This document shows positions 1-64,000 of a stretch of 64,000 nucleotides of DNA, piece by piece; positions within the stretch are counted from its first letter, which is position 1, and every line of letters begins with the position of its first letter. The notes below the pieces were generated by a model. The model was not told the origin of the DNA, searched no databases, and was given only the letters and a program-made list of their open reading frames with translations. The position numbers and the translations under genes were made by a program. This DNA comes from Micromonospora peucetia (GTDB lineage Bacteria > Actinomycetota > Actinomycetes > Mycobacteriales > Micromonosporaceae): positions 5,084,001 through 5,148,000 of the forward strand of contig NZ_FMIC01000002.1 in NCBI RefSeq assembly GCF_900091625.1, in the 5' to 3' direction.

Positions 1-1063
1 CAAGGCGGTACTGCACTCGCACGCGAGCCTGTTCGCCGCCACCCGGCACCTGCTCACCATGCCGCAGGCGCAGGGCACCCGCCGGATCCTCAACGCGCTG
101 CCCGCCCCGCACACCGCCACCGTGCTCATGGTCAACCAGGCCCTCGGCAACCGGGCCGAGATGTTGCTGCTGTCCGACCAGGGTGGGGAGCGGGTGCTGG
201 AGGCGATCCAGCGCTGGCGCCCCGACGGGGTGTTCGGGTTCTCGGTGACCTGGGCGGAGCTGGCCCGTTTCGACCTGGCCGCGTACGACCTGGACTCGGT
301 GTCGCTGTGGTTCAACACCGGCGACTGCTCGCACGAGCCGCACGTCCGCCGGCTGGTCGCGGTCGGCTCCCGCGACGTGGTGACCCGCGAGGGGGTCACC
401 CGGGTGCCCGGTTCCGTCTTCATCGACGGGCTCGGCTCCAGCGAGATGGGGCACTCGATGTTCCACATCACCCACCGCGTCGACACCGACCGGTACGGCC
501 GCTGCGTCGGCCGGCCCTACCAGTTCGCGAAGGTCGCCGTCCTCGACGCCGGGGGCGACCCGGTGCCGACCGGCCAGGTGGGCTGGCTCGGCATCGACTC
601 GCCGTCGCTGTTCCGCGGCTACTGGAACGACTCGGTCACCACGTACCGGTCCCGCCAGCGTGGCTGGTACCTCACCGGCGACCTGGTGTACGCCGACGAG
701 GAGGGCCGCTACCACCATCTGGACCGGGCCGTCGACGCGGTCGACGCGGGCGACGGGCGGTGGTTCTACACCGCGCTGTCCGAGGAGCGGGTCCTCGCCG
801 CCTGCCCGGACGTCACCGACTGCACCGTGGTGATCACCTCCGGGGCCGACCGGGTGGTCACCGACGTGCTGCTGGAACTCGCCGCCGGCGCCGATCCCGC
901 CGAGGACCGCACCGATCAGGTCCGGGCCGCGCTCGGTCCGGACGTCGGCGCGACCCTGCGCCGGGTCGTGCCGGTCCGCCCCGCCGACCTCCCGGTCACC
1001 GTCACCGGCAAGGTGCGCAAGGTGGTGCTGCGGGAGCGGTACCTCACCGAGTCGCCGTCATGA
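1..1063 (+). CDS. AMP-forming acyl-CoA/acyl-ACP ligase (ANL superfamily), 5' end outside window
   Basis: Open reading continues to the left edge in the frame starting at base 2, so this is the C-terminal part of a longer gene. The first visible residues (KAVLHSH) are the tail of the A3 phosphate-binding loop (usual TGxPKAV). Further motifs are GSSEMGHS (A5-like), YLTGDLVYADEEG with a following HHLDR (A7/A8) and a terminal VTVTGKVRK carrying the A10 lysine. The family activates a carboxylate as acyl-AMP and passes it to CoA or a carrier protein. It overlaps the downstream ketosynthase by an ATGA junction, so it belongs to the same operon. The specificity loop cannot be read reliably, so the substrate is unknown. 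An aromatic or short-chain acid would fit the context, but this is inference. Confidence 0.85.
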   Translation, partial: KAVLHSHASLFAATRHLLTMPQAQGTRRILNALPAPHTATVLMVNQALGNRAEMLLLSDQGGERVLEAIQRWRPDGVFGFSVTWAELARFDLAAYDLDSVSLWFNTGDCSHEPHVRRLVAVGSRDVVTREGVTRVPGSVFIDGLGSSEMGHSMFHITHRVDTDRYGRCVGRPYQFAKVAVLDAGGDPVPTGQVGWLGIDSPSLFRGYWNDSVTTYRSRQRGWYLTGDLVYADEEGRYHHLDRAVDAVDAGDGRWFYTALSEERVLAACPDVTDCTVVITSGADRVVTDVLLELAAGADPAEDRTDQVRAALGPDVGATLRRVVPVRPADLPVTVTGKVRKVVLRERYLTESPS

Positions 1064-2298
1064 CCGCCGTCATCACCGGGATGGGCCTGTTCACCCCCGT
1101 CGGGCGGGGCGTCGACGCCACCTTCGACGCGCTCTGCTCCGGCCGGTCCGGGCTGACCCGGCCGCCGGCCGGGCACCCCGCCGCCGAATCGCTGGAGGTT
1201 GCCGGCCTGCTCCCGGAGATCGATCCGCGTACCGTCGCCTCGGGGCCGGAGACCCGGGTGCTGGACCGGATCGTGGTGCTCGCCCTGCTCGCCGCCGCCG
1301 ACGCGCTCGCCGACGCCGGCATCGAGGTCGGCCGGGACGTGGACCCGGGGCGCGTCGGGGTGATCGTCGGCGGGGTCGGCGGGATGTCCACCCTGGAGTC
1401 GCAGGTGCTGGCCCGCGCCGAGCGCGGCCGGGCGGCGGTCAGCCCGTACCTGCTCACCGGCATCCTGCCGAACATGCCGTCGGCCCGGATCGCCATCCGG
1501 TACGGCATCCGCGGCTACACCTCGTCGGTCGGCACCGCCTGCGCCTCCGGCGCCCAGTCGGTCGCCGACGCGGTCCGGCTGATCCGCGCCGGGGAAGCCG
1601 ACGTGGTGCTCTGCGGGGCCAGCGAGGCGCCGCTGTTCCCCACCTTCGCCGATACTTTCGGCAACGCCCGGGCGCTGGCCCGGGGCTGGGCTGATCCGAC
1701 GGCGGCGAGCCGGCCGTTCGATGCCCGCCGCAACGGGTTCGTCCTCGCCGAGGGCGCGGCCCTGCTGGTGCTGGAACGCGCCGAACACGCCGCCGCCCGG
1801 GGCGCCACCGGCTACGCCGAGGTCGCCGGGTACGGGGCGACCACCGACGCGTACCACCCGACCGCCCCGCGCCCCGACGGTGCCGGCGCGGCGGAGTGCA
1901 TGCGGCGGGCGCTGGCCAGCGGCGGCGTTCCCGCCGCGCGGATCGGCTACGTCAACGCGCACGGCACCGGCACGAAACTCGGCGACATCGCCGAGACCAC
2001 CGCGTTGGTCGAGGTGTTCGGTGACGGCGGCGTGCCGGTCAGTTCCACCAAGGCGCTCACCGGCCATCTGCTCGGCGCGTCCGGGGCGCTGGAGGCGGCG
2101 GCCACCGCGCTGGCGCTCGGCCGGGGCCTGCTGCCACCGACGCACAACCTCGACGACCCGGACCCGGCCTGCCCGGCGGACCACATCCGCTGCGAGCCGC
2201 GCAGGACGGACACCGGATACGCGCTGACCAACTCCTTCGGCTTCGGCGGCCAGAACGTGAGCCTGCTGCTCGCGCGGGCCGCCCGGCCGAGGGGCTGA
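1060..2298 (+). CDS. Stand-alone beta-ketoacyl synthase (KAS II/FabF-like)
   Basis: 412 residues from the ATG that overlaps the upstream stop (ATGA), the usual length of a discrete KAS. The Cys-His-His triad is intact: C161 in TACASG, H301 in NAHGTGTKLGD and H336 in TGHLLGASGALEA. It therefore should perform decarboxylative Claisen condensation, unlike the chain-length-factor type that lacks the cysteine. No acyl carrier protein, ketoreductase or acyltransferase lies beside it in the visible part. The partner carrier protein must be left of the window, elsewhere, or borrowed from fatty acid synthesis. An alternative reading is a KS-like acyltransferase. In the same operon, the ligase could supply the primer and the E1 pair a second carbon unit (inference). 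Confidence 0.88.
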   Translation: MTAVITGMGLFTPVGRGVDATFDALCSGRSGLTRPPAGHPAAESLEVAGLLPEIDPRTVASGPETRVLDRIVVLALLAAADALADAGIEVGRDVDPGRVGVIVGGVGGMSTLESQVLARAERGRAAVSPYLLTGILPNMPSARIAIRYGIRGYTSSVGTACASGAQSVADAVRLIRAGEADVVLCGASEAPLFPTFADTFGNARALARGWADPTAASRPFDARRNGFVLAEGAALLVLERAEHAAARGATGYAEVAGYGATTDAYHPTAPRPDGAGAAECMRRALASGGVPAARIGYVNAHGTGTKLGDIAETTALVEVFGDGGVPVSSTKALTGHLLGASGALEAAATALALGRGLLPPTHNLDDPDPACPADHIRCEPRRTDTGYALTNSFGFGGQNVSLLLARAARPRG

Positions 2299-2367
2299 CG
2301 ACGTTCCACCCCGGGCGGACCGCGCCCGGACGGCAACCACGGGGGAACCGTGGAAAGGGCTGAGGAC

Positions 2368-3474
2368 ATGGACATCCGTGGGATCGACCACATCGAACTC
2401 TTCGTCGGGGACGCCCGGCAGGCGGCCTTCTACTTCGACCGGGCGGTCGGCTTCCAGCTGCGCGGCCAGGGCGGCCCCGAGACCGGGCTGGCCGACCAGC
2501 GGTCGCTGCTGCTGTGCCAGGCGGACATCCGGATGCTGCTCACCACCGGGCTCACCGCCGAACACCCGGCGTCGCGGTACGTGCGGCGGCACGGCGACGG
2601 CGTCGCCGTGGTCGCGCTGGAGGTCGACGACGCCGCCGGCGCGTACGCCGAGCTGGTGCGCCGGGGGGCGGCGGGGGTGACACCGCCGACCACCTTCACC
2701 GGCGCGGACGCCGAGGTGGTGACCGCCGAGGTGGGTGGCTTCGGCGACGTGCTGCACCGCCTGGTGTCCCGGCGTGGCGACCCGGGCGAGTTCCTGCCCG
2801 GGGCGGTCGAGATGACGCCCCCGGACGGCGGCGGCGGCAAGCTGCTCGCCGAGATCGACCACCTGGCGGTCTGCGTGCCACCCGGGCAGCTCGACGAGAC
2901 CGTCGGGCGCTACCGGGACGTGTTCGGGTTCGCGGAGATCTTCGCCGAACACGTCGAGGTCGCCGGGCAGGCGATGAAGTCCACGGTGGTGCAGAGCCCC
3001 TCGGGGCGGGTCACCCTGGTGCTGCTGGAGCCGGACCGCTCCCGCCGGGCGGGGCAGCTCGACGCGTTCCTGGACCAGCATGTCGGTGCCGGGGTGCAAC
3101 ACCTGGGGCTGCGCACCGACGACATCGTCACCGCCGTCGCCGCCCTCGCCGACCGGGGGGTGCGCTTCGCCGGCACCCCCGGCAGCTACTACGACGCCCT
3201 GGAGGCGCGGGTCGGCCCGGTGGACGCGTCGCTGGAGCGGCTGCGTGACCTCGGCGTGCTCGTCGACCGCGACCACGGCGGTCAGCTGTTGCAGATCTTC
3301 ACCGAATCCATGCACGTGCGCCGCACGCTCTTCCTGGAGCTGATCGAGCGGCGTGGGGCGCGGACCTTCGGCAGCGGCAACATCAGGGCGCTCTACGAGG
3401 CCAAGGAACGGGAACTGGCCGCGGCTGGGGCGAACCCCGTCGTGGCCGCGACACCGCAGGAGGTGCGGGCGTGA
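2368..3474 (+). CDS. hmaS: 4-hydroxymandelate synthase-like (HPPD/HmaS family) Fe(II) dioxygenase
   Basis: 368 residues. The ATG at 2368 has GGAAAGGG eight bases upstream; a GTG at 2350 is possible but poorly spaced. The protein is a two-domain vicinal-oxygen-chelate fold with the 2-His-1-Glu iron triad at H165 (EIDHLA), H245 (GVQHLG) and E324 (LFLELIER). HPPD and HmaS share the substrate 4-hydroxyphenylpyruvate. HPPD makes homogentisate and HmaS makes 4-hydroxymandelate. Around residues 215-222 this protein reads VTLVLLEP where true HPPDs read roughly VKxPxNEP. The flanking VVQSPSG and the C-terminal FGSGNIRALYEA also match glycopeptide-cluster HmaS as I remember it. I therefore prefer HmaS; HPPD remains possible. 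Its stop overlaps the next GTG start. Confidence 0.78.
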   Translation: MDIRGIDHIELFVGDARQAAFYFDRAVGFQLRGQGGPETGLADQRSLLLCQADIRMLLTTGLTAEHPASRYVRRHGDGVAVVALEVDDAAGAYAELVRRGAAGVTPPTTFTGADAEVVTAEVGGFGDVLHRLVSRRGDPGEFLPGAVEMTPPDGGGGKLLAEIDHLAVCVPPGQLDETVGRYRDVFGFAEIFAEHVEVAGQAMKSTVVQSPSGRVTLVLLEPDRSRRAGQLDAFLDQHVGAGVQHLGLRTDDIVTAVAALADRGVRFAGTPGSYYDALEARVGPVDASLERLRDLGVLVDRDHGGQLLQIFTESMHVRRTLFLELIERRGARTFGSGNIRALYEAKERELAAAGANPVVAATPQEVRA

Positions 3475-4400
3475 CCGCGACCGAGTTCGAGCTGACACTG
3501 ACCGTCGAGGAGGAGGCGCTGCTCCCCTCCGAGCAGGACGTGGCGTTCTACGCCGCGCACGGCTGGTACCTGTCGAAGAAGCTGCTCACCGACGACGAGG
3601 TGGACGCCCTCACGGCGGCCGCCGACCGCTACTACGACGGCGAGCGGGACCGCCGGCTGCCGGTACGCCCGCCGAGGCTCGCCTACTGGGACCCGTCGAA
3701 GGGCCCGGTGCAGCGGCACAACGACTACGTCCACCACGAGCACGACGGGCTCGGGGCGATCCTGCGCAAGCCGCTGATCGGCGCGGTCGCCGCCCGCCTC
3801 GCCCGGGCCACCGAGATCCGGATCTTCCAGTCCACGCTGATCTACAAGCCGCCGGTCTCCGGCGAGCCGTCGAACATCGTGCCCTGGCACTTCGACAAGC
3901 ACTACTGGGCGTCCTCGTCGTCGGAGAACATGCTCACCGCGTTCATCCCGATGCACGACTGCGGCGAGGAGATGGGCACCATCACGATGGTCGACGGCTC
4001 ACACCGCTGGACGGAGGTCGGCGCCGACGACACCGTGGTGCGCCACTTCGCCGAGCGCGACCGCGACCAGTTGGAGGAGATGCTCGCCGAGAACGCGGCC
4101 CACAACGGCGTGCGAATCCGCAAGGTGCCGATGGTGATCCCCAAGGGACACCTGAGCTTCCACCACTGCCGCACCTACCACGGCAGTGGCGCCAACGTCA
4201 GCGGTCGCCCGCGCCGGGCGATCTCGCTGCACCTGCAGGACGGCGACAACGCCTGGCGGGAGCATCCGCTCTCCGACGGCACCCTTGCCGCGTACAACCA
4301 CGACGTGCTGGTCCGCCGCACCCACGACGGGCGGCCGGACTACGCGGATCCCGAGTACTGCCCGGTCATCTGGCGCCACCGCGCCGCACAGGGAGGCTGA
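3471..4400 (+). CDS. PhyH-type Fe(II)/2-oxoglutarate dioxygenase
   Basis: 309 residues starting at a GTG that overlaps the upstream stop (GTGA). The metal site of phytanoyl-CoA dioxygenase-like enzymes is visible: H140 and D142 in PWHFDKHYW and the distal H237 in RTYHGSG, followed by the arginine-containing stretch [11 protein letters not shown] that should bind 2-oxoglutarate. Members hydroxylate, desaturate, halogenate or epoxidise a wide range of small molecules and carrier-bound acyl groups. HFD at the metal site argues for oxygenation; halogenases replace the acidic residue. Its place between hmaS and a DUF3050 gene suggests successive oxidations of the same intermediate. The substrate is not predictable from the sequence. 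Confidence 0.85.
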
Positions 4401-4401
4401 C

Positions 4402-5199
4402 ATGTCACGGTACGACTGGGGGAAGACCCACCCGGGGATCGAACGGCTGGAGAAGGCGGTGAGCGAACGCCGCGACGCGGTGGTCCGGCACCCGCTCTAC
4501 GCCGCGCTCGACACCCACGAGGCGCTGGTCACCTTCATGGAGCACCACGTCTTCGCCGTCTGGGACTTCATGTCCCTGCTGACGTCGTTGCAGCGGCAGC
4601 TCACCTGCGTCACCGTGCCGTGGATCCCGACCGGGCCCACCGGCAGCCGCCGCCTGATCAACGACATCGTGATGGTGGAGGAGAGCGACGAGTTGGGCGA
4701 CGGCTACATCAGCCACTTCGAGCTGTACGTGCGGGGCATGCGGGAGGCCGGCGCCGACACCACGGCCGTGGACAAGCTGGTCGATCTGCTGCGGGCCGGC
4801 CGGCCGGTGGCCGAGTCGCTGGTCGCCGCCGGTGTGCCGGGGCCGTCCGCGGCGTTCGCCGGCACCACCTGGCGGATCATCGAGACCACCCCGGTGCACT
4901 GCCAGGCCGCCGCCTTCGCCTTCGGCCGGGAAGACCTGATCCCCGACATGTTCACCCAGGTCGTCGCCGTCAACGAGCGCAGCCGGCGGCTGGACACGTT
5001 CGTCGACTACCTGGAGCGGCACATCGAGGTCGACGGCGAGCAGCACACCCCGATGGCGATGCAGATGCTCGCCGACCTGTGCGGCGACGACGACGCCAGG
5101 TGGCAGGAGTGCGCGGACACCGTCAACACCGCGCTCGCCGCCCGCGCCCGGCTGTGGGACGACATCCTCGCCGCGATCAAGGAGGGGCACGACCGGTGA
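4402..5199 (+). CDS. DUF3050 family protein, possible haem-oxygenase-fold metallo-oxidase
   Basis: 265 residues from ATG 4402, with GGGAGG five bases upstream and one base after the previous stop. The sequence carries the marks of DUF3050 as I remember the family: [14 protein letters not shown] (E47, H48, H49), EESDELG followed by SHFELY (E93/E94/E97 and H105), and [11 protein letters not shown] (D211 and H215 spaced D-x3-H). This pattern of acidic and histidine residues on separate helices resembles haem-oxygenase-like di-iron oxidases (UndA, SznF and CADD type). The exact ligand set cannot be assigned by eye. If metal-binding, it could do oxidative C-C or C-N cleavage or N-oxygenation. It sits next to a second, unrelated oxygenase in one operon. 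Confidence 0.8.
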
Positions 5200-6167
5200 C
5201 CGACGCCGACCCGGTCCGGCTCTACCGGACGGTACGGCTGATCCGCCGCTTCGAGGAGCGGGCGATCGAGCTGGTCCGCTCCGGGCACATCGTCGGCGGC
5301 ATCCACCCGTACCTCGGACAGGAGGGGATCGCCGCCGGGGTATGTGCCGCCCTGCGCGCCGCCGACGTGATCGCCGGCACCCACCGGGGGCACGGGCACG
5401 TGCTCGCCAAGGGCGCCGACCCGGCCCGGATGCTCGCCGAGCTGTGCGGCCGGGTCACCGGCCTCAACGCCGGCCGGGGCGGCTCGATGCACGCCGCCGA
5501 CTTCGGCGTCGGCGTGCTCGGCGCCAACGCCATCGTCGGCGCGTCCGGGGCGATCGTCACCGGCGCGGTGTGGGCACGCCGCCGCCGGGGCGAGGACACC
5601 GTCGGGGTGAGCTTCTTCGGCGACGGCGCGGTCAACGAGGGGATGCTGCTGGAGGCGTTCAACCTGGCCGCGCTGTGGCGGGTGCCGGTGCTGTTCGTCT
5701 GTGAGAACAACGGCTACGCCACCACCATGCCCGTCGCGGGCGCGGTCGCCGGCAGCATCCCCGGCCGGGCCGCCGCCTTCGGCATCCCGGCCGCCGTCTT
5801 GGACGGCCAGGACCCCGAGGCGGTACGCGACGCCACGGTGGCCGCCGTCGACCGGATGCGCGCCGGCGGTGGCCCCGAGCTGATCGAGGCCCGGACCTAC
5901 CGGTTCGACGCCCACCACACCTTCGAACACGCGGTACGTCTCGACTACCGCCCGCCCGACGAGGTGGCCCGGGGCCGATCCCGCGACCCGGTGGACATCC
6001 AGGGCGGCCGGCTCTCCGCCGCCGTTCGGACCGAGGTGGACGCCGAGGTGGAGTCCACGCTGGCGGCGGCCGTCGAGTTCGCGCTCGCCGGCGCAGAACC
6101 GGACCCGGCCGACGCCCTGGCCCATTTGTACGCCAGTGGGCTGACCGCCCGTACCGGAGGTGGCTGA
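5196..6167 (+). CDS. Thiamine-diphosphate dehydrogenase E1 alpha subunit, orphan
   Basis: 323 residues. The GTG at 5196 overlaps the upstream stop and has GGAGGGG eight bases upstream; earlier in-frame starts would lie inside the DUF3050 gene. The ThDP/Mg motif GDG (142-144) to ENN (170-172) is intact. The sequences GRGGSMH and the terminal domain resemble acetoin/pyruvate dehydrogenase E1 alpha. With the next gene it should form an alpha2beta2 enzyme that decarboxylates a 2-oxo acid and transfers the resulting acyl or acyloin unit. No lipoyl E2 or E3 gene is present here, unlike the complete set at 47-51 kb. The pair may therefore hand its unit to another acceptor, or borrow an E2. Confidence 0.88.
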
Positions 6168-7139
6168 ATGCCCAGGCTGTCCTACCGCAGGGCGCTCACC
6201 CGGGCGCTCGCCGACGAGTTGGCCCGCGACGAGTCGGTGTTCCTGCTCGGCGAGGACATCCGGGTGGCCGCCTCGAACGTCACCGCCGGGCTGTTCAGGC
6301 GGTTCGGCCCGGAACGGGTGCTCGACACCCCGCTGTCGGAGCAGGCGTTCACCAGCTTCGCCACCGGCGCGGCCCTGGCCGGGATGCGGCCGGTGGTCGA
6401 GTTCCAGATCCCGTCGCTGCTGTTCCTGGTCTTCGAGCAGATCGTCAACCACGCGCACAAGTTCCCGCTGATGACCGGCGGGCAGTGTTCGGCACCCGTC
6501 ACGTACCTGGTGCCGGGCTCCGGTTCCCGGACGGGCTGGGCGGGGCAGCACTCCGACCACCCGTACAGCCTCTTCGCCCACGTCGGGGTGACCACGGTCG
6601 TGCCGGCCACCCCGGCCGACGCGTACGGGCTGCTGGTGTCGGCGGTGCGGTGCGACGACCCGGTGGTGGTCTTCGCCCCGGCCGGGGCGCTGGACGTCCG
6701 CGACGACGTGGACCTCGCCGTGCTGGCCCCGGTGCCGCTCGGCCGGGGCCGGGTGCACCGCTTCGGCGACGACGTGACCGTGGTCGCGGTCGGGCACCTG
6801 GTGCACGACGCCCTCGCGGTCGCCGAGGAGTTGGCCGACCAGGTGTCGGTGGAGGTGTTCGACCCGCGCACGCTCTACCCGTTCGACTGGGACGGCCTTG
6901 CCGAGTCGGTGGCGCGCACCGGGCGGCTGGTGGTGGTGGACGACTCCAACCGCTCCTGCGGCATCGCCGGGGAGATCATCGCGACCATGGTCGAGCGGGT
7001 GCGGCTGGTCGCGCCGCCCCGCCGGGTCACCCGCCCCGACGGCGCGGTGCTGCCGTTCGCCCCGGCGCTGGACCGGGCCGTGCAGCCGAGCCGCGATCAA
7101 CTCCTGGCCGCCATCGGACACGTGATGAAGGACGGATGA
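6168..7139 (+). CDS. Thiamine-diphosphate dehydrogenase E1 beta subunit, orphan
   Basis: 323 residues, beginning directly after the alpha-subunit stop (TGAATG). It has the transketolase pyrimidine-binding and C-terminal domains of E1 beta, including FLLGEDIRV, the DTPLSEQAF segment with the conserved acidic residue region, GRVHRFGDDVTVVAVG, and DPRTLYPFDWD. It should complete the alpha2beta2 ThDP enzyme with its upstream partner. Pristinamycin PglB/PglC is a known precedent for E1-like pairs in phenylglycine-type pathways, acting on an aromatic 2-oxo acid. A role on an arylpyruvate or arylglyoxylate would be consistent with hmaS in the same operon, but that is inference. Confidence 0.88.
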   Translation: MPRLSYRRALTRALADELARDESVFLLGEDIRVAASNVTAGLFRRFGPERVLDTPLSEQAFTSFATGAALAGMRPVVEFQIPSLLFLVFEQIVNHAHKFPLMTGGQCSAPVTYLVPGSGSRTGWAGQHSDHPYSLFAHVGVTTVVPATPADAYGLLVSAVRCDDPVVVFAPAGALDVRDDVDLAVLAPVPLGRGRVHRFGDDVTVVAVGHLVHDALAVAEELADQVSVEVFDPRTLYPFDWDGLAESVARTGRLVVVDDSNRSCGIAGEIIATMVERVRLVAPPRRVTRPDGAVLPFAPALDRAVQPSRDQLLAAIGHVMKDG

Positions 7140-8497
7140 TGAACGACGCCGACTACCGCTGGCCCTCCGCCGCCAAGGCGTGGCTGGACCTGCCCGCGCC
7201 GATCCGCGCCGAGATGGTTGCCGCCGGGGCCGAGTCCTGGCGGGAGGTGTTCGACGGCCGGGCCACGTACAACAAGCAGTGGCGGCTGGCCCGGCCGCCG
7301 GTGATGGACGAGACCTCGCTCGGCGTGCTCAACGCCGTCTCCGACCGCCTCGCCCAGCTCATCTTCGAGGCGTGCCGGCGGCGGGCCGGCACGGCGGGGG
7401 AGCTGCGCCGGCTGCTGAACGTGCCCGACGGCGAGACCCGGCTGCTCGACGACGACGAGCCGCTGACCGAGGCGCTGCTGGACGCGTTCCGGCCGGACGT
7501 GCTGCTCTCCGACGGGGTGCCCCGCTTCGTGGAATACAACATCGACAGCAGCCTCGGCGGCGCGTTCGACGCGGACACCACCGTGCGCCGCTTCGTCGAC
7601 GTCTACCGGCGGCGCGGCCTCACCGACCGGGCCCGGCTGGCGGCGGCCCCCTCGGCGGTGGACCGGCGGTTCGCCGCGATCCGCGCCGGCCTCGGCCTGC
7701 CCGACGGTGCCCGGGTCGCCATGCTGATCGACTTCGACGCCGAGTACCCGGGACTCGACGACCCACAGCGGTTCATCCGGCTGCTGTCGCCGGTGGTCGA
7801 GCGGGCCGCTGTGAGCGGCATGGATCTGGTCATCGCGCCCGTCTCCCAGGTCACCCTCGACGACCGCAGCCGGCTGGTCGCCGACGGTGCCCCGGTCGAC
7901 GGGGTGTTCCGGCTCTTCGTGCCCAACCGGGTCACCCCGAGCGCCGGGGTGGACGCCCTGGCGGCGGGGCTGGCGGCAGGCACGGTGCCGATGTGGGTGT
8001 CGGTGGCGGCCTGGCTGGTCGCCAACAAGCGCGCCTTCGCCTGGCTGTGGGAGGACGCCGAGACGCTGCCGGCCGAGGACCGGGACCTGGTGCACCGGTA
8101 CGTGCCGCGTACCTGGTCGCTGACGGCGGGACTGCTCGACCGGGCGGTACGCGACCGGGCCGCCCTGGTGGCGAAGCCGGCCGACGGTTCCGCCGGGGTG
8201 GACGTGCTGATCGGCCGGGAGACCGACGCCGACGCGTGGCGCGACGGGCTGACCCGCGCCGTCGGGCGGGGCGGCTTCATCCTCCAGGAGTACGTGAAGG
8301 CCGACGACGTCCCGCTGGACTTCGTGCATATCGAGACCGGTGAGACGGTGAGCGCCGAGGTCCCGTACAGCATCGCCCCGTACCTGTTCGGCCGCCGGCC
8401 GGCGGGCGCCTGCATCCGCACCGGCTTCCCCGGCTGCGACGCAGTCCTCAACCTGGCCCGCGGCGTCCTCCTCTCCGGCCTCCTGGTGACCGACTGA
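7139..8497 (+). CDS. ATP-grasp ligase (glutathionylspermidine synthase-like)
   Basis: 452 residues from ATG 7139, chosen because AAGGA lies six bases upstream; an ATG three bases earlier overlaps the E1 beta stop and is equally readable. The FVEYNIDSSLGG segment (central) and VAKPADGSAGVDV with K346, followed by ILQEYVKADD as hinge, are typical of ATP-grasp enzymes of the glutathionylspermidine-synthase kind. The C-terminal RTGFPGCDAVLNLARGV would supply Mg/ATP contacts. Such enzymes form an acyl phosphate and couple it to an amine, giving an amide. It is the last gene of the operon and, with no NRPS in view, the likeliest bond-forming step. The amine and acid partners are unknown. Confidence 0.75.
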   Translation: MNDADYRWPSAAKAWLDLPAPIRAEMVAAGAESWREVFDGRATYNKQWRLARPPVMDETSLGVLNAVSDRLAQLIFEACRRRAGTAGELRRLLNVPDGETRLLDDDEPLTEALLDAFRPDVLLSDGVPRFVEYNIDSSLGGAFDADTTVRRFVDVYRRRGLTDRARLAAAPSAVDRRFAAIRAGLGLPDGARVAMLIDFDAEYPGLDDPQRFIRLLSPVVERAAVSGMDLVIAPVSQVTLDDRSRLVADGAPVDGVFRLFVPNRVTPSAGVDALAAGLAAGTVPMWVSVAAWLVANKRAFAWLWEDAETLPAEDRDLVHRYVPRTWSLTAGLLDRAVRDRAALVAKPADGSAGVDVLIGRETDADAWRDGLTRAVGRGGFILQEYVKADDVPLDFVHIETGETVSAEVPYSIAPYLFGRRPAGACIRTGFPGCDAVLNLARGVLLSGLLVTD

Positions 8498-8563
8498 CCA
8501 CCCCGCCCCGCTCACTCGCCGCCCCACTCACCCCTCCGCACTCTCTCCGCCCGCCCCCTCTTC

Positions 8564-8641
8564 GCGTCGATCATGCACTTGTGGCCTCACTAAAGCGGTC
8601 GTAAGTGGACAAAATGTGGGCAGGAAGTGCATGATCGACGC
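8564..8641. repeat. Dispersed palindromic element, copy 1
   Basis: A perfect 17-bp inverted repeat, GCGTCGATCATGCACTT at 8564-8580 and its reverse complement at 8625-8641, encloses a 44-nt centre. A second element with closely related arms lies at 45388-45460. The shared arm core is GATC-A/T-TGCACTT. Both are intergenic, about 73-78 nt long, and the centres share an AAAGC stretch. The size and arrangement suggest a REP/MITE-like family rather than a terminator. Confidence 0.8.
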
Positions 8642-8726
8642 CGGTCAGGCCGGTCAGGCCGGTCACGTCGGCGGTGCGGGCCACGCCGAGGACGGGCGTG
8701 GCGGGGTGGTCGGGCAGGATCGGCGG

Positions 8727-9698
8727 GTGGACGGGGCGCGGGTGGGGTTGGCGGTCGACGGGTTGCGGTCGGTGGCGTGGGCGGCGTTCGGGCGGGGGCT
8801 GCTCTCGGTCGAGCGGCTGACCGGCGGCACGAAGAAGGGTGTCTACCGGTTGACCCTGGACGACGGGTCCAGCGGCATCGCCTACGTGTGGCATCCGGCG
8901 GAGGACTACTGGCCGGCGGGGGCGGCACCGGAACCCGACGACCCGTTCGGGCATGCCACCGGGGCAGGGCTGTTCGTGGCGGCGCACCGGGAGTTCACCG
9001 CCGCCGGGGTGCGGGTGCCCCGGCTGTTGCTACACCCCACCGCGACCCTGCTGCCGGGCGAGGTGGCGGTGGTGGAGGACGTCCGGGGCGGCACCCTGCA
9101 AGATCTGCGCTCGCGCGACCCGCGACGGGCCGAAGCGGTGCTGGCCCGGCTCGGCGACGCTGTCCGGAGCATGCACGTCCGGCGTCGAGACGGGTCCGGC
9201 CGCCCGGGGCTCGACGGCCCGAAGGTGGGCCGATCGGTGCAGCGGATCATCTTCGACCGGGCGCTGCGGGACCTGGCCGAGGCCGCCACCCGGGTCGAGC
9301 GGATCGCCGCCGCGCGGGACCGTCTCGCCGCCGCCCTGGCCGAGCGGTACGCCGCCGTGGCGCCCCGTTCCCGCTACGGCCTGATCCACGGTGAACTCGG
9401 CCCGGATCACGTGCTCGTCGACGAGCGCGAACACCCGGTACTCGTGGACATCGAGGGCGCCATGTTTCTCGACGTCGAGTGGGAGCACGCGTTCCTCGAG
9501 TTGCGCTTCGGCGACGCCTACCCTGCGCTGGCCGTGGCCGATCTTGACGAGGCCCGGCTGCGCCTCTACCGGCTGGCGCTGCACCTGTCGCTGGTGGCGG
9601 GCCCGCTACGCCTGCTCGACGGCAACTTCCCCGACCGGGCCTTCATGCTCGGCATCGTCGAGCACAACACCACCCGTGCATTGGACCAGCTCGTCTGA
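8727..9698 (+). CDS. Aminoglycoside phosphotransferase-family kinase
   Basis: About 323 residues with the C-terminal Brenner-type motif LIHGELGPDHVLVD (H221) and the following metal-binding VDIEGAMF. In the first motif the usual catalytic HGD is HGE and the usual asparagine is histidine, a variant I associate with uncharacterised actinobacterial APH-like proteins. The family phosphorylates hydroxyls of small molecules (aminoglycosides, macrolides, sugars, choline). GTG 8727, with AGGAT about six bases upstream, is preferred. An in-frame GTG at 8616 would place the start inside the palindromic repeat. The start is therefore uncertain by about 110 bases. It stands alone, not coupled to the biosynthetic operon. 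Confidence 0.75.
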   Translation: MDGARVGLAVDGLRSVAWAAFGRGLLSVERLTGGTKKGVYRLTLDDGSSGIAYVWHPAEDYWPAGAAPEPDDPFGHATGAGLFVAAHREFTAAGVRVPRLLLHPTATLLPGEVAVVEDVRGGTLQDLRSRDPRRAEAVLARLGDAVRSMHVRRRDGSGRPGLDGPKVGRSVQRIIFDRALRDLAEAATRVERIAAARDRLAAALAERYAAVAPRSRYGLIHGELGPDHVLVDEREHPVLVDIEGAMFLDVEWEHAFLELRFGDAYPALAVADLDEARLRLYRLALHLSLVAGPLRLLDGNFPDRAFMLGIVEHNTTRALDQLV

Positions 9699-9832
9699 GC
9701 CGTCCCGGCCGAGCCGACCGTGAGGCTCGTTCGAATGAGGAGAACCGACAACCTGTTCGAACCTGTCCGACATCGACTTTCGCACGAACTCGTACAGGCA
9801 TATGCCGGGCGCTGCCTCTGTCGGCGTTAGTC

Positions 9833-9950
9833 GTGGTTTTCAGCCCGAAACCAACGGCAACGCTGGTCAACCGGTCGCGGCACGAGCGACACCGCCGCCC
9901 TGCGGTACGGCTCTGACCAGCGCTGCCGTTGATCTTTCGCTGGAAACTAC
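9833..9950. repeat. Imperfect 37-nt inverted repeat in a 398-bp gene-free region
   Basis: The region 9699-10096 has no convincing gene. Inside it, 9833-9869 and 9914-9950 are imperfect inverted copies, matching best over the inner half (CAACGGCA/GCGCTGGTCA against the opposite arm), with a 44-nt spacer. It could be a small mobile remnant or fold as a long RNA hairpin in the leader of the secreted protein at 10097. Base composition here is less GC-rich than in neighbouring genes. Confidence 0.5.
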
Positions 9951-10096
9951 GGCGAGGTCCGGTAGCCGTCAAGGCGGGCGTGTGCGGAACTGTTCCGCCC
10001 AGCTCAGACCCTTCCCTGCATCACCAGTTGCCAGTCAGGCTTGCCGCAGATCGATGTAAGAACCCTCTCAATCCGTCTCGTCCCAAGGAGGAGCAC

Positions 10097-10507
10097 GTGC
10101 AGAAACTGAAGCGGAGGGCGCTCGCAGTGGGCGCTGCCATCGCGTTCGGCGTCGCATCGGGTGCGGCACCGGCCAGCGCCTCAACGAACCAGGCACCGAA
10201 CTTCACACCGTCGAACGCCCCCATCGGCGCCCTGGCTGTCTGCGGTTGGACCCCTACGAGCAACGGCCTCGGGGGCGCCACCGTGACGAAGTCCATCCCC
10301 CTCAGGAACGGTCCGGGCCAAACCTGCGGCACCAGGGGCGACTACCTCAATGTGGGCCAGCGACTTGGCGGCTGGTGCCGGTTCCAGAATTCGGCGAACA
10401 ACTGGTGGTACTACGTCAGCACCGGAGGCGCGGCGCCGTACGGCTGGATTTACGGGGCGAACATCGAGGAGGAGGAGACGATCAAAACGCCCTGCACCGG
10501 CGGCTGA
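10097..10507 (+). CDS. Small secreted SH3-like protein with four cysteines
   Basis: 136 residues from GTG 10097, with AAGGAGG five to six bases upstream. The N-terminus is a Sec signal peptide: KLKRR, a hydrophobic AVGAAIAFGVASGAA, then PASAS as a probable cleavage site. The mature part contains VTKSIPLRNGPGQTC and GWCRFQNSANNWWYYV with GWIYGANI, the pattern of a bacterial SH3-type (SH3b) fold. Four cysteines in the mature chain could form two disulfides. Extracellular SH3-like domains often bind cell-wall material. The function is not known. A strong terminator follows. Confidence 0.8.
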   Translation: MQKLKRRALAVGAAIAFGVASGAAPASASTNQAPNFTPSNAPIGALAVCGWTPTSNGLGGATVTKSIPLRNGPGQTCGTRGDYLNVGQRLGGWCRFQNSANNWWYYVSTGGAAPYGWIYGANIEEEETIKTPCTGG

Positions 10508-10565
10508 CGTGGGTCGGTGCTCCGGCTGACGTGAGTCGAACGATTCGATGAGTTAGCGCGGATCC

Positions 10566-10602
10566 GTTGGGGTCTGCCCAGTTCTACCGGGCAGACCCCA
10601 AC
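10566..10602 (+). terminator. Intrinsic terminator hairpin
   Basis: Perfect 14-bp stem GTTGGGGTCTGCCC (10566-10579) with its complement at 10589-10602 and a 9-nt loop, 59 bases after the stop of the SH3-like gene. It separates the two small secreted-protein genes. Confidence 0.85.
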
Positions 10603-10756
10603 CGGGCGCCCTGAACACGTGCAGAAACTTTGAACACGCTTGGCGGCCTATCTCACCGCCCAGTCGACCGGCACGCCGCATCCGGGGGGTGAGCGGTCTC
10701 GGGCCATGCGCCTCGGCAATCGCCGCCAAGAACCTTAACTTGGAGGAGACAACAAA

Positions 10757-11179
10757 GTGATTAAGAAAGCCGCATCGGGCATCGTCGCTATGGCGGCCAC
10801 AGCCGCCGTGGTCAGTACACCTGGCATCGCCCAAGCACAAGCCATGGGCCAGGCAGCCGCAGCAACCTCTTGCTATGCAGTCGCGGACGAACCTTGGTAC
10901 AGGAGCCCGAGTGTCTACGCAACCGGCCACATCTACTGCAGCCCGTGGGCCGATGCCGAGATCAAAGTGACGATCACCGCAAACGGCGCCTCCAAGGGTT
11001 CGACTTCGACCGCCTACGCGGCCCCACACATCAGTGACACCGCAGTTGCCCAGAATTGGAGCGGCAACCAAGAGTGGTGCACCGTGGTGTCCGGCACCTA
11101 TTACTCCGGGGGAACTCCTACCCCGTCTACGACAGGGCGTGCGAGTCCGCTGGCTTCTAGTACCACGCCGTTCAGTTAG
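10757..11179 (+). CDS. Small secreted protein, probably frameshifted near the 3' end
   Basis: 140 residues from GTG 10757 with TTGGAGGAG upstream. It has a Sec signal peptide (KKAA, hydrophobic stretch, AQA). Mature cysteines are C39, C61 and C107. After GTYYSGG the frame runs into a low-complexity Thr/Ser/Pro tail. One extra base in the G run at 11108-11112 would instead give NSYPVYDRACESAGF and a TAG at 11158-11160. That ending looks far more like protein and supplies a fourth cysteine. So either one G was lost (mutation or sequencing error in a homopolymer) or the tail is real. No known domain was recognised. Like its upstream neighbour it is a small, secreted, disulfide-type protein. Confidence 0.6.
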   Translation: MIKKAASGIVAMAATAAVVSTPGIAQAQAMGQAAAATSCYAVADEPWYRSPSVYATGHIYCSPWADAEIKVTITANGASKGSTSTAYAAPHISDTAVAQNWSGNQEWCTVVSGTYYSGGTPTPSTTGRASPLASSTTPFS

Positions 11180-11223
11180 GCGTGGGCGAGGCTGGTCAAG
11201 GGATGTGTTGATCAGGAAGTGAG

Positions 11224-11284
11224 AAGCGGAGTTCCGGTATCAAGGTTTGTCACTCCAGGACAACCCCAACCAGGAACTCCGCTT
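11224..11284. repeat. Inverted repeat between convergent genes
   Basis: Perfect 12-bp arms AAGCGGAGTTCC (11224-11235) and GGAACTCCGCTT (11273-11284) with a 37-nt loop, between the secreted-protein gene and the convergent NB-ARC regulator. It may act as a bidirectional terminator or be the remains of a mobile element end. Neither is proven. Confidence 0.45.
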
Positions 11285-11359
11285 GGCTTATCAGATTGCC
11301 ATGACCCGTACGGTCACGGTAGCCGCAGGGCGAACGGTCCATCCGTACCACGCGTGCCT

Positions 11360-14011
11360 TCACATTCCAGCGGCCCGGACGGCCGACGCCTCGGCGCGGA
11401 TCCGGGACGAGGCGACCGGGTCACCCGCCAGGCGGTGCGCCTCGGCAAGGGTGTCGAGGCCGACGGCCAGCCAACTCCTCGCACCCACCCGCCGCCACAG
11501 GTCCACGGCGGCCTCCGCTCGTCGGCGGGCCTGTACCGGGCGGCCGGCGGCAAGCTGCGCCTCTGCCAGCGCGTACACCGTCGCCGCCTCACCCCACAGG
11601 TTGCCGAACTCGCGGTAGGTCCACAGACTCCTGGCCAGCAGCCGACGTCCCTCGGCGTGCTCGCCCTGGCGGACCAGGACGTCGCCCAGCCAGCAGTTGG
11701 CGTGGGTCGCGGAGAGCCGGTCGCCGAGGTCCTCGCTGATCGAGGCGGCCTGTCGGAAACAATCGGCGGCGATCGGGTAGGTGCCGAGGGCGCGGTGGCT
11801 CTGCCCCAGGCACCGCAACGCTTGGGCCTCACCGGGCCGGTAGCCAGCGGCCCGGCTCATTCCCAGACATTCCTCGAACCGTTGCCGGGCGGCGGCGACC
11901 CGCCCTTGTTCCAGGTCGATGACCCCGATGCCGTTGGTGGCGTAGACGAGGCAGTTGACATTGCCGACGGACCGAGCCAGATCGACGGCCTCTTCGAAGT
12001 GACGCACCGCCGGGTCGTACTGACCGAGCAGCCGGTGCACATACGCCAGGCCGGCGGTGGCGCTGGCCTGAAAGGCGAGATCCTGACCGTGGGCGAGCAG
12101 GAGGGCCTGTTCGAAGTGTTCCAGCGCCTCCGGGTACCGGTCCAGGATGGTGGTGAGCTCGCCGAGGCAGCGGTGGAGCTTGGCGGCGCTACGAAGGTCT
12201 GCTGCGTGCAGCGCGGCCTTGAGCGCCTGACCCTGGAGCCGTTCCCACTCGTCGAAGTGGCTGCGGACCTGGAAGAACGTGGTCAGCCCGGCAGCCAGCC
12301 CAGTGGCTGGCCCGGCGGCTGGCCCCGTTCCGGCGTCGTCGAGTGCCTGGTCGACCAGGGCGATGAGGAAGCGGCGCTCGTCGTCGAACCAGGCCACCGG
12401 ATCGGCGACAAACTGGTCGGTGTCTGTCGCCGGGAGCCGCCAGGACACCATCTGGGCCTGTGGGCCGCCCTGGAAGTCTGCCCCCAGGGCATCTGCGGTC
12501 AGGTCGGTCAGGTGCAGGCTCGCGCCGAGCAGTCGGGTGAGCGCCTCCGTCCGGCTCCGCCGTGGCACCTCCCGCTCCAGCAGTTCCCGGCCGAGCAGTC
12601 GCACGAGGTCGTGCAGGCGGTAGCGGAATCCACTGGCACCGACCGCTCCGATTTCGACAAGGTGCACCTCCACCAGGTCGTCGAGGATGGCTTCCGCGTC
12701 GGAGAGGGTGGTGTCGAGCAGCGCGGCCAGCGTCCACGCGGCGAAGTCCGGCCCGGGCGACAGGCTGAGCATCAGCAGGGCCTGCTGCGCTGTCGGGGTC
12801 ATTCCCCGGTAGGTGAGTTCGAGGCTGGCCCGTACGGCGACGTCACCGACGGCCAGTTCGTCGAGCCTGCGCTGCTCGTCGGCGAGCGCCTGGGCGACCT
12901 TGGTCAGCGGCCAGTGCGGTCGGGCGGCCAGCCGTGCCCCGGCCACCCACACCGCGAGGGGCAGACCGCTGCAGGTCTCCACGATGGACCGGGCCGCGGC
13001 GGGCTCCGCGGCGGCCCGCTCGCGACCCAACATCTCACCAAGCAGCGCAAGCCCTGCGGCCTGGTCGAGGGTGCCCAGGGACAGGCGGCGGCTGCCCAGG
13101 TCCGCCAGTGTGGTGCGGCTGGTGACGATGGCGGCGCACCGCCCGCCGTTCGGTAGCAGGTCGGTGACCTGCCGGGTGGTCGCCGCGTTGTCCAGGACTA
13201 TGAGCATCTGCCGCTGCGCCAGGAGGGTGCGGTAGAGGTGGATCCGGCTCATCAGCTCCGAGGGCACCGTGCCCCCGCGTACGCCGAGTGCGCGCAGAAA
13301 GGCACCGAGGACCGTGATCGGCTCCAGCGGCTCGTCACCGAACCCTCCCAGGTCGATGTAGAGCTGACCGTCCGGGAACTGCGCGGCGAGAAGGTGCCCG
13401 AGGCGTACCGCGAAGGCGGTCTTGCCAACGCCGGCCGGCCCGCTGATCAGCATTGTCACCGGCCCGGACGAGGTCAGGTCCAGCAGCCGAAGCGTCTCGG
13501 ACAGCTCGCCGTCCCGACCGACGAACAGCGGCAGGTCCGGTGGTAGTAGACAGGGGGCCACCTGCCGCGCGGCCGGCCCGTCCGGACGGGGGCCGGCGTG
13601 CGTGCCCGGCTCGGGCCCGGCGGGTGCCGCCGGGGACGCGGTCCCCGGCTCGGCGGACGGGCCGGGAGCCTGTTCCGGCATGCCCACAGCTGACACGAAG
13701 TGGTCGGACAGGGTCAACGCGCGGCGGGCTTCCACCCACTCCCGTACGGCCGCCGGATCGCCGCCGCAGGCCCGTACCAGGGCTGCGACCACCTCCTCCG
13801 ACGGCAGCGAGACCCGATTGAGCGAGGTCGCGACGGTGCTCGCCGGCAACTGGTCCCCGACCCTCCGCGCCCGCCGCTCAAGCGCCCGGTACGAGAGTCG
13901 GGACCAGGCCTTCACGCCGCGCAGCCGAGCGACGAACTCAGCTGCTGTCCTTGCCGCGCCGGGTCGGGGTAGTGGCGTCGTCACGGAACGCATTCTATCG
14001 ACGCCTATCAT
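11360..14011 (-). CDS. NB-ARC/TPR transcriptional regulator with N-terminal HTH-like segment (AfsR-related, no SARP domain)
   Basis: 883 residues. Residues about 20-100 look like the helix-turn-helix-like module common at the start of actinobacterial NB-ARC regulators (AAEFVARLRGVKAWS...). A Pro/Ala/Gly-rich linker follows. The ATPase core has Walker A GPAGVGKTAF (K197), Walker B MLIVLDNA and the sensor-like IVTSRTTLADLG. The C-terminal third consists of TPR repeats (LHRCLGELTTILDRYPEALEHFEQAL and similar). These STAND-type ATPases act as ligand- or partner-gated switches. Here DNA binding would be through the N-terminal module, since no SARP winged helix is present. A start six codons later at MRSV is equally possible. 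The monocistronic gene converges on the secreted-protein genes. Confidence 0.85.
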   Translation of the reverse strand: MIGVDRMRSVTTPLPRPGAARTAAEFVARLRGVKAWSRLSYRALERRARRVGDQLPASTVATSLNRVSLPSEEVVAALVRACGGDPAAVREWVEARRALTLSDHFVSAVGMPEQAPGPSAEPGTASPAAPAGPEPGTHAGPRPDGPAARQVAPCLLPPDLPLFVGRDGELSETLRLLDLTSSGPVTMLISGPAGVGKTAFAVRLGHLLAAQFPDGQLYIDLGGFGDEPLEPITVLGAFLRALGVRGGTVPSELMSRIHLYRTLLAQRQMLIVLDNAATTRQVTDLLPNGGRCAAIVTSRTTLADLGSRRLSLGTLDQAAGLALLGEMLGRERAAAEPAAARSIVETCSGLPLAVWVAGARLAARPHWPLTKVAQALADEQRRLDELAVGDVAVRASLELTYRGMTPTAQQALLMLSLSPGPDFAAWTLAALLDTTLSDAEAILDDLVEVHLVEIGAVGASGFRYRLHDLVRLLGRELLEREVPRRSRTEALTRLLGASLHLTDLTADALGADFQGGPQAQMVSWRLPATDTDQFVADPVAWFDDERRFLIALVDQALDDAGTGPAAGPATGLAAGLTTFFQVRSHFDEWERLQGQALKAALHAADLRSAAKLHRCLGELTTILDRYPEALEHFEQALLLAHGQDLAFQASATAGLAYVHRLLGQYDPAVRHFEEAVDLARSVGNVNCLVYATNGIGVIDLEQGRVAAARQRFEECLGMSRAAGYRPGEAQALRCLGQSHRALGTYPIAADCFRQAASISEDLGDRLSATHANCWLGDVLVRQGEHAEGRRLLARSLWTYREFGNLWGEAATVYALAEAQLAAGRPVQARRRAEAAVDLWRRVGARSWLAVGLDTLAEAHRLAGDPVASSRIRAEASAVRAAGM

Positions 14012-14153
14012 GCAGGGCTATCCGCATGGTTGGGCCAGCTCGCCTGAGCCGTGCCGTCAGTGTTGGTGGTGGCGGGGCGTGCGGTGGCGAGGGCCGCGCC
14101 GGCGTCGGTAGCGCGTGGTGACGACTCCACGTCGCAGGGAAGAGAGCAGGAAG

Positions 14154-14801
14154 TCAGGCGTTGTTGAGGTATGCGAGGACGGCGAGGACGCGGCGGTTGT
14201 CGTCGGAGGACGGGGGGAGACGCAGCTTGTCGAAGATGCTCGCGGTGTGTTTGCCCACGGCACTCTCGCTGAGGAACAGCCGCTGCGAGATGGCGGCGTT
14301 GGAACGCCCCTGAGCCATGAGTTCGAGGACGTCCCGCTCGCGCGGCGTGAGGCGGGCCAGGGGAGAGGCGGTGCCGCCGGCCGTCAGCAGCTTGGCGATC
14401 ACCTCGGGGTCCATCGCGGTGCCGCCCGACGCGACCCGGCGCACGGCGTCGATGAACTGGTCGGCGTTCAGGACACGGTCCTTGAGCAGGTAGCCGATCG
14501 CGCCGGCCCCGTCGGCCAGCAACTCCCGGGCGTAGAGCTGCTCGACGTGCTGGGACAGCACCAGCACCGGCAGGCCGGGGATGTCACGCCGGGCGGCCAG
14601 CGCCGCCTGGAGGCCCTCGTCGGTGAAGGTCGGTGGTAGCCGCACGTCGACGATGGCCACGTCGGGCCGGTGCCGGGCCAGGGCGGCACGCAGTGCCGGC
14701 CCGTCGCCGACGGCCTCGGCGAGGGTGAAGCCGTGGCTTTCGAGGAGCAGGACCAGTCCATCCCTCAGGATGTGGAGGTCCTCGGCAAGGACGACGCGCA
14801 C
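14154..14801 (-). CDS. NarL/LuxR-type response regulator
   Basis: 215 residues from GTG 14801, with GGAG five bases upstream. The receiver domain has the phospho-acceptor D52 in AIVDVRLPP, acidic pair near the N-terminus (LAEDLH) and the lysine in LLKDRV. The C-terminal LuxR HTH is LTPRERDVLELMAQGRSN. Its start lies inside the 3' end of the upstream kinase gene (37-nt overlap), so the two are translationally coupled. The divergent ABC exporter at 16822 is the natural target, through the palindrome at 16747-16770. Confidence 0.92.
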   Translation of the reverse strand: MRVVLAEDLHILRDGLVLLLESHGFTLAEAVGDGPALRAALARHRPDVAIVDVRLPPTFTDEGLQAALAARRDIPGLPVLVLSQHVEQLYARELLADGAGAIGYLLKDRVLNADQFIDAVRRVASGGTAMDPEVIAKLLTAGGTASPLARLTPRERDVLELMAQGRSNAAISQRLFLSESAVGKHTASIFDKLRLPPSSDDNRRVLAVLAYLNNA

Positions 14802-16690
14802 GGGATCTCCATGGTGACGACGGTGGGTCCGCCGGGCGGACTGTGCAGGGTCAGGGTCCCGTCGAATGTAGCGAGCCGCCGTTGGATGCCGCGCAGCCCG
14901 GTCCCCTTGGCCGGGTCGGCCCCGCCGGGACCGTCGTCGCTGACGACCATCCGGAGCACCCCGTCGCGGTACGACAGCGAGACCGAGATGTGAGCCGCGC
15001 AGCGGGCCGCGTTGGTGAGGGCCTCGCAGGTGACGAAGTAGGCGGCCGACTCGACCGGCGCGCCGAGCCGGCCGGGCAGGTCGACGTCCACGTCCACCGG
15101 CAGCGGTGTGTCGAGCGCGATCGCCCGGATCGCGTCGCCGAGTCCACGCTCGGCCAGCACCGGCGGATGGATGCCGCGTACCAGGTCGCGCAGCTCGGCC
15201 AGCGCGGCGGAAGACGTCTCCTGCGCCTGCTCCAGCACCCGCCGCGCCCGCACCGGGTCGGTCTCCATGAGCCGTGCGACGGCGGCCAGGCCGAGCCCGA
15301 CGGCGACGAGCCGGGCCTGGGCGCCGTCGTGCAGGTCGCGCTCGATGCGGCGCAGTTCGGCCGCCTGCACGTCGACGGCGTCGGCCCGGGTGGTGGCGAG
15401 GTGCGCGACCCGCGAGGCGAGCACGGTGGCCGCCGTAGGGGCGAGCAGGAGCCGGTCCCACGCCAGCCGCAGCCGCATCAACGGGCCGGCCAGGCCCAGA
15501 CCGAGCAGCGCCATGACCAGCCCGACGGGCATGCTCGCCCAGTCCGGAAACCACGGCGCGACGAGGCCGACGTGCTCGATGCCGAACCATAAATAGAACG
15601 GGGTGGCCCAGTAACCGGTGAACAGGCCGATCGGCACCGCCCAGCCCGCCCACGTCAGGGGCTGGCAGAACAGGCCGTAGAACCCGAAGCCGACCAGGAC
15701 CGCCGGGGCTAACGATAGCGGGGCCAGGACGACCGAGCCCAGTGACCACAGCTGGTCCCGCCAGGTGGCCGGGTCGCCGAACAGCCACCCAGGCCGCTGC
15801 GCTTGGACAGCCGCCGGGAGGTCGGTGTACAGGACCCGCCCGATTCGGTAGTTGCCGTCCTCGCCGGGGCTGGGCGACGGCGGGTATGGCCGGTACGGTC
15901 CGGGAAGGTCGCGGCCTGTCCACCGGCCGACTTGGCGCCGGTAGAGCTCCACCAGTGACCGCGTGACCGGCAGGGTGTACGGCAGCAGCCCGCCCCACGA
16001 CAGGGCTGCGGTGAGCAGGTTGAGTAGCAGGCCGCCGAAGGCGGCGAGCGACAGCCCGGCCAGGCCGGCCCCCCGCCAGGTCGCGGCCGACGTCCAGGTG
16101 ACCCATCGGCTGACCGCCGTCTGCGGCGGCTTCCCGGTCCCCAGCAGCACGCCGGCCCACAGCCCGTACGCCCGTAGCGCCCACGGCGCGAGCAGGAACG
16201 CGGCCACGACCGCCCCGACGCCCGCCGGCACCGACCAAGCGAAAGCCCAGGGGGGCGAGGCGAGCAGCAGCACACCGGCGGCGATCAGTGCGGGGGGCAC
16301 CAGGATCGGGACCGCGCCGGTGACCGGGGTGAGGATCAGCCACAGCCATTCCCGGGCGAGCGTCGGGTCTTTCGAGTGGTGCTCCAGCTTGAGCAGGAAC
16401 GCCGGCACTCGGGGCGACTTGTACAACGTGCCGTCGTGGGCGTACCAGCCGTCCTCGCGCCGGTGCGGTGTGGGTGGCGGCGACCGGACGGGGGCGGGGA
16501 GGTCGGCCCCAGCCCAGGCGCGGGCGAGCCGGCGAGCCAACGCGGTCAGCCGGAACTGGCCGGCGGTGGCGAGCGGATAGGCGATCACCATGGTGGCGCC
16601 GAGGACGAGGAAGTGCCCGTAGGCGAACCCGGCCACGCTCAGCACGACCAGGGCGACGCAGCGTGGTACGGCGAGTGCGAAGCGGGTCAC
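14765..16690 (-). CDS. Membrane sensor histidine kinase (HisKA_3) with duplicated sensor region
   Basis: 641 residues from GTG 16690; an upstream start would run into the promoter region. Several hydrophobic membrane spans precede a DHp helix with the phospho-acceptor H454 in ERDLHDGAQARL, then a HATPase domain with DDGPGG and GTGLRGIQRRL. The N-terminal half contains two related copies of a short extramembrane stretch, EDGWYAHDGTLY and EDGNYRIGRVLY, each followed by a membrane pair. This indicates an internal duplication of a putative-sensor module (Pfam 'Sensor'-like). It is coupled to the response regulator and divergent from an ABC-2 exporter, the usual layout of drug- or envelope-stress-responsive systems. 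Confidence 0.9.
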   Translation of the reverse strand: MTRFALAVPRCVALVVLSVAGFAYGHFLVLGATMVIAYPLATAGQFRLTALARRLARAWAGADLPAPVRSPPPTPHRREDGWYAHDGTLYKSPRVPAFLLKLEHHSKDPTLAREWLWLILTPVTGAVPILVPPALIAAGVLLLASPPWAFAWSVPAGVGAVVAAFLLAPWALRAYGLWAGVLLGTGKPPQTAVSRWVTWTSAATWRGAGLAGLSLAAFGGLLLNLLTAALSWGGLLPYTLPVTRSLVELYRRQVGRWTGRDLPGPYRPYPPSPSPGEDGNYRIGRVLYTDLPAAVQAQRPGWLFGDPATWRDQLWSLGSVVLAPLSLAPAVLVGFGFYGLFCQPLTWAGWAVPIGLFTGYWATPFYLWFGIEHVGLVAPWFPDWASMPVGLVMALLGLGLAGPLMRLRLAWDRLLLAPTAATVLASRVAHLATTRADAVDVQAAELRRIERDLHDGAQARLVAVGLGLAAVARLMETDPVRARRVLEQAQETSSAALAELRDLVRGIHPPVLAERGLGDAIRAIALDTPLPVDVDVDLPGRLGAPVESAAYFVTCEALTNAARCAAHISVSLSYRDGVLRMVVSDDGPGGADPAKGTGLRGIQRRLATFDGTLTLHSPPGGPTVVTMEIPCASSLPRTSTS

Positions 16691-16746
16691 GGGCCGAGTC
16701 TTCGCTTCACCGACCGCCGCCGCACTGGGGCAGGCTACCGACCAGG

Positions 16747-16770
16747 GGTGGGGCTGGGTACACCCCCACC
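16747..16770. promoter_or_regulatory. Candidate response-regulator operator upstream of ABC exporter
   Basis: A 24-bp interrupted palindrome with arms GGTGGGG (16747-16753) and CCCCACC (16764-16770), plus an inner TG/CA pair. It lies 52 bases before the ATPase start and between the divergent kinase and ABC genes. Position and symmetry suit a binding site for the LuxR-type regulator. Confidence 0.5.
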
Positions 16771-16821
16771 GGGCGGCTGGATCCATTCTCCGCGCCCGGT
16801 GAGATTCCTAGCGTTGTCGGC

Positions 16822-17556
16822 ATGTCAGTCATCGAGGTGCGGAACCTCCGCAAACAGTACGGCGACCAGGTGGCCGTCGCCGATGTGTCGTTGAGCGTGG
16901 ACGAGGGCGAGATCTTCGGGCTTGTCGGCCCGAACGGCGCCGGCAAGACCACCACCGTGGAGTGTGTCGAGGGGCTTCGGACCCCGGACTCGGGGACGGT
17001 GCGGGTGCTGGGGTTGGACCCGCGCCGGGACCGCGCGGCGGTGCGGCAGAAGCTGGGTATCCAACTCCAGGAGAGCCAGCTGCCGGACCAGATCAAGGTG
17101 TGGGAGGCCCTCGACCTGTACAGCTCGTTCTATCCGCACCCGGCCGACTGGCGGGAGCTGATGGACGAGCTGGGCCTGACCCCCAAGCGCAAATCGGTCT
17201 TCGCGAAGCTCTCCGGCGGCCAGAAGCAGCGGCTGTCGATCGCGCTCGCACTGGTCGGCAACCCGAAGGTGGCGATCCTGGACGAGCTGACCACGGGGCT
17301 GGACCCGCAGGCGCGGCGCGACACCTGGGAACTGGTCCGCCACGTCCGGGACCGTGGCGTCACGGTCGTGCTGGTGACCCACTTCATGGACGAGGCGGAG
17401 CGCCTCTGTGACCGGTTGGCGGTCGTCGCGGCCGGCCGGGTGGTCGCCGTCGACACTCCTCGCAACCTGATCGCCGGTGCCCGGGTGCCCGGCGTCGAAC
17501 GGCCCACCCTCGAGGACGCGATCCTCTCCCTCACCTCTGCCAGGAGCAACCGATGA
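16822..17556 (+). CDS. ABC exporter ATP-binding protein (DrrA-like)
   Basis: 244 residues from ATG 16822. Walker A is GPNGAGKTTT (K42), the signature LSGGQKQRLS, Walker B VAILDE followed by LTTGLDPQARR, and the H-loop VTHFMDEAE. This is the architecture of the ATPase half of drug/lipid ABC-2 exporters. No strong ribosome-binding site is seen, so the message may be leaderless or nearly so. It overlaps the permease start by ATGA. Expression is probably driven by the divergent two-component system. The substrate is unknown; self-protection or envelope stress are both plausible. Confidence 0.93.
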   Translation: MSVIEVRNLRKQYGDQVAVADVSLSVDEGEIFGLVGPNGAGKTTTVECVEGLRTPDSGTVRVLGLDPRRDRAAVRQKLGIQLQESQLPDQIKVWEALDLYSSFYPHPADWRELMDELGLTPKRKSVFAKLSGGQKQRLSIALALVGNPKVAILDELTTGLDPQARRDTWELVRHVRDRGVTVVLVTHFMDEAERLCDRLAVVAAGRVVAVDTPRNLIAGARVPGVERPTLEDAILSLTSARSNR

Positions 17557-18296
17557 CCGCCCTTTCCAAGATCATCCGTGTCGAGGCGAAGTTGTTTCTC
17601 CGGGATCCGGTCGGCACGTTCTTCGCCATCGCGTTCCCGGCCCTGCTGATCCTGGTGCTCGGCCTGGCCATGCCGGGGGTCCGGGACCCGTCGGACGATC
17701 TGGACGGCCGACGTCCCTTGGAGGTCTACCTGCCGATCACCATGACGCTGGCCATCGCGACGGTGACGATGGTGACGCTGGTGGGCGTGCTGGCCAGCTA
17801 CCGCGAGCGGGGCGTCCTGCGCCGGCTGTCGACCACCCCGGTCTCGCCGACGGCGTTGCTCGTCGCGCAGGTGGCCGTGAACGTCGCCGCACTGCTGGTC
17901 GCGTGCGGCCTGGCCTGGCTGGTGGCGGCGACCGTCTTCGCCGTCCCGCCGCCCGGCAACGCGGTCGGTTTCGTGCTGGCGTTCACGCTCGGGTCGAGCA
18001 CGATGTGTGCTCTCGCACTGCTCGTGGCGGCGGTAACGGCGAGCGCCCGGGCCTCGTCGGGGATCGGCATGCTGATCTACTTCCCGATGATGTTCTTCGC
18101 CGGGGTGTGGACGCCGGGGCCGCAGATGCCTGATGTGGTGCGGAAGATCGCCGACTTCACCCCGTTGGGGGCCGCGTCCCAGGCCGTGCAGGACGCCTGG
18201 GTGGGGTCGTGGCCCACGCTGATGCACCTGGCCGTGATGGTGGCGTTCACCGTGGTGCTGGGCGGGGCCGCGGCCCGCTACTTCCGCTGGGAGTGA
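17553..18296 (+). CDS. ABC-2 type exporter permease
   Basis: 247 residues, ATG overlapping the ATPase stop. It has about six hydrophobic spans. The N-terminal KLFLRDPVGTFFAIAFPALL with the cytoplasmic helix, and MLIYFPMMFFAGVWTPGPQMP in the penultimate span, are typical of ABC-2 permeases (DrrB type). It should form the membrane half of the exporter with the preceding ATPase. There is no third component here. Confidence 0.92.
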   Translation: MTALSKIIRVEAKLFLRDPVGTFFAIAFPALLILVLGLAMPGVRDPSDDLDGRRPLEVYLPITMTLAIATVTMVTLVGVLASYRERGVLRRLSTTPVSPTALLVAQVAVNVAALLVACGLAWLVAATVFAVPPPGNAVGFVLAFTLGSSTMCALALLVAAVTASARASSGIGMLIYFPMMFFAGVWTPGPQMPDVVRKIADFTPLGAASQAVQDAWVGSWPTLMHLAVMVAFTVVLGGAAARYFRWE

Positions 18297-18677
18297 TCCG
18301 CGGTCGGGTGCCGTGACGGGGGACGGGCCCGGTCGGTGCGGTCGGCGGGTCAGGCCGACCAGGCTGGCCAGGTGCGCCACGTCGGCCGGTGCGGGGCCGC
18401 CGCGCGTCAATTCGGCGATCACCGTACGACCGACGGGTCGGCACCGGACCTCAGCCGGCGCGGTCCGGTCCGCGTCGACCAGCGCGCGGCCTGCCCGCAG
18501 CAGGTCACCGACCTGGAGGTGCGCCCGCGCGGCGTTTCTCGAGCCGATGCCGAGGAGCGGGCGTGTTGCGGCCCCGACCCGCTCCGCACTTCGGACGCTA
18601 CACCCGTACCCGGCTCGCAGTCGGTAGCGCGACGTGGAGAACCGGTAGTGCCGTCCGGGGTGCAGGTCGTCAGCCAT
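18297..18677 (-). pseudogene. Possible decayed gene on the minus strand
   Basis: A 417-bp interval between the permease and the next gene. The minus strand starts convincingly at ATG 18677 (MADDLHPGRHYRF, AGAGG upstream). A later protein-like stretch reads HLQVGDLLRAGRALVDADR then PVGRTVIAELTRGG and VAHLASLVGLTR. The same frame has no stop and would run on into the permease gene, and the middle part is not protein-like. I read it as a remnant of a regulator-type gene or a frameshifted small gene. Low confidence; no family is assigned. Confidence 0.3.
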
Positions 18678-18713
18678 GATGGACCTCTGACTTGATCTTA
18701 CCGAGCATCCTTC

Positions 18714-19454
18714 TTGATTGTTGCCAATCAATGCGCTTGCCAGCGAGAACACGTCACCTACCTCGCTGAAGGCGGCGGCAAACTGGGAAGGCGCGGACCG
18801 TCCCCGGATCGGCTCTACCGCTACATTGGAGGCATCAGCAGTCAACGACCAGGGCGCAGCCCGTCCGGAAGTAGCTCCGCGTTGCGCAAACCGGACTGGG
18901 CCGCGGTGGGCGCGATCGCCGGTGTGGCGGCCACTGTTCTCACTCTGCTCGCGTACGTGCTGCCACGGGAGCCCTCCGTGCCGCCGCCGGCCCCGGGAGC
19001 CGGATCGGGACCATCGGCGGGGCGTAACTCGTCCAGGCCAGACCAGAGCACGCCAGACCAGAGCACAACGGGCCCGACGACCGCGCCGGACGCGACGACA
19101 CCCCGCCCCACCGCGAGGACGCCGAGGACGCCCGCCCCGGGTCGGCTGCCGTCGATGGCGCCGCTGCTGCCAGCCGGCTGCGAGGAAGCGCTCGCGGTCG
19201 TCGACCGGTTCTACCGGACCTCGGGTTCGACCAGGCAGAGCCGGCTGGCCGCCGCCACGACGGCGTACCAGGGCATGATGGGCGCGAGTCTGAACGCCGA
19301 CGGCGGCGTCTACCAGGCCACGGTGGCACTGTCGCAGGACTTCTCGGAGCTGCGCTTCATCCTGTCGGGCATGGTCTCGGGCGACCACGACGCGGTGCAG
19401 GCCAGAACGGACCGTGACGCCCAGACCCTCCGGGACGTCTGTGACGCCGGCTGA
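18714..19454 (+). CDS. Unknown single-pass membrane protein with extracytoplasmic domain
   Basis: Up to 246 residues from a TTG at 18714, which lacks a visible ribosome-binding site; the true start may be downstream, before the membrane span. One transmembrane segment is clear (AAVGAIAGVAATVLTLLAYV). It is followed by a Ser/Thr/Pro/Asp-rich linker of about 70 residues and a helical C-terminal domain with two cysteines (GCEEAL and RDVC). The topology suggests an N-in membrane anchor with the domain outside the cell. No family was recognised. It starts next to the decayed region and converges on the SGNH hydrolase. Confidence 0.6.
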   Translation: MIVANQCACQREHVTYLAEGGGKLGRRGPSPDRLYRYIGGISSQRPGRSPSGSSSALRKPDWAAVGAIAGVAATVLTLLAYVLPREPSVPPPAPGAGSGPSAGRNSSRPDQSTPDQSTTGPTTAPDATTPRPTARTPRTPAPGRLPSMAPLLPAGCEEALAVVDRFYRTSGSTRQSRLAAATTAYQGMMGASLNADGGVYQATVALSQDFSELRFILSGMVSGDHDAVQARTDRDAQTLRDVCDAG

Positions 19455-19493
19455 CTGCGGGTGGATCCTCCGCCGGCCATTGCACGATCACCT

Positions 19494-20177
19494 TCAAAGA
19501 TGAGGCACCAGGTGGGTGCCGAGGCGGCGGACGGTCTCGGCTGCGGCGATGGCGTCGCTGCGGGCGCTGCCGTGCCGGCCGTCGCTGCTGTACATCGACG
19601 GATCGGCGGTGAGCGGGTGGTCGGTGAGCCGTACGTGCAGGGTGCCGAGCCGCTCCGCGAGGGCCCCGGTGTGCGCGGAGAGCCGTCGCATCCGCTCGCC
19701 CAGGCCGGCGCGGTGCCGCTCCGGCACGGCGGGGCTGAGCGACACGTCGAACATGCCGACGGTGATCACGTCCGCCCCGGCGGCCTGGAGCGCCTCGATC
19801 ATGGCGGTCAGTTCGGCGTCGACCGCGTCCGCGTCGTACCCCCGTGCGAAGGCGTCGTTGCCGCCGCAGACCACCAGCGCCAGGTCGGGGCGGAACGCCA
19901 GGGCCGGGGCGAGCTGGGCGGCGCGCACCTCGTGCGCCCGCAGCCCCCGCAGGCCCAGATTGAGGTACGCCAGATCCGGCCGGACGGCGCGGAGTTCGGC
20001 GGCGATCCGGTCGGCCCACTGTACGTCGGGATAGCCGTCGGCGGGCTCGCATAGCCCTTCCGCCACGCTGTCGCCCAACACCGCGAACCGTCGCCACGGG
20101 TGCTCGCGCAGCAGCCCCGCGCTCTCCCCGTCGCGCAGGCACCACGGATCCACTGCTTCGCTCAACGTCGATGCCAT
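19494..20177 (-). CDS. SGNH/GDSL-type hydrolase, cytoplasmic
   Basis: 227 residues from ATG 20177. Block I FAVLGDSVAEG supplies the nucleophile serine, block III LVVCGGNDAF the Gly/Asn oxyanion-hole residues, and block V SSDGRHGSARS the catalytic Asp-x-x-His. There is no signal peptide. Such enzymes are esterases or deacetylases acting on small esters. The substrate is unknown. Monocistronic, convergent with the membrane protein gene. Confidence 0.88.
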   Translation of the reverse strand: MASTLSEAVDPWCLRDGESAGLLREHPWRRFAVLGDSVAEGLCEPADGYPDVQWADRIAAELRAVRPDLAYLNLGLRGLRAHEVRAAQLAPALAFRPDLALVVCGGNDAFARGYDADAVDAELTAMIEALQAAGADVITVGMFDVSLSPAVPERHRAGLGERMRRLSAHTGALAERLGTLHVRLTDHPLTADPSMYSSDGRHGSARSDAIAAAETVRRLGTHLVPHL

Positions 20178-20285
20178 CCTGGCAGGCTAGCCGACGCCCC
20201 GGGACCGGACTGAGAATGCTGCCCCGCTCTGACCACCGCATGCGCTCCGCAGCCAGATGAGTACACATGATCATGAAGATGCCGA

Positions 20286-20891
20286 TCACGGCGAGTGCGG
20301 AGGCTCGGCCTTCTGCGGGTAGATCGTCTCGTGGCGGGCCAGCATGGCAACGAACTCGCCGATCTTCCGCTCGCGGGTCTGCGCCCGTTTGACGGCATTG
20401 ACGCGGTGGATGAGAGCGAACCGGTTGGTTTTGGTGAGTACGTCGAACATTGCCTGGGCGGCGGGGTCGGCAGCGATAGCGGCGAGGAGGTCGGCCGGCA
20501 CCTCGGCTTCCGACGGCGGGGCGTAGGCGGCCGCCCACCGCCCGTCCGCCTTCGCGGCTTCCACCGCGACGCGGCCTGGGGCCAGCATTCGCCCCTGCAC
20601 CTCCAGTCGGGCCACGTGGGCGACGTTGCGTTGTGACCAGGAACTGCGGGGCCTGCGAGGGGTGAACCGGATCCAGGAGGTTTCGTGATCCCGTTTACGG
20701 GCCTGCCCGTCGATCCAGCCGAAACACAGGGCCTCGTCAACCGCCTGCTGCCAGGTCAGCGTCGTGACTGTGCCGCCCTTCCTGGTCAGGGCGAGCCAGA
20801 CGCCGGGCGACGTGGCGTGGTTGGCCGACAACCACGCGCGCAGCGCGTCGGCGTCCGCGACGATCAACTCATTCAGTTCAGCGCTCGCCAT
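20286..20891 (-). CDS. YdeI/OmpD-associated family protein
   Basis: 201 residues starting at ATG 20891. It shows the features of the YdeI/OmpD-associated family: ADALRAWLSANHATSPGVWL, DEALCFGWIDGQARKRD, IRFTPRRPRSSWSQRNVAHV and a C-terminal RKIGEFVAMLARHETIYPQ. Members in enterobacteria are linked to envelope stress and peptide resistance; the biochemical role is unclear. No membrane segment or signal peptide is present. It stands as a separate unit. Confidence 0.85.
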   Translation of the reverse strand: MASAELNELIVADADALRAWLSANHATSPGVWLALTRKGGTVTTLTWQQAVDEALCFGWIDGQARKRDHETSWIRFTPRRPRSSWSQRNVAHVARLEVQGRMLAPGRVAVEAAKADGRWAAAYAPPSEAEVPADLLAAIAADPAAQAMFDVLTKTNRFALIHRVNAVKRAQTRERKIGEFVAMLARHETIYPQKAEPPHSP

Positions 20892-20994
20892 GACCGCAGG
20901 CTATCGCTGTGCCGTGGCCGCCGCCTCTGCCTGTGGGACGGTCCGGCTCGTCGGGCTGTCGGTGTTCAGCGGGTACTGGCCTGCGAGTAGTAGG

Positions 20995-21720
20995 TCACGT
21001 GTGGGGATGGCTGGTGATGCCGTCCAGGATGGTGATCAGGTTGTGGTGGAAGGTCTCCTCGGCGTTGAGGTGGGCGCCGTCGATGACGAGCCGGGCGACG
21101 GTGGGGTAGCGGCCTGTTTCGAGCATGCGTGTCAGGTAGGGTCCGAGGGCGGCCTGCCAGGCGGACACGTCGGTGCCGGTGGAACGGGCGGTGCGTCGCT
21201 CGGTGATCTCCCTGCGGAGTGCTCCGACGACGAACGCGTTGAGGGCGCCCACCGCCCGCTGGAGATCGTCGATGCCGCGCAGGCCAGGGGCCTGGCTGAG
21301 CGCCGCCGCGGTCGATTCGCCCACGGCGAGCGCGTGAGGTCCTATGTGTGGCCTTGCGCCGAGCAGGTCGGCGAACCACTCATGATCAAGAGCGGCATCG
21401 CGGGTCCGCTGAACGATGGCCAGTACCGTGGCGCGCCACTCGGAGTGCTGGCCGGCCTCCGCGATCTGGGCGTACACGGCGTCGACCATCAGATCGAGCA
21501 GTTCGGATCTGTTGGTCACGTAGTCATAGAGCCGCATCGGGCCGACGCCGAGCTCTTTGGCGATCTTGCGTACCGATAGCCCGTCGAGTCCGTGTGCGTC
21601 GGCGAGCCGGATCGCCGTGTCGGCGATCTTCGCGCGGTTCAGCGGCACCGGCGCCGCCCGCGGCTGGGGCTCGGGCCGTTCCCAGACGGGCAGCGGTGCG
21701 CTACCGTACGGCGTATCCAT
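20995..21720 (-). CDS. TetR-family repressor
   Basis: 241 residues from ATG 21720. The N-terminal HTH is KIADTAIRLADAHGLDGLSVRKIAKELGV with MRLYDYVTNRSEL, the standard TetR recognition region preceded by a short Pro-rich tail. The C-terminal domain (HALAVGESTAAAL, ALNAFVVGALRRE) is of the TetR_C drug-sensing type. It diverges from a flavin monooxygenase, with a 36-bp operator-like palindrome in the 29-bp gap and start regions. Likely autoregulated and derepressed by the monooxygenase substrate. Confidence 0.92.
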   Translation of the reverse strand: MDTPYGSAPLPVWERPEPQPRAAPVPLNRAKIADTAIRLADAHGLDGLSVRKIAKELGVGPMRLYDYVTNRSELLDLMVDAVYAQIAEAGQHSEWRATVLAIVQRTRDAALDHEWFADLLGARPHIGPHALAVGESTAAALSQAPGLRGIDDLQRAVGALNAFVVGALRREITERRTARSTGTDVSAWQAALGPYLTRMLETGRYPTVARLVIDGAHLNAEETFHHNLITILDGITSHPHT

Positions 21721-21737
21721 AAGTACAGCGTACGGTA
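21702..21737. promoter_or_regulatory. TetR operator between divergent regulator and monooxygenase
   Basis: Perfect 9-bp arms TACCGTACG (21702-21710) and CGTACGGTA (21729-21737) with an 18-bp spacer. The site overlaps the first codons of the repressor and ends 12 bases before the monooxygenase start. It would block both promoters when bound. Confidence 0.7.
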
Positions 21738-21749
21738 AGGGAGATGACG

Positions 21750-22874
21750 ATGCGAATCGCGATCGCCGGCGGTGGCCTCGGCGGCCTGACGCTGGCCCGA
21801 ATCCTGCACCGGCACGGCATCGGCGCGGTGGTGTACGAACGCGAGGCAAGCCGATCCGCGCGATCACAGGGCGGATCGCTCGACCTGCACCCGGAGTCCG
21901 GGCAACAGGCCCTGGCCGATGCGGGCCTCATCGGCCGGTTCCGGTCCGAGGCGCGGCCGGAGGGCGAGGAACATCGCATTCTCGACCCGGCCGGGCGTAC
22001 CCTCGTACACCACAAGCCGCAACCCGGCTCATTCTCCGGACGCCCCGAGATCGACCGCAGCGCACTGCGTGATCTTCTGCTCGATTCGCTCCCCGGCGAC
22101 GCGGTGGCCTGGCAGCACCGGCTCGTCGCGGCGATGCCACGACCCGACGGAGGCTTCGGGCTGACGTTCGATGGCGGCCACAGCGCCGACTGTGACGTCC
22201 TCATCGGTGCGGACGGCGGACGCTCGGTCGTCCGGTCGCTGCTGACCGACGCGACACTCTCCTCCGTGGCCACCTTGGTAGAGCTGAGCATCAGCGACGC
22301 CGACCGGCGCCACCCGGATCTCGCCGAACTGGTCGGCCCCGGAAACCTCTGGTGCATTGGCGTGAACCAGATCCTGGCAGCACAACGCCTCGGTGACGGC
22401 GGCATCCGAGTCGGGATCTCCCTACGCGCGGACGATCGCCACATGGACACCTACCGCAGCAAGCGCGCTCTGCTGGACATGTTCGATGGCTGGAACCCCA
22501 GGCTCACCGCACTCATCGAAGCCGGCGACAGCCTGCCGACCCCACGCAGGATCGAGGCGATGCCCACCGGTACACGATGGGCCCACCAGCCGGGCATCAC
22601 CCTCATCGGTGACGCCGCGCACCTCATGCCGCCGGTCGGCGAGGGCGCCAACCAGGCCATGCTCGACGCCGCCGAACTCGCCGCCGAACTCGCCACCAAC
22701 CCCGCCGACCCCGACTCGGCGATCCAGGCGTACGAGGAGGCGATGTTCACCAGGACCCACCCGATCGCTGAAATGTCCGCACGAGTCCAAGCAATGATGC
22801 TGTCCCCCACGGCAGCCGACGACATCATCCGCTTCTTCACGCCACAGCCCACCGAGCCGGCACCCACAGCCTGA
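21750..22874 (+). CDS. FAD-dependent monooxygenase (TetX/PHBH-type)
   Basis: 374 residues. ATG 21750 is preferred because AAGGGAG lies six bases upstream; ATG 21744 directly abuts it. The three flavin signatures are present: GGGLGGLTLARIL (Rossmann GxGxxG), VLIGADGGRSVVR (DG motif) and LIGDAAHLMPPVGEGANQAM (GD motif). The overall pattern is closest to TetX-like drug-modifying flavin hydroxylases. It is controlled by the divergent TetR gene. A resistance or aromatic-hydroxylation role is likely; the substrate cannot be read. Confidence 0.9.
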   Translation: MRIAIAGGGLGGLTLARILHRHGIGAVVYEREASRSARSQGGSLDLHPESGQQALADAGLIGRFRSEARPEGEEHRILDPAGRTLVHHKPQPGSFSGRPEIDRSALRDLLLDSLPGDAVAWQHRLVAAMPRPDGGFGLTFDGGHSADCDVLIGADGGRSVVRSLLTDATLSSVATLVELSISDADRRHPDLAELVGPGNLWCIGVNQILAAQRLGDGGIRVGISLRADDRHMDTYRSKRALLDMFDGWNPRLTALIEAGDSLPTPRRIEAMPTGTRWAHQPGITLIGDAAHLMPPVGEGANQAMLDAAELAAELATNPADPDSAIQAYEEAMFTRTHPIAEMSARVQAMMLSPTAADDIIRFFTPQPTEPAPTA

Positions 22875-23217
22875 CAACACGCGACGCAGCCGGCCTCGCC
22901 CTGGTAGGCGCTCCTGCCCTGGAAGATCGGATGTCCGCTCATCGGCACGAGCGGTCACCTGACGGTGTCGGTCTCGCAGGTGCGGCCCCCTGTCGCCCGC
23001 GCGGCGGCAGATGCGGACGCGCGGCGGCATCTCGCGCTGTACGTGGCGGGTTGTGCTGCTCGTGCTCGGCACCACCCCGCGCACCGTCGACCTGGCTGCG
23101 GCGGACATCTGCGGCGGGCCGGGCTTGGCCCTCCCAACCGGGTCGCTTGAGAAGCGGAAACTCCGGTATAACGAGCATGCTGTTCCGCTGGCCGGCATCG
23201 CCCCCCTCGGAGTGCCC
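22875..23217. other. Gene-free interval of 343 bp
   Basis: No reading frame here looks like protein on either strand. A TATAAC hexamer at 23167-23172, with TTGAGA at 23147-23152 (spacing 14, short), is a possible promoter for the serine hydrolase at 23218. Nothing else recognisable. Confidence 0.4.
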
Positions 23218-24204
23218 ATGACGACGCAGTTGCGTGACCGTCTCGACGAAATACTTCGAGCTGGCCAGGTCGGCGGTCTGCACACCGTCGCGGCGGTTCG
23301 CGGTGGTCACACCGTGCTGGAGTACTACGGGGCCGGTGAGGACTTCGCCTGGGGCGACTCGCTGGGCGTCGTCGAGTTCGGGCCCGGGGTCCTACACGAC
23401 ATCCGGTCCGCCACCAAGAGCGTGACCGTCCTGTTGTACGGCATCGCGCTCGGCGAAGGGCTGGTCCCGCCGCCGGCGGAGCCGCTCCTGCGGCGGTTCC
23501 CGCAGTACCCCGACCTGGCGGCCGATCCCTGGCGTGCCCGGCTCACCGTCGAGCACGCACTGACAATGTCGTTGGGCGTGGAATGGTGCGAAGATCTCCC
23601 GTACAACAGCCCGGCCAACGCCGAGATCGCGATGGAGTTGGCGCCGGACCGGTACCGGTACATCCTGGAGCGGCCGATCCTCGAGCCGCCCGGCACCCGA
23701 TGGACCTACTGCGGCGGTGCCACGGCTCTGCTCGGCCGACTGATCGCCGACGGCACCGGGCAGTCGCTGCCGCAGTACGCGCAGGCCGTGCTGTTCGCGC
23801 CGCTGGGCATCGGCAGCTTCGAGTGGATGACCGGCGCGGACGCAGTGGCCTCCGCCGCGTCCGGGCTGCGACTCGCGCCCCGCGACCTGGCCCGGCTCGG
23901 CGAACTGGTGCTGGCCGAGGGAACCTTGGACGGTCAGCGGATCGTCCCCGCCGACTGGATACACACGATGCTCCAGCCACGCCTGCAGACCAACTGGGGC
24001 GCGCAGTACGGCTACCAGTGGTACATCGAATCCATCGACGGCCATCGGCTGGTGGCCGGCATGGGCAACGGCGGCCAACGCCTGTTCGTCCTGCCCGACC
24101 TGGACCTCACCGTGGCCATCACCGCCGGCAACTACGACGACCCCGACCAGTGGCGGACCCCGCTCACGGTGCTGGAACGGGTCATCCTTCCCGCGATGGC
24201 TTGA
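23218..24204 (+). CDS. Serine hydrolase, beta-lactamase class C/penicillin-binding family
   Basis: 328 residues from ATG 23218 with CGGAG about six bases upstream; a longer frame extends upstream but lacks a signal. The SxxK nucleophile motif is SATKS and the second motif appears as Y-C-G in WTYCGGATALLG, where the classical family has YxN. LEPPGTRW and the C-terminal GYQWYIE and HRLVAGMGNGGQRLFVLPD are typical of esterase-like (EstB/6-aminohexanoate hydrolase type) members. No signal peptide, so a cytoplasmic esterase or amidase is likelier than a secreted beta-lactamase. Convergent with the WYL regulator. Confidence 0.85.
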   Translation: MTTQLRDRLDEILRAGQVGGLHTVAAVRGGHTVLEYYGAGEDFAWGDSLGVVEFGPGVLHDIRSATKSVTVLLYGIALGEGLVPPPAEPLLRRFPQYPDLAADPWRARLTVEHALTMSLGVEWCEDLPYNSPANAEIAMELAPDRYRYILERPILEPPGTRWTYCGGATALLGRLIADGTGQSLPQYAQAVLFAPLGIGSFEWMTGADAVASAASGLRLAPRDLARLGELVLAEGTLDGQRIVPADWIHTMLQPRLQTNWGAQYGYQWYIESIDGHRLVAGMGNGGQRLFVLPDLDLTVAITAGNYDDPDQWRTPLTVLERVILPAMA

Positions 24205-24331
24205 CGGCACCGCGCCCGCCGGTCAGCCCATCGGCAGGGCACACACCTGGAGGTGCCTCCGCCACCTGCACGACGCTGTGCAAGTTCAGCTGTACCCGGC
24301 TGTGACGTTGACCCGTACGCCGACAGCGCCG

Positions 24332-25306
24332 CTACCGAGGATGGGCGGGGTCTGCGGTGGCGGCGAGCAGGCGGCTGGCGAAGGTGTGACACGCCTGCGT
24401 GAACTCGGGTGGCGCGTTGATCCTGAAGTCCGCGTCCAGGAAGGCGAGGTTGAGCATCAACCACTGCCAGGAGTCGAGCGCGAGGGTGACCCGGGTCCGC
24501 TGGTCGCCGAGGGCGTCGATCTCGGCGTCGTGGTACCTGAGGGCGTCGAGCACGCGCGGTGCCGGCGCGTCGACCACGAGGGTGACCCACTGCCTGGTCC
24601 TGTGGAGACCGCGACGCAGATACTCCAGCGCCGACTCGGCCGGCAGCGGGCGTGGCGCGTAGTGGACGCCGGTGCGCAGTGGGTCGGCGAGGCGGTCGAG
24701 GCGGAACACCCGCCAGTCCGCCCGATCGGTGTCCCACGCCAGGAGGTACCACCGCAGCAGGTGGTGGATCTGCCGGTAGGGCTCGACCCGCCGCCGAGTC
24801 CGCTCGCCGTGGGCGTCGGTGTAGGTGAACGTCACGACCTCGTGCCGGGCGACGGCGTCGGCGATGAGGCTGAGTTGTCCGGCGGTCACGGGCGGGGCTT
24901 CGTGCGGGCTCGTCTCGAGGCTGGCCCGGATGGCCGCGACCCGGGGCCGCAGCCTGGCGGGGAGGAACTGGTCCAGCTTGCCGTAGGTGCGGGTGGCTGC
25001 CTCGTCGATCCCCCCGGACGTAGCGGGTCCGGTGGCGGCGAGGGAGGCCAGCCCGAGCAGGGTGGCGACCGCTTCGTCGTCGTCGAGCACGAGCGGGGGC
25101 ATGGTCCGACCGGCGGCGAGCCGGTAGTAGCCGCCCGGTCCCGGCTGGGTGTCGACCGGGTATCCGTAGCCGCGGAGCCGATCGACGTCCCGGCGCAGCG
25201 TTCGCGGGCTGATCCCGAGCCGCCGGGCCAGTTCGTCGCCGCTGAAGGACCGGCCGGTCTGCAGCGTCGACAGCAGGGAGAGCATCCGTTCGGTCACGTC
25301 CGCCAT
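24332..25306 (-). CDS. WYL-domain transcriptional regulator
   Basis: 324 residues from ATG 25306. The N-terminal HTH_11 reads RMLSLLSTLQTGRSFSGDEL then RRLGISPRTLRRDVDRLR. A middle WYL domain includes the HHLLRWYLLAWD segment, and a C-terminal WCX-like extension closes the protein. WYL domains sense nucleotides or DNA-damage products in characterised cases. It diverges from the UvrA-like ATPase across a perfect palindrome. The likely role is control of that gene and itself. Confidence 0.9.
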   Translation of the reverse strand: MADVTERMLSLLSTLQTGRSFSGDELARRLGISPRTLRRDVDRLRGYGYPVDTQPGPGGYYRLAAGRTMPPLVLDDDEAVATLLGLASLAATGPATSGGIDEAATRTYGKLDQFLPARLRPRVAAIRASLETSPHEAPPVTAGQLSLIADAVARHEVVTFTYTDAHGERTRRRVEPYRQIHHLLRWYLLAWDTDRADWRVFRLDRLADPLRTGVHYAPRPLPAESALEYLRRGLHRTRQWVTLVVDAPAPRVLDALRYHDAEIDALGDQRTRVTLALDSWQWLMLNLAFLDADFRINAPPEFTQACHTFASRLLAATADPAHPR

Positions 25307-25323
25307 GCGATCATTCTGCCGCG

Positions 25324-25350
25324 AGATGCGGTCATGATCTGACCGCATCT
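25324..25350. promoter_or_regulatory. Operator palindrome for the WYL regulator
   Basis: Perfect 11-bp arms AGATGCGGTCA (25324-25334) and TGACCGCATCT (25340-25350) separated by TGATC. It occupies the 61-bp gap between the divergent regulator and UvrA-like gene and ends 17 bases before the latter's start. Both promoters must overlap it. Confidence 0.8.
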
Positions 25351-25367
25351 GGCCATAGCGTCGGGGC

Positions 25368-27602
<2,235 letters not shown>

Positions 27603-27726
27603 GGAACCACCGGTCAAAGGGGTGACGGCAGGGACCCCCTCGCCCCTGGCGATCCGCCTCGGAAGCGCCGGCGGTTGCGGCCGAATACCGCCAGCAATCG
27701 CCCGTCGATCACTGTTGGCTCGACGC

Positions 27727-28935
27727 ATGCCGACTCCGACTCCATCTTCGACCACCATGCCGCATGATGCCCTCAGCAGGTCACCGCTCCTCGGCTGGCT
27801 GGCTGTGGTCTCGGTGGCGATGGGCATCTTCGCCATCGTCACCGCCGAGATCCTGCCGATCGGCCTGTTGACCTCGATCGGGTCCACGTTTGGCATCTCC
27901 GACGGCACGGCCGGTCTCACGATGACCATGCCGGGTGTGCTGGCGGCCGTGTCGGCACCGGTGGTCACCGTCGCCGTCGGCCGGCTCGACCGGCGGATGC
28001 TGCTGTGTGGTCTGATGCTGCTGCTGGCCGTGGCGAACGTGCTCGCCGCCACCGCGACGTCCTACCCCGTCGTGGTGACGTCCCGAGCACTTGTCGGCGT
28101 CGTGATCGGTGGCTTCTGGTCGATCGGCGCGGGCCTTGCGGCACGGCTGGTGCGGCCCGAGCGGGTCGGTGTGGCAACCGCGGTGATCTTTTCGGCCGTA
28201 CCGCTGGGATCGGTCTTCGGTGTTCCGGCCGGGACCTTCATCGCCCAGTTCGGTGGCTGGCGTACCGCATTCGTCATGCTCGGCGCACTCACCGTGATCG
28301 TGCTGGTGGCGTTGGTCGCGGTACTGCCGCCGCTGCCCGCTGCCCAACCGGTCCGGCTCGCGGCGTTGGTGGATCTGGTGCGTGGTCGCACCGGCCGCAC
28401 CGCACTGGTTCTGACGGTGCTCGTCGTGACCGCGCACTTCGGCACCTACACCTACGTGACCCCGTTCCTGCAGCAGGTCACCGGCGTTGGTTCGGTCACC
28501 CCGTTCCTGCTGGTCTTCGGCATCGCCGGCGTCGTGGGCAACTTCGTCGCCGGCACGACCGTGCGGCACCGGTTGCGGGTCACCCTGATCGCCAGCGCCG
28601 CCGCGCTCGCCTCCGCCACCGTGCTGCTTCTCGTGTTCGGCACGGAACCGAGCGGGGCGACAATGCTGCTCGTCCTGTGGGGCCTGGCCTACGGGGCCGT
28701 GCCCGTCTGCTCGCAGTCCTGGTTCACGGCCGCCGCCGCGGGCGTGACGGAGGCCGCGTCCGTGCTGTTCACCTCGTCGTTCCAGGCCACCATCGCGCTC
28801 GGCGCGGTGCTCGGCGGCGTCGTGGTCGACGCGTCGTCGCCGTCGATGCTCATGGTCCTCGGCTCGGGCGTCGCTCTGCTCGCCGTGCTCGGCGCGACGA
28901 GGTCGATGAGCCCGCAGGAGAGCGTCTCACCGTGA
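27727..28935 (+). CDS. MFS transporter, drug:H+ antiporter type (AraJ/DHA1-like)
   Basis: 402 residues from ATG 27727; ATG 27757 is a plausible alternative. About twelve hydrophobic spans. The family marks include the TEILPIGLL start, GRLDRRMLL between TM2 and TM3, VGVVIGGFWSIGAGL, and FGVPAGTFIAQFGGWR (motif C region). DHA1-type carriers export drugs or sugars. It follows the UvrA-like ATPase by 124 bases on the same strand, so the two may be co-expressed for resistance. Confidence 0.9.
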   Translation: MPTPTPSSTTMPHDALSRSPLLGWLAVVSVAMGIFAIVTAEILPIGLLTSIGSTFGISDGTAGLTMTMPGVLAAVSAPVVTVAVGRLDRRMLLCGLMLLLAVANVLAATATSYPVVVTSRALVGVVIGGFWSIGAGLAARLVRPERVGVATAVIFSAVPLGSVFGVPAGTFIAQFGGWRTAFVMLGALTVIVLVALVAVLPPLPAAQPVRLAALVDLVRGRTGRTALVLTVLVVTAHFGTYTYVTPFLQQVTGVGSVTPFLLVFGIAGVVGNFVAGTTVRHRLRVTLIASAAALASATVLLLVFGTEPSGATMLLVLWGLAYGAVPVCSQSWFTAAAAGVTEAASVLFTSSFQATIALGAVLGGVVVDASSPSMLMVLGSGVALLAVLGATRSMSPQESVSP

Positions 28936-28978
28936 GCGGTTGAGGACGCGCCGCCGCGCGCCCGCCGGCACGCCCCGC

Positions 28979-29374
28979 CTATGGTCGCCGCTGCGCCCGG
29001 TAGGCCGCCGCGAGCAGCTTCGGCGCCCGGTCCAGCCACGCCTCGACGAGCAGCTCGGCCAACTCGTCGGGGTCGATCCGGTCCAGCCGGACCAGGACCA
29101 TCGGGTAGCCGTCGAAGTGCGGGGTGGTGAAGTAGACGGCGGGGGCGTCGGCCAACAGCGCCTCCTTCGCGCCCAGGTCCGGCACCCGCACGCCGAGGAC
29201 CGGGCCGTCCGGCGCGGCGTCGCCGAGAGCGTCCAGGTCGGCGCGACGCAGCGGTCGCTCCCAGACGAACGCCCGGTTGCGGACCTTCCACGACGGTGCT
29301 CCCTGGTAGGACGGGTGTTCGCCCGTCTCCGGCAGACCCAGCGCGATCCGGCGTACGTCCTCCCAGGTGGCCAT
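28979..29374 (-). CDS. MmcQ/YjbR family protein
   Basis: 131 residues from ATG 29374. The start MATWEDVRRIALGLPETGE, then WKVRNRAFVWERPL, YFTTPHFDGYPMVLVRLDRI and DELAELLVEAW, are the standard pattern of this small DNA-binding-like family (CyaY-like fold). MmcQ was named from the mitomycin cluster, but most members are uncharacterised. It ends close to the convergent MFS gene and follows the MFS at 29385 on the same strand by 10 bases. Confidence 0.9.
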   Translation of the reverse strand: MATWEDVRRIALGLPETGEHPSYQGAPSWKVRNRAFVWERPLRRADLDALGDAAPDGPVLGVRVPDLGAKEALLADAPAVYFTTPHFDGYPMVLVRLDRIDPDELAELLVEAWLDRAPKLLAAAYRAQRRP

Positions 29375-29384
29375 GCCCCGGACC

Positions 29385-30620
29385 CTACGCCCGACCTACG
29401 ACACGCGGTTTCCGCTCGGCCGGCGCCGGGGCGGGCCGGGGGCGCAGGGCGGGCAGCAACGGCAGCAGGGTGACGACGAGGCAGAATGCCGTCATGGCCA
29501 GCAGGGCGGTGCCGAGGCCGAGCGCCGTCACCGACCAGCCGCCCAGCAGCGCGCCCAGCGGCAGGCCCGCGAACGCCAGCGACCCGGCCAGCCCGATCAC
29601 CCGGGTCTGCAGTTCGGCCGGCACCCGCTCGTAGATCGCGACCCCCAGCAGCGGGTTCACCGCAGCGATGCCGATGCCGGACGCGAACGTCACCGCCAGC
29701 ACCACCGCCAGTTCCTCGCTCAGCGCCAGGACCAACAGCCGCGGGGCGCCACCGACCGCCGCGCCGACCACGAAGGTGAGGTACCGGGGCAGCCGGGGGC
29801 CGAAGGCAGTGAACAGCAGATTGCCCAGCAGCGCGCCGGCCGAGAACGCCCCGAGCAGCAGGCCCAGCCCGGCGGGGCTGCGCAGCACGTCGGCCACCCA
29901 GAGCGGGATGTAGACCGCGACGCTCGCGTTGACCGCCATGTTCAGCGCCGAGATCACCAGCAGCATGGTCAGCAGCATCCGGTCGCGGCCCAGGTGACGG
30001 AACCCGCCCGCGAGCGCCCGCAGGTATCCCTCCGGCTGTGCCGGCGTGGCCGGGGGTGCCGGCGGGCGGACCAGCAGCCCGACCAGCAGGGCGCAGACGG
30101 CGAAGCTGGCGGCGTCGATGAGGAGTGCCTGCGTCACCCCGAACCACCAGATGAGCAGCCCGCCCAGCCCCGCGCCGAGCAGGGTGACCAGTCGGCCCAG
30201 CCCGTCGTACACGGAGGTGAGCCGGATCAGCCGCACCCCGGCGGCCTCGGCGGCCGGGCGGAACATCACGTTCTTGACCCGGTCGCCGACGCCCCGCAGC
30301 GCGCCGACCACGGCGACCAGGGCGACCAGCGCCGGAAAGCCGAGCCACGGGGTGAGGGCCACCGCCACCATCAGAGCGGCGCTGCCGGCGTCGGCCAGGA
30401 TCGAGGTGCGGCGCAGCCCGATCCGGTCCGCCCAGGGCGTGCCCAGGGCGCTGGAGAGCAGGTAGGGCAGCGTCTCGGCGGCGGCCACCACGCCCATCTT
30501 CGCCGGGCTGCCGGTGGTCTCCAGCACCAGCCAGGGGATGGCCACCACCGAGATCCGGCTGCCCAGGTTGGAGATCAGGTCGGCGGCGACCAGGACGGTC
30601 AGTTCCCGCCGGGGAGTCAC
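29385..30620 (-). CDS. MFS exporter (enterobactin-exporter/MFS_3 type)
   Basis: 411 residues from GTG 30620, which overlaps the stop of the upstream ligase (GTGA). About twelve spans. The start ADLISNLGSRISVVAIPWLV and ADRIGLRRTSILADAGSAA are typical of MFS_3 proteins that export siderophores and other natural products. Translational coupling to an AMP-forming ligase makes it the probable exporter for the product made with that ligase. Confidence 0.9.
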   Translation of the reverse strand: MTPRRELTVLVAADLISNLGSRISVVAIPWLVLETTGSPAKMGVVAAAETLPYLLSSALGTPWADRIGLRRTSILADAGSAALMVAVALTPWLGFPALVALVAVVGALRGVGDRVKNVMFRPAAEAAGVRLIRLTSVYDGLGRLVTLLGAGLGGLLIWWFGVTQALLIDAASFAVCALLVGLLVRPPAPPATPAQPEGYLRALAGGFRHLGRDRMLLTMLLVISALNMAVNASVAVYIPLWVADVLRSPAGLGLLLGAFSAGALLGNLLFTAFGPRLPRYLTFVVGAAVGGAPRLLVLALSEELAVVLAVTFASGIGIAAVNPLLGVAIYERVPAELQTRVIGLAGSLAFAGLPLGALLGGWSVTALGLGTALLAMTAFCLVVTLLPLLPALRPRPAPAPAERKPRVVGRA

Positions 30621-32230
30621 GCCAGGCTGCCGATCGACGCCTCCGGGTGCTCGACCGCGCTCGGATGGTCCGCGGCATACCGGGCCCGCAGCGCGCGTTT
30701 GTCCACCTTGGCGGAGCGGTTGAGCGGCAGCCGGTCGACGAACTCCACCCCGCCCGGCGCCCAGGTGTCGCTCAGCTCGGCGGTCACCAGGTCGATCAGC
30801 TCTCCGGCGGTCACCGTCGCGCCGGGCACCGGCACCACGAAGGCGTACGGCAGTTCGCCGGCCGCCTCGTCCGGCACGCCGATCACCGCTGCCGCCCGGA
30901 CCTGCGGGTGCCCGGCCAGGACGTCCTCGATCGGGCGGGAGTGGATCGGCCAGCTGCGCCGCCGGGTGAGGATCCGGTCCTGCAACCGGTCGACGAGGTA
31001 GAGGTAGCCGTCGGCGTCGAGGTGCCCGACGTCGCGGGTCCGGACCCAGCCGTCGACCAGCGTCTCGGCGGTCAGTTCGGGCTGGCCGTGGTAGCCGGCG
31101 AAGCGCAGGTCGGTGTGCACCCACACCTCGCCGTTCTCGCCGGGCGGCAGCACCGTGCCGTCCTCGGCGCGGATCTCGATGCGCACGTCGCCGTAGGGTC
31201 GGCCGCAGGAGCGTAGCCGCTGCGGGTGCTCCGGGTCGTCGGTCAGCCCCGGCAGGGCGGTGACCACGACCGCCTCGCTGAGGCCGTACACGAGGCGCAG
31301 CACCGGGCCGAAGCGGGTGATCGCCTGGCGCAGCCGGGCGGGCGCGACGGGCCCGGCGCCCACGTTGAACATGAACATGGTGGAGAAGTCCGCGCCGTCC
31401 AGGGCAGGGTGGTCGAGCAGTTCGTAGAGCATCGGCGGGGTGACGAACGTCGAGTTGATCCGCTCCCGCCCGACGGTGTCGATGAACCGCGCCGGGTCCC
31501 AGCCGTCGTGCGGGAACAGCACCCCGCCGGTGAAGAGGTTGAACAGCGTGGTGATCTGACCGCTGGCCAGCCACATCGGCGAGTGCGACAGGTGCCGCAG
31601 CGGCGGATGCCCGGCGGCCCGGAAGCCGGCGGCCAGGGCGAGGATCTGCGCGTAGAAGCTCTCCCGGTGGTGCACCAGCTTCGGCGTGCCGGTGGTGCCG
31701 CTGGTCTGTAGGAATGACTCCGGCACCGGCACCTCGGCCGGCGGCTCGAACCCGTCGGCGCGGCCGTCCGCCGTGGCACGCTTTGTCTCGGCGACGAGGT
31801 CCGCTCCCACACCGCCCGGGCCGAGGCAGAACACGGGCACGCCGGGCAGCCCGGCGGCCAGCTCCGGGCCCAGGCTGGCCGGGTCCCGTGCGTCGTAGAC
31901 GAACGCGTCGGGGCGGGCCAGCCGGACGAACTCGTCCACCTCCCGGCGCGAGGTGACCGGGGCGATCCACATCGTCCGGCAGCCCAGCAGGTGCAGGGCG
32001 AGCTGCACCAGCGGCCCCTCCACCGGGTTGCCGAGCGCGAGCAGCACCGCGTGCCCCGGCCGTACGCCGTGCCCGGACAGGACCGCGGCGAGCCCGCGCA
32101 CCCGCGCGGCGACGTCGGTGTAGCTGAGCCGGCATCCGCCTTCGACCAGCGCCTCCCGGTCGCCGAAGCCGGCGAACAGCTCCAGCGCGCGGTGCACGTA
32201 GCCGGACCGTGGCTCCGGTCGGTCGGTCAT
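30617..32230 (-). CDS. AMP-forming acyl ligase (ANL superfamily)
   Basis: 537 residues from ATG 32230, with GGAGGG seven bases upstream. Motifs: A3 TSGTTGTPKLVHH, A5 LVYGLSEAVVV, A7/A8 VDGWVRTRDVGHLDADGYLY and LVDRLQDRI, A10 LNRSAKVDKRAL. It should activate a carboxylic acid for CoA or carrier-protein loading. It is related in kind to the truncated ligase at the left edge but clearly a different protein. It forms an operon with the MFS exporter and diverges from the secreted SGNH esterase. The acid substrate cannot be read from the sequence. Confidence 0.9.
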   Translation of the reverse strand: MTDRPEPRSGYVHRALELFAGFGDREALVEGGCRLSYTDVAARVRGLAAVLSGHGVRPGHAVLLALGNPVEGPLVQLALHLLGCRTMWIAPVTSRREVDEFVRLARPDAFVYDARDPASLGPELAAGLPGVPVFCLGPGGVGADLVAETKRATADGRADGFEPPAEVPVPESFLQTSGTTGTPKLVHHRESFYAQILALAAGFRAAGHPPLRHLSHSPMWLASGQITTLFNLFTGGVLFPHDGWDPARFIDTVGRERINSTFVTPPMLYELLDHPALDGADFSTMFMFNVGAGPVAPARLRQAITRFGPVLRLVYGLSEAVVVTALPGLTDDPEHPQRLRSCGRPYGDVRIEIRAEDGTVLPPGENGEVWVHTDLRFAGYHGQPELTAETLVDGWVRTRDVGHLDADGYLYLVDRLQDRILTRRRSWPIHSRPIEDVLAGHPQVRAAAVIGVPDEAAGELPYAFVVPVPGATVTAGELIDLVTAELSDTWAPGGVEFVDRLPLNRSAKVDKRALRARYAADHPSAVEHPEASIGSLA

Positions 32231-32511
32231 CCGACAGCCCTCCATCGGCGCAGAAGTGGCCGTCCGCAGGCAGCCCGGGGGACGGCTCGGCGGGCGGACA
32301 CCCCGACGACCGCACCGCCGCCGTCTGTGAGCGTAGGCACCACCGACTGTCACCGGACAGAGCCTGAACGGCGCTCGGGCCGGACCGGAGGACATTTGAT
32401 CACGTCGATCAGGTTGATTGACGGTCGCGAAACGGGACGGCTAGGTTTCTGGACCATCGTCCAGGCGCTGCCGTCAGCGGACGGCCCTGGGCTGCCAACG
32501 ATGGAGGTTCA

Positions 32512-33813
32512 ATGTCGACCCCGAAGAGATGGCATGTCATCGCATCCGCAGCCACCCTGCTCATCGCCGGCACCCCGGCGATGGTGGCCAGCGCCGGCCC
32601 GTCGGACGCCGAGTCGGCCCGCCAGCGCGCGGTCTGGGCGGGCAGTTGGGCCGCCGCGGTCACCAGGGGCAACGCGACCGGCCTGACCAACAACGGCCTC
32701 AACAACCAGAGCGTACGGATGGTCGTGCACACCACCGTGGGCGGACCGCAGTTCCGGGTACGCCTGAGCAACTCCTACGGCGAGCAGGCCGTCCGGGTCG
32801 GCCGCGCCACCGTCGCGAAGCCGAACACCGCGACCCCCGCCGACCTGTCCGACATCGACGTCTCGACCCTGCGGGAGCTGACCTTCGGCGGCGCCACGTC
32901 GGCCACCATGAACCGGGGCGCCGAACTGGTCAGCGACCCCGTCGCGCTGCCCGTCGGCGACCAGCAGGACCTGGTGCTGACGGTGCACTTCCCGACCCCC
33001 ACCGGGCCGGTGACCTTCCACGGCCAGTCCCGGCAGACCAACTTCATCGGCGCCACCGACCTGACCTCCGCCGCCGGCGGCGCCGGGTTCACGATCCGGC
33101 CGGACTGCTGCTGGTTCTTCCTGTCCGGCATCGACGTGCAGCGCCGGCACAGCCCAGGCTCGGTGGTGGTCTTCGGTGACTCCATCGCCGACGGCAACGG
33201 CAGCACCGTCAACACCAACCGGCGCTGGCCCGACCTGCTCGCCGACCGGCTCATCGACGCCCGCCCGGACGTACGCACCCCGGGCGTGCTCAACCTCAGT
33301 CTCGCCGGCAACCGGCTCAACCACGAGGGCACCGAGCCCGGCGCGGGCGGCTTCCCCGGCTACCACGAGCTGGGCCCCAACGCCCTGGCCCGGCTCGACG
33401 AGGACGTCTTCGCGCAGACCGACGCCCGGACCGTGATCACCCACCTCGGCATCAACGACATCTGGATGTCGGGCGACTCCGCCGAGCAGATCATCGCCTC
33501 GCTGCGGCAGGTCAACCAGCAGGTGAAGGCGCGCGGGCTGCGCAGCCTGGTGTCGACGCTCGCCCCGTACGAGGGGCACGGCAACCCGGGCGTGTGGACG
33601 CCCGAGAAGGAGGCCACCCGCCAGGCGGTGAACGCGTGGCTACGTGGCAGCGACGAGTTCGACGGGCTGCTCGACTTCGACCGGGTGCTGCGCGATCCGG
33701 CGCGGCCGAGTCGGCTGCTGCCCGCGTACGACTCGGGGGACCACATCCACCCGAACGACGCGGGTAACCAGGCGCTGGCGAACGCCGTACCGTTGCGACT
33801 GCTCGGCCTGTGA
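32512..33813 (+). CDS. Secreted SGNH/GDSL esterase (large actinobacterial type)
   Basis: 433 residues from ATG 32512 with a Sec signal peptide (TPKRW, hydrophobic core, MVASAG). A beta-rich N-terminal domain of about 190 residues (WAGSWAAAV and VRMVVHTTVGG) precedes the SGNH domain. Catalytic blocks are VVVFGDSIADG (nucleophile), THLGINDIW (Asn) and DSGDHIHPNDAGN (Asp and His). Related enzymes are secreted lipases or acyl esterases. It carries its own terminator just downstream, so it is a single transcription unit. Promoter elements should lie in the 281-bp gap to the divergent ligase. Confidence 0.9.
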   Translation: MSTPKRWHVIASAATLLIAGTPAMVASAGPSDAESARQRAVWAGSWAAAVTRGNATGLTNNGLNNQSVRMVVHTTVGGPQFRVRLSNSYGEQAVRVGRATVAKPNTATPADLSDIDVSTLRELTFGGATSATMNRGAELVSDPVALPVGDQQDLVLTVHFPTPTGPVTFHGQSRQTNFIGATDLTSAAGGAGFTIRPDCCWFFLSGIDVQRRHSPGSVVVFGDSIADGNGSTVNTNRRWPDLLADRLIDARPDVRTPGVLNLSLAGNRLNHEGTEPGAGGFPGYHELGPNALARLDEDVFAQTDARTVITHLGINDIWMSGDSAEQIIASLRQVNQQVKARGLRSLVSTLAPYEGHGNPGVWTPEKEATRQAVNAWLRGSDEFDGLLDFDRVLRDPARPSRLLPAYDSGDHIHPNDAGNQALANAVPLRLLGL

Positions 33814-33820
33814 CACCGGT

Positions 33821-33849
33821 GCGGGCGGCGGGCGATCCCCGCCGCCCGC
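33821..33849 (+). terminator. Intrinsic terminator hairpin after SGNH esterase
   Basis: Perfect 12-bp stem GCGGGCGGCGGG (33821-33832) and CCCGCCGCCCGC (33838-33849) with a 5-nt loop, eight bases after the esterase stop. Confidence 0.75.
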
Positions 33850-33901
33850 GCCTCCTGCGTGGCGTCGACAAGCTGGAGGTCCACACCCGAGGAGGGTCCG
33901 C

Positions 33902-34921
33902 GTGAGCGTTCATCCCCAGGTGGCGGCGTACCGGGCCGCCCGTGAGGCGGCCGGCACCCCGCCGCTGTACACCCAGACCCTGGCCGAGGCCCGCGCCGCC
34001 GACCTCGCCGCGATCCGCGCCGGCGGCGGCGCGGTCGAGCCGGTGCACGAGGTACGCGACACGCGCGTGCCCGGCCCGGCGGGCGACCTGCCGGTGCGGA
34101 TCCACCGGCCGGCGGGGCAGGGACCGCTGCCCACCCTGGTCTACTTCTTCGGCGGTGGCTGGACGCTGGGCAGCATCGACACCGCCGACGGCATCTGCCG
34201 GCGGCTGGCCAACGCGGTGCCCTGCCAGGTGGTCACCGTCGGCTACCGGCTGGCCCCGGAGCACCCCTTCCCGGCGGCCGTGCACGACTGCCACGCGGCC
34301 ACCCGGTGGATCGTCGACAACCCGGAGGAGTTCGGCGTCGACCCGGAGCGGGTGGCTGTCGGCGGGGACAGCGCAGGCGGCAACCTCGCCGCCGCCGTCA
34401 CCCTGCTGGCCCGGGAGCGCGGCGGGCCCCGGCTCGCCGCCCAACTGCTGGTGTACCCGAACACCGACCAGAGCGCCGAACCCGACGGCGACGGTGCGGA
34501 CCCGCTGCTGTTCAACCGCCGCTCGGTCGCCTGGTACCGGGGCCACTACCTCGCCGGCCCCGCCGACGCGTGGCACCCGCTGGCGTCGCCGCTGCGCGCC
34601 GAGGACCTGACCGGCCTGCCCCCGGCGCTGGTGATCACCGCCGAGCACGACCCGCTGTGCGCCGAGGGGGAGCGGTACGCGCGGCGGCTGCGCGACGCCG
34701 GGGTGCCCACCACCCGCACCCGGTACGCCGGCATGATCCACGGCTTCTTCGCCATGCCCGGCGCGTTCGATGACGGCCGCCGTGCCCAGGACCAGGCCGC
34801 CGCGTTCCTGCGCGAGCGGTTCGGGGCGACGGCGACCGGAGCTACGGCCACCGGGGCTACTGGCAGCGAGGCGACCGCCACCGGGGCGGCGTCGGTGGGA
34901 AGGGAGACTGGTGATGGTTGA
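33902..34921 (+). CDS. Alpha/beta hydrolase, hormone-sensitive-lipase family, variant oxyanion motif
   Basis: 339 residues from GTG 33902 with GGAGGG six bases upstream. The nucleophile elbow is GGDSAGGNL, the acid is in ITAEHDPLCAEG and the histidine in MIHGFFAMPGAF. The conserved HGGGW of the family reads FGGGW here (VYFFGGGWTLG), so the first histidine is replaced by phenylalanine. The C-terminus ends in a low-complexity tail of repeated ATATGA/TGS blocks encoded by imperfect direct repeats. The stop overlaps the start of hmo, so it belongs to the hmo-hpgT operon. It might hydrolyse an ester or thioester of the pathway, or be a tailoring/release enzyme (inference). Confidence 0.87.
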   Translation: MSVHPQVAAYRAAREAAGTPPLYTQTLAEARAADLAAIRAGGGAVEPVHEVRDTRVPGPAGDLPVRIHRPAGQGPLPTLVYFFGGGWTLGSIDTADGICRRLANAVPCQVVTVGYRLAPEHPFPAAVHDCHAATRWIVDNPEEFGVDPERVAVGGDSAGGNLAAAVTLLARERGGPRLAAQLLVYPNTDQSAEPDGDGADPLLFNRRSVAWYRGHYLAGPADAWHPLASPLRAEDLTGLPPALVITAEHDPLCAEGERYARRLRDAGVPTTRTRYAGMIHGFFAMPGAFDDGRRAQDQAAAFLRERFGATATGATATGATGSEATATGAASVGRETGDG

Positions 34922-36038
34922 GGGCGTGCTGCCGACGTCGGAGCTGCCGGTGGCACAGCCGTCGCCGGCCAGCCTGGCCGACTTCGCCGAGCCGGCCCGG
35001 GCGGTACTCCCACCCGACGTGTGGGACTACATCGACGGTGGCAGCGGTGCCGAGACGACGCTCGCCGCCAACCGCCGCGCGCTGGACCGGGTGGCCGTGC
35101 TGCCCCGGGTGCTGCGCGGCGTGCCCACCCCCCGCACCGAGGCGCGGCTGCTCGGCACGTCGTACGCCATGCCGGTGGCCGTGGCGCCGATGGCGTACCA
35201 GCGGCTGGTGCACCCCGACGGGGAGTTGGCGCTGGCCGCCGCCGCGGGCGCGGCCGGCGTGCCGTACCTGGCCAGCACCCTGAGCAGCGTGCCGATCGAG
35301 CAGATCGCCGAGACGGGCGCGACGGTCTGGTTCCAGCTCTACTGGCTGCGCGACCGGGGCCTGGTCGCCGACCTGCTGGACCGGGCGCACGCGGCGGGCT
35401 GCACGGCGCTGACGGTCACCGTGGACGTGCCGATCCTCGGCCCCCGGCTGCGCGACGTGCGCAACGCGTTCGCCATCCCGCCGCACGTGGTGGCGGCCAA
35501 CCTGCCGGCCGGTCGGGACGACCTCGCGCACACCGCCACCCCGGGCGTGTCCGCCATCGCCGCGCACACCGGCGAGGTCTTCGCGCCCGCGCTGACCTGG
35601 GCCGACCTGGAGTGGCTGCGTGGCCGTACCGCCCTGCCGCTGGTGGTGAAGGGCGTTCTCGACCCGCGTGACGCGGAGTTGGCGGTGGCCGCCGGCGCGG
35701 ACGCCGTGGTGGTCTCCAACCACGGTGGCCGGCAACTCGACGGCGCACCGGCCACCGCCACCATGTTGCCGGAGGTGGTGACGGCGGTGGCCGACCGGTG
35801 CGAGGTGCTGCTGGACAGCGGCGTGCGCGACGGCGTCGACGTGCTGCGCGCGCTCGCCCTCGGCGCGCGGGGGGTGCTGGTCGGCCGGCCCATGCTGTGG
35901 GCGCTCGCCGCCGGCGGCCGGGCCGGCGCGCAGGCGGCGCTGGCGCTGCTGGCCGGCGAGTTCCGCGACGCCCTGGCGCTGGCCGGCTGCGCCGACCCGG
36001 AGGCCGCCCGGGAGTTGCGCGTGCTGACGGAGGGCTGA
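34914..36038 (+). CDS. hmo: 4-hydroxymandelate oxidase-like FMN enzyme
   Basis: 374 residues from ATG 34914 (AGGGAG seven bases upstream); GTG 34911 is an alternative. It is an FMN-dependent 2-hydroxyacid oxidase of the lactate/mandelate/glycolate group. The catalytic histidine and substrate arginine are H270 and R273 in VVSNHGGRQLDG, the flavin lysine is in LPLVVKGVLDP, and the active-site tyrosine lies in WFQLYWLRD. In glycopeptide pathways Hmo oxidises 4-hydroxymandelate to 4-hydroxyphenylglyoxylate. The overall sequence resembles Hmo as I remember it more than lactate oxidase. Next to an HpgT-type gene this assignment is strong. It overlaps the upstream hydrolase by eight bases. Confidence 0.85.
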   Translation: MVEGVLPTSELPVAQPSPASLADFAEPARAVLPPDVWDYIDGGSGAETTLAANRRALDRVAVLPRVLRGVPTPRTEARLLGTSYAMPVAVAPMAYQRLVHPDGELALAAAAGAAGVPYLASTLSSVPIEQIAETGATVWFQLYWLRDRGLVADLLDRAHAAGCTALTVTVDVPILGPRLRDVRNAFAIPPHVVAANLPAGRDDLAHTATPGVSAIAAHTGEVFAPALTWADLEWLRGRTALPLVVKGVLDPRDAELAVAAGADAVVVSNHGGRQLDGAPATATMLPEVVTAVADRCEVLLDSGVRDGVDVLRALALGARGVLVGRPMLWALAAGGRAGAQAALALLAGEFRDALALAGCADPEAARELRVLTEG

Positions 36039-36100
36039 GCGGTGTCCGACCCGGACCCGCGCGTGCTGACGGAGGGCTTTGCGGTGGCCGACCCGGTGGA
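36017..36100 (+). repeat. 42-bp tandem duplication spanning hmo stop and hpgT start
   Basis: Copies 36017-36058 and 36059-36100 agree at about 35 of 42 positions, identical over the first 20 (GCGCGTGCTGACGGAGGGCT). Each copy contains GGAGGG and a GTG at the same spacing (36042 and 36084). The duplication therefore gives hpgT two equivalent initiation sites. The hmo stop survives only in copy 1. Confidence 0.85.
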
Positions 36101-37412
36101 CCTGCGCGTCGCCGACCTGCACCCGGCGGTCGACGACCCGGCGCTGAACTCGATGAACTTCCTCAACGAGGTGGCCCAGCACTACCCCGACGCGGTGTCG
36201 CTGGCGGCCGGCCGGCCGTACGAGGAGTTCTTCGACGTCGCGGCGCTGCCCCGGCACCTGGAGACGTTCCGCCGGCACCTGGCCGACGACCTCGGCCAGA
36301 GCCCCGCGCAGGTGCACCGGACCCTGTTCCAGTACGGCCGCACCAAGGGCATCGTGCATCATCTCGTCGCCCGCAACCTTGCCGTCGACGAGGGCATCAC
36401 GGTCGACCCGGAGGCGATCGTGGTGACGGTCGGCTGCCAGGAGGCGATGTTCCTGGTGCTGCGGGCGCTGCGGGCCGACCCGCGCGACCTGTTGCTCGCC
36501 GTGGCCCCGACGTACGTCGGGCTGACCGGCGCCGCCCGGCTGCTGGACCTGCCGGTGCGGCCGGTGGCGGGTGGCCCGACCGGGATCGACCTGGCCGACC
36601 TGCGCGAGCAGGTGCGTCGGGCCCGGGCGGCAGGGCTGCGTCCACGTGCCTGCTACGTGATGCCGGACTTCGCGAACCCGTCCGGGACCAGCATCGGCCT
36701 GGCCGACCGGCAGCGGCTGCTCGACCTGGCCGTTGAGGAGGACCTGCTGCTGCTGGAGGACAACCCGTACGGCCTCTTTCCCGCCGGAGACGCCGGCCGG
36801 CCGCCCACGCTCAAGGCGCTGGACACCGCGCGGCGGGTGGTCTACCTGGGCTCGTTCGCCAAGACGGTGCTGCCCGGTGCCCGCGTGGGCTACCTGGTCG
36901 CCGACCAGCGGGTCGCCTTGGCGGAAGGTACGGTGGGCCTGCTCGCCGACCAGCTTGCCAAGATCAAGAGCATGGTCACGGTGAACACCTCGGCGATCGC
37001 CCAGGCCGTGGTCGGCGGCGCGCTGCTGGAGCACGGGTGCAGCCTCGTGGCGGCCACCGTCCGGGAGCGGGCCGCGTACGGCCGCAACCTGCGCCACCTG
37101 GTCGACGGCCTGGCCCGGCGGTTCCCGGCGGACACCTCGCCGGTGCGGTGGAACGTCCCGGCCGGCGGGTTCTTCGTCGTGGTCACCGTGCCGTTCGCCG
37201 TCGACGACGCGCTGCTGCACCGCTCCGCCCGCGAGTACGGCCTGCTCTGGACGCCGATGGCGCACTTCTACGACGACGGCGCCCCGGTCGACGCGCTGCG
37301 GCTGTCGGTCAGTGCCGTCACCCCGGAACAGATCGACCTCGGGCTGGACCGGCTGGCCGCCCTGGTCGCCGACGAGACGGCCCGACGGGCGGCGACCGCC
37401 GACGTGGGATGA
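36042..37412 (+). CDS. hpgT: 4-hydroxyphenylglycine aminotransferase-like PLP enzyme
   Basis: 456 residues from GTG 36042, or 442 from GTG 36084; the start region is duplicated, so both are possible. It is a fold-type I class I/II aminotransferase with the PLP lysine K274 (counted from 36042) in YLGSFAKTVLPG, plus DFANPSG and LLLEDNPYG for cofactor contacts. The segments DPALNSMNFLNEV, LAAGRPYEEFF and FQYGRTKGI resemble glycopeptide HpgT. HpgT converts 4-hydroxyphenylglyoxylate to 4-hydroxyphenylglycine and can use tyrosine as donor, regenerating 4-hydroxyphenylpyruvate for HmaS. It ends the operon. Confidence 0.85.
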   Translation: MSDPDPRVLTEGFAVADPVDLRVADLHPAVDDPALNSMNFLNEVAQHYPDAVSLAAGRPYEEFFDVAALPRHLETFRRHLADDLGQSPAQVHRTLFQYGRTKGIVHHLVARNLAVDEGITVDPEAIVVTVGCQEAMFLVLRALRADPRDLLLAVAPTYVGLTGAARLLDLPVRPVAGGPTGIDLADLREQVRRARAAGLRPRACYVMPDFANPSGTSIGLADRQRLLDLAVEEDLLLLEDNPYGLFPAGDAGRPPTLKALDTARRVVYLGSFAKTVLPGARVGYLVADQRVALAEGTVGLLADQLAKIKSMVTVNTSAIAQAVVGGALLEHGCSLVAATVRERAAYGRNLRHLVDGLARRFPADTSPVRWNVPAGGFFVVVTVPFAVDDALLHRSAREYGLLWTPMAHFYDDGAPVDALRLSVSAVTPEQIDLGLDRLAALVADETARRAATADVG

Positions 37413-37478
37413 CACACCGCGTTCACCACACGGCAATGCGCGACTGCCGTGTTCCATCGTCCTCCGTGGACACTCATA

Positions 37479-37739
37479 ATGGACGCCATGGTCGCCTGGG
37501 AATACGCGTTGCTGGTCCGCCGCTATCAGGGGCAGGGTCGCAACTTCCATGTCAGCTTCACCTGGTACGGCCCGGACGGGTCGCGCCGGGACATCACCGC
37601 GTACGGCGACACGGCGATCGCGCACCTCAACCGGGCCGGCCGGGAGGGCTGGGAACTGGTCTCCGCCGCCGAGGACGTGAACAACGTCCAGGGCAGCACC
37701 GAGGTGCACCGCTACCACCTGAAGCGGCCCGTCGCCTGA
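37479..37739 (+). CDS. Small DUF4177-like protein
   Basis: 86 residues from ATG 37479; ATG 37488 is an alternative. It contains AWEYALLVRRYQG, AHLNRAGREGWELVSAAEDV and ends HRYHLKRPVA, the W-E-Y start and G-W-E-L-V core of DUF4177-type small proteins. No membrane segment. Function unknown. It lies 67 bases after hpgT and is followed by a strong terminator shared with the convergent glyA. Confidence 0.75.
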   Translation: MDAMVAWEYALLVRRYQGQGRNFHVSFTWYGPDGSRRDITAYGDTAIAHLNRAGREGWELVSAAEDVNNVQGSTEVHRYHLKRPVA

Positions 37740-37771
37740 GACCCCGGCCGGGACGACCCCGCCGGGCGTGA

Positions 37772-37814
37772 CGCCGACGCCCCCGCTCCGGCGGGCGGGG
37801 CGGGGGCGTCGGCG
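37772..37814. terminator. Bidirectional terminator hairpin
   Basis: Perfect 15-bp stem CGCCGACGCCCCCGC (37772-37786) with its complement at 37800-37814 and a 13-nt loop. It sits between the small DUF4177-like gene and the convergent glyA. Confidence 0.85.
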
Positions 37815-37859
37815 GCCGGGGCGGGTCCAGCCCGGCCGGGGGCTTCACGGTGCGTGGGC

Positions 37860-39299
37860 TCAGCCCAGGTCGATGCCCGGGTAGAGCGGGAAGCCGGTCA
37901 GCAGGTCGCTGGCCTGCTTGCCGACCCGGTCCGCGACAGCCGGATCGAGGACGTACTTTGCCTTGGACGGCGTGCCGTCCGGGTTCGCGCCCGGCCTGGT
38001 CTGGCTGAGCACGGTGTGGATCAGCTCGGCCGTCTCGTCCATCTGCGCGACGCCCAGCCCCCGGCTGGTCAGCGCCGGGGTGCCGACCCGGATGCCGGAG
38101 GTGTACCAGGCGCCGTTCGGGTCCTGCGGAACCGAGTTGCGGTTGGTGACGATGCCCGAGTCGAGCAGTGCCTGCTCGGCCTGCCGGCCGGTCAGCCCGT
38201 AGCCGGAGACGTCGATCAGCACCAGGTGGTTGTCGGTGCCGCCGGTGACCAGCTTGCCGCCCCGGCGCAGCAGCCCCTCGGCGAGGGCCTGCGCGTTGTC
38301 GACGATCCGCTGGGCGTAGTCGGCGAAGTCGGGGCGCCGGGCCTCGGCGAGGGCGACGGCCTTCGCCGCCATCACGTGCGGCAGCGGGCCGCCGAGCACC
38401 ATCGGGCAGCCCCGGTCGACCTGGTCGGCCAGCTCGGGCTGGCAGAGCACCATGCCGCCGCGCGGGCCGCGCAGCGACTTGTGCGTGGTGGTGGTGACGA
38501 TGTGCGCGTGCGGCACCGGGTCGAAGTCGCCGGTGAAGACCCGGCCGGCGACCAGGCCGGCGAAGTGCGCCATGTCGACCATGAAGGTGGCGCCGACGGA
38601 GTCGGCGATCTCCCGCATGATCCGGAAGTTGACCTTCCGCGGGTACGCCGAGTAGCCGGCGACCAGGATCAGCGGCTTGAACTCGCGGGCCGCCTCGGCG
38701 ACCCGGTCGTAGTCGACGAGGCCGGTGACCGGGTCGGTGCCGTAGCTGCGCTGGTCGAACATCTTGCCGGAGATGTTCGGCCGGAACCCGTGGGTGAGGT
38801 GGCCGCCCGCGTCCAGCGACATGCCGAGCATCCGCTGGTTGCCCAGCTCCCGCCGCAGGGCGAACCAGTCCGCCTCGGTGAGGTCGTTGACCTGGCGCAC
38901 CTGGGCCTTCTTCAGCGCGGGCGACTCCACCCGGTCGGCCAGGATCGCCCAGAACGCGACCAGGTTGGCGTCGATGCCGGAGTGCGGCTGCACGTACGCG
39001 TGAGCGGCGCCGAACAGCTCCCGGGCGTGCTCTGCGGCGAGCGCCTCGACGGTGTCGACGTTCTGGCAGCCCGCGTAGAAGCGCCGGCCGACGGTGCCCT
39101 CGGCGTACTTGTCGCTGAACCAGTTGCCCATGGTGAGCAGGGTGGCGGGGGAGGCGTAGTTCTCGCTGGCGATGAGCTTGAGCGACTCGCGCTGGTCGGC
39201 GAGCTCGGCGCCGATGGCGTCGGCCACCCGCGGCTCGACGGCGCGGATCACCTCGAGGGCGCTGCGGAATGCGGTGGATTCGGCGTTCAGCGACGACAT
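37860..39299 (-). CDS. glyA: Serine hydroxymethyltransferase
   Basis: 479 residues from ATG 39299, with GGAGG four bases upstream; a longer frame runs through the riboswitch and is rejected. Family motifs include [46 protein letters not shown] and [15 protein letters not shown], where the lysine binds PLP. The enzyme converts serine and tetrahydrofolate to glycine and methylene-THF. The length is somewhat above the usual 420-430, matching the longer actinobacterial form. A ZTP-type riboswitch precedes it, linking expression to one-carbon/purine status. Confidence 0.95.
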
Positions 39300-39317
39300 G
39301 CGACCTCCAGTGACGTG

Positions 39318-39405
39318 CGGAAGGCCCAGGCGCTCGGCATGCGTCCTCATGACGGGACCGCTTCCCGATGGTTCTCCATCCCTACGCGCCAGTCACGGCC
39401 CGTGC
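39318..39405 (-). promoter_or_regulatory. ZTP (pfl motif) riboswitch in the glyA leader
   Basis: Read on the minus strand, the leader holds CGTGACTGGCG (39397-39387), GGGATGGAGAACCATCGGG with a short hairpin in the middle, and a late CGCCTGGGC (about 39333-39324). These are the conserved blocks of the pfl/ZTP aptamer, in the right order and spacing, ending about 20 bases before glyA. ZTP riboswitches upstream of glyA are known in Actinobacteria. The sensed ligand ZMP/ZTP signals folate shortage. Confidence 0.85.
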
Positions 39406-39506
39406 CGATCCTACCGGGTCGCCCCCGGCGGTCCCCGGCCACCTCGCCGGGCGGCGGGACCGGTGCGGCCTCGCGGGCCGGCACGCCACTGCCTAGGATC
39501 AGCGGC

Positions 39507-40358
39507 ATGGCGGGGGAGCACGGCGAGGGCGGCAGCCTGCTCGCCATCAGTGACCTGCACGTCGGTCACCGCGACAACCGGGAGGTGGTGCAGGGGCTGC
39601 GCCCCGGGTCGCCGCAGGACTGGCTGCTGGTCGCCGGGGACGTGGGCGACACCGTGGCCGACGTCGAGTGGACCCTCGGTCTGCTCAGCCGCCGTTTCGC
39701 GCGGGTGATCTGGGCGCCGGGCAACCACGAGTTGTGGACCCCGCCGGCAGACCCGGTGAAGCTGCGCGGGGCCGCGCGCTACGCGTATCTGGTCGACGCC
39801 TGCCGGCGGCTGGGCGTGCTGACCCCGGAGGACCCGTACCCGGTGTGGCGGGGGGCGGGTGGCCCGGTGCTGGTGGCGCCGCTGTTCCTGCTCTACGACT
39901 ACAGCTGGCGCCCGGACGGGTTCGACACCCCCGAGGCGGCGCTGGCCGAGGCGTACCGGGTGGGGGTCGTGTGCACCGACGAGTTCCTGCTGCACCCCGA
40001 CCCGTACCCGAGCCGGTCGGCGTGGTCCGCCGCCCGGGTCGCCGAGACCGCGCGGCGGCTCGCCGAGCGGGAACCGGGAATGCCGACGGTGCTGGTCAAC
40101 CACTGGCCGCTGCTGCGCGAGCCGACCCGGGTGCTGCACTACCCGATCTTCGCCCAGTGGTGCGGCACCGAGTCCACCGCCGACTGGCACCTGCGCTTCG
40201 ACGCCGCCGCGGTGGTCTACGGCCACCTGCACATCCCCCGCACCACCTGGCACGACGGGGTGCGGTTCGAGGAGGTCTCGGTGGGCTACCCCCGGGAGTG
40301 GCAGCCCCGGGCCAAGCCCCCGGCGCTGCGGCGGATCCTGCCCGCGCCCCGGGCATGA
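39507..40358 (+). CDS. Calcineurin-like metallophosphoesterase
   Basis: 283 residues from ATG 39507. All five metal-binding blocks are visible: ISDLHVGH, VAGDVGDTV, APGNHELW, LVNHWPLL and VYGHLHIPR. It should be a cytoplasmic di-metal phosphodiesterase or phosphatase. The substrate is unknown. In related actinomycetes such genes often neighbour phosphopantetheinyl transferase genes, but none is here. It diverges from glyA and converges on the hemerythrin gene. Confidence 0.92.
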   Translation: MAGEHGEGGSLLAISDLHVGHRDNREVVQGLRPGSPQDWLLVAGDVGDTVADVEWTLGLLSRRFARVIWAPGNHELWTPPADPVKLRGAARYAYLVDACRRLGVLTPEDPYPVWRGAGGPVLVAPLFLLYDYSWRPDGFDTPEAALAEAYRVGVVCTDEFLLHPDPYPSRSAWSAARVAETARRLAEREPGMPTVLVNHWPLLREPTRVLHYPIFAQWCGTESTADWHLRFDAAAVVYGHLHIPRTTWHDGVRFEEVSVGYPREWQPRAKPPALRRILPAPRA

Positions 40359-40360
40359 CG

Positions 40361-40386
40361 ACGGGCCCCGGCGCACCGGGACCCGT
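40361..40386. terminator. Bidirectional terminator hairpin
   Basis: Stem ACGGGCCCCGG (40361-40371) and CCGGGACCCGT (40376-40386), one mismatch, loop CGCA, between the convergent phosphoesterase and hemerythrin genes. Confidence 0.65.
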
Positions 40387-40400
40387 ACGTCGCCGTCCGC

Positions 40401-40901
40401 TCAGGCCGTCACGGCGTCCAGCGACTTCTTGATCGCCTTCGGGTCGGTCGGCTTGCGCGGCGCGTCCGCGCGCAGCGCGATCATCCGCTCGCCGATCTCC
40501 TGGAGCTGCTTACGGCCGAGTGCCTCGCGCACCTTGGGAAACCACTCCTGCTCCTCCTCCTCGACGTGGTGCAGGACGTTCTCGATCAGCACCGTGGTCT
40601 TGGCGTTGAAGCGCTCGTCGGCAGCCTTCATGGCGAACAGTTCGGCGCAGAGCACGTCGGCGACGTGATGCTCCTCGTACGACTCGAGGATGTCGTCCTC
40701 GAGGTCGGGCAGGAGCTTGCGGACCTCGGGGTACATCACCTCGTTCTCCAGGTAGGTGTGCACCGTGAGGGCTTCCAGGATCTCGTCCACCAGCTTCTGC
40801 CGGCGGGCCGCCGGACCCTCCTCGGCATCCTGGAACGCCTTGAACAGGCGGCGCATCTCCTTGTGGTCCTCTTTCAACAGGACGATGGCATCGGTGGACA
40901 C
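40401..40901 (-). CDS. Hemerythrin HHE-domain protein
   Basis: 166 residues from GTG 40901 with GAGGAGG six bases upstream. Candidate di-iron ligands are the histidine in LKEDHKEMR, H and E in VHTYLENEVMYPEV, the histidines in YEEHHVAD, and LHHVEEEEQEWFP, giving the four-helix HHE pattern. Such proteins bind O2 or NO or handle iron and oxidative stress. It is a single gene flanked by terminators. Confidence 0.93.
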   Translation of the reverse strand: MSTDAIVLLKEDHKEMRRLFKAFQDAEEGPAARRQKLVDEILEALTVHTYLENEVMYPEVRKLLPDLEDDILESYEEHHVADVLCAELFAMKAADERFNAKTTVLIENVLHHVEEEEQEWFPKVREALGRKQLQEIGERMIALRADAPRKPTDPKAIKKSLDAVTA

Positions 40902-40964
40902 CGTTGACCTCCTCGGCTCGTCTGACGCCTCCTCCCGTACCCCCGGTGTGAGCAGCGAAAACGG

Positions 40965-40996
40965 GTGGGGCCCGGCGGATCACCGCCGGGCCCCAC
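40965..40996 (-). terminator. Intrinsic terminator after subtilase gene
   Basis: Perfect 14-bp stem GTGGGGCCCGGCGG (40965-40978) and CCGCCGGGCCCCAC (40983-40996) with loop ATCA, 21 bases past the subtilase stop on the minus strand. Confidence 0.85.
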
Positions 40997-41017
40997 CACG
41001 GGTCGTGCCGTTTGCTG

Positions 41018-42505
<1,488 letters not shown>

Positions 42506-42653
42506 ACAGACTCCCAGGGGCTGTTTCCAGCCGGGGTACGCCCCCTGGCAGGGAGCGACCGGCGGGAGGCGCGCGGGATGCACGCCTCCGCAGGCACCAG
42601 CGTCGCCGAGGCGCGTCGCGTTACACGCGTCTCGCGGGCCGGACCGGGAGGCG

Positions 42654-43523
42654 TCAGACGGTCGCCAGCGTGTGGGGGATCTCGTCGAGCAGCTCCCGGG
42701 CGAGGAACCCGATCCGACCGAACCGGGGGACCAGCCGCTGACCGCTCACCGCGTGGGCGAACGCCGCCCAACACGCGGCCTGCGCCGGCTCCGCACCCCG
42801 CGACAGCAGCCCGGCCAGCAGCCCGGCGCGCACGTCCCCGCTGCCGGAGGTGCCCAGGCCCGCGTCGCCGCTCTCCTCCCGCCAGCTTTGGCCGTCGGGG
42901 GTGGCGATGTGGCCGTAGAGCGAGACCACCGCGTCGTACCGGCCGGCCAGCTCGACCGCCTCGGCGTCCAGGTCGTCGCCCGGGTCCCGGCCGAGCAGGT
43001 GCCGGGCCTCGGTGAGGTTGGGAGTGAGCACCACCGGCCGCCCGGACCCGACCAGCAGGTCCGGGGCGTGGCTGAGGGCCCCCAGGGCGTACGCGTCCAG
43101 CACCAGCGCCGTCTCCGGGCCGGCCGCGTCGAGCACCAGGCGCAGCAGGCGGCCGGTCTCGTCGATGTCCTTCAGACCGGGGCCCACGGCCACCACGTCC
43201 GCCTCCGCCACCAGGTCACCCAGCAGCTCGCCGGGCTGCCCGGCGATCGCGCCGTCGGCGGTCTCGGGCAGCCCCACCACCAGCGCCTCGGGCACCTGGA
43301 TGCTCAACGCGGCGGCGGTGGACTCGGCGGCGGCGAGCTGGAGCACGCCGGCCCCGGCCCGCAGCGCGGCAACGCCGGCGAGCAGCACCGCGCCGGGGGT
43401 GAACCGCGAGCCGCCGACCACCAGGACCGTGCCCCGGGCCTCCTTGCCGCCGGTCGGCACGGGCAGCGCCCAGTCCCGCAGCAGCCCGGGGGTGATCACC
43501 CGGGTGTCAGACCGGTTCGGCAT
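42654..43523 (-). CDS. nnrD: ADP-dependent NAD(P)H-hydrate dehydratase
   Basis: 289 residues from ATG 43523. It is the YjeF C-terminal (carbohydrate-kinase-like) domain alone, without the epimerase domain. Typical segments: GTVLVVGGSRFTPGAVLLAG, VVAVGPGL, VLTPNLTEARHLLG and LGTSGSGDVRAGLLAGLL, the GSGDVxAG anion-hole motif. It repairs hydrated NADH/NADPH using ADP. The start overlaps the stop of the upstream histidine phosphatase by 17 bases, so the two are coupled. Confidence 0.92.
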   Translation of the reverse strand: MPNRSDTRVITPGLLRDWALPVPTGGKEARGTVLVVGGSRFTPGAVLLAGVAALRAGAGVLQLAAAESTAAALSIQVPEALVVGLPETADGAIAGQPGELLGDLVAEADVVAVGPGLKDIDETGRLLRLVLDAAGPETALVLDAYALGALSHAPDLLVGSGRPVVLTPNLTEARHLLGRDPGDDLDAEAVELAGRYDAVVSLYGHIATPDGQSWREESGDAGLGTSGSGDVRAGLLAGLLSRGAEPAQAACWAAFAHAVSGQRLVPRFGRIGFLARELLDEIPHTLATV

Positions 43524-44238
43524 GGACCTCGTCCTCCCTGGTCGGTCGGGCGCCCTGCTCCCGCAGGTGACCGATGTCGTTGAACACGTCCGGAGTCAGC
43601 CGGCCGGCGGTACCGGCGGACCAGCCGGTGATCGAGCAGTTGGCGATGACGTGCTCGCGGGTCAGCGCCATCAGCTCTGCCTCGGCGAGCCCCTCCACCA
43701 GGTAGCGGGTCAGGAAGACCAGGGCGTCGTGGCCGAACAGCAGCACGCGCCGGCCCTCGTGGTCGCGGCGCAGGTCGCCGAGAAGGGCACGCAGTCGCAG
43801 CGCCACGTCGGTCCAGGACTCCCCGCCCGGCGGCCGGTAGTAGAACTTGCCGAGCCGGTCCCGGCGGGCCGCCTCCTGCGGATGCCGGCGGCGCACCCCC
43901 TGCCCAGTCATTCCGTCCAGGATGCCCAGCTCCCGGTCGCGCAGCCGCTCGTCGCGGGTCAACGGGATCCCGGTGCCGGCGAGGGCCAGCTCGGCGGTCC
44001 GCACCGCCCGCAGGTACGGCGACACCACCGCCACGTCCGGCCGGCGGGCCTCCGGCAGCCCGGCCAGCCACCGCCCGGTGGCCCTGGCCTGCTCCTCCCC
44101 GGTCGGGCTCAACGGCACGTCGGCGTCCCGCAGGGGCAGGTCGATCAGCTCGACGCCGGACGCCTCGGCCGCCGTGGCCGCCACGTTCGCCGTGCTCTCG
44201 CCGTGCCGGACGATCCAGAGCGTCGCCAGTTCCGCCAT
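43507..44238 (-). CDS. Histidine phosphatase (phosphoglycerate-mutase superfamily)
   Basis: 243 residues from ATG 44238. The catalytic phosphohistidine motif is IVRHGESTANVA, the second histidine is in LLFGHDALVFLTRY, and LRDRELGILDGMTG is the usual substrate-loop region. A broad phosphatase or mutase; specificity unknown. It is translationally coupled to the NAD(P)HX dehydratase, suggesting a shared metabolite-repair or housekeeping role. Confidence 0.9.
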   Translation of the reverse strand: MAELATLWIVRHGESTANVAATAAEASGVELIDLPLRDADVPLSPTGEEQARATGRWLAGLPEARRPDVAVVSPYLRAVRTAELALAGTGIPLTRDERLRDRELGILDGMTGQGVRRRHPQEAARRDRLGKFYYRPPGGESWTDVALRLRALLGDLRRDHEGRRVLLFGHDALVFLTRYLVEGLAEAELMALTREHVIANCSITGWSAGTAGRLTPDVFNDIGHLREQGARPTREDEVHAEPV

Positions 44239-44297
44239 GCGGCAATCCCTACCCGCAAGCCCGCCCCGGGTAACCGCGCGCCCCCGCCGCCGGGGGT

Positions 44298-44361
44298 CGC
44301 TCAGCCCTTCGCTGCGGGGGCCGGGTGGCCCGCTCAGCCCCGCTGCGCGGGCCGGGTGACC
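44298..44361. repeat. Imperfect tandem duplication at a gene 3' end
   Basis: Copies 44298-44330 and 44331-44361 both begin CGCTCAGCCC and contain GGCCGGGTG. The second copy includes the stop and last codons of the alpha/beta hydrolase; the first is a displaced copy of that end. Compare 36017-36100 and 54350-54437. Confidence 0.7.
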
Positions 44362-45050
44362 TCGCAGACCTCCCGCCGGATCTCCTCCAGCCGGTCGGCC
44401 AGCTCGCGCGGCCGGCTCAGGGCCACCGGGTGTCCGCCGTCCATCTCGTCCGCCGTGAGGCCCAACCGGTCGGACACCAGCTTCCGCAGGAAGTCGATCG
44501 GGAAGAAGCGGTCACCCCGGCAGAGCAGCGCCCGGGTCGGTACGTCCGGCCAGGCGGCGAGCGGCCACGGCTTCTCGAACGGCGTCCCCGACTGGTCCCG
44601 GGCGTTCGCCGTGGCCTCCTCGATCAACTGCGCCGGCAGCTCGTGGAAGAAGACGACGTTCGGGTCCCCGTCCTGCTCCGGCGTCCAGCCCTCGCGTTCC
44701 GCCTGGATCTGCCTGGCCGCTGCGTAGCCGGTGCCGCCCCACCACTCGCCCGGCGACTCACCGGGGGAGGGCACCATCGGGGTCAGCAACACGAGCAGAT
44801 CCGCATGGACCCGGTCACACACCAGCGGGCCGGTGAACGCGCCGAACGACTGGGCCACCACGACCAGGTCGGTGCGGCCCTCGATGGCGCGGACGGCGGC
44901 GTCGGTGTATTCCGCCAGCCCCGCCGAGCCGTCGTCGCACGGCAGGTCGACCGCCACCACGTCGTGCCCCCGGTCGCGTAGCTGCTCCGTCAGCAGGTGC
45001 CAGTACCAGGGCCCGCTGCCCGCGGGGGGAATCAACACGTACGTCGCCAT
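44334..45050 (-). CDS. Alpha/beta hydrolase (EstC/MES-like small esterase)
   Basis: 238 residues from ATG 45050. The nucleophile is the serine in VVVAQSFGAFTG, the oxyanion region is LIPPAGSGPWYWHLL, and the catalytic histidine lies in DGGHPVALSRP. The layout resembles the salicylate-binding-protein/methylesterase-type group common in actinomycetes. No signal peptide. Substrate unknown. Its 3' end has been tandemly duplicated in the downstream gap. Confidence 0.85.
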   Translation of the reverse strand: MATYVLIPPAGSGPWYWHLLTEQLRDRGHDVVAVDLPCDDGSAGLAEYTDAAVRAIEGRTDLVVVAQSFGAFTGPLVCDRVHADLLVLLTPMVPSPGESPGEWWGGTGYAAARQIQAEREGWTPEQDGDPNVVFFHELPAQLIEEATANARDQSGTPFEKPWPLAAWPDVPTRALLCRGDRFFPIDFLRKLVSDRLGLTADEMDGGHPVALSRPRELADRLEEIRREVCEVTRPAQRG

Positions 45051-45097
45051 CGCTGGTGATCCTCCAGGTCGCTCTGAGTGGCCGATGGCCGGACGGT

Positions 45098-45159
45098 CGG
45101 TCGCGGCACCCAGGTGGGGTGGCGTCGACGGTCGCGGCGCCCAGGTGGGGTGGCGTCGA
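45098..45159. repeat. 31-bp tandem repeat, two copies plus start of a third
   Basis: Copies 45098-45128 and 45129-45159 differ by one base; a third begins at 45160 and decays after CGGTCG. The unit contains CCCAGGTGGGGTGGCGTCGA. It lies upstream of the alpha/beta hydrolase on its 5' side. Confidence 0.85.
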
Positions 45160-45387
45160 CGGTCGTGCCGGTCGTGGTGCGGGTGCTCCCGCCGGCGTCC
45201 ACGACCGCCTCTCCGCCCTGGTCACCTGATAGCCACGCACGGTAGCCCACAGGTGTGACGACCGGTGGCGTCGTCACCCCCGCGCGTCCGCCGCACGTCA
45301 GCTCGCCCATCGCCCGCGCGGCCCCCACCCGACGCCCCACCCCACGCCCCACCCCACCCTCACCCTCACCCCACCCGAGCCACTCCA

Positions 45388-45460
45388 CGCGATCTTGCAC
45401 TTTGTGCCCGGTCAAAGCCGGCATTTCGCTCGAACGAGGGGCCGAAAGTGCAAGATCGCG
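45388..45460. repeat. Dispersed palindromic element, copy 2
   Basis: Perfect 16-bp arms CGCGATCTTGCACTTT (45388-45403) and AAAGTGCAAGATCGCG (45445-45460) around a 41-nt centre. Arm core and size match copy 1 at 8564-8641, with one A-to-T difference in the GATC-A/T-TGCACTT core. Confidence 0.8.
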
Positions 45461-45629
45461 GCCTGGGGGGAGAGGCCGCGGCCTGGGGCGGGGTCGTGGC
45501 CCGGGGGCAAGATCGTGGCTTGGGGGAGGGTGGGGCTGGAGTGCGGTTGGTCCGGGGTGGTTGGTCAGGGCCGGCGTGCCGGGGCGGGACGGGGCGTGTG
45601 GCGGGGGCGGGCGGGGTTACGGTGTGGGC

Positions 45630-46601
45630 GTGGCGACGCCGGCCGAGGAGATCCAGGTGGGGGAGCGGCTGGTGCGCGTCTCCAGCCCCGACAAGCCGTA
45701 CTTCCCGGAGCTCGGGCTGACCAAGCTGGACGTGGTGCGCTACTTCCTCGCCGTCGGCGACGGCGTCCTGCGCGCCCTACGGGACCGGCCGACCATGCTG
45801 GAACGGTGGCCGCGTGGCGTCTTCGACGGCGCGAAGATCGGCACCCGGCAGGACAACCGGGGCGACGCCTTCTACCAGAAGCGGCTGCCGGCGGGGGCGC
45901 CCGAGTGGGTACGCACCGCCCACATCACCTTCCCGAGCGGGCGTACGGCCGACGAGGTCGCGCCGAGCGAGCTGGCGGTGGTGATCTGGGCGGCCAACCT
46001 GGGCACCCTGCGGTTCCACCCGTGGCCGGTCTCCGCTGCCGACGTCGAGCGGCCCGACCAGTTGCGCATCGACCTGGACCCGATGCCCGGGGTGGGCTTC
46101 GACCAGGTGGTGCCGGTGGCCCAGGAGGTGCGCGCGTTCCTAGCCGAGCTGGGTCTGACCGGCTATCCGAAGACCACCGGTGGGCGGGGCCTGCACGTCT
46201 ATCTGTCCATCGAGGCACGGTGGAGCTTCGGCGACTGCCGGCGGGCGGTGCTGGCGCTGGGTCGGGAGATGCAGCGTCGGCTACCGGACCTGGTCACCAC
46301 CACCTGGTGGCGGGAACAGCGGGACCGGCCGGTCTTCGTCGACTACAACCAGATGTCCCGGGACCACACGATGGCCTCGGCGTACTCGATCCGGCCCACG
46401 CCGCAGGCGCTGGTCTCCGCGCCGCTCGACTGGTCCGAGTTGGACGACGCCCGGCCGGAGGACTTCGCCGTGCCCACGATGCCCGCCCGGTTCGCCGAGC
46501 GCGGCGACCCGCACGCGGGCCTCGACGATCGGCGCTTCTCCCTGGAACCGCTGCTGGAGTTGGCCGACCGGGAAGGGCTGGAGGCCCCACCGGAGCGCTG
46601 A
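45630..46601 (+). CDS. LigD-type DNA polymerase/primase domain protein
   Basis: 323 residues from GTG 45630. It is the polymerase domain of NHEJ LigD as a separate protein. VRVSSPDKPYFPELGLTKLD opens the domain, IDLDPMPG carries metal-binding aspartates, YPKTTGGRGLHVY is the triphosphate-binding segment, and DYNQMSRDHTMASAYS closes the fold. No ligase or nuclease domain is fused and no ku gene lies nearby, so this is a stand-alone archaeo-eukaryotic-primase-like enzyme for end repair or gap filling. It converges on the Lrp regulator. Confidence 0.9.
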   Translation: MATPAEEIQVGERLVRVSSPDKPYFPELGLTKLDVVRYFLAVGDGVLRALRDRPTMLERWPRGVFDGAKIGTRQDNRGDAFYQKRLPAGAPEWVRTAHITFPSGRTADEVAPSELAVVIWAANLGTLRFHPWPVSAADVERPDQLRIDLDPMPGVGFDQVVPVAQEVRAFLAELGLTGYPKTTGGRGLHVYLSIEARWSFGDCRRAVLALGREMQRRLPDLVTTTWWREQRDRPVFVDYNQMSRDHTMASAYSIRPTPQALVSAPLDWSELDDARPEDFAVPTMPARFAERGDPHAGLDDRRFSLEPLLELADREGLEAPPER

Positions 46602-46640
46602 GCCGGTCGGGGCCCTCCGGGAAGGCTGGGGCCCGCCGGT

Positions 46641-47147
46641 TCACTCCCACGGGCTGCGTTCGCCGTCGAACTCCTCGAAGACCAGCCAGGTGCGGGTGGA
46701 GAGCACGCCGGCGATGCCCTGCACCCGGCCCAGCACCACGTCCCGCAGGGTGGCGTTGTCCGGCGCCCGGACCAGGGCGAGGACGTCGTGGTCGCCGCCG
46801 AGCAGGGCGGCGTGCTCGATGTAGCGGACCCGGGCCAGCTCCGCCGACACCTCGCGCCAGGTGTTCTGTTCGATCTTCAACGCGATGTACGCCGAGGTGC
46901 CCAGCCCCGCCGCCTCGGGTGCCACCTGGGCCCGGAAGCCGGTGATCACCCGGTCGCGCAGCAGTCGCTCCACCCGCGCGTACGCGTTGGTGCGGGAGAT
47001 GTGGATCCGTTCGGCGAGGGTGCGCACCGACGTGCGGCCGTCGCGGACCAGTTCGTCGAGGATCCGCCGGTCGACGTCGTCCAGCGGTCGCGCCGAACGT
47101 CCCGTTCCGGTAGTCGGCTCCGCTGGGCCCCCGGACTCCTGGCTCAC
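46641..47147 (-). CDS. Lrp/AsnC-family regulator
   Basis: 168 residues from GTG 47147. After a short disordered N-terminus comes the AsnC HTH (LDDVDRRILDELVRDGRTSV followed by the ISRTNAYARVERL recognition helix) and a RAM effector domain. It diverges from the bkd operon across 104 bases. This is the usual arrangement of a local BkdR-type regulator responding to branched-chain amino acids or their oxo acids. Confidence 0.92.
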   Translation of the reverse strand: MSQESGGPAEPTTGTGRSARPLDDVDRRILDELVRDGRTSVRTLAERIHISRTNAYARVERLLRDRVITGFRAQVAPEAAGLGTSAYIALKIEQNTWREVSAELARVRYIEHAALLGGDHDVLALVRAPDNATLRDVVLGRVQGIAGVLSTRTWLVFEEFDGERSPWE

Positions 47148-47251
47148 TTCCCTGCCCGTCCCATGCCATCCGTCCCGCGTTTATCCTGGATCTTGAGTCA
47201 ATCATCCGACAGCAGGAGCATAGGCCCACCACACGTCCAGGAGGTCCCGCC

Positions 47252-48415
47252 GTGACGACCACACCCGCGGTCCGCAGGGCATCCCCGCGCAGCCGCCGGA
47301 AGGCCACCCCGCCCGACCCGGCCAAGCCGCTGCTCCCGGCCACCGAGCCCGTCCGCCTGCTCGATCCGACCGGCACGCCGCTGCCCGCCCCCGCCGACTA
47401 CCCCGAGCCGCCCGTCGAGGCGCTCGTCGAGATGTACCGGCGGATGGTCGTCGGACGCCGCTTCGACGTCCAGGCCACCGCCCTGACCAAGCAGGGCCGG
47501 CTGGCGGTCTACCCGTCCTCGCGTGGCCAGGAGGCCTGCCAGGTCGGCGCCGTCCTCGCCCTGCGCGAGGACGACTGGGTCTTCCCGACCTACCGGGAGT
47601 CGATGGCACTGGTCTCGCGGGGCATCGACCCGGTCGAGGTGCTGACCCTGCTGCGCGGCGACTGGCACTGCGGGTACGACCCCGCCGCCCGGCGCACCGC
47701 CCCGCAGTGCACCCCGCTGGCGACCCAGTGCGTGCACGCCGCCGGGCTGGCCTACGGCGAGGCGTACCAGGGGCGGGACACCGTCGCGCTGGCGTTCATC
47801 GGCGACGGGGCGACCAGCGAGGGCGACTTCCACGAGGGCGTCAACTTCGCCGCCGTGTTCAAGGCCCCGGTCGTCTACTTCGTGCAGAACAACAAGTACG
47901 CGATCAGTGTCCCGCTGTCCCGGCAGACCGCCGCCCCGTCGCTGGCGTACAAGGGCGTCGGCTACGGCGTGCCCAGCGAGCAGGTCGACGGCAACGACCC
48001 GGTGGCCGTGCTCGCGGTGCTCACCCGCGCGGTGCAGCACGCCCGCTCCGGCAAGGGTCCGTTCCTCATCGAGGCGCACACCTACCGGATGGAGCCGCAC
48101 ACCAACGCCGACGACGCCACCCGTTACCGCGACGGCGCCGAGGTCGAGGCCTGGCGGGACCGGGACCCGGTGGCCCGGCTGGAGACGTACCTGCGGGCAC
48201 GGGGCGCGCTCGACGACGCGGGCGTCGCCGCGGTCGCCGAGGAGGCCGAGGCGTACGCCGCCGACCTGCGTACCCGGATGAACGCGCAGCCGACGGTCGA
48301 CCCGATGAGCCTCTTCGAGCACGTCTACGCCGAGCCCACCCCGCAGCTGGTCGAGCAGCGCGAGCTGGTCCGTGCCGAGCTGGCCGCCGCCCAGGACGAG
48401 GAGGGTGAGCGCTGA
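47252..48415 (+). CDS. bkdA: Branched-chain 2-oxoacid dehydrogenase E1 alpha
   Basis: 387 residues from GTG 47252 with AGGAGGT upstream. The ThDP site GDGATSEGD to QNNKYAIS is intact, and the phosphorylation-loop-like RMEPHTNADDATRY matches BCKDH E1 alpha. With the next two genes it forms the decarboxylase/acyltransferase parts of the branched-chain oxoacid complex, which supplies branched acyl-CoA primers for actinomycete fatty acids. The N-terminal 60 residues are an actinobacterial-type extension. The E3 subunit is not encoded here. Confidence 0.92.
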   Translation: MTTTPAVRRASPRSRRKATPPDPAKPLLPATEPVRLLDPTGTPLPAPADYPEPPVEALVEMYRRMVVGRRFDVQATALTKQGRLAVYPSSRGQEACQVGAVLALREDDWVFPTYRESMALVSRGIDPVEVLTLLRGDWHCGYDPAARRTAPQCTPLATQCVHAAGLAYGEAYQGRDTVALAFIGDGATSEGDFHEGVNFAAVFKAPVVYFVQNNKYAISVPLSRQTAAPSLAYKGVGYGVPSEQVDGNDPVAVLAVLTRAVQHARSGKGPFLIEAHTYRMEPHTNADDATRYRDGAEVEAWRDRDPVARLETYLRARGALDDAGVAAVAEEAEAYAADLRTRMNAQPTVDPMSLFEHVYAEPTPQLVEQRELVRAELAAAQDEEGER

Positions 48416-49431
48416 TGGCCACCCTGACCATGGCGAAGGCGCTCAACGCCGCGCTCGCCGACGCGATGCTCGACGACGACCGGGTGGTCGTCTTCGGCGA
48501 GGACGTCGGGGCGCTCGGCGGTGTCTTCCGGGTCACCGACGGCCTCCAGGCCCGGTTCGGTGACAAGCGGTGCTTCGACACGCCGCTGGCCGAGGCCGGT
48601 ATCGTCGGCTTCGCCGTCGGCATGGCCATGTCCGGGCTGCGCCCGGTGGTGGAGATGCAGTTCGACGCGTTCGCGTACCCGGCGTTCGAGCAGATCGCCT
48701 CGCACGTGGCGAAACTGCGCAACCGCACCCGGGGCGCGCTCAGCGTGCCGATCGTGATCCGGGTGCCCTACGCCGGTGGCATCGGCGGGGTCGAGCACCA
48801 CTGCGACTCCAGCGAGGCGTACTACGCGCACACCCCCGGTCTGAAGGTGGTCACCCCGGCGACTGTGCAGGACGCGTACGCGCTGCTACGCCAGGCGATC
48901 GACGACCCCGACCCGGTCGTGTTCATGGAGCCGAAGAAGCTCTACTTCTCCAGCGCCGAGGCGGAGCTTTCCGCGACCACCGCGCCGATCGGCCGGGCGG
49001 TCGTGCGCCGACCCGGCCGCGACGCCACCCTCGTCGCGTACGGGCCGGCGGTGCCGGTCGCGCTGGAGGCCGCCGAGGCCGCCCGCGAGGAGGGCTGGGA
49101 CCTGGAGGTGGTGGACGTGCGCAGCATCGTGCCGTTCGACGACGAGACCGTCACCGCCTCGGTCCGCCGCACCGGCCGGTGCGTGGTGATCCAGGAGGCG
49201 CAGGGCTTCGCCGGGGTCGGTGCCGAGATCGCCGCCCGCGTGCAGGAGCGCTGCTTCCACGCCCTGCACGCCCCGGTGCTGCGGGTGTCCGGCCTGGACA
49301 TCCCCTATCCGCCGCCCATGCTGGAGCACACCCACCTGCCGTCGGTGGACCGGGTCCTCGACACGGTGGCCCGGCTCCAGTGGGACGACCAGCCGGACGG
49401 GCGCTGGCTGAGCCGGGGGAGCGCGGCGTGA
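48415..49431 (+). CDS. bkdB: Branched-chain 2-oxoacid dehydrogenase E1 beta
   Basis: 338 residues; the ATG shares one base with the E1 alpha stop. Typical E1 beta segments are VVVFGEDVGALGGVFRVT, CFDTPLAEAGIVGFAVG, the K-channel region PYAGGIGGVEHHCDSSEAY, and DIPYPPPMLEHTHLPSVDRV at the C-terminus. Pairs with the upstream alpha subunit and the downstream E2. It is clearly a different subgroup from the orphan E1 beta at 6168. Confidence 0.93.
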   Translation: MATLTMAKALNAALADAMLDDDRVVVFGEDVGALGGVFRVTDGLQARFGDKRCFDTPLAEAGIVGFAVGMAMSGLRPVVEMQFDAFAYPAFEQIASHVAKLRNRTRGALSVPIVIRVPYAGGIGGVEHHCDSSEAYYAHTPGLKVVTPATVQDAYALLRQAIDDPDPVVFMEPKKLYFSSAEAELSATTAPIGRAVVRRPGRDATLVAYGPAVPVALEAAEAAREEGWDLEVVDVRSIVPFDDETVTASVRRTGRCVVIQEAQGFAGVGAEIAARVQERCFHALHAPVLRVSGLDIPYPPPMLEHTHLPSVDRVLDTVARLQWDDQPDGRWLSRGSAA

Positions 49432-50843
49432 CCACGGTGGACGGTGCGCAGGTCTTCCTCCTGCCCGACCTGGGCGAAGGGCTGAGCGAGGCCGAGATCG
49501 TCGAGTGGCGGGTCGCCGTGGGTGACGTGGTCACGGTGGACCAGAGCGTCGTCGAGGTGGAGACCGCCAAGGCTGTCGTCGACGTGCCCTGCCCGTACGC
49601 CGGGCGGGTCGTGGCGCTGCACGGCGCGGCGGGCGAGGTCCGCCCGGTCGGCCAGCCCCTGATCACCATCGCGCCGCTGGCCGGCGACGAACCCGCCGGG
49701 CACGCCACCTACCGTGAGGAGGAACGCGCCGGCTCCGGCAACGTCCTCATCGGGTACGGCACCGGCCACGGCGGCCAGGGCCGGCGGCGCCGCCGGCCCC
49801 GTCTCGTGGCCGCACCCGAGCCCGCCCCGCCCACGCCCGCGGCGATGCCTCCGGCCACGCCCTCGGGCACGCGTGCGGCGACGCCCCCGGCGGCGCCCGG
49901 CCCGGCGGCGGCGACTCCGGCCGGCGTGGCCGACCGGCCGCACGGCGCGGCGGCGCCCCTGGTCATCTCGCCGATCGTCCGCCGGCTGGCCCGCGAGCAC
50001 GGCCTCGACCTGGCCACCCTGCGTGGCACCGGTCCCGGTGGGGTGGTGCGTCGGGCGGACGTGGAGGCCGCCGCGACTCAGGTGGCGACGCCGGCCGCCC
50101 GGCTCGCCGCGGTGCCGGACGAGCCCGTGACGGCGGCGGCCCCCGGCGCGCAGGACCTGGTCATCCCGCTGACCGGCATCCGCAAGGTGATCGCCGACAA
50201 GCTCTCCCGCAGCCGGCGGGAGATCCCCGAGGTGACCATCTGGGTGGACGTGGACGCCACCGGGCTGTTGGAGACGCGCGCGGCGATCAACGCGGCGACC
50301 CCGGACGCGCCGGTGAGCATCCTGGCCCTGCTGGCCCGGATCTGCCTGTCCGGGCTACGCCGGTACCCGCAGCTCAACGCCCGGGTCGACACCGAGGGCC
50401 AGCGGATCGTGCAGCCCGCCGGGGTGCACCTGGGCATCGCCGCCCAGACCGACCGGGGGCTGGTCGTGCCGGTGCTGCGGGACGCGCAGCGACTCACCAC
50501 CGCCGAGCTGGCCGCCGAACTGGCCGTGACGACCACGGCTGCCCGGGCCGGCACGCTGCCCCCGGCCCGGCTGACCGGCGGCACGTTCACGCTCAACAAC
50601 TACGGCGTCTTCGGCGTCGACGGCTCCACCCCGATCATCAACCACCCGGAGGCGGCCCTGCTCGGGGTGGGGCGGATCGTGGACAAGCCCTGGGTGCTGG
50701 ACGGGCAGCTCGCGGTGCGGAAGGTGACGCAGCTCAGCCTGACCTTCGACCACCGGGTCTGCGACGGCGGGGTGGCCGGCGGCTTCCTGCGGCACGTCGC
50801 CGACTGCGTCGAGCGGCCAGCGCTGCTGATCGCCAACGTCTGA
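49428..50843 (+). CDS. bkdC: Branched-chain 2-oxoacid dehydrogenase E2 (dihydrolipoyl acyltransferase)
   Basis: 471 residues from GTG 49428, which overlaps the E1 beta stop. One lipoyl domain (lysine in VEVETAKAVVDVP), an Ala/Pro linker, a peripheral subunit-binding domain (ISPIVRRLAREHGLDLATLR) and the acyltransferase domain with the catalytic histidine in LTFDHRVCDGGVAG. A short insert GNVLIGYGTGHGG after the lipoyl domain is typical of actinobacterial BkdC proteins. It ends the operon before a strong terminator. Confidence 0.94.
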   Translation: MTTVDGAQVFLLPDLGEGLSEAEIVEWRVAVGDVVTVDQSVVEVETAKAVVDVPCPYAGRVVALHGAAGEVRPVGQPLITIAPLAGDEPAGHATYREEERAGSGNVLIGYGTGHGGQGRRRRRPRLVAAPEPAPPTPAAMPPATPSGTRAATPPAAPGPAAATPAGVADRPHGAAAPLVISPIVRRLAREHGLDLATLRGTGPGGVVRRADVEAAATQVATPAARLAAVPDEPVTAAAPGAQDLVIPLTGIRKVIADKLSRSRREIPEVTIWVDVDATGLLETRAAINAATPDAPVSILALLARICLSGLRRYPQLNARVDTEGQRIVQPAGVHLGIAAQTDRGLVVPVLRDAQRLTTAELAAELAVTTTAARAGTLPPARLTGGTFTLNNYGVFGVDGSTPIINHPEAALLGVGRIVDKPWVLDGQLAVRKVTQLSLTFDHRVCDGGVAGGFLRHVADCVERPALLIANV

Positions 50844-50854
50844 CCCCGGCCGCG

Positions 50855-50891
50855 ACGGCCCCGGCCCGCCGCCCGGCGGCGCCGGGGCCGT
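50855..50891 (+). terminator. Intrinsic terminator after bkd operon
   Basis: Stem ACGGCCCCGGC (50855-50865) with its complement at 50881-50891. The 15-nt loop can itself pair (CCGCC with GGCGG). It begins 12 bases after the E2 stop. Confidence 0.8.
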
Positions 50892-51010
50892 TCCCCCTCC
50901 GCCGACAGCAGCGTCGCAAGATCATGACGTGCCGTCCCCGTCGCCGGCCGCGTTTCCCCGGGATCGGGCCGGGAATGCGGGCCGGGCAGTCTCGCCGAGG
51001 GGAGGACGAG

Positions 51011-52690
51011 TTGGCGTACCCGGACGTGCCCTCCGCCGGCGGTGTGCGCCGCCACGCGGTGGCCGGTGCCCCGCTGCTCTGCGACGCCCGGGAGCACGGC
51101 CTGACCGGTGACGGGACAGCCAACGACCAGCCGGCGCTCGCCGCACTGGTGGACCGGCTCGGCGACGCGTACGCCGCCGACGGCCGGGCCCGGGTCATCT
51201 ACTGCCCGCCCGGGGTCTACTCGATGCGGGACTCGGGCACCGTGTGGCGTACCGGGGTGTCGCTCGTCGGCGCCGGCCCGGGGGCGACCCGCTTCGTGCT
51301 CAGCAACGCCGGCAACCGGGCCGACCCGGCGCCGCTCGCCTTCTACACCACGCTCCAGCACGGTGCCGACCGCGACCGGCACCTGGCCGACTGCACCTTC
51401 GCCGACTTCGAGATCGACGGCTCGGGGGTGGCGTCGGCGGACTACAACCCGCTGGCCAAGGGGCTCGGCCTGCAGTACGTCGTCCGGGGCGTCTTCCGCA
51501 ACCTGTACATCCACCACACCGCCGCCACCGGCCTGGGCTGCGACTTCCTCCAGGACTGCCTGATCGACGGGGTGCTGGTGGTCGGGTGCGGGCGGCTGGA
51601 CAACGGCACCGAGATGGGTGGCGCGGGCATCGGTGTCGGCATCGGCGGCTGGGGCAGCGTCGAGCGGTTCAACATCGTCAACTGCAGCGCGGTGGCCAAC
51701 GCCACCAACGGCATCTTCCTGGAGTTGCAGGAGGCGAGTCACCTGCGCCCGCGAGGTGTGCGGATCATCGGCTGCCATGCCCAGGGCAACCGCTTCGGCA
51801 TCTCCGACTGGGGTGCGAACGGCCTGATCGTCTCCGCCTGCACCATGACCGGAAACCTGGAGGCGGGCTTCCACGTCTCGGCGAAGGGCACCACGCACAC
51901 CGCCGGGCGGGGCGGCATCCTGACCGACTGCGTGATCGACGGCAACCTGCGCGACGGGGTCAGCATCGGCAACACCCCGGGCCCGTACACGATCCGTGGC
52001 AACCGGATCAGCGGCAACGGCCGGTACGGCTACCACCAGCGCAACCTCGGCGGGGCCGAGGAGCAGGTGGCCGAGGAGATCGTCATCGAGAGCAACGACT
52101 TCTACGGCAACAGCGCCGACGCCATCCGCATCGACCGGCCGCTGCGCGACGCGATCCTGGTCGGCAACCGGATCCGGAACAACGGGCGGCAGTGTGCGCC
52201 GGCGATGAGCGGACACGGCGACTCGGTGCGCTACAGCGAGCGGAAGGTGGTGGACCGGCGGGCGACCTGGCCCAACGACGGCCACCGGGGCAAGGTGGTA
52301 CGGGTCGGCGACCGGATCGCCGTGGTGGCGGCGAACGACGACACGGAGCTCACCCTCGCGCCCGTACGGCCCGACGCCTCCAGCGGGTGGAGCGGGGCCA
52401 CGCCTGCGCCGGGCACCGCGTACGAGCTGCCGGCCGGTCCGCCGGTGCGAGCCGGAATCGCGATCAACGCGGCCGTCGACTCGGCCACCGTCCGGGGCAA
52501 CCGGATCTGGGACAACCGGGACCCGAGCACCCAGAACCACGGGCTGTGGATCACCGAGCAGGGCAGCTGCGTGGACTGCCGGGTCGAGGACAACGACCTG
52601 GCCGGCAACGCCGACGCGGCAATCCGGATGGACACCCCACCGGTCGGCGGCCGGTGGGAACGCAACCACGGCGACGACGACTGGACGTGA
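51011..52690 (+). CDS. Right-handed parallel beta-helix (pectate-lyase-superfamily) protein
   Basis: 559 residues from TTG 51011, chosen for the GGGGAGG about six bases upstream; ATG 50975 and 50924 give longer forms with weak signals. The start AREHGLTGDGTANDQPALAA is the entry motif of pectate-lyase/polygalacturonase-like beta-helices. Repeated coil sequences follow, such as GNRISGNGRYGYHQRN and ESNDFYGNSADAIRIDRPL. No signal peptide is present, so it is intracellular or exported without Sec. Activity and substrate unknown. Confidence 0.82.
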   Translation: MAYPDVPSAGGVRRHAVAGAPLLCDAREHGLTGDGTANDQPALAALVDRLGDAYAADGRARVIYCPPGVYSMRDSGTVWRTGVSLVGAGPGATRFVLSNAGNRADPAPLAFYTTLQHGADRDRHLADCTFADFEIDGSGVASADYNPLAKGLGLQYVVRGVFRNLYIHHTAATGLGCDFLQDCLIDGVLVVGCGRLDNGTEMGGAGIGVGIGGWGSVERFNIVNCSAVANATNGIFLELQEASHLRPRGVRIIGCHAQGNRFGISDWGANGLIVSACTMTGNLEAGFHVSAKGTTHTAGRGGILTDCVIDGNLRDGVSIGNTPGPYTIRGNRISGNGRYGYHQRNLGGAEEQVAEEIVIESNDFYGNSADAIRIDRPLRDAILVGNRIRNNGRQCAPAMSGHGDSVRYSERKVVDRRATWPNDGHRGKVVRVGDRIAVVAANDDTELTLAPVRPDASSGWSGATPAPGTAYELPAGPPVRAGIAINAAVDSATVRGNRIWDNRDPSTQNHGLWITEQGSCVDCRVEDNDLAGNADAAIRMDTPPVGGRWERNHGDDDWT

Positions 52691-53042
52691 GCGGGACCGG
52701 CGGCACGCCGCGTCGGACCGGACGTCCCGCCGCCCACCATCTCGGCCTGGACGTCGTCGTGGTCGGCCCGGGTCAGGTGCTCTCCGGCAGCGCGGCCGGC
52801 GGCAGCGGCGGCGAATCGGCGCGGGGTGGGGCAACGGGGACGCGGCGGGATTCCGGGTGCTGGGCGGTGGCGGCCCGGACGATTCCGGACGGACCCGGAA
52901 ACCGGGTCGACCAGCCCCATTTCGTGCAGTGCGGTAAATGCTTCCCATAATCGCTTTGCCGATTCCGCCGAAATTGCGCTCCCGTCCAGCGCGATATGGA
53001 GAGAATGTGGCTGAGGGACACCAATTAACGGGGGGACGCATC
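52691..53042. other. Gene-free interval of 352 bp
   Basis: No protein-like frame on either strand. The right third (about 52930-53040) is less GC-rich, and probably holds the promoter of the L,D-transpeptidase, whose ribosome-binding site is the G run at 53031-53036. Confidence 0.45.
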
Positions 53043-54308
53043 ATGGAGTTGAGGCGGCGACTGACGGTGCTGGCCGTGACGATCGCGGCCACGCCGTTGG
53101 CTCTCGGCGGGTGCACCGCCGACCGCAAACCGGGTGCCGGGCCGGCCGACGGGCAGGCGGCGGCCCCGGACCTGACCGTGACGCCTACCGACCGGGCCCG
53201 CGAGGTGCCGATCACCGCCGAGGTGGGGACGACAGTCAGGAACGGGAAGATCACCGCCGTCCGGATCACTGACGACAAGGGGGCACAGGTCAAGGCGGAG
53301 CCCCGGGAGGACGGCTCGGGCTGGGTGCCGACGGCGCCGCTGAAGCCGCGGCGCAGCTATACCGCGGAGGTGACCGCCACGGGCGACTCGGGGACGACGA
53401 CCACCCGGAAGACCACTTTCACCACGATGCCGAAATCGACGAAGCCGGAAATCACCAGCACGTTGTATTTCGCCGGCAAACGGACGTACGGCACCGCGAT
53501 GCCGGTGACCGTCGCCTTCGACCCGCCCATTCCGAAAGAGGTCAGGGATGACGTGCAGCGCAGATTGTTCGTGAAGACGAATCCGCCCCAGCCGGGCGCC
53601 TGGTCGTGGGTGTCCGACGGTAGTCAGGTCTATTACCGGGCCCCCGACTTCTGGCGCCCGGGGACCACGATCAGTGTGCGGGCCGGGCTGGAGGGGCTGC
53701 CGATCGGCAAGGACCGGATCGGCGACTCAGACCGTACCGCCACCTCGAAGATCGGGCGGCAGGTGGCGCTGGAGATCGACAACGCGACCAAACAGATGTC
53801 GGTGCTGCGCGACGGAAAGGTCGTCCGCAAGATCCCGGTCAGCCTCGGCAAGCCGAGCACGCCGACCTCCAGCGGCAAGATGGTGATCATGGAGCAGCAC
53901 CAGCAGACGACGTTCGACACCCGGGGGTCGGCCGACCCTTACGTGGTCGACGTCGAGGACGCCCAGCGGCTGACCTGGGGCGGCGAGTTCATCCACGGCG
54001 CACCGTGGTCGGAGGGCGACCAGGGCAACATCAACGTCTCGCACGGGTGCACCAACATCTCCGCCGCCGCTGCGGACTGGCTGATGGGGGCCACCCAGGT
54101 CGGGGACCTGGTCACCGTCAAGGGCACCGAGGTGCCGCTGAACGAGGGCAACGGCTGGACGGCCTGGAACGTCAGCTGGGACGAGTTCGTCAAGGGCAGC
54201 GCGCTTCCCGTGCCGGCCGGGCTGCGGCCGTCCCCGTCGGCCGCGCCGCACCCGGGCGCGGTGGCCGGGGGCTCGCCGGCACCGGCGCCGTCCGTCAGCG
54301 GCGGCTGA
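53043..54308 (+). CDS. L,D-transpeptidase lipoprotein (Ig-like plus YkuD domains)
   Basis: 421 residues from ATG 53043. A lipoprotein signal (MELRRRL, hydrophobic run, lipobox LALGGC) anchors it to the membrane. Two Ig-like regions (about 45-130 and 140-235) precede the YkuD catalytic domain with the histidine in FIHGAPWSEG and the nucleophile C336 in VSHGCTNIS. It should make 3-3 crosslinks in peptidoglycan or attach proteins to it, as in actinobacterial Ldt enzymes. A Pro/Ser-rich tail ends the protein. Confidence 0.94.
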   Translation: MELRRRLTVLAVTIAATPLALGGCTADRKPGAGPADGQAAAPDLTVTPTDRAREVPITAEVGTTVRNGKITAVRITDDKGAQVKAEPREDGSGWVPTAPLKPRRSYTAEVTATGDSGTTTTRKTTFTTMPKSTKPEITSTLYFAGKRTYGTAMPVTVAFDPPIPKEVRDDVQRRLFVKTNPPQPGAWSWVSDGSQVYYRAPDFWRPGTTISVRAGLEGLPIGKDRIGDSDRTATSKIGRQVALEIDNATKQMSVLRDGKVVRKIPVSLGKPSTPTSSGKMVIMEQHQQTTFDTRGSADPYVVDVEDAQRLTWGGEFIHGAPWSEGDQGNINVSHGCTNISAAAADWLMGATQVGDLVTVKGTEVPLNEGNGWTAWNVSWDEFVKGSALPVPAGLRPSPSAAPHPGAVAGGSPAPAPSVSGG

Positions 54309-54349
54309 CCTCGGCGGTACGCACACCCGGGACCGGCCCGCCGCCACGC

Positions 54350-54437
54350 GGGCCGGTCCCCGGCGCGTCGGCCGTCGTACGGCTCAGCCCAACGGGCCGG
54401 TCCCTGGCGCGTCGGTGGTCGTACGGCTCAGCCCAGC
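54350..54437. repeat. 44-bp tandem duplication at a gene 3' end
   Basis: Copies 54350-54393 and 54394-54437 are about 90 percent identical and both contain GTCGTACGGCTCAGCCCA. The second copy includes the stop codon of the SMP-30-like gene; the first is an extra copy beyond it. Confidence 0.85.
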
Positions 54438-55447
54438 GGCACCCGCGCCACCCCGGGACCCGTGAGGCTGCCCAGCCACAGGTGCTCGCCGTGCTGGCGG
54501 ACACCGGTGATCATGTTGTAGCCGCCACGTGGACCGTGCAGGGTCCGCAGCACCCGTCCCTCGCCGTCGACGAGGGCGACCAGGCCGTAGCGCAGCGGTT
54601 TCGGCTGCACCGCGGCCGGCAGCACCGCGACCAGCTGCCGCAGCCGTGGGTGGGGCAGCAGCCGCTCGACCACCGGCACCCGAGGGCTGGGAAACGCGAT
54701 CCAGTACGTCCCGTCGCCGACCGGGGTCAGGTTGTCCGGGTACGCCGGCAGGTCGGCCAGCACGGTGACCGCCCCGTCGGGCAGCGTGACCCGCACCAGC
54801 CGGTGGGTGGCGGTCTCGGCCAGCATCAGCGCCGACTCGTCGGGGGTGAGCGCGATCCCGTTGGGGAAGTAGAGGCCGGCGCAGACGACATCGGTGCGCC
54901 CGCTGCGTGGGTCGTACGCCAGCACCCGCCCGTTGGGCCGGTGCTCCAGCAGGTCCCGCTTCCAGTGTGAGAGCGGGAACCGGTCGGAGGAATCGGTGAA
55001 GTAGACCGTGCCGTCGTGGGCGACGGTGGCGTTGTCGGCCAGGTGTGCCCTCGCCCCGAGCCCGCCCAGCTCGCGTACCGCCCCGTCGCCGGTCACCCGC
55101 AGCAACCCCCGGTACGCGTCGCAGACCACGAGGCTGCCGTCCAGCGGGTCGATCTCCACGCCCAGCGGCCGGCCCCCGGTGTCGGCGAACGGCCGGGGCC
55201 GGGTGCCGGGAGGCGCGTCCACCGGCCACCACCAGAGCCGGCCGTCCTCCGTCCCGCTGATCGCCCGGCCGGACGGGTCGACGACCACGTCCTCCGGGCC
55301 GGACACACCGTCGGGCAGGGGCAGCAACTGGACGGCGTCGAGCCGCCGGTCGGCGGGTGCCCACGGCCCGTCGAGCGGCGGGGGCACGGTGGCGGGCTCG
55401 CGGACGGGACGGATCAGCCGGGGCGCGCGGGGACGGGGAGCGACCAT
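54428..55447 (-). CDS. SMP-30/strictosidine-synthase-like beta-propeller protein
   Basis: 339 residues from ATG 55447. Blade-like repeats with GPEDVVVDPSG, GTVYFTDSSDRFPLSHWKRD, GRVLAYDP, LYFPNGIALTPDESALMLAE and YPDNLTPVGDGTYWIAF match the strictosidine-synthase-like/SMP-30 family of six-bladed propellers. Bacterial members are lactonases or of unknown activity. No signal peptide. The gene end has been tandemly duplicated downstream. Confidence 0.88.
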   Translation of the reverse strand: MVAPRPRAPRLIRPVREPATVPPPLDGPWAPADRRLDAVQLLPLPDGVSGPEDVVVDPSGRAISGTEDGRLWWWPVDAPPGTRPRPFADTGGRPLGVEIDPLDGSLVVCDAYRGLLRVTGDGAVRELGGLGARAHLADNATVAHDGTVYFTDSSDRFPLSHWKRDLLEHRPNGRVLAYDPRSGRTDVVCAGLYFPNGIALTPDESALMLAETATHRLVRVTLPDGAVTVLADLPAYPDNLTPVGDGTYWIAFPSPRVPVVERLLPHPRLRQLVAVLPAAVQPKPLRYGLVALVDGEGRVLRTLHGPRGGYNMITGVRQHGEHLWLGSLTGPGVARVPLG

Positions 55448-55569
55448 CGGCCCATTCTCGCCCGCCGATCGCCCCCGTAGGTCCCTGCCGGGTCATCCCT
55501 GAGGAGGATCCGGGAGGCCCCGGGTATGACCCTGGACGTACCCGGAAACGGTCCCTCAGCAGGGCGGAA

Positions 55570-55950
55570 ATGTCGGTGGTGGGGGATAGGTTCGTCAGTA
55601 TGGAACAGCGCGACGACCGGCTCCACATGGAGATCACCGTGGCCGACCACGCGGTGGAAATGCGGGCGACCGGCGAGGTCGACATCGCCACCGTCGGCGC
55701 CTTCCGCTCCGCGCTCTGGGCCGCTCCGGCCCGGCCCGCGCTCCGGCTCGATCTCTCCGGCGTCAGCCTGCTCTCCGCCGCCGGGGTGCGGGCGCTGGTC
55801 GCCGCGCACCTGCGCGTCCGCGCCCGGGGCGGGGAGCTGGTGCTGCTCCGCCCCGACCCGGTGGTCGAGCGGGTGCTGCGGGCCACCGGCCTGCACCGGG
55901 TCATCCCGATCGTGGATCCGTGTTCCGACCGGGAGCTGGTGCCCTGCTGA
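55570..55950 (+). CDS. STAS-domain protein (anti-sigma factor antagonist type)
   Basis: 126 residues from ATG 55570 (AGGG five bases upstream) or 116 from ATG 55600. It consists of one STAS domain: VEMRATGEVDIATVGAFRSAL, LRLDLSGVSLLSAAGVRALV and GELVLLRPDPVVERVL. The position of the regulatory serine in SpoIIAA-type antagonists (usually DSSG) reads SAAG, so phospho-control at that site is doubtful. It would partner an anti-sigma kinase encoded elsewhere. It diverges from the propeller gene. Confidence 0.85.
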   Translation: MSVVGDRFVSMEQRDDRLHMEITVADHAVEMRATGEVDIATVGAFRSALWAAPARPALRLDLSGVSLLSAAGVRALVAAHLRVRARGGELVLLRPDPVVERVLRATGLHRVIPIVDPCSDRELVPC

Positions 55951-55980
55951 CCTCCGGCGCCGGAGAGCAGGGGCGCCGTG

Positions 55981-56033
55981 GCGGACGGGCCGGTGCCGAC
56001 GGCGCTGTCCGCCATCCGCACCGGCCCGTCCGC
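55981..56033. terminator. Bidirectional terminator hairpin
   Basis: Perfect 16-bp stem GCGGACGGGCCGGTGC (55981-55996) with its complement at 56018-56033 and a 21-nt loop, between the convergent STAS and FKBP genes. Confidence 0.8.
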
Positions 56034-56071
56034 GCCGTGGCTCACCGTCCGCGGATCGACTTACCGTCCGC

Positions 56072-56464
56072 TCAGCGGATGCCGAGCAGGTCGACGACGA
56101 AGACCAGGGTCTCGCCCGGCTTGATGACACCGGCGGCGCCCCGGTTGCCGTAGCCCAGGTGCGGCGGGATGGTCAGCCGGCGCCGACCGCCGACCCGCAT
56201 GCCCACGACCCCCTGGTCCCAGCCGGAGATGACCTGCCCACCGCCGAGCCCGAACGCGAACGTCTCGCCGCGGTTCCACGAAGAGTCGAACTCGCGGCCA
56301 TTGGAATGCGCGACCCCCACGTAGTGGACGCTGACCAGCTGACCCGGCTGGGCCTCCGGCCCCTCGCCGACGGTGATGTCCTCGATGACGAGATCGGCGG
56401 GCGGCGCGCCCTCGATCGGACCCACCTCGGGCTTGCCCGAGGTGGCGCCTGCTGCCTGGTTCAT
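56072..56464 (-). CDS. FKBP-type peptidyl-prolyl isomerase
   Basis: 130 residues from ATG 56464 with GGAG about eight bases upstream; ATG 56482 is an alternative. Single FKBP domain with VSVHYVGVAHSNGREFDSSW, VISGWDQGVVGMRVGGRRRL, IPPHLGYG and LVFVVDLLGIR, the residues that line the proline pocket. Cytoplasmic folding helper. No signal peptide or lipobox. Confidence 0.95.
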   Translation of the reverse strand: MNQAAGATSGKPEVGPIEGAPPADLVIEDITVGEGPEAQPGQLVSVHYVGVAHSNGREFDSSWNRGETFAFGLGGGQVISGWDQGVVGMRVGGRRRLTIPPHLGYGNRGAAGVIKPGETLVFVVDLLGIR

Positions 56465-56609
56465 TCGGGAGTCTCCTGCCATTTCGGTCCTGATGTCCGT
56501 CACCCGAGATCCTGCCCGATGACCTCCGACCACCGTGTGGCGGTCCCGTCGGGTGCCCGGCGGGCGGGAGACGCACCCGAGGCTGGTGACGCGACGGAGC
56601 GGGCACGTG

Positions 56610-56642
56610 GAAGCGGGCGCCACCGGTGGTGACGCCCGCTTC
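56610..56642 (-). terminator. Terminator-like hairpin after DoxX gene
   Basis: Arms GAAGCGGGCG (56610-56619) and CGCCCGCTTC (56633-56642), with an inner CACCGGTG palindrome extending the stem. It lies 27 bases past the DoxX-like gene stop on the minus strand. Confidence 0.65.
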
Positions 56643-56668
56643 GGGGGGAGGGAGGTGTTGCGCTCAGG

Positions 56669-57235
56669 TCACCGCAGCCAGGGGAACCGCCGCACGATGG
56701 GGAGCTTCGCCCACGTCGCGCCCAGGCCGAGGGTGGCACCGGCGTTGACCAGTGCGAGACCGACCAGCAGCGCCGCGTTGAGCAGGTGCTCGTCCATGAA
56801 GGGGTTGTTCTCGGGAGGCAGGACGACCGTCCACATCATCACGTAGAGCACCGCTCCGGCGACGGCGGCGACCCGCATCCCGATGCCGAGCAGCAGCGCG
56901 ACGCCGATCGCGGCGAGGCCGCCCATGAAGAGCACGTCAGCCCAGACTGCCCCGGCGATGCCTTGGTAGAAGTCCGCGAACGGACCTGCCGCGCCGAAGG
57001 TCAGGAAGCCCTTGGTGGGGCTGCCGCCGTTGATCCAGGCGTTCTTCGCCTCGGTGGCGAAGCCCAGGCCGAAGACCTTGTCCAGGAACGCCCAGAGGAA
57101 GGTCCATCCGAGGGCGATCCGGATGCCGGCGAAGACGTACCGGGCGGCCCGCTCCCGGGCGGTCTCGGCGAGGTGCCGGGTCTCCGCCATCGGAGCGTCG
57201 GTCCTGGTGATGGTTCGCTCGGTGGTGGCGACCAT
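56669..57235 (-). CDS. DoxX-like membrane protein
   Basis: 188 residues from ATG 57235. Four or so hydrophobic spans. It has the DoxX/DoxD-like ALGWTFLWAFLDKVFGLGFAT segment, ADFYQGIAGAVWADVLFMGG and a C-terminal NPFMDEHLLNAALLVGLALV with conserved acidic and histidine residues. Relatives include thiosulfate:quinone oxidoreductase subunits and redox-stress membrane proteins. It diverges from the CBS-BON gene across a 223-bp promoter region with a DosR-like box. Confidence 0.85.
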   Translation of the reverse strand: MVATTERTITRTDAPMAETRHLAETARERAARYVFAGIRIALGWTFLWAFLDKVFGLGFATEAKNAWINGGSPTKGFLTFGAAGPFADFYQGIAGAVWADVLFMGGLAAIGVALLLGIGMRVAAVAGAVLYVMMWTVVLPPENNPFMDEHLLNAALLVGLALVNAGATLGLGATWAKLPIVRRFPWLR

Positions 57236-57341
57236 TGTCTCCACGTCCCTTCGTGTGCCTCGCACCGCGCTTTCCCGGTGACATCTCCATTGGACGCCCA
57301 CCGACGTACGTCCGGCAGGGCCGACCGGACCCCATCGGACC

Positions 57342-57355
57342 GGGACCTTCGACCC
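57342..57355. promoter_or_regulatory. DosR/DevR-like box
   Basis: GGGACCTTCGACCC at 57342-57355 resembles the GGGAC-centred imperfect palindrome bound by DosR/DevR in mycobacteria. It lies between the divergent DoxX-like and CBS-BON genes, types often found in hypoxia/redox regulons. A separate perfect 14-bp palindrome CCGTGCCGGCACGG is at 57377-57390. Confidence 0.4.
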
Positions 57356-57458
57356 CTCCCGTACCGGTCCGTCCGGCCGTGCCGGCACGGTCCGGCGGCC
57401 CTGACCGGACGCGCCACCTCGGCCGTAGCGTCCCGGGTGGAAACGACAGGAGGTCGTG

Positions 57459-58157
57459 ATGAGGACTTGGCAGGTGGGCGACGTGATGACCCGCGAGGTC
57501 GCGACGGTGGGGGAGGAGACCCCCTACCGGGAGATCGTCGACGCGTTGGTCCGGCGGGGCATCAGCGGCGTGCCCGTGGTGGACGGGTTCCGCCGGGTCC
57601 TCGGCGTGGTGTCCGAGTCGGATCTGCTGCACAAGGTCGAGCGGGCCGGTCGTCCGGACGAGCGGCGGGTCTTCGAGGGGCGCCGGCGCCGCACCGCCCG
57701 GGAGAAGGCCGACGCGCTGCTGGCGCGTGACCTGATGACCGCCCCGCCGGTGACGACCTGGCCGGAGGCGACGATCTCCGCCGCCGCCCGGCAGATGGAC
57801 CGGGAGGCGGTGAAGCGGCTGCCGGTGCTCGACGACCTGGGCCGGCTCGTCGGCATCGTCACGCGCGGCGACCTGCTGCGGGTGCACCTGCGCACCGACG
57901 CGGAGATCCGCGAGGACGTGGTGCAGGAGGTGCTGCGCCGGGTGCTTGCGGTGCGGGACGGGCTGGTCACCGTCCGGGTGCGCGACGGCGAGGTGACGCT
58001 CGACGGCCGGTTGGACCGGCGCAGCGCGGTCGAACTGGCGGGCCGGCTGGCCGGACAGGTCAGCGGCGTGGTCCAGGTGACGAGCACCATCGCCTACGAC
58101 GCCGACGACACCACGCTCGCCGAGCCGGACGCGGCCCGGGTCACTCCGGTGGCCTGA
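57459..58157 (+). CDS. Two CBS domains plus BON domain protein
   Basis: 232 residues from ATG 57459 (AGGAGG five bases upstream). Two CBS motifs: VGDVMTREVATVGEETPYR with GISGVPVVDGFRRVLGVVSE, and ARDLMTAPPVTTWPEATIS with RLPVLDDLGRLVGIVTRGDL. A BON domain follows (RVLAVRDGLVTVRVRDGEVT). CBS pairs bind adenine nucleotides. The CBS-BON combination is common in actinobacterial stress proteins of unknown mechanism. Soluble. Confidence 0.92.
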   Translation: MRTWQVGDVMTREVATVGEETPYREIVDALVRRGISGVPVVDGFRRVLGVVSESDLLHKVERAGRPDERRVFEGRRRRTAREKADALLARDLMTAPPVTTWPEATISAAARQMDREAVKRLPVLDDLGRLVGIVTRGDLLRVHLRTDAEIREDVVQEVLRRVLAVRDGLVTVRVRDGEVTLDGRLDRRSAVELAGRLAGQVSGVVQVTSTIAYDADDTTLAEPDAARVTPVA

Positions 58158-58283
58158 GGGCCGTGCCGGGGCGGGTCGCCGGCGGCACCGACTTGCCCGG
58201 ACCGCCGTCGGCCCGTCGGCGGCTCGCCTAGGCTCGGGATCGGATGGGAGCGGAGCCGCCGTCGGGGATGCGGAGGACGCCGG

Positions 58284-59237
58284 GTGGACGAGGCGACGTT
58301 CGCGGCGCCCCTCTGGGCCTGGGCGGCGGTGGGCGCGGTCATCGCCGTCATGCTCGCCGTGGACATGCTCTCCCACCGCGACAACCACGTGATCGAGCTG
58401 CGCGAGGCGCTGCTGTGGAGCGGTGTCTGGATCACCGCGGGGCTCACCTTCGGCCTGGTGATCTGGCTGTGGCGGGGCGGCGAGCCGGCGGTGGCGTACT
58501 TCTCCGGCTACCTGCTGGAGAAGGCGCTCTCCGTCGACAACGTCTTCGTCTTCGCGCTGCTGTTCGGGTACTTCAGGGTGCCCGCCGAGTACCAGCACAA
58601 GGTGCTCTTCTGGGGGGTCGTCGGCGCGCTCGCGTTCCGGCTGGCTTTCATCTTCGCCGGCGCGGAGCTGCTGGGGCGGCTGGCCTGGGCCGGTGTCGTG
58701 CTCGGCGCCTTCCTGATCTGGACGGGATGGCGACTCGCGGTACGCGGCGAACCGGACGTCGACCCGGACCGCAACGTCGCCGTCCGGGTTTTCCGGCGGC
58801 TGGTGCCCACGGAGCGCCGCTATCACGGCGGCCGGTTCACCGTCCGGGTCGACGGTCGCCGCAGGGCCACCCTGCTGCTGGTGGCGCTGGTCGCGATCGA
58901 GGCCACCGACGTGGTCTTCGCGATCGACTCGGTGGCGGCGATCCTGGCCATCACCACCGACACGTTCCTCGTCTGGACGGCGACCGCGTTCGCCGTGCTC
59001 GGCCTGCGCAGCCTTTACTTCTGCCTGGCCGGGCTGCTGCGCCACTTCGGTTACCTGCGGTACGGGCTGGCCGTGCTGCTGGCCTTCGCCGGGGCGAAGC
59101 TGATCCTCGCCGAGACGCCGGTCGGGAAATTGCCGGTCTGGTCGACCCTCGCGGTGGTGGTGTTGACGCTGTCCGTCGCGATCGGGTGGAGCGTGTTCGC
59201 CGCCCGCCGGGAGCGGCGCCGGCGCGCGGGCGACTGA
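58284..59237 (+). CDS. TerC/Alx family membrane protein
   Basis: 317 residues from GTG 58284, with GGAGGA upstream. Seven to nine hydrophobic spans with the TerC acidic motifs LLEKALSVDNVFVFAL and IEATDVVFAIDSVAAI, which bind metal in the membrane. Family members export Mn2+ or support metalation of secreted proteins; tellurite resistance is historical. A typical yybP-ykoY manganese riboswitch was not seen upstream. Confidence 0.94.
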   Translation: MDEATFAAPLWAWAAVGAVIAVMLAVDMLSHRDNHVIELREALLWSGVWITAGLTFGLVIWLWRGGEPAVAYFSGYLLEKALSVDNVFVFALLFGYFRVPAEYQHKVLFWGVVGALAFRLAFIFAGAELLGRLAWAGVVLGAFLIWTGWRLAVRGEPDVDPDRNVAVRVFRRLVPTERRYHGGRFTVRVDGRRRATLLLVALVAIEATDVVFAIDSVAAILAITTDTFLVWTATAFAVLGLRSLYFCLAGLLRHFGYLRYGLAVLLAFAGAKLILAETPVGKLPVWSTLAVVVLTLSVAIGWSVFAARRERRRRAGD

Positions 59238-59283
59238 CCGCCCGCCCCGGCGCGTCCATCCGGCCGAGGCCGGGCAACGGCGG

Positions 59284-60066
59284 TCAGCCCGGCCGGACGA
59301 CCGGGGCGGCGAGCTGGGCGCGGAGTACGGCGGGCGCCTCGGCGAGCGACGGGCCGTACCAGGTGAGGTGCCTGCCGGAGAGCAGCGCGCAGGGGGTGCC
59401 GGGGAACGCCTCCGGCCCGTCGTCGGCGGTGAACCGGTACGGCTCGTCGGGCAGCACCACCAGTTCCGGCGCCCGGGCGCGCAGCTCGTCGAGGGTCGGC
59501 CGGGGATAGCGCTCGACATCGTCGGCGTACACGTTGGTGACGCCGAGCCTGCGCAGCACGTCACCGGCGAAGGTGTCGGCGCCCAGCACCACCCACGGCC
59601 GGCGCCAGACCGGCACCACCGCCGGGCGGGCCGGCCCTAGCGTGGGCAGCCCGGCCCACTCCCGGCGGGCCACGGCGAGCCACTCCGGTTCGGCCGGGGC
59701 GCCCAGGTCGCGGAGCAGGTCCGCCAGCTCCGTCAGCGCCTCGTCGACGGTACGCGGGTAGGTCACCCGCACCGGCACGCCGGCGGCGGCCAACGCGTCG
59801 GCGTCCTCGCGACGGTTCTCCTCGACGTTGAGCAGGACCAGGTCGGGGCGTAGCGCGAGCACCCGGTCCAGGTCGGGGTACTTGCTCCCGCCGACCCGTG
59901 CCACGTCCAGCCCGGACGGGTGGGTGCACCAGTCGGTGGCGCCGACCAGCAGACCCGGCAGGGTCAGGGCCACGGCCTCGGTCAGCGACGGCACCAGCGA
60001 CACGATCCGCACCCCGCGCACCTCCCGGTCCCGTCCGCCGACCATCGGCGCGGGCACCCCGATCAT
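59284..60066 (-). CDS. Helical-backbone metal receptor/BtuF-like binding protein, no signal peptide
   Basis: 260 residues from ATG 60066; later starts (e.g. MVGGRD) are possible. It has the periplasmic-binding-protein type III fold of cobalamin/iron-chelate receptors: VRIVSLVPSLTEAVALTLPG, LVGATDWCTHPSG and LALRPDLVLLNVEENRREDA. Unlike transport receptors it lacks a lipoprotein or Sec signal and no permease or ATPase genes are nearby. This fits the cytoplasmic actinobacterial subgroup of unknown role. Confidence 0.85.
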   Translation of the reverse strand: MIGVPAPMVGGRDREVRGVRIVSLVPSLTEAVALTLPGLLVGATDWCTHPSGLDVARVGGSKYPDLDRVLALRPDLVLLNVEENRREDADALAAAGVPVRVTYPRTVDEALTELADLLRDLGAPAEPEWLAVARREWAGLPTLGPARPAVVPVWRRPWVVLGADTFAGDVLRRLGVTNVYADDVERYPRPTLDELRARAPELVVLPDEPYRFTADDGPEAFPGTPCALLSGRHLTWYGPSLAEAPAVLRAQLAAPVVRPG

Positions 60067-60144
60067 GCCCGACCGGTCGGGCGGACCCGTCCGGCGGCAC
60101 GATTGGCTACGCGCCCGCCGCCGTCGCGCCCGCCAGGGGACGCG

Positions 60145-60711
60145 TCAGTCGGTGTCGTGGCCCAGCCACTGCTGCCGGGTCAGCGCGTACTCCACCTCGC
60201 CGTGCTCCGCGCCGGCGATCATCTCCGGCCAGTCCCCGACGTACGTCCGCACGAATCGCAGCCCGGACTTCTCCATCACCCGGCGGGATGCGGCGTTGAC
60301 GGTCATCGTGTTCGCGGTGACCCGCTGCACGCCGAGGTCGGTGAAGCCCTTTTCGATCAGCGCCCGGCAGCCCTCGGTGGCGAGGCCGGCACCCCAGGCG
60401 GCCCGGCGCAGCCGGTAGCCCAGCTCCACCTCGCGGACGTCGCCGTCGTGGGTCGGACGGAACTCGAACCAGCCCAGGAAGTCGCCCGAGTCCCGGCCCA
60501 GCGCCGCCCACCACCCCAGCCCAGGCGGCTGCCGGTAGTGGGCGAGGATCCGGGGCAGGACGTGCTCCCGGATCGCCTCGGGTGGGGTGGGGTGCCCGCC
60601 GGTGAGATATCGCATCACCTCGGGGTCGTCGTCCAGCTCGACGAGCAGTTGCGCGTCGTCGGGGGTGAACTCGCGCAGCGCCAGCCGCCCGGTGTCCAGG
60701 AAGACCCTCAC
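60145..60711 (-). CDS. GNAT family N-acetyltransferase (RimJ/RimL-like)
   Basis: 188 residues from GTG 60711. Acetyltransf_3-type: TGRLALREFTPDDAQLLVEL, DFLGWFEFRPTH, the acetyl-CoA loop YRLRRAAWGAGLATEGCRAL and NAASRRVMEKSGLRFVRT. It should acetylate an amine on a protein N-terminus or small molecule. Specificity unknown. Confidence 0.9.
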   Translation of the reverse strand: MRVFLDTGRLALREFTPDDAQLLVELDDDPEVMRYLTGGHPTPPEAIREHVLPRILAHYRQPPGLGWWAALGRDSGDFLGWFEFRPTHDGDVREVELGYRLRRAAWGAGLATEGCRALIEKGFTDLGVQRVTANTMTVNAASRRVMEKSGLRFVRTYVGDWPEMIAGAEHGEVEYALTRQQWLGHDTD

Positions 60712-60868
60712 CGGTCCATCCCACCGGCACAGACGGGGGGTCTCAACCGAATTCCGGCCGTACGGCCCCGAGAGGCACCACCGCCGCGCCGGTCGTGATC
60801 GACGGCCTAGACTCGCTCCGGCCGACGCGTCGGCCAAAGTTCGGTGGCGGGACGGACGGATCAGGCGG

Positions 60869-61753
60869 ATGACGAGCACCGGTGGTGGGGACGGATCCTG
60901 GCTGCGCGCGGTCGCCGGAGACGGTGGGCGCGGCCCGCTGTTCGCCCGGGGCGGCCAGCTCGTGCACGGCCCCCGCCGGCTCGGCGAACTGGTGCACGGG
61001 CGGCCGCCGGGCGTCACCGGCAACCAGTGGAGCACGGCCATCCGGGAGGGCTACGACCTGGTCGTCTGCGCCGCCGACACGGCCCGGCCGGTCTTCGCCG
61101 TCGAGATCGGTCCAGTCGCGCCCGCCGGCTCCGCCGAGCAGCGGGTCGAGCGGTTGAAGAACGCGGTCGCGGAGGCGGTCGGCCTGCCGGTGCTGCGGAT
61201 CGGTTCGCCGACGCTGCGGGCCGACGAGCACGGGCGACAGATCGTGGCGTACCTGCTCGACGCGCGCGGGTACGCGGCTCTCGGTGCGGGGGAGCCCGAC
61301 GACGCAGACGCGCTTCCGGTCGGGTTCCGCGACATCCTCGGCCGGCTGCCCGACGGGCGGACCGGTCACGTCAACGACCTTGGTGCCCTGGCCCGGTCTG
61401 CCGCCGTGCAGGCGTACGTGTCGCGGCGGCTGGTCGACCCGATCGTCCGAGGGCTGCACGTGCGCTGGTCGGGCGGGGCGGCCGAGGGGTGGAGCTGGGT
61501 GCGGGTGCGCCAAGGGGCCTGCCTCGTGGAGCGGGTCACGGTGCACGAGCAGCGGGTATCCGCCGGGGTGGACCCAGGCCGGCTGGCCGAGGATCTGGCG
61601 GCGGTGGCCATCGGCGAGCGGATGCGCGCGCCGGACACGGCCGAGCCGGTGCTGACGCCCCACGACGAGTTGCTCGCCGAGATCCGGCGGCTGGAGTCGC
61701 GGCGCGGCGAGATGACGGGTGGCTTCGCTTTCGCGTACCTCTGCGCGGACTGA
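60869..61753 (+). CDS. DUF2726-like (nuclease-fold) protein of unknown function
   Basis: 294 residues from ATG 60869. The central part, YDLVVCAADTARPVFAVEIG followed by RVERLKNAVAEAVGLPVLRI, resembles the DUF2726/PD-(D/E)xK-like pattern, where a client sequence D...E-x-G...K lines a metal site. Here the fit is weak and the catalytic residues are not certain. The rest has no recognised domain. It is flanked by a truncated transporter gene and a GNAT gene. No restriction or defence partners were seen. Confidence 0.6.
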   Translation: MTSTGGGDGSWLRAVAGDGGRGPLFARGGQLVHGPRRLGELVHGRPPGVTGNQWSTAIREGYDLVVCAADTARPVFAVEIGPVAPAGSAEQRVERLKNAVAEAVGLPVLRIGSPTLRADEHGRQIVAYLLDARGYAALGAGEPDDADALPVGFRDILGRLPDGRTGHVNDLGALARSAAVQAYVSRRLVDPIVRGLHVRWSGGAAEGWSWVRVRQGACLVERVTVHEQRVSAGVDPGRLAEDLAAVAIGERMRAPDTAEPVLTPHDELLAEIRRLESRRGEMTGGFAFAYLCAD

Positions 61754-61799
61754 TCCGCCGCGCCCCCGGCCACCCGCGGTCGGGCCCTCGCCAGGTCCA

Positions 61800-62150
61800 C
61801 CACCGTCCGGTGCGGCTGCCGGGCCCGAGCAGCAGGGTCAGGGCCGCGATCGCCACTGGGTGCCCGCTCAGGCCGAGCGCCACCGCCGCCATCGCGGCGG
61901 CCACGTTCCCGGCCAGCATGTCCGGCCGCCGCCCTCCACCGGTCCGCGACGATTCCGCCGAGCACGCCCCCGGCCGCGCCGCCGGCCCCGTGCAACCCGC
62001 TCACGATTCCGGCGTACGCGGGGCTGAGGCCGTGTACCGACACGAGGTAGATGGCGACGAAACTGCCCAGCCGGTTGATCAGCGTGGCCGTCCAGAGGTA
62101 CCAGAAGGTGCGGGGTAACCCGCCGGCCGTCTGGCTCCACCATCACGTCA
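61800..62150 (-). pseudogene. Truncated, frameshifted MFS transporter
   Basis: On the minus strand, LPRTFWYLWTATLINRLGS and SPAYAGIVSGLHGAGGAAGG in one frame, then MLAGNVAAAMAAVALGLSGH in another, spell the first three membrane spans of an MFS carrier. The initiation region MVEPDG is in a further frame, and the sequence stops after about 110 residues. At least two frameshifts and a large 3' deletion mean no functional protein. An operator-like palindrome survives just upstream. Confidence 0.75.
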
Positions 62151-62175
62151 TCCGCCACCCCCGAGATCCGTGTAG

Positions 62176-62205
62176 GTAATGCTCGACAAAGCTGTCGGTT
62201 ATTAC
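62176..62205. promoter_or_regulatory. Operator-like palindrome upstream of the MFS pseudogene
   Basis: GTAAT-N3-CGACA (62176-62188) and TGTCG-N3-ATTAC (62193-62205) around AAGC form a 30-bp near-palindrome in an AT-rich pocket just upstream of the broken transporter. No regulator gene is left beside it. Confidence 0.5.
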
Positions 62206-62396
62206 ACTCGGGTGGTACGACGATCGGCGGTCGCACCCGTGTGATCGTGGCGATGATCACGGTTGTGGGGTCGGTGGCGTTCGATGTCGGCCAGCCCGGC
62301 TACCCGCCGACGGCCGAGGCGGCTAATGGATCCGGCTGGGAATGGGCCCGTGCCAGGATGCGGGTCGTGCGAATGGATGGCCGTGGGAAAAGACCG

Positions 62397-62430
62397 GCGG
62401 GGCCGCGCTGATTCCTCAGCGTGACCCCGC
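62397..62430 (-). terminator. Intrinsic terminator after lsr2
   Basis: Stem formed by 62397-62411 and 62416-62430 (GCGGGG..CGCTGA against TCAGCG..CCCCGC, loop TTCC), followed on the minus strand by CGGTCTTTT. It begins 29 bases past the lsr2 stop. Confidence 0.75.
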
Positions 62431-62458
62431 GCGAGCCCGAGCGTGAGACCGGTGTCGG

Positions 62459-62806
62459 TCAGCGGTTCTTGTACGCCTCCACGACCTCGACCGGGATGCG
62501 ACCGCGCTCGGAAATCTTGTAGCCGTTCTTGGTGGCCCATTCCCGGATGGCCCGGTTCTGCTCCCGGTCCATTCCCGAGCCGCCCGGCGCGCCCGCCCGG
62601 CGGGGTGCCCGCCCGGTGTCGACGGATCCGCGACCGATCCGCCGGCCAGCGTTGATGTACGGGTCGAGGGCCTTGCGCAGCACACCCGCGTTCTCGTCGG
62701 AGACGTCGATGGTGTAGGCCACGCCGTCCAGACTGAACTCGACGGTCCGGTCTGCCTTTCCACCGTCGAGGTCGTCGGTCAGGACCGTGATTACTTTTCT
62801 CGCCAT
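62459..62806 (-). CDS. lsr2: Lsr2 nucleoid-associated xenogeneic silencer
   Basis: 115 residues from ATG 62806, with AGGGAG upstream. The N-terminal dimerisation domain is MARKVITVLTDDLDGGKA then TVEFSLDGVAYTIDVSDENA. A linker rich in Arg/Gly follows. The C-terminal DNA-binding domain is REQNRAIREWATKNGYKISE ending in the RGRIP AT-hook-like motif and VEVVEAYKNR. It silences AT-rich and horizontally acquired DNA in actinomycetes, including biosynthetic clusters. Single gene with its own terminator. Confidence 0.96.
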   Translation of the reverse strand: MARKVITVLTDDLDGGKADRTVEFSLDGVAYTIDVSDENAGVLRKALDPYINAGRRIGRGSVDTGRAPRRAGAPGGSGMDREQNRAIREWATKNGYKISERGRIPVEVVEAYKNR

Positions 62807-62837
62807 CGTTAATTACTCCCTGTGTGGGGCGGGGTGT

Positions 62838-62852
62838 GGTCAAAGTTTGACC
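62838..62852. promoter_or_regulatory. Palindrome in the lsr2 promoter/leader
   Basis: GGTCAAAGTTTGACC (62838-62852) is a perfect 15-bp palindrome, 32 bases upstream of the lsr2 start in an AT-richer pocket. It could be an operator or overlap the transcription start. Confidence 0.45.
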
Positions 62853-63267
62853 TATCCGATGGTGAATCCGCAACAATACGCGTCGTCCTCATTTCGGCGG
62901 GTCGCGGTTATCGAGGGAAAGCAGCTCGGCGCAAAGCCCGGAGGTCGGGTCGCCGATCAGGCCGGCGTGGTCGGCGAGTGCCGTCCGTTCGGGCCGGGTG
63001 AAGGCCGATGACTCGCGTGGCGGTGCTGCGCTCATCCGCTTCACGTGCGTTTCTGCTCGTGCGCTTGTTCGGTGATCCCGGTGGTGCTGCGGCCTGCCGT
63101 GATCGGCCGGCGCATGCCCGCACCTCGTTGTCGAGGCCCGCCTCGGCGCCGACGCGCAGCGCTTCCGGGTAAGAAGCCTGGCGAGCGGGTTGTCCCGCCC
63201 GAGGGGCGGCACGACGGGCCGCGACGTGGCCTGGGTCACAGTCCGGAACAAGGGGAACGCTTTGTTA
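62853..63267. other. Intergenic region between lsr2 and lon
   Basis: About 500 bases separate lsr2 from lon in total. The part near lsr2 is AT-richer and must hold its promoter. The middle has no convincing gene; a 48-codon minus-strand frame at 62889-63035 lacks a ribosome-binding site. The right end carries the HspR site listed separately. Confidence 0.5.
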
Positions 63268-63288
63268 CTTGAGTTGGACACGCTCAAC
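63268..63288 (+). promoter_or_regulatory. HAIR element (HspR site) upstream of lon
   Basis: CTTGAGT (63268-63274), seven bases, then GCTCAAC (63282-63288) matches the HAIR consensus CTTGAGT-N7-ACTCAAG at 12 of 14 positions. An overlapping ACTCAA at 63287-63292 gives a second, wider symmetry. It lies about 20 bases before the lon start, as expected for HspR control of lon in actinomycetes. Confidence 0.75.
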
Positions 63289-63309
63289 TCAACCGATAGC
63301 AGGTGTTCG

Positions 63310-64000
63310 ATGGCAACTCTTCCGGTACTTCCCCTGACCGACGCCGTGCTCCTGCCCGGCATGGTGATCCCGGTGACCCTCGACCCGACCACCCAGGCCG
63401 CCGTCGACGCGGCCCGCGCCACCGGTGACCACAAGCTGCTCGCCGTGCCCCGCCTCGACGGCGAGTACGGCCCCGTCGGCGCGGTCGCCACCATCGAGAA
63501 GGTCGGTCGGCTGCCCAGCGGCGAACCGGCCGCCGTCATCCGCGGCCTGTCCCGCGCCCGGATCGGCTCCGGTGTGCCCGGGCCCGGTGCCGCCCTCTGG
63601 GTCGAGGCGACCGAACTCGACGAACCCGCTCCTGCCGGCCGCGCCCGCGAACTGGCCCGCGAGTACCGCGCCCTGATGACGTCCGTGCTCCAGCAGCGCG
63701 GCGCCTGGCAGGTCATCGACGCGATCGAGCGGATGACCGATCTCTCCGAGCTGGCCGACTCGGCCGGCTACGTGTCCTGGCTCAGCCTCGACCAGAAGAC
63801 CGAGCTGCTCGCCGCCGGAGACGTCACCACCCGGCTGGAGCTGCTCGTCGGTTGGGTCAGGGACCACCTGGCCGAGCAGGAGATCGCCGAACAGATCGGC
63901 ACCGACGTCCGCGAGGGGTTGGAGAAGTCCCAGCGGGAGTTCCTGCTCCGCCAGCAGCTTTCCGCCATCCGCAAGGAACTCGGCGAGGAGGAGCCGGACG
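63310..64000 (+). CDS. lon: ATP-dependent protease Lon, 3' end outside window
   Basis: 230 residues visible from ATG 63310, with AGGTG about five bases upstream; the frame is open at the right edge. The N-terminal LON substrate-binding domain starts LPVLPLTDAVLLPGMVIPV and includes AVIRGLSRARIG. The following helical region has the Lon hallmark QREFLLRQQLSAIRKELGE. The AAA+ and Ser-Lys protease domains lie beyond the window. Heat-shock control is suggested by the HAIR site. Confidence 0.95.
   Translation, partial: MATLPVLPLTDAVLLPGMVIPVTLDPTTQAAVDAARATGDHKLLAVPRLDGEYGPVGAVATIEKVGRLPSGEPAAVIRGLSRARIGSGVPGPGAALWVEATELDEPAPAGRARELAREYRALMTSVLQQRGAWQVIDAIERMTDLSELADSAGYVSWLSLDQKTELLAAGDVTTRLELLVGWVRDHLAEQEIAEQIGTDVREGLEKSQREFLLRQQLSAIRKELGEEEPD

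Follow-up and report, generated by a model that had tools for sequence, protein, structure and literature searches.

The ham, mgo and pvf operons are homologous, and ham directs the synthesis of diazeniumdiolates (PMC5878181, PMC11659414, PMC3298696, PMC10194917). As far as the accessible portions of these reports go, the three have a DUF3050 protein in common: MgoB directly, as described in the mgo operon literature, and HamA and PvfA as its counterparts through operon homology. Feeding of dihydrosydnone N-oxide restores fragin and valdiazen in hamA, hamB and hamE mutants, which we read as placing HamA before that N-N intermediate; an mgoB mutant still makes mangotoxin at a slightly lower level, which counts against an N-N role. 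N-N bonds are also the province of the KinI-M genes of the kinamycin and lomaiviticin pathways (PMC6133997, PMC12154649, PMC6470958), and of nitrite-activating enzymes of the AvaA6, Tri17 and CreM type (PMC11705231), the AvaA6/Tri17 clade being usually partnered by a CreD-type nitrosuccinate lyase. In the available text of PMC7888443, the orphan cluster pks3 of Salinispora tropica CNB-440 is treated as a single orphan polyketide cluster, perhaps for a spore pigment; 18 of its 25 proteins were detected, so it is probably expressed.

The window, a stretch of 64,000 nucleotides from Micromonospora peucetia, opens with eight genes (P to W, 1..8497) which we confirm as real and, in line with the single direction claimed in the first-pass annotation, all on the + strand. 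Pfam and NCBIfam bear out the family names given to seven of them, while the ATP-grasp name of W, which has no Pfam match over cut-off, stands by predicted fold. Six of the seven junctions had been described as overlapping or abutting, with a widest gap of one base; the figures are five, and 51-69 bases. Four-base overlaps join P to Q (ligase/KS), R to S (HmaS/PhyH), T to U (DUF3050/E1 alpha) and V to W (E1 beta/ATP-grasp); U and V (E1 alpha/E1 beta) abut, a single base separates S from T (PhyH/DUF3050), and the Q/R gap (KS/HmaS) is 69 bases, or 51 if R starts at the GTG at 2350. Nor does the operon begin at base 1: the window edge truncates P, whose whole gene spans -553..1063, and same-strand genes, interrupted by a few gaps, continue leftward to about -13768. 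The cluster is larger than the eight genes, which form its 3' portion; it includes, left of the window, two carrier proteins (L and M), a second ligase (J) and a KS/cyclisation-factor-like pair (N-O), with a type II PKS of spore-pigment type still further left. An open reading frame in this region (K, 204 aa, -3431..-2817) was rejected as a gene, having no Pfam or NCBIfam match and often an opposite-strand frame in its place, and a modular PKS or NRPS core was found nowhere among the scanned genes, which comprised part of those in the window.

The cassette from J to V recurs in near-identical order in Micromonospora, Salinispora, Kribbella, Actinophytocola, Catellatospora and Dactylosporangium. 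A DUF3050 query confirmed 461 relatives, of which the best 80 were kept, matches below 40% identity being excluded (one comparison set consisted of 20 stretches picked by the author). The first-pass annotation had staked its conserved biosynthetic operon on co-occurrence, and 73 of the 80 named loci (best 80 of 461) do combine genes for HmaS-like, PhyH and DUF3050 proteins, 69 of these 73 also carrying separate E1 alpha and E1 beta genes. The set stands together beyond chance. The cassette is common in Micromonospora and its relatives.

Gene P (538 aa, + strand, 1..1063 of it in the window) had been claimed as an acid-activating ligase, a description which its scores call into question. It reaches 487 bits against the NCBIfam AvaA6 diazotase model (cut-off 975; next family 141), and its best PDB matches are 8ztz (392 bits), the Tri17 entries 8tf7 and 9bq0 (318) and 9xb8 (273), other listed ligases scoring at most 89; an ordinary acyl-CoA ligase was rejected on this ground. 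By these pairwise scores, P is a member of the nitrite-activating ANL clade of AvaA6 and Tri17. It resembles AvaA6/Tri17/CreM-type enzymes (PMC11705231) over its full length and in the GDxxHxxH motif, which as we read it is present in 68 of 69 P orthologues, but differs in falling below the AvaA6 cut-off and in having no arylamine or hydrazone substrate evident. At half the equivalog cut-off, its substrate is not given by the family. The usual partner, a CreD-type nitrosuccinate lyase, has no match at E 1e-20 in the window's own genome. P is missing within the DNA stretches covered at three loci (L121, L158, L163), and no dedicated nitrite source is known for the cluster, both of which count against an N-N reading. 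It is on such grounds, the sub-cut-off score and the missing lyase match, together with the carbon route offered by Q and the KS-CYF-like N-O, that P might instead be a diverged acyl-ACP ligase in a pathway to an Hpg- or tyrosine-derived polyketide (a cyclised Hpg-malonyl product, for example) without an N-N bond, in which DUF3050 would oxidise C-H or C-N. We consider this unlikely, if a serious contender, given the gulf between the scores of P to four PDB sequences (8ztz top, two of Tri17) and those to other ligases, the absence of GDxxHxxH from both J and the ligase at 30617-32230, and the recurrence of DUF3050 alongside N-N genes.

That recurrence concerns gene T (4402..5199, +), a haem-oxygenase-like diiron protein and member of DUF3050 (318 bits to PF11251, cut-off 22.2), which scores 193 bits against PDB 9vwb. 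E93, H105, E177, H207, D211 and H215 are conserved at 97% or above in a 79-row alignment, and carry the numbers of the metal-site residues in PMC4520260, an agreement by number alone. At five loci, T homologues (66-71%) lie inside amidase/GS/ferredoxin/KinJ sets, between the GS-like and ferredoxin genes, which likens them to KinI-M; from the Lom numbering, we infer that this is the position of Lom31, a number skipped in the published list so far as it is accessible. Unlike these sets, the window's genome has no KinJ match, and the cluster genes scanned include no other member of the set; nor do they include the NRPS or AurF-like N-oxygenase that, in the available text, accompany ham/mgo/pvf. 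All three sets found through KinJ lack T within the stretch examined, as distinct from the whole genome, a point against such a link. At L072 and L083, T has an amine oxidase and a protein of the diazotase clade as neighbours, with a PCP and an ATP-grasp protein also alongside at L083. Other settings are less suggestive: T stands beside GcpE and LytB at L160, which counts against an N-N reading; a 44% homologue at L081 has an AMP-binding neighbour that falls outside the diazotase clade (AvaA6 83 bits, best 129); and T occurs without the cassette at six further loci beyond the family scan (L073, L075, L077, L082, L123, L162). Also against an N-N reading, T is lost from one genome (G696) in which the Hpg genes persist along with S, U, V and W, and in two more (G553, G581) the T matches are N-terminal pieces only. 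Phylum-wide, a DUF3050 search matched 2 of 396, both of the same genus as the window.

The nitrosuccinate-lyase model was exceeded (cut-off 650 bits) in none of eight T-bearing genomes, the window's included, versus two of three KinJ genomes without T at the locus, a contrast among 11 author-chosen, non-independent genomes (one tail 3/55, by hand). The third T-less genome (G019) reaches 340 bits, and only G683 and G663 among the eight are recognised as kinamycin-type KinJ genomes. Sub-cut-off matches in the T-bearing genomes (G095 414, G713 378, G683 328, G526 279, G528 253 and G663 133 bits) also occur in 11 of 14 control genomes, and are taken as related lyases. A tentative and rather doubtful proposal is that DUF3050 proteins are diiron enzymes which convert an amine into nitrite or an equivalent nitrosating agent, and so supply several N-N machineries as an alternative to the CreE-CreD nitrosuccinate route; the cassette would then lead to a new diazo or N-nitroso compound based on Hpg. 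The machineries so supplied would be ATP-dependent diazotases (the cassette; L072/L083), the haem-ferredoxin hydrazine synthases of KinJ, and the route to diazeniumdiolates in ham/mgo/pvf.

Gene R (2368..3474, +) is HmaS-like within the HPPD family, and its best PDB match at 309 bits is 2r5v, which we take to be 4-hydroxymandelate synthase (HmaS), ahead of 7yvv (deposited as HPPD, 287) and 1t47 (231). Among NCBIfam models, TIGR01263, the HPPD equivalog, alone exceeds its cut-off (338 bits), so homogentisate is a possible product. By best structure-database match, 34914..36038 (+) is a 4-hydroxymandelate oxidase (Hmo), scoring 380 bits against 5zzp, deposited as such, 351 against the L-lactate oxidase 7f22 and 286 against hydroxyacid oxidase 1. 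Of 90 genus genomes that carry T, 76 have Hmo within 40 kb of it (median 14.1 kb), T being counted from full-length matches at 85% or above, without the fragments in G553 and G581 and paralogues at 42-44%, and Hmo from 69% identity upward among the matches listed. The HpgT candidate at 36042..37412 (+) belongs to the class I/II aminotransferases (PF00155), with no HpgT model or structure matched; it adjoins Hmo here and at L130, L149, L152 and L187, while at L158 the two stand on opposite sides of the cassette. Together, the three proteins fit a 4-hydroxyphenylglycine (Hpg) pathway by family and match. The proposed partners of the HmaS-like R sit some 30 kb away, outside the operon originally claimed.

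The remaining window genes, all on the + strand, comprise a ketosynthase, Q (1060..2298, PF00109/PF02801), with Cys161, His301 and His336 conserved in a 64-row alignment; a PhyH Fe(II)/2-oxoglutarate oxygenase, S (3471..4400, PF05721), with His140-x-Asp142 conserved in 75 rows; and ThDP E1 alpha and beta, U (5196..6167, PF00676) and V (6168..7139, PF02779/PF02780), the latter fused behind the former in a single 655-aa frame in Phytohabitans (L149). W (7136..8497) is by predicted fold a circularly permuted ATP-grasp C-N ligase: its AF2 model (pLDDT 93) has glutathione and glutathionylspermidine synthetases as best Foldseek matches, and Pfam gives nothing better than E 0.15. W, once assigned the amide-forming role, is an exchangeable end piece, none being seen in the stretches covered in several genera, and its distant homologues beyond G095 and G196 lie in unrelated loci where examined (L030, L031). 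N-O, a KS and a truncated CLF/CYF-like protein adjoining two ACPs and ligases, resemble the cispentacin pair AmcF-AmcG (PMC10698177, available text), although 43 of 53 aligned rows have Asn in place of the first catalytic His of N, no AmcE-like hot-dog gene was seen and every Amc score is sub-cut-off. Cispentacin-type membership was rejected on the AmcB, AmcF and AmcG models (L scoring 21 bits against a cut-off of 80, N 147 against 325 and O 30 against 80), and a search with the AmcG model matched 12 of 296, none over cut-off. Among the best 80 of 461 loci, a GDSL hydrolase (19494..20153, -, PF13472) is often beside the cassette (49/80), and an MFS exporter (29385..30620, -, PF07690; 42/80), an acyl-CoA ligase (30617..32230, -, PF00501; 42/80) and an alpha/beta hydrolase (33902..34921, +, PF07859) travel with it, the last at 8/80 loci, including L121, L149, L158 and L163, most flanks among the 80 stopping short of its position.

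We give an even chance to the reading that this orphan cluster makes Hpg, anchors a unit derived from it on small carrier proteins and probably adds an N-N bond. R, Hmo and the aminotransferase would supply Hpg, Hmo by its best structure match and the other two by family and neighbourhood, and J would load Hpg or its keto acid onto L or M. From its context, T may N-oxygenate an amine or release nitrite, which P, in keeping with its clade, might adenylate before nitrosating or diazotising an amine. S would hydroxylate; Q and N-O, by fold and family, could extend or cyclise the chain; U-V may contribute or pass on an acyl group derived from a 2-oxo acid; W would cap the product through an amide, a condensation-domain protein taking its place in other genera; and the MFS protein would export it. 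The roles of E1 and N-O, and the product, are guesses.

Genes A and E-I, left of the window, are KS-alpha, CLF, ACP, cyclases, cupin and ABM by Pfam, a gene list of the spore-pigment (whiE-like) type. This PKS stands just left of the cassette in Micromonospora and Salinispora (14 of 39 J-bearing named loci, the other 25 having less than 2.5 kb left of J), and the suggestion of a spore pigment for pks3 (PMC7888443) would likewise accord with J-W being a tailoring extension of the PKS toward one joint aromatic pigment. We judge that improbable: no gene like A-I occurs in the 2.7-5.3 kb of left flank available for 14 stretches of other genera, though a PKS could lie elsewhere in those genomes (Kribbella and Actinophytocola L086/L088, with under 1.8 kb, are uninformative), and five of seven genus loci around Hmo in genomes without full T have the PKS and no cassette at the site. 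The cassette is separable from the whiE-like PKS. The order and accession numbering of pks3, on the minus strand, fit the cluster, with ligase A4X7T8 as P, KS A4X7U0 as N and ligase A4X7U3 as J, and the S. tropica counterpart is probably pks3; the accessible part of that report mentions neither an Hpg pathway nor a diazotase clade, and states no role for DUF3050. The cluster is thus not invisible to detection, and the earlier warning that standard detection might miss or mislabel it, having no modular PKS or NRPS in view, gives way to a type II PKS upstream and an apparently catalogued counterpart. Its description as undescribed stands insofar as neither the gene set nor a named product was found in the literature searched, which was without bioRxiv and included few subscription journals, but not for this probable listing as pks3. 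We think it very improbable that the operon serves the catabolism or housekeeping of aromatic amino acids. In favour are its breadth of occurrence, with T or a homologue present in 132 of the 354 family genomes, and the service of E1, HPPD-family and hydroxyacid-oxidase proteins in central and catabolic routes; against it stand two carrier proteins, a KS/CYF-like pair, an exporter, patchy presence and exchangeable end enzymes.

The cluster probably builds on 4-hydroxyphenylglycine, and may form an N-N bond. DUF3050, a family without known function, gains a testable role from this conserved, uncharacterised cluster, where its link to a diazotase-clade enzyme offers a single protein for purification and assay.

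All eight genes that the first-pass annotation had placed in one operon at 1-8497, namely the ANL ligase-like P, the ketosynthase (KS) Q, the 4-hydroxymandelate synthase (HmaS)-like R, the PhyH gene S, the DUF3050 gene T, the ThDP E1 alpha and beta genes U and V, and the ATP-grasp gene W, were borne out by gene calls and family scans, but the KS/HmaS junction is a gap of 51-69 bases rather than the single base allowed there. The first gene is present but begins at -553, not at the window edge, when genes are called on the left-joined stretch (negative coordinates lie left of base 1 of the window, G000:C2:5084001-5148000, in a genome of 7.37 Mb); on that stretch the operon does not begin at base 1, and further cluster genes, A to J and L to P, are present. 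The closest named protein matches of W (93%) and T (98%) are from Micromonospora. A Pfam scan of W gave nothing above cut-off; its AlphaFold model (pLDDT 93) best matches glutathione and glutathionylspermidine synthetases.

The extension opens with a cyclase gene (A, from -13768), followed by B (ACC alpha/beta), C (BCCP) and D (biotin carboxylase) and, between D and J, by E (ACP-cyclase), F (cupin), G (KS-alpha), H (CLF) and I (ABM). Then come the AMP ligase J (-4813 or -4687 to -3428), the ACP L (-2714 to -2448), the small ACP-like M (-2448 to -2203), the KS N (-2126 to -1128, or longer if the in-frame ATG at -2210 is the start), O (-1131 to -550) and P (-553 to 1063). In alignments the carrier serine is kept in L (S38) and M (S33), and Q keeps Cys-His-His in 64 rows. 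N (L010 15874-16872) retains Cys94 and His259; of its 53 aligned rows, 43 carry Asn at the position of the first catalytic His and 10 carry His. Because O matches the AmcG model weakly (30 bits, cut-off 80), and because its predicted model (pLDDT 85) most resembles 7f28, a small 'bacterial ketosynthase' chain, and the ApeC chain length factor, N-O has the look of a KS-cyclisation factor pair. It resembles that of cispentacin (PMC10698177), although N-O does not reach the cut-offs of that family.

Conservation was counted in the best 80 of 461 confirmed relatives, in named loci and with an Actinophytocola DUF3050 query. R, S and T are found together in 73 of these 80 loci, and in 69 of the 73 U and V are separate genes, so that the gene set singled out in the first-pass annotation does co-occur; J is found in 66, L in 67, M in 66, N in 61, O in 62, P in 68, Q in 70 and W in 58, contig ends included. 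Gene order is identical in two genomes of the same genus (G196, G095), with type II PKS genes alongside, and varies slightly elsewhere, P closing the series in Dactylosporangium and opening it in Phytohabitans. In Phytohabitans suffuscus (L149 10793-12760) U and V are fused in one 655-aa frame, residues 20-236 matching U and 334-655 matching V. As exchangeable extras, Catellatospora has an O-methyltransferase; Actinophytocola L086 also has one, together with a P450, a KSIII-ACP and a condensation-domain protein; and Dactylosporangium carries genes of the condensation, KSIII and ACP kinds. Kribbella-type loci hold W in one to three copies; two or three W-like genes were seen in L091, L108, L131, L132 and L137 (four Kribbella and one titled Streptomyces sp. 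SID13031). Within the family, T or a homologue occurs in 132 of 354 genomes, and among 20 hand-picked stretches around T the cassette was present in 10, partial in 1 and absent in 9. In G553 (C1:4532700-4532843) and G581 (C5:168192-168332) the match to T is an N-terminal piece of 47-48 residues only.

PKS genes G, H or I stand beside the cassette only in Micromonospora and Salinispora. Of the 39 named loci that contain J, 14 show them, and the remaining 25 have less than 2.5 kb of DNA left of J. No A-I-like genes were found in 14 other-genus stretches with 2.7-5.3 kb left of the cassette; Kribbella and Actinophytocola L086 and L088, with less than 1.8 kb, are uninformative. Among ten loci of the candidate 4-hydroxymandelate oxidase (Hmo), taken from genomes without full-length T or from others, five of the same genus keep the type II PKS and Hmo with no cassette at that site; the PKS and the cassette are therefore separable modules. 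In L180, L181, L183, L184 and L186, genus strains with no cassette at the site, the Hmo-like gene adjoins the type II PKS.

Genes that accompany the cassette in other genera correspond to window 29385-37412, some 20 kb from W. One is an FMN hydroxyacid oxidase; its PDB matches are led by 4-hydroxymandelate oxidase (380 bits), followed by an L-lactate oxidase entry (351) and hydroxyacid oxidase 1 (286); a second, near it, is a class I/II aminotransferase. The top PDB match of R is 2r5v, which we take to be HmaS, though its sole NCBIfam model above cut-off is HPPD. R, Hmo and the aminotransferase together fit a 4-hydroxyphenylglycine pathway, and use of this amino acid by the cassette pathway is likely. 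Full T was present in 90 genus genomes: 76 of them have Hmo within 40 kb of T (median 14.1 kb), 9 have it on a different contig, 2 at a greater distance and 3 not at all; among the Hmo matches listed, 43 genomes have Hmo without full-length T. Two further genus loci of the ten have the downstream genes only; at two others, from a third genus, Hmo stands with an HmaS-like gene and the aminotransferase in different surroundings. In G696, of another genus, T is lost, with only about 23 N-terminal codons remaining between S and U (L187 369-472), and S, U, V and W persist along with the downstream genes. In the window, other genes (8631-28900) stand between W and the linked downstream genes, which are nearly adjacent in relatives. 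This interval includes an APH-family gene (8631-9698) and, on the minus strand at 11360-14011, what is presumably a large regulator-like protein, with homologues (33-41%) near DUF3050 in L072, L083 and L121.

P is, by match scores, a member of the diazotase clade: it scores 487 bits against the AvaA6 NCBIfam model, over three times its score for the next family, and 392 against 8ztz, 318 against 8tf7/9bq0 and 273 against 9xb8, other listed ligases reaching at most 89. The entries 8tf7 and 9bq0 are named as Tri17 in PMC11705231. A GDxxHxxH motif, chosen by eye from PDB alignments of P, is present in 68 of 69 P orthologues, the exception being an 84-aa fragment, and a check of J and the ligase at 30617-32230 found it in neither. 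P may use nitrite.

As to T, the literature identifies MgoB of the mgo operon as DUF3050 (PMC3298696), and describes the mgo/pvf operons as homologous to ham, whose products are diazeniumdiolates (PMC5878181; PMC10194917). HamA is reported as not essential for the hydroxylamine intermediates, and feeding dihydrosydnone N-oxide to hamA, hamB and hamE mutants yields fragin and valdiazen (PMC11659414); this would place HamA between those intermediates and dihydrosydnone N-oxide. DUF3050 context was read in the family-scanned loci, six further loci lying outside that scan. In L078, L079, L159, L164 and L165 a close T homologue (66-71%) sits between glutamine-synthetase-like and ferredoxin genes, beside amidase and KinJ-like genes, within KinJ/KinI/KinL/KinK-type sets; such genes make up the kinamycin and lomaiviticin hydrazine set (PMC6133997, PMC12154649, PMC6470958). 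L072 (7228-12786) and L083 (6995-12531) are small clusters in which a 73% T homologue accompanies a diazotase-clade protein (AvaA6 361 and 344 bits), along with a ligase and an amine oxidase; L083 adds a PCP and, beyond T, GSH-type ATP-grasp, AMP-binding and MFS genes. Against a nitrogen-nitrogen (N-N) role count L160 (6813-10792, Actinomadura spongiicola), where DUF3050 adjoins GcpE and a LytB-polyprenyl synthase protein, a setting that does not suggest N-N chemistry, and L081, where its AMP-binding neighbour falls outside the diazotase clade.

A nitrosuccinate lyase model scored above cut-off in none of eight T genomes (G000, G683, G663, G526, G528, G713, G095, G196), with no match at E 1e-20 in G000 and G196 and 133-414 bits in the other six (cut-off 650), versus two of three KinJ genomes (G112 and G101, with G019 below) that lack T in the local stretch examined; these are 11 chosen genomes. 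In G101 the lyase adjoins the KinJ set. Of the four Lyase_1 proteins in the window genome, one is fumarase-like, one ArgH, one a paralogue resembling ArgH and one PurB; the ArgH assignment for L191 is a probable one. The contrast in the lyase model, within the chosen genomes, is consistent with DUF3050 standing in for CreE-CreD.

The cassette of G683, which we take to be Salinispora tropica CNB-440, lies at L080 on the minus strand. It fits the S. tropica orphan cluster pks3; PMC7888443 reports detection of 18 of its 25 proteins and mentions an earlier suggestion that its product is a spore pigment. The literature searched, mostly at title level, gave no product name for the cassette. The pathway is real, widespread and orphan, and the chance that it carries out N-N chemistry is about even or better.
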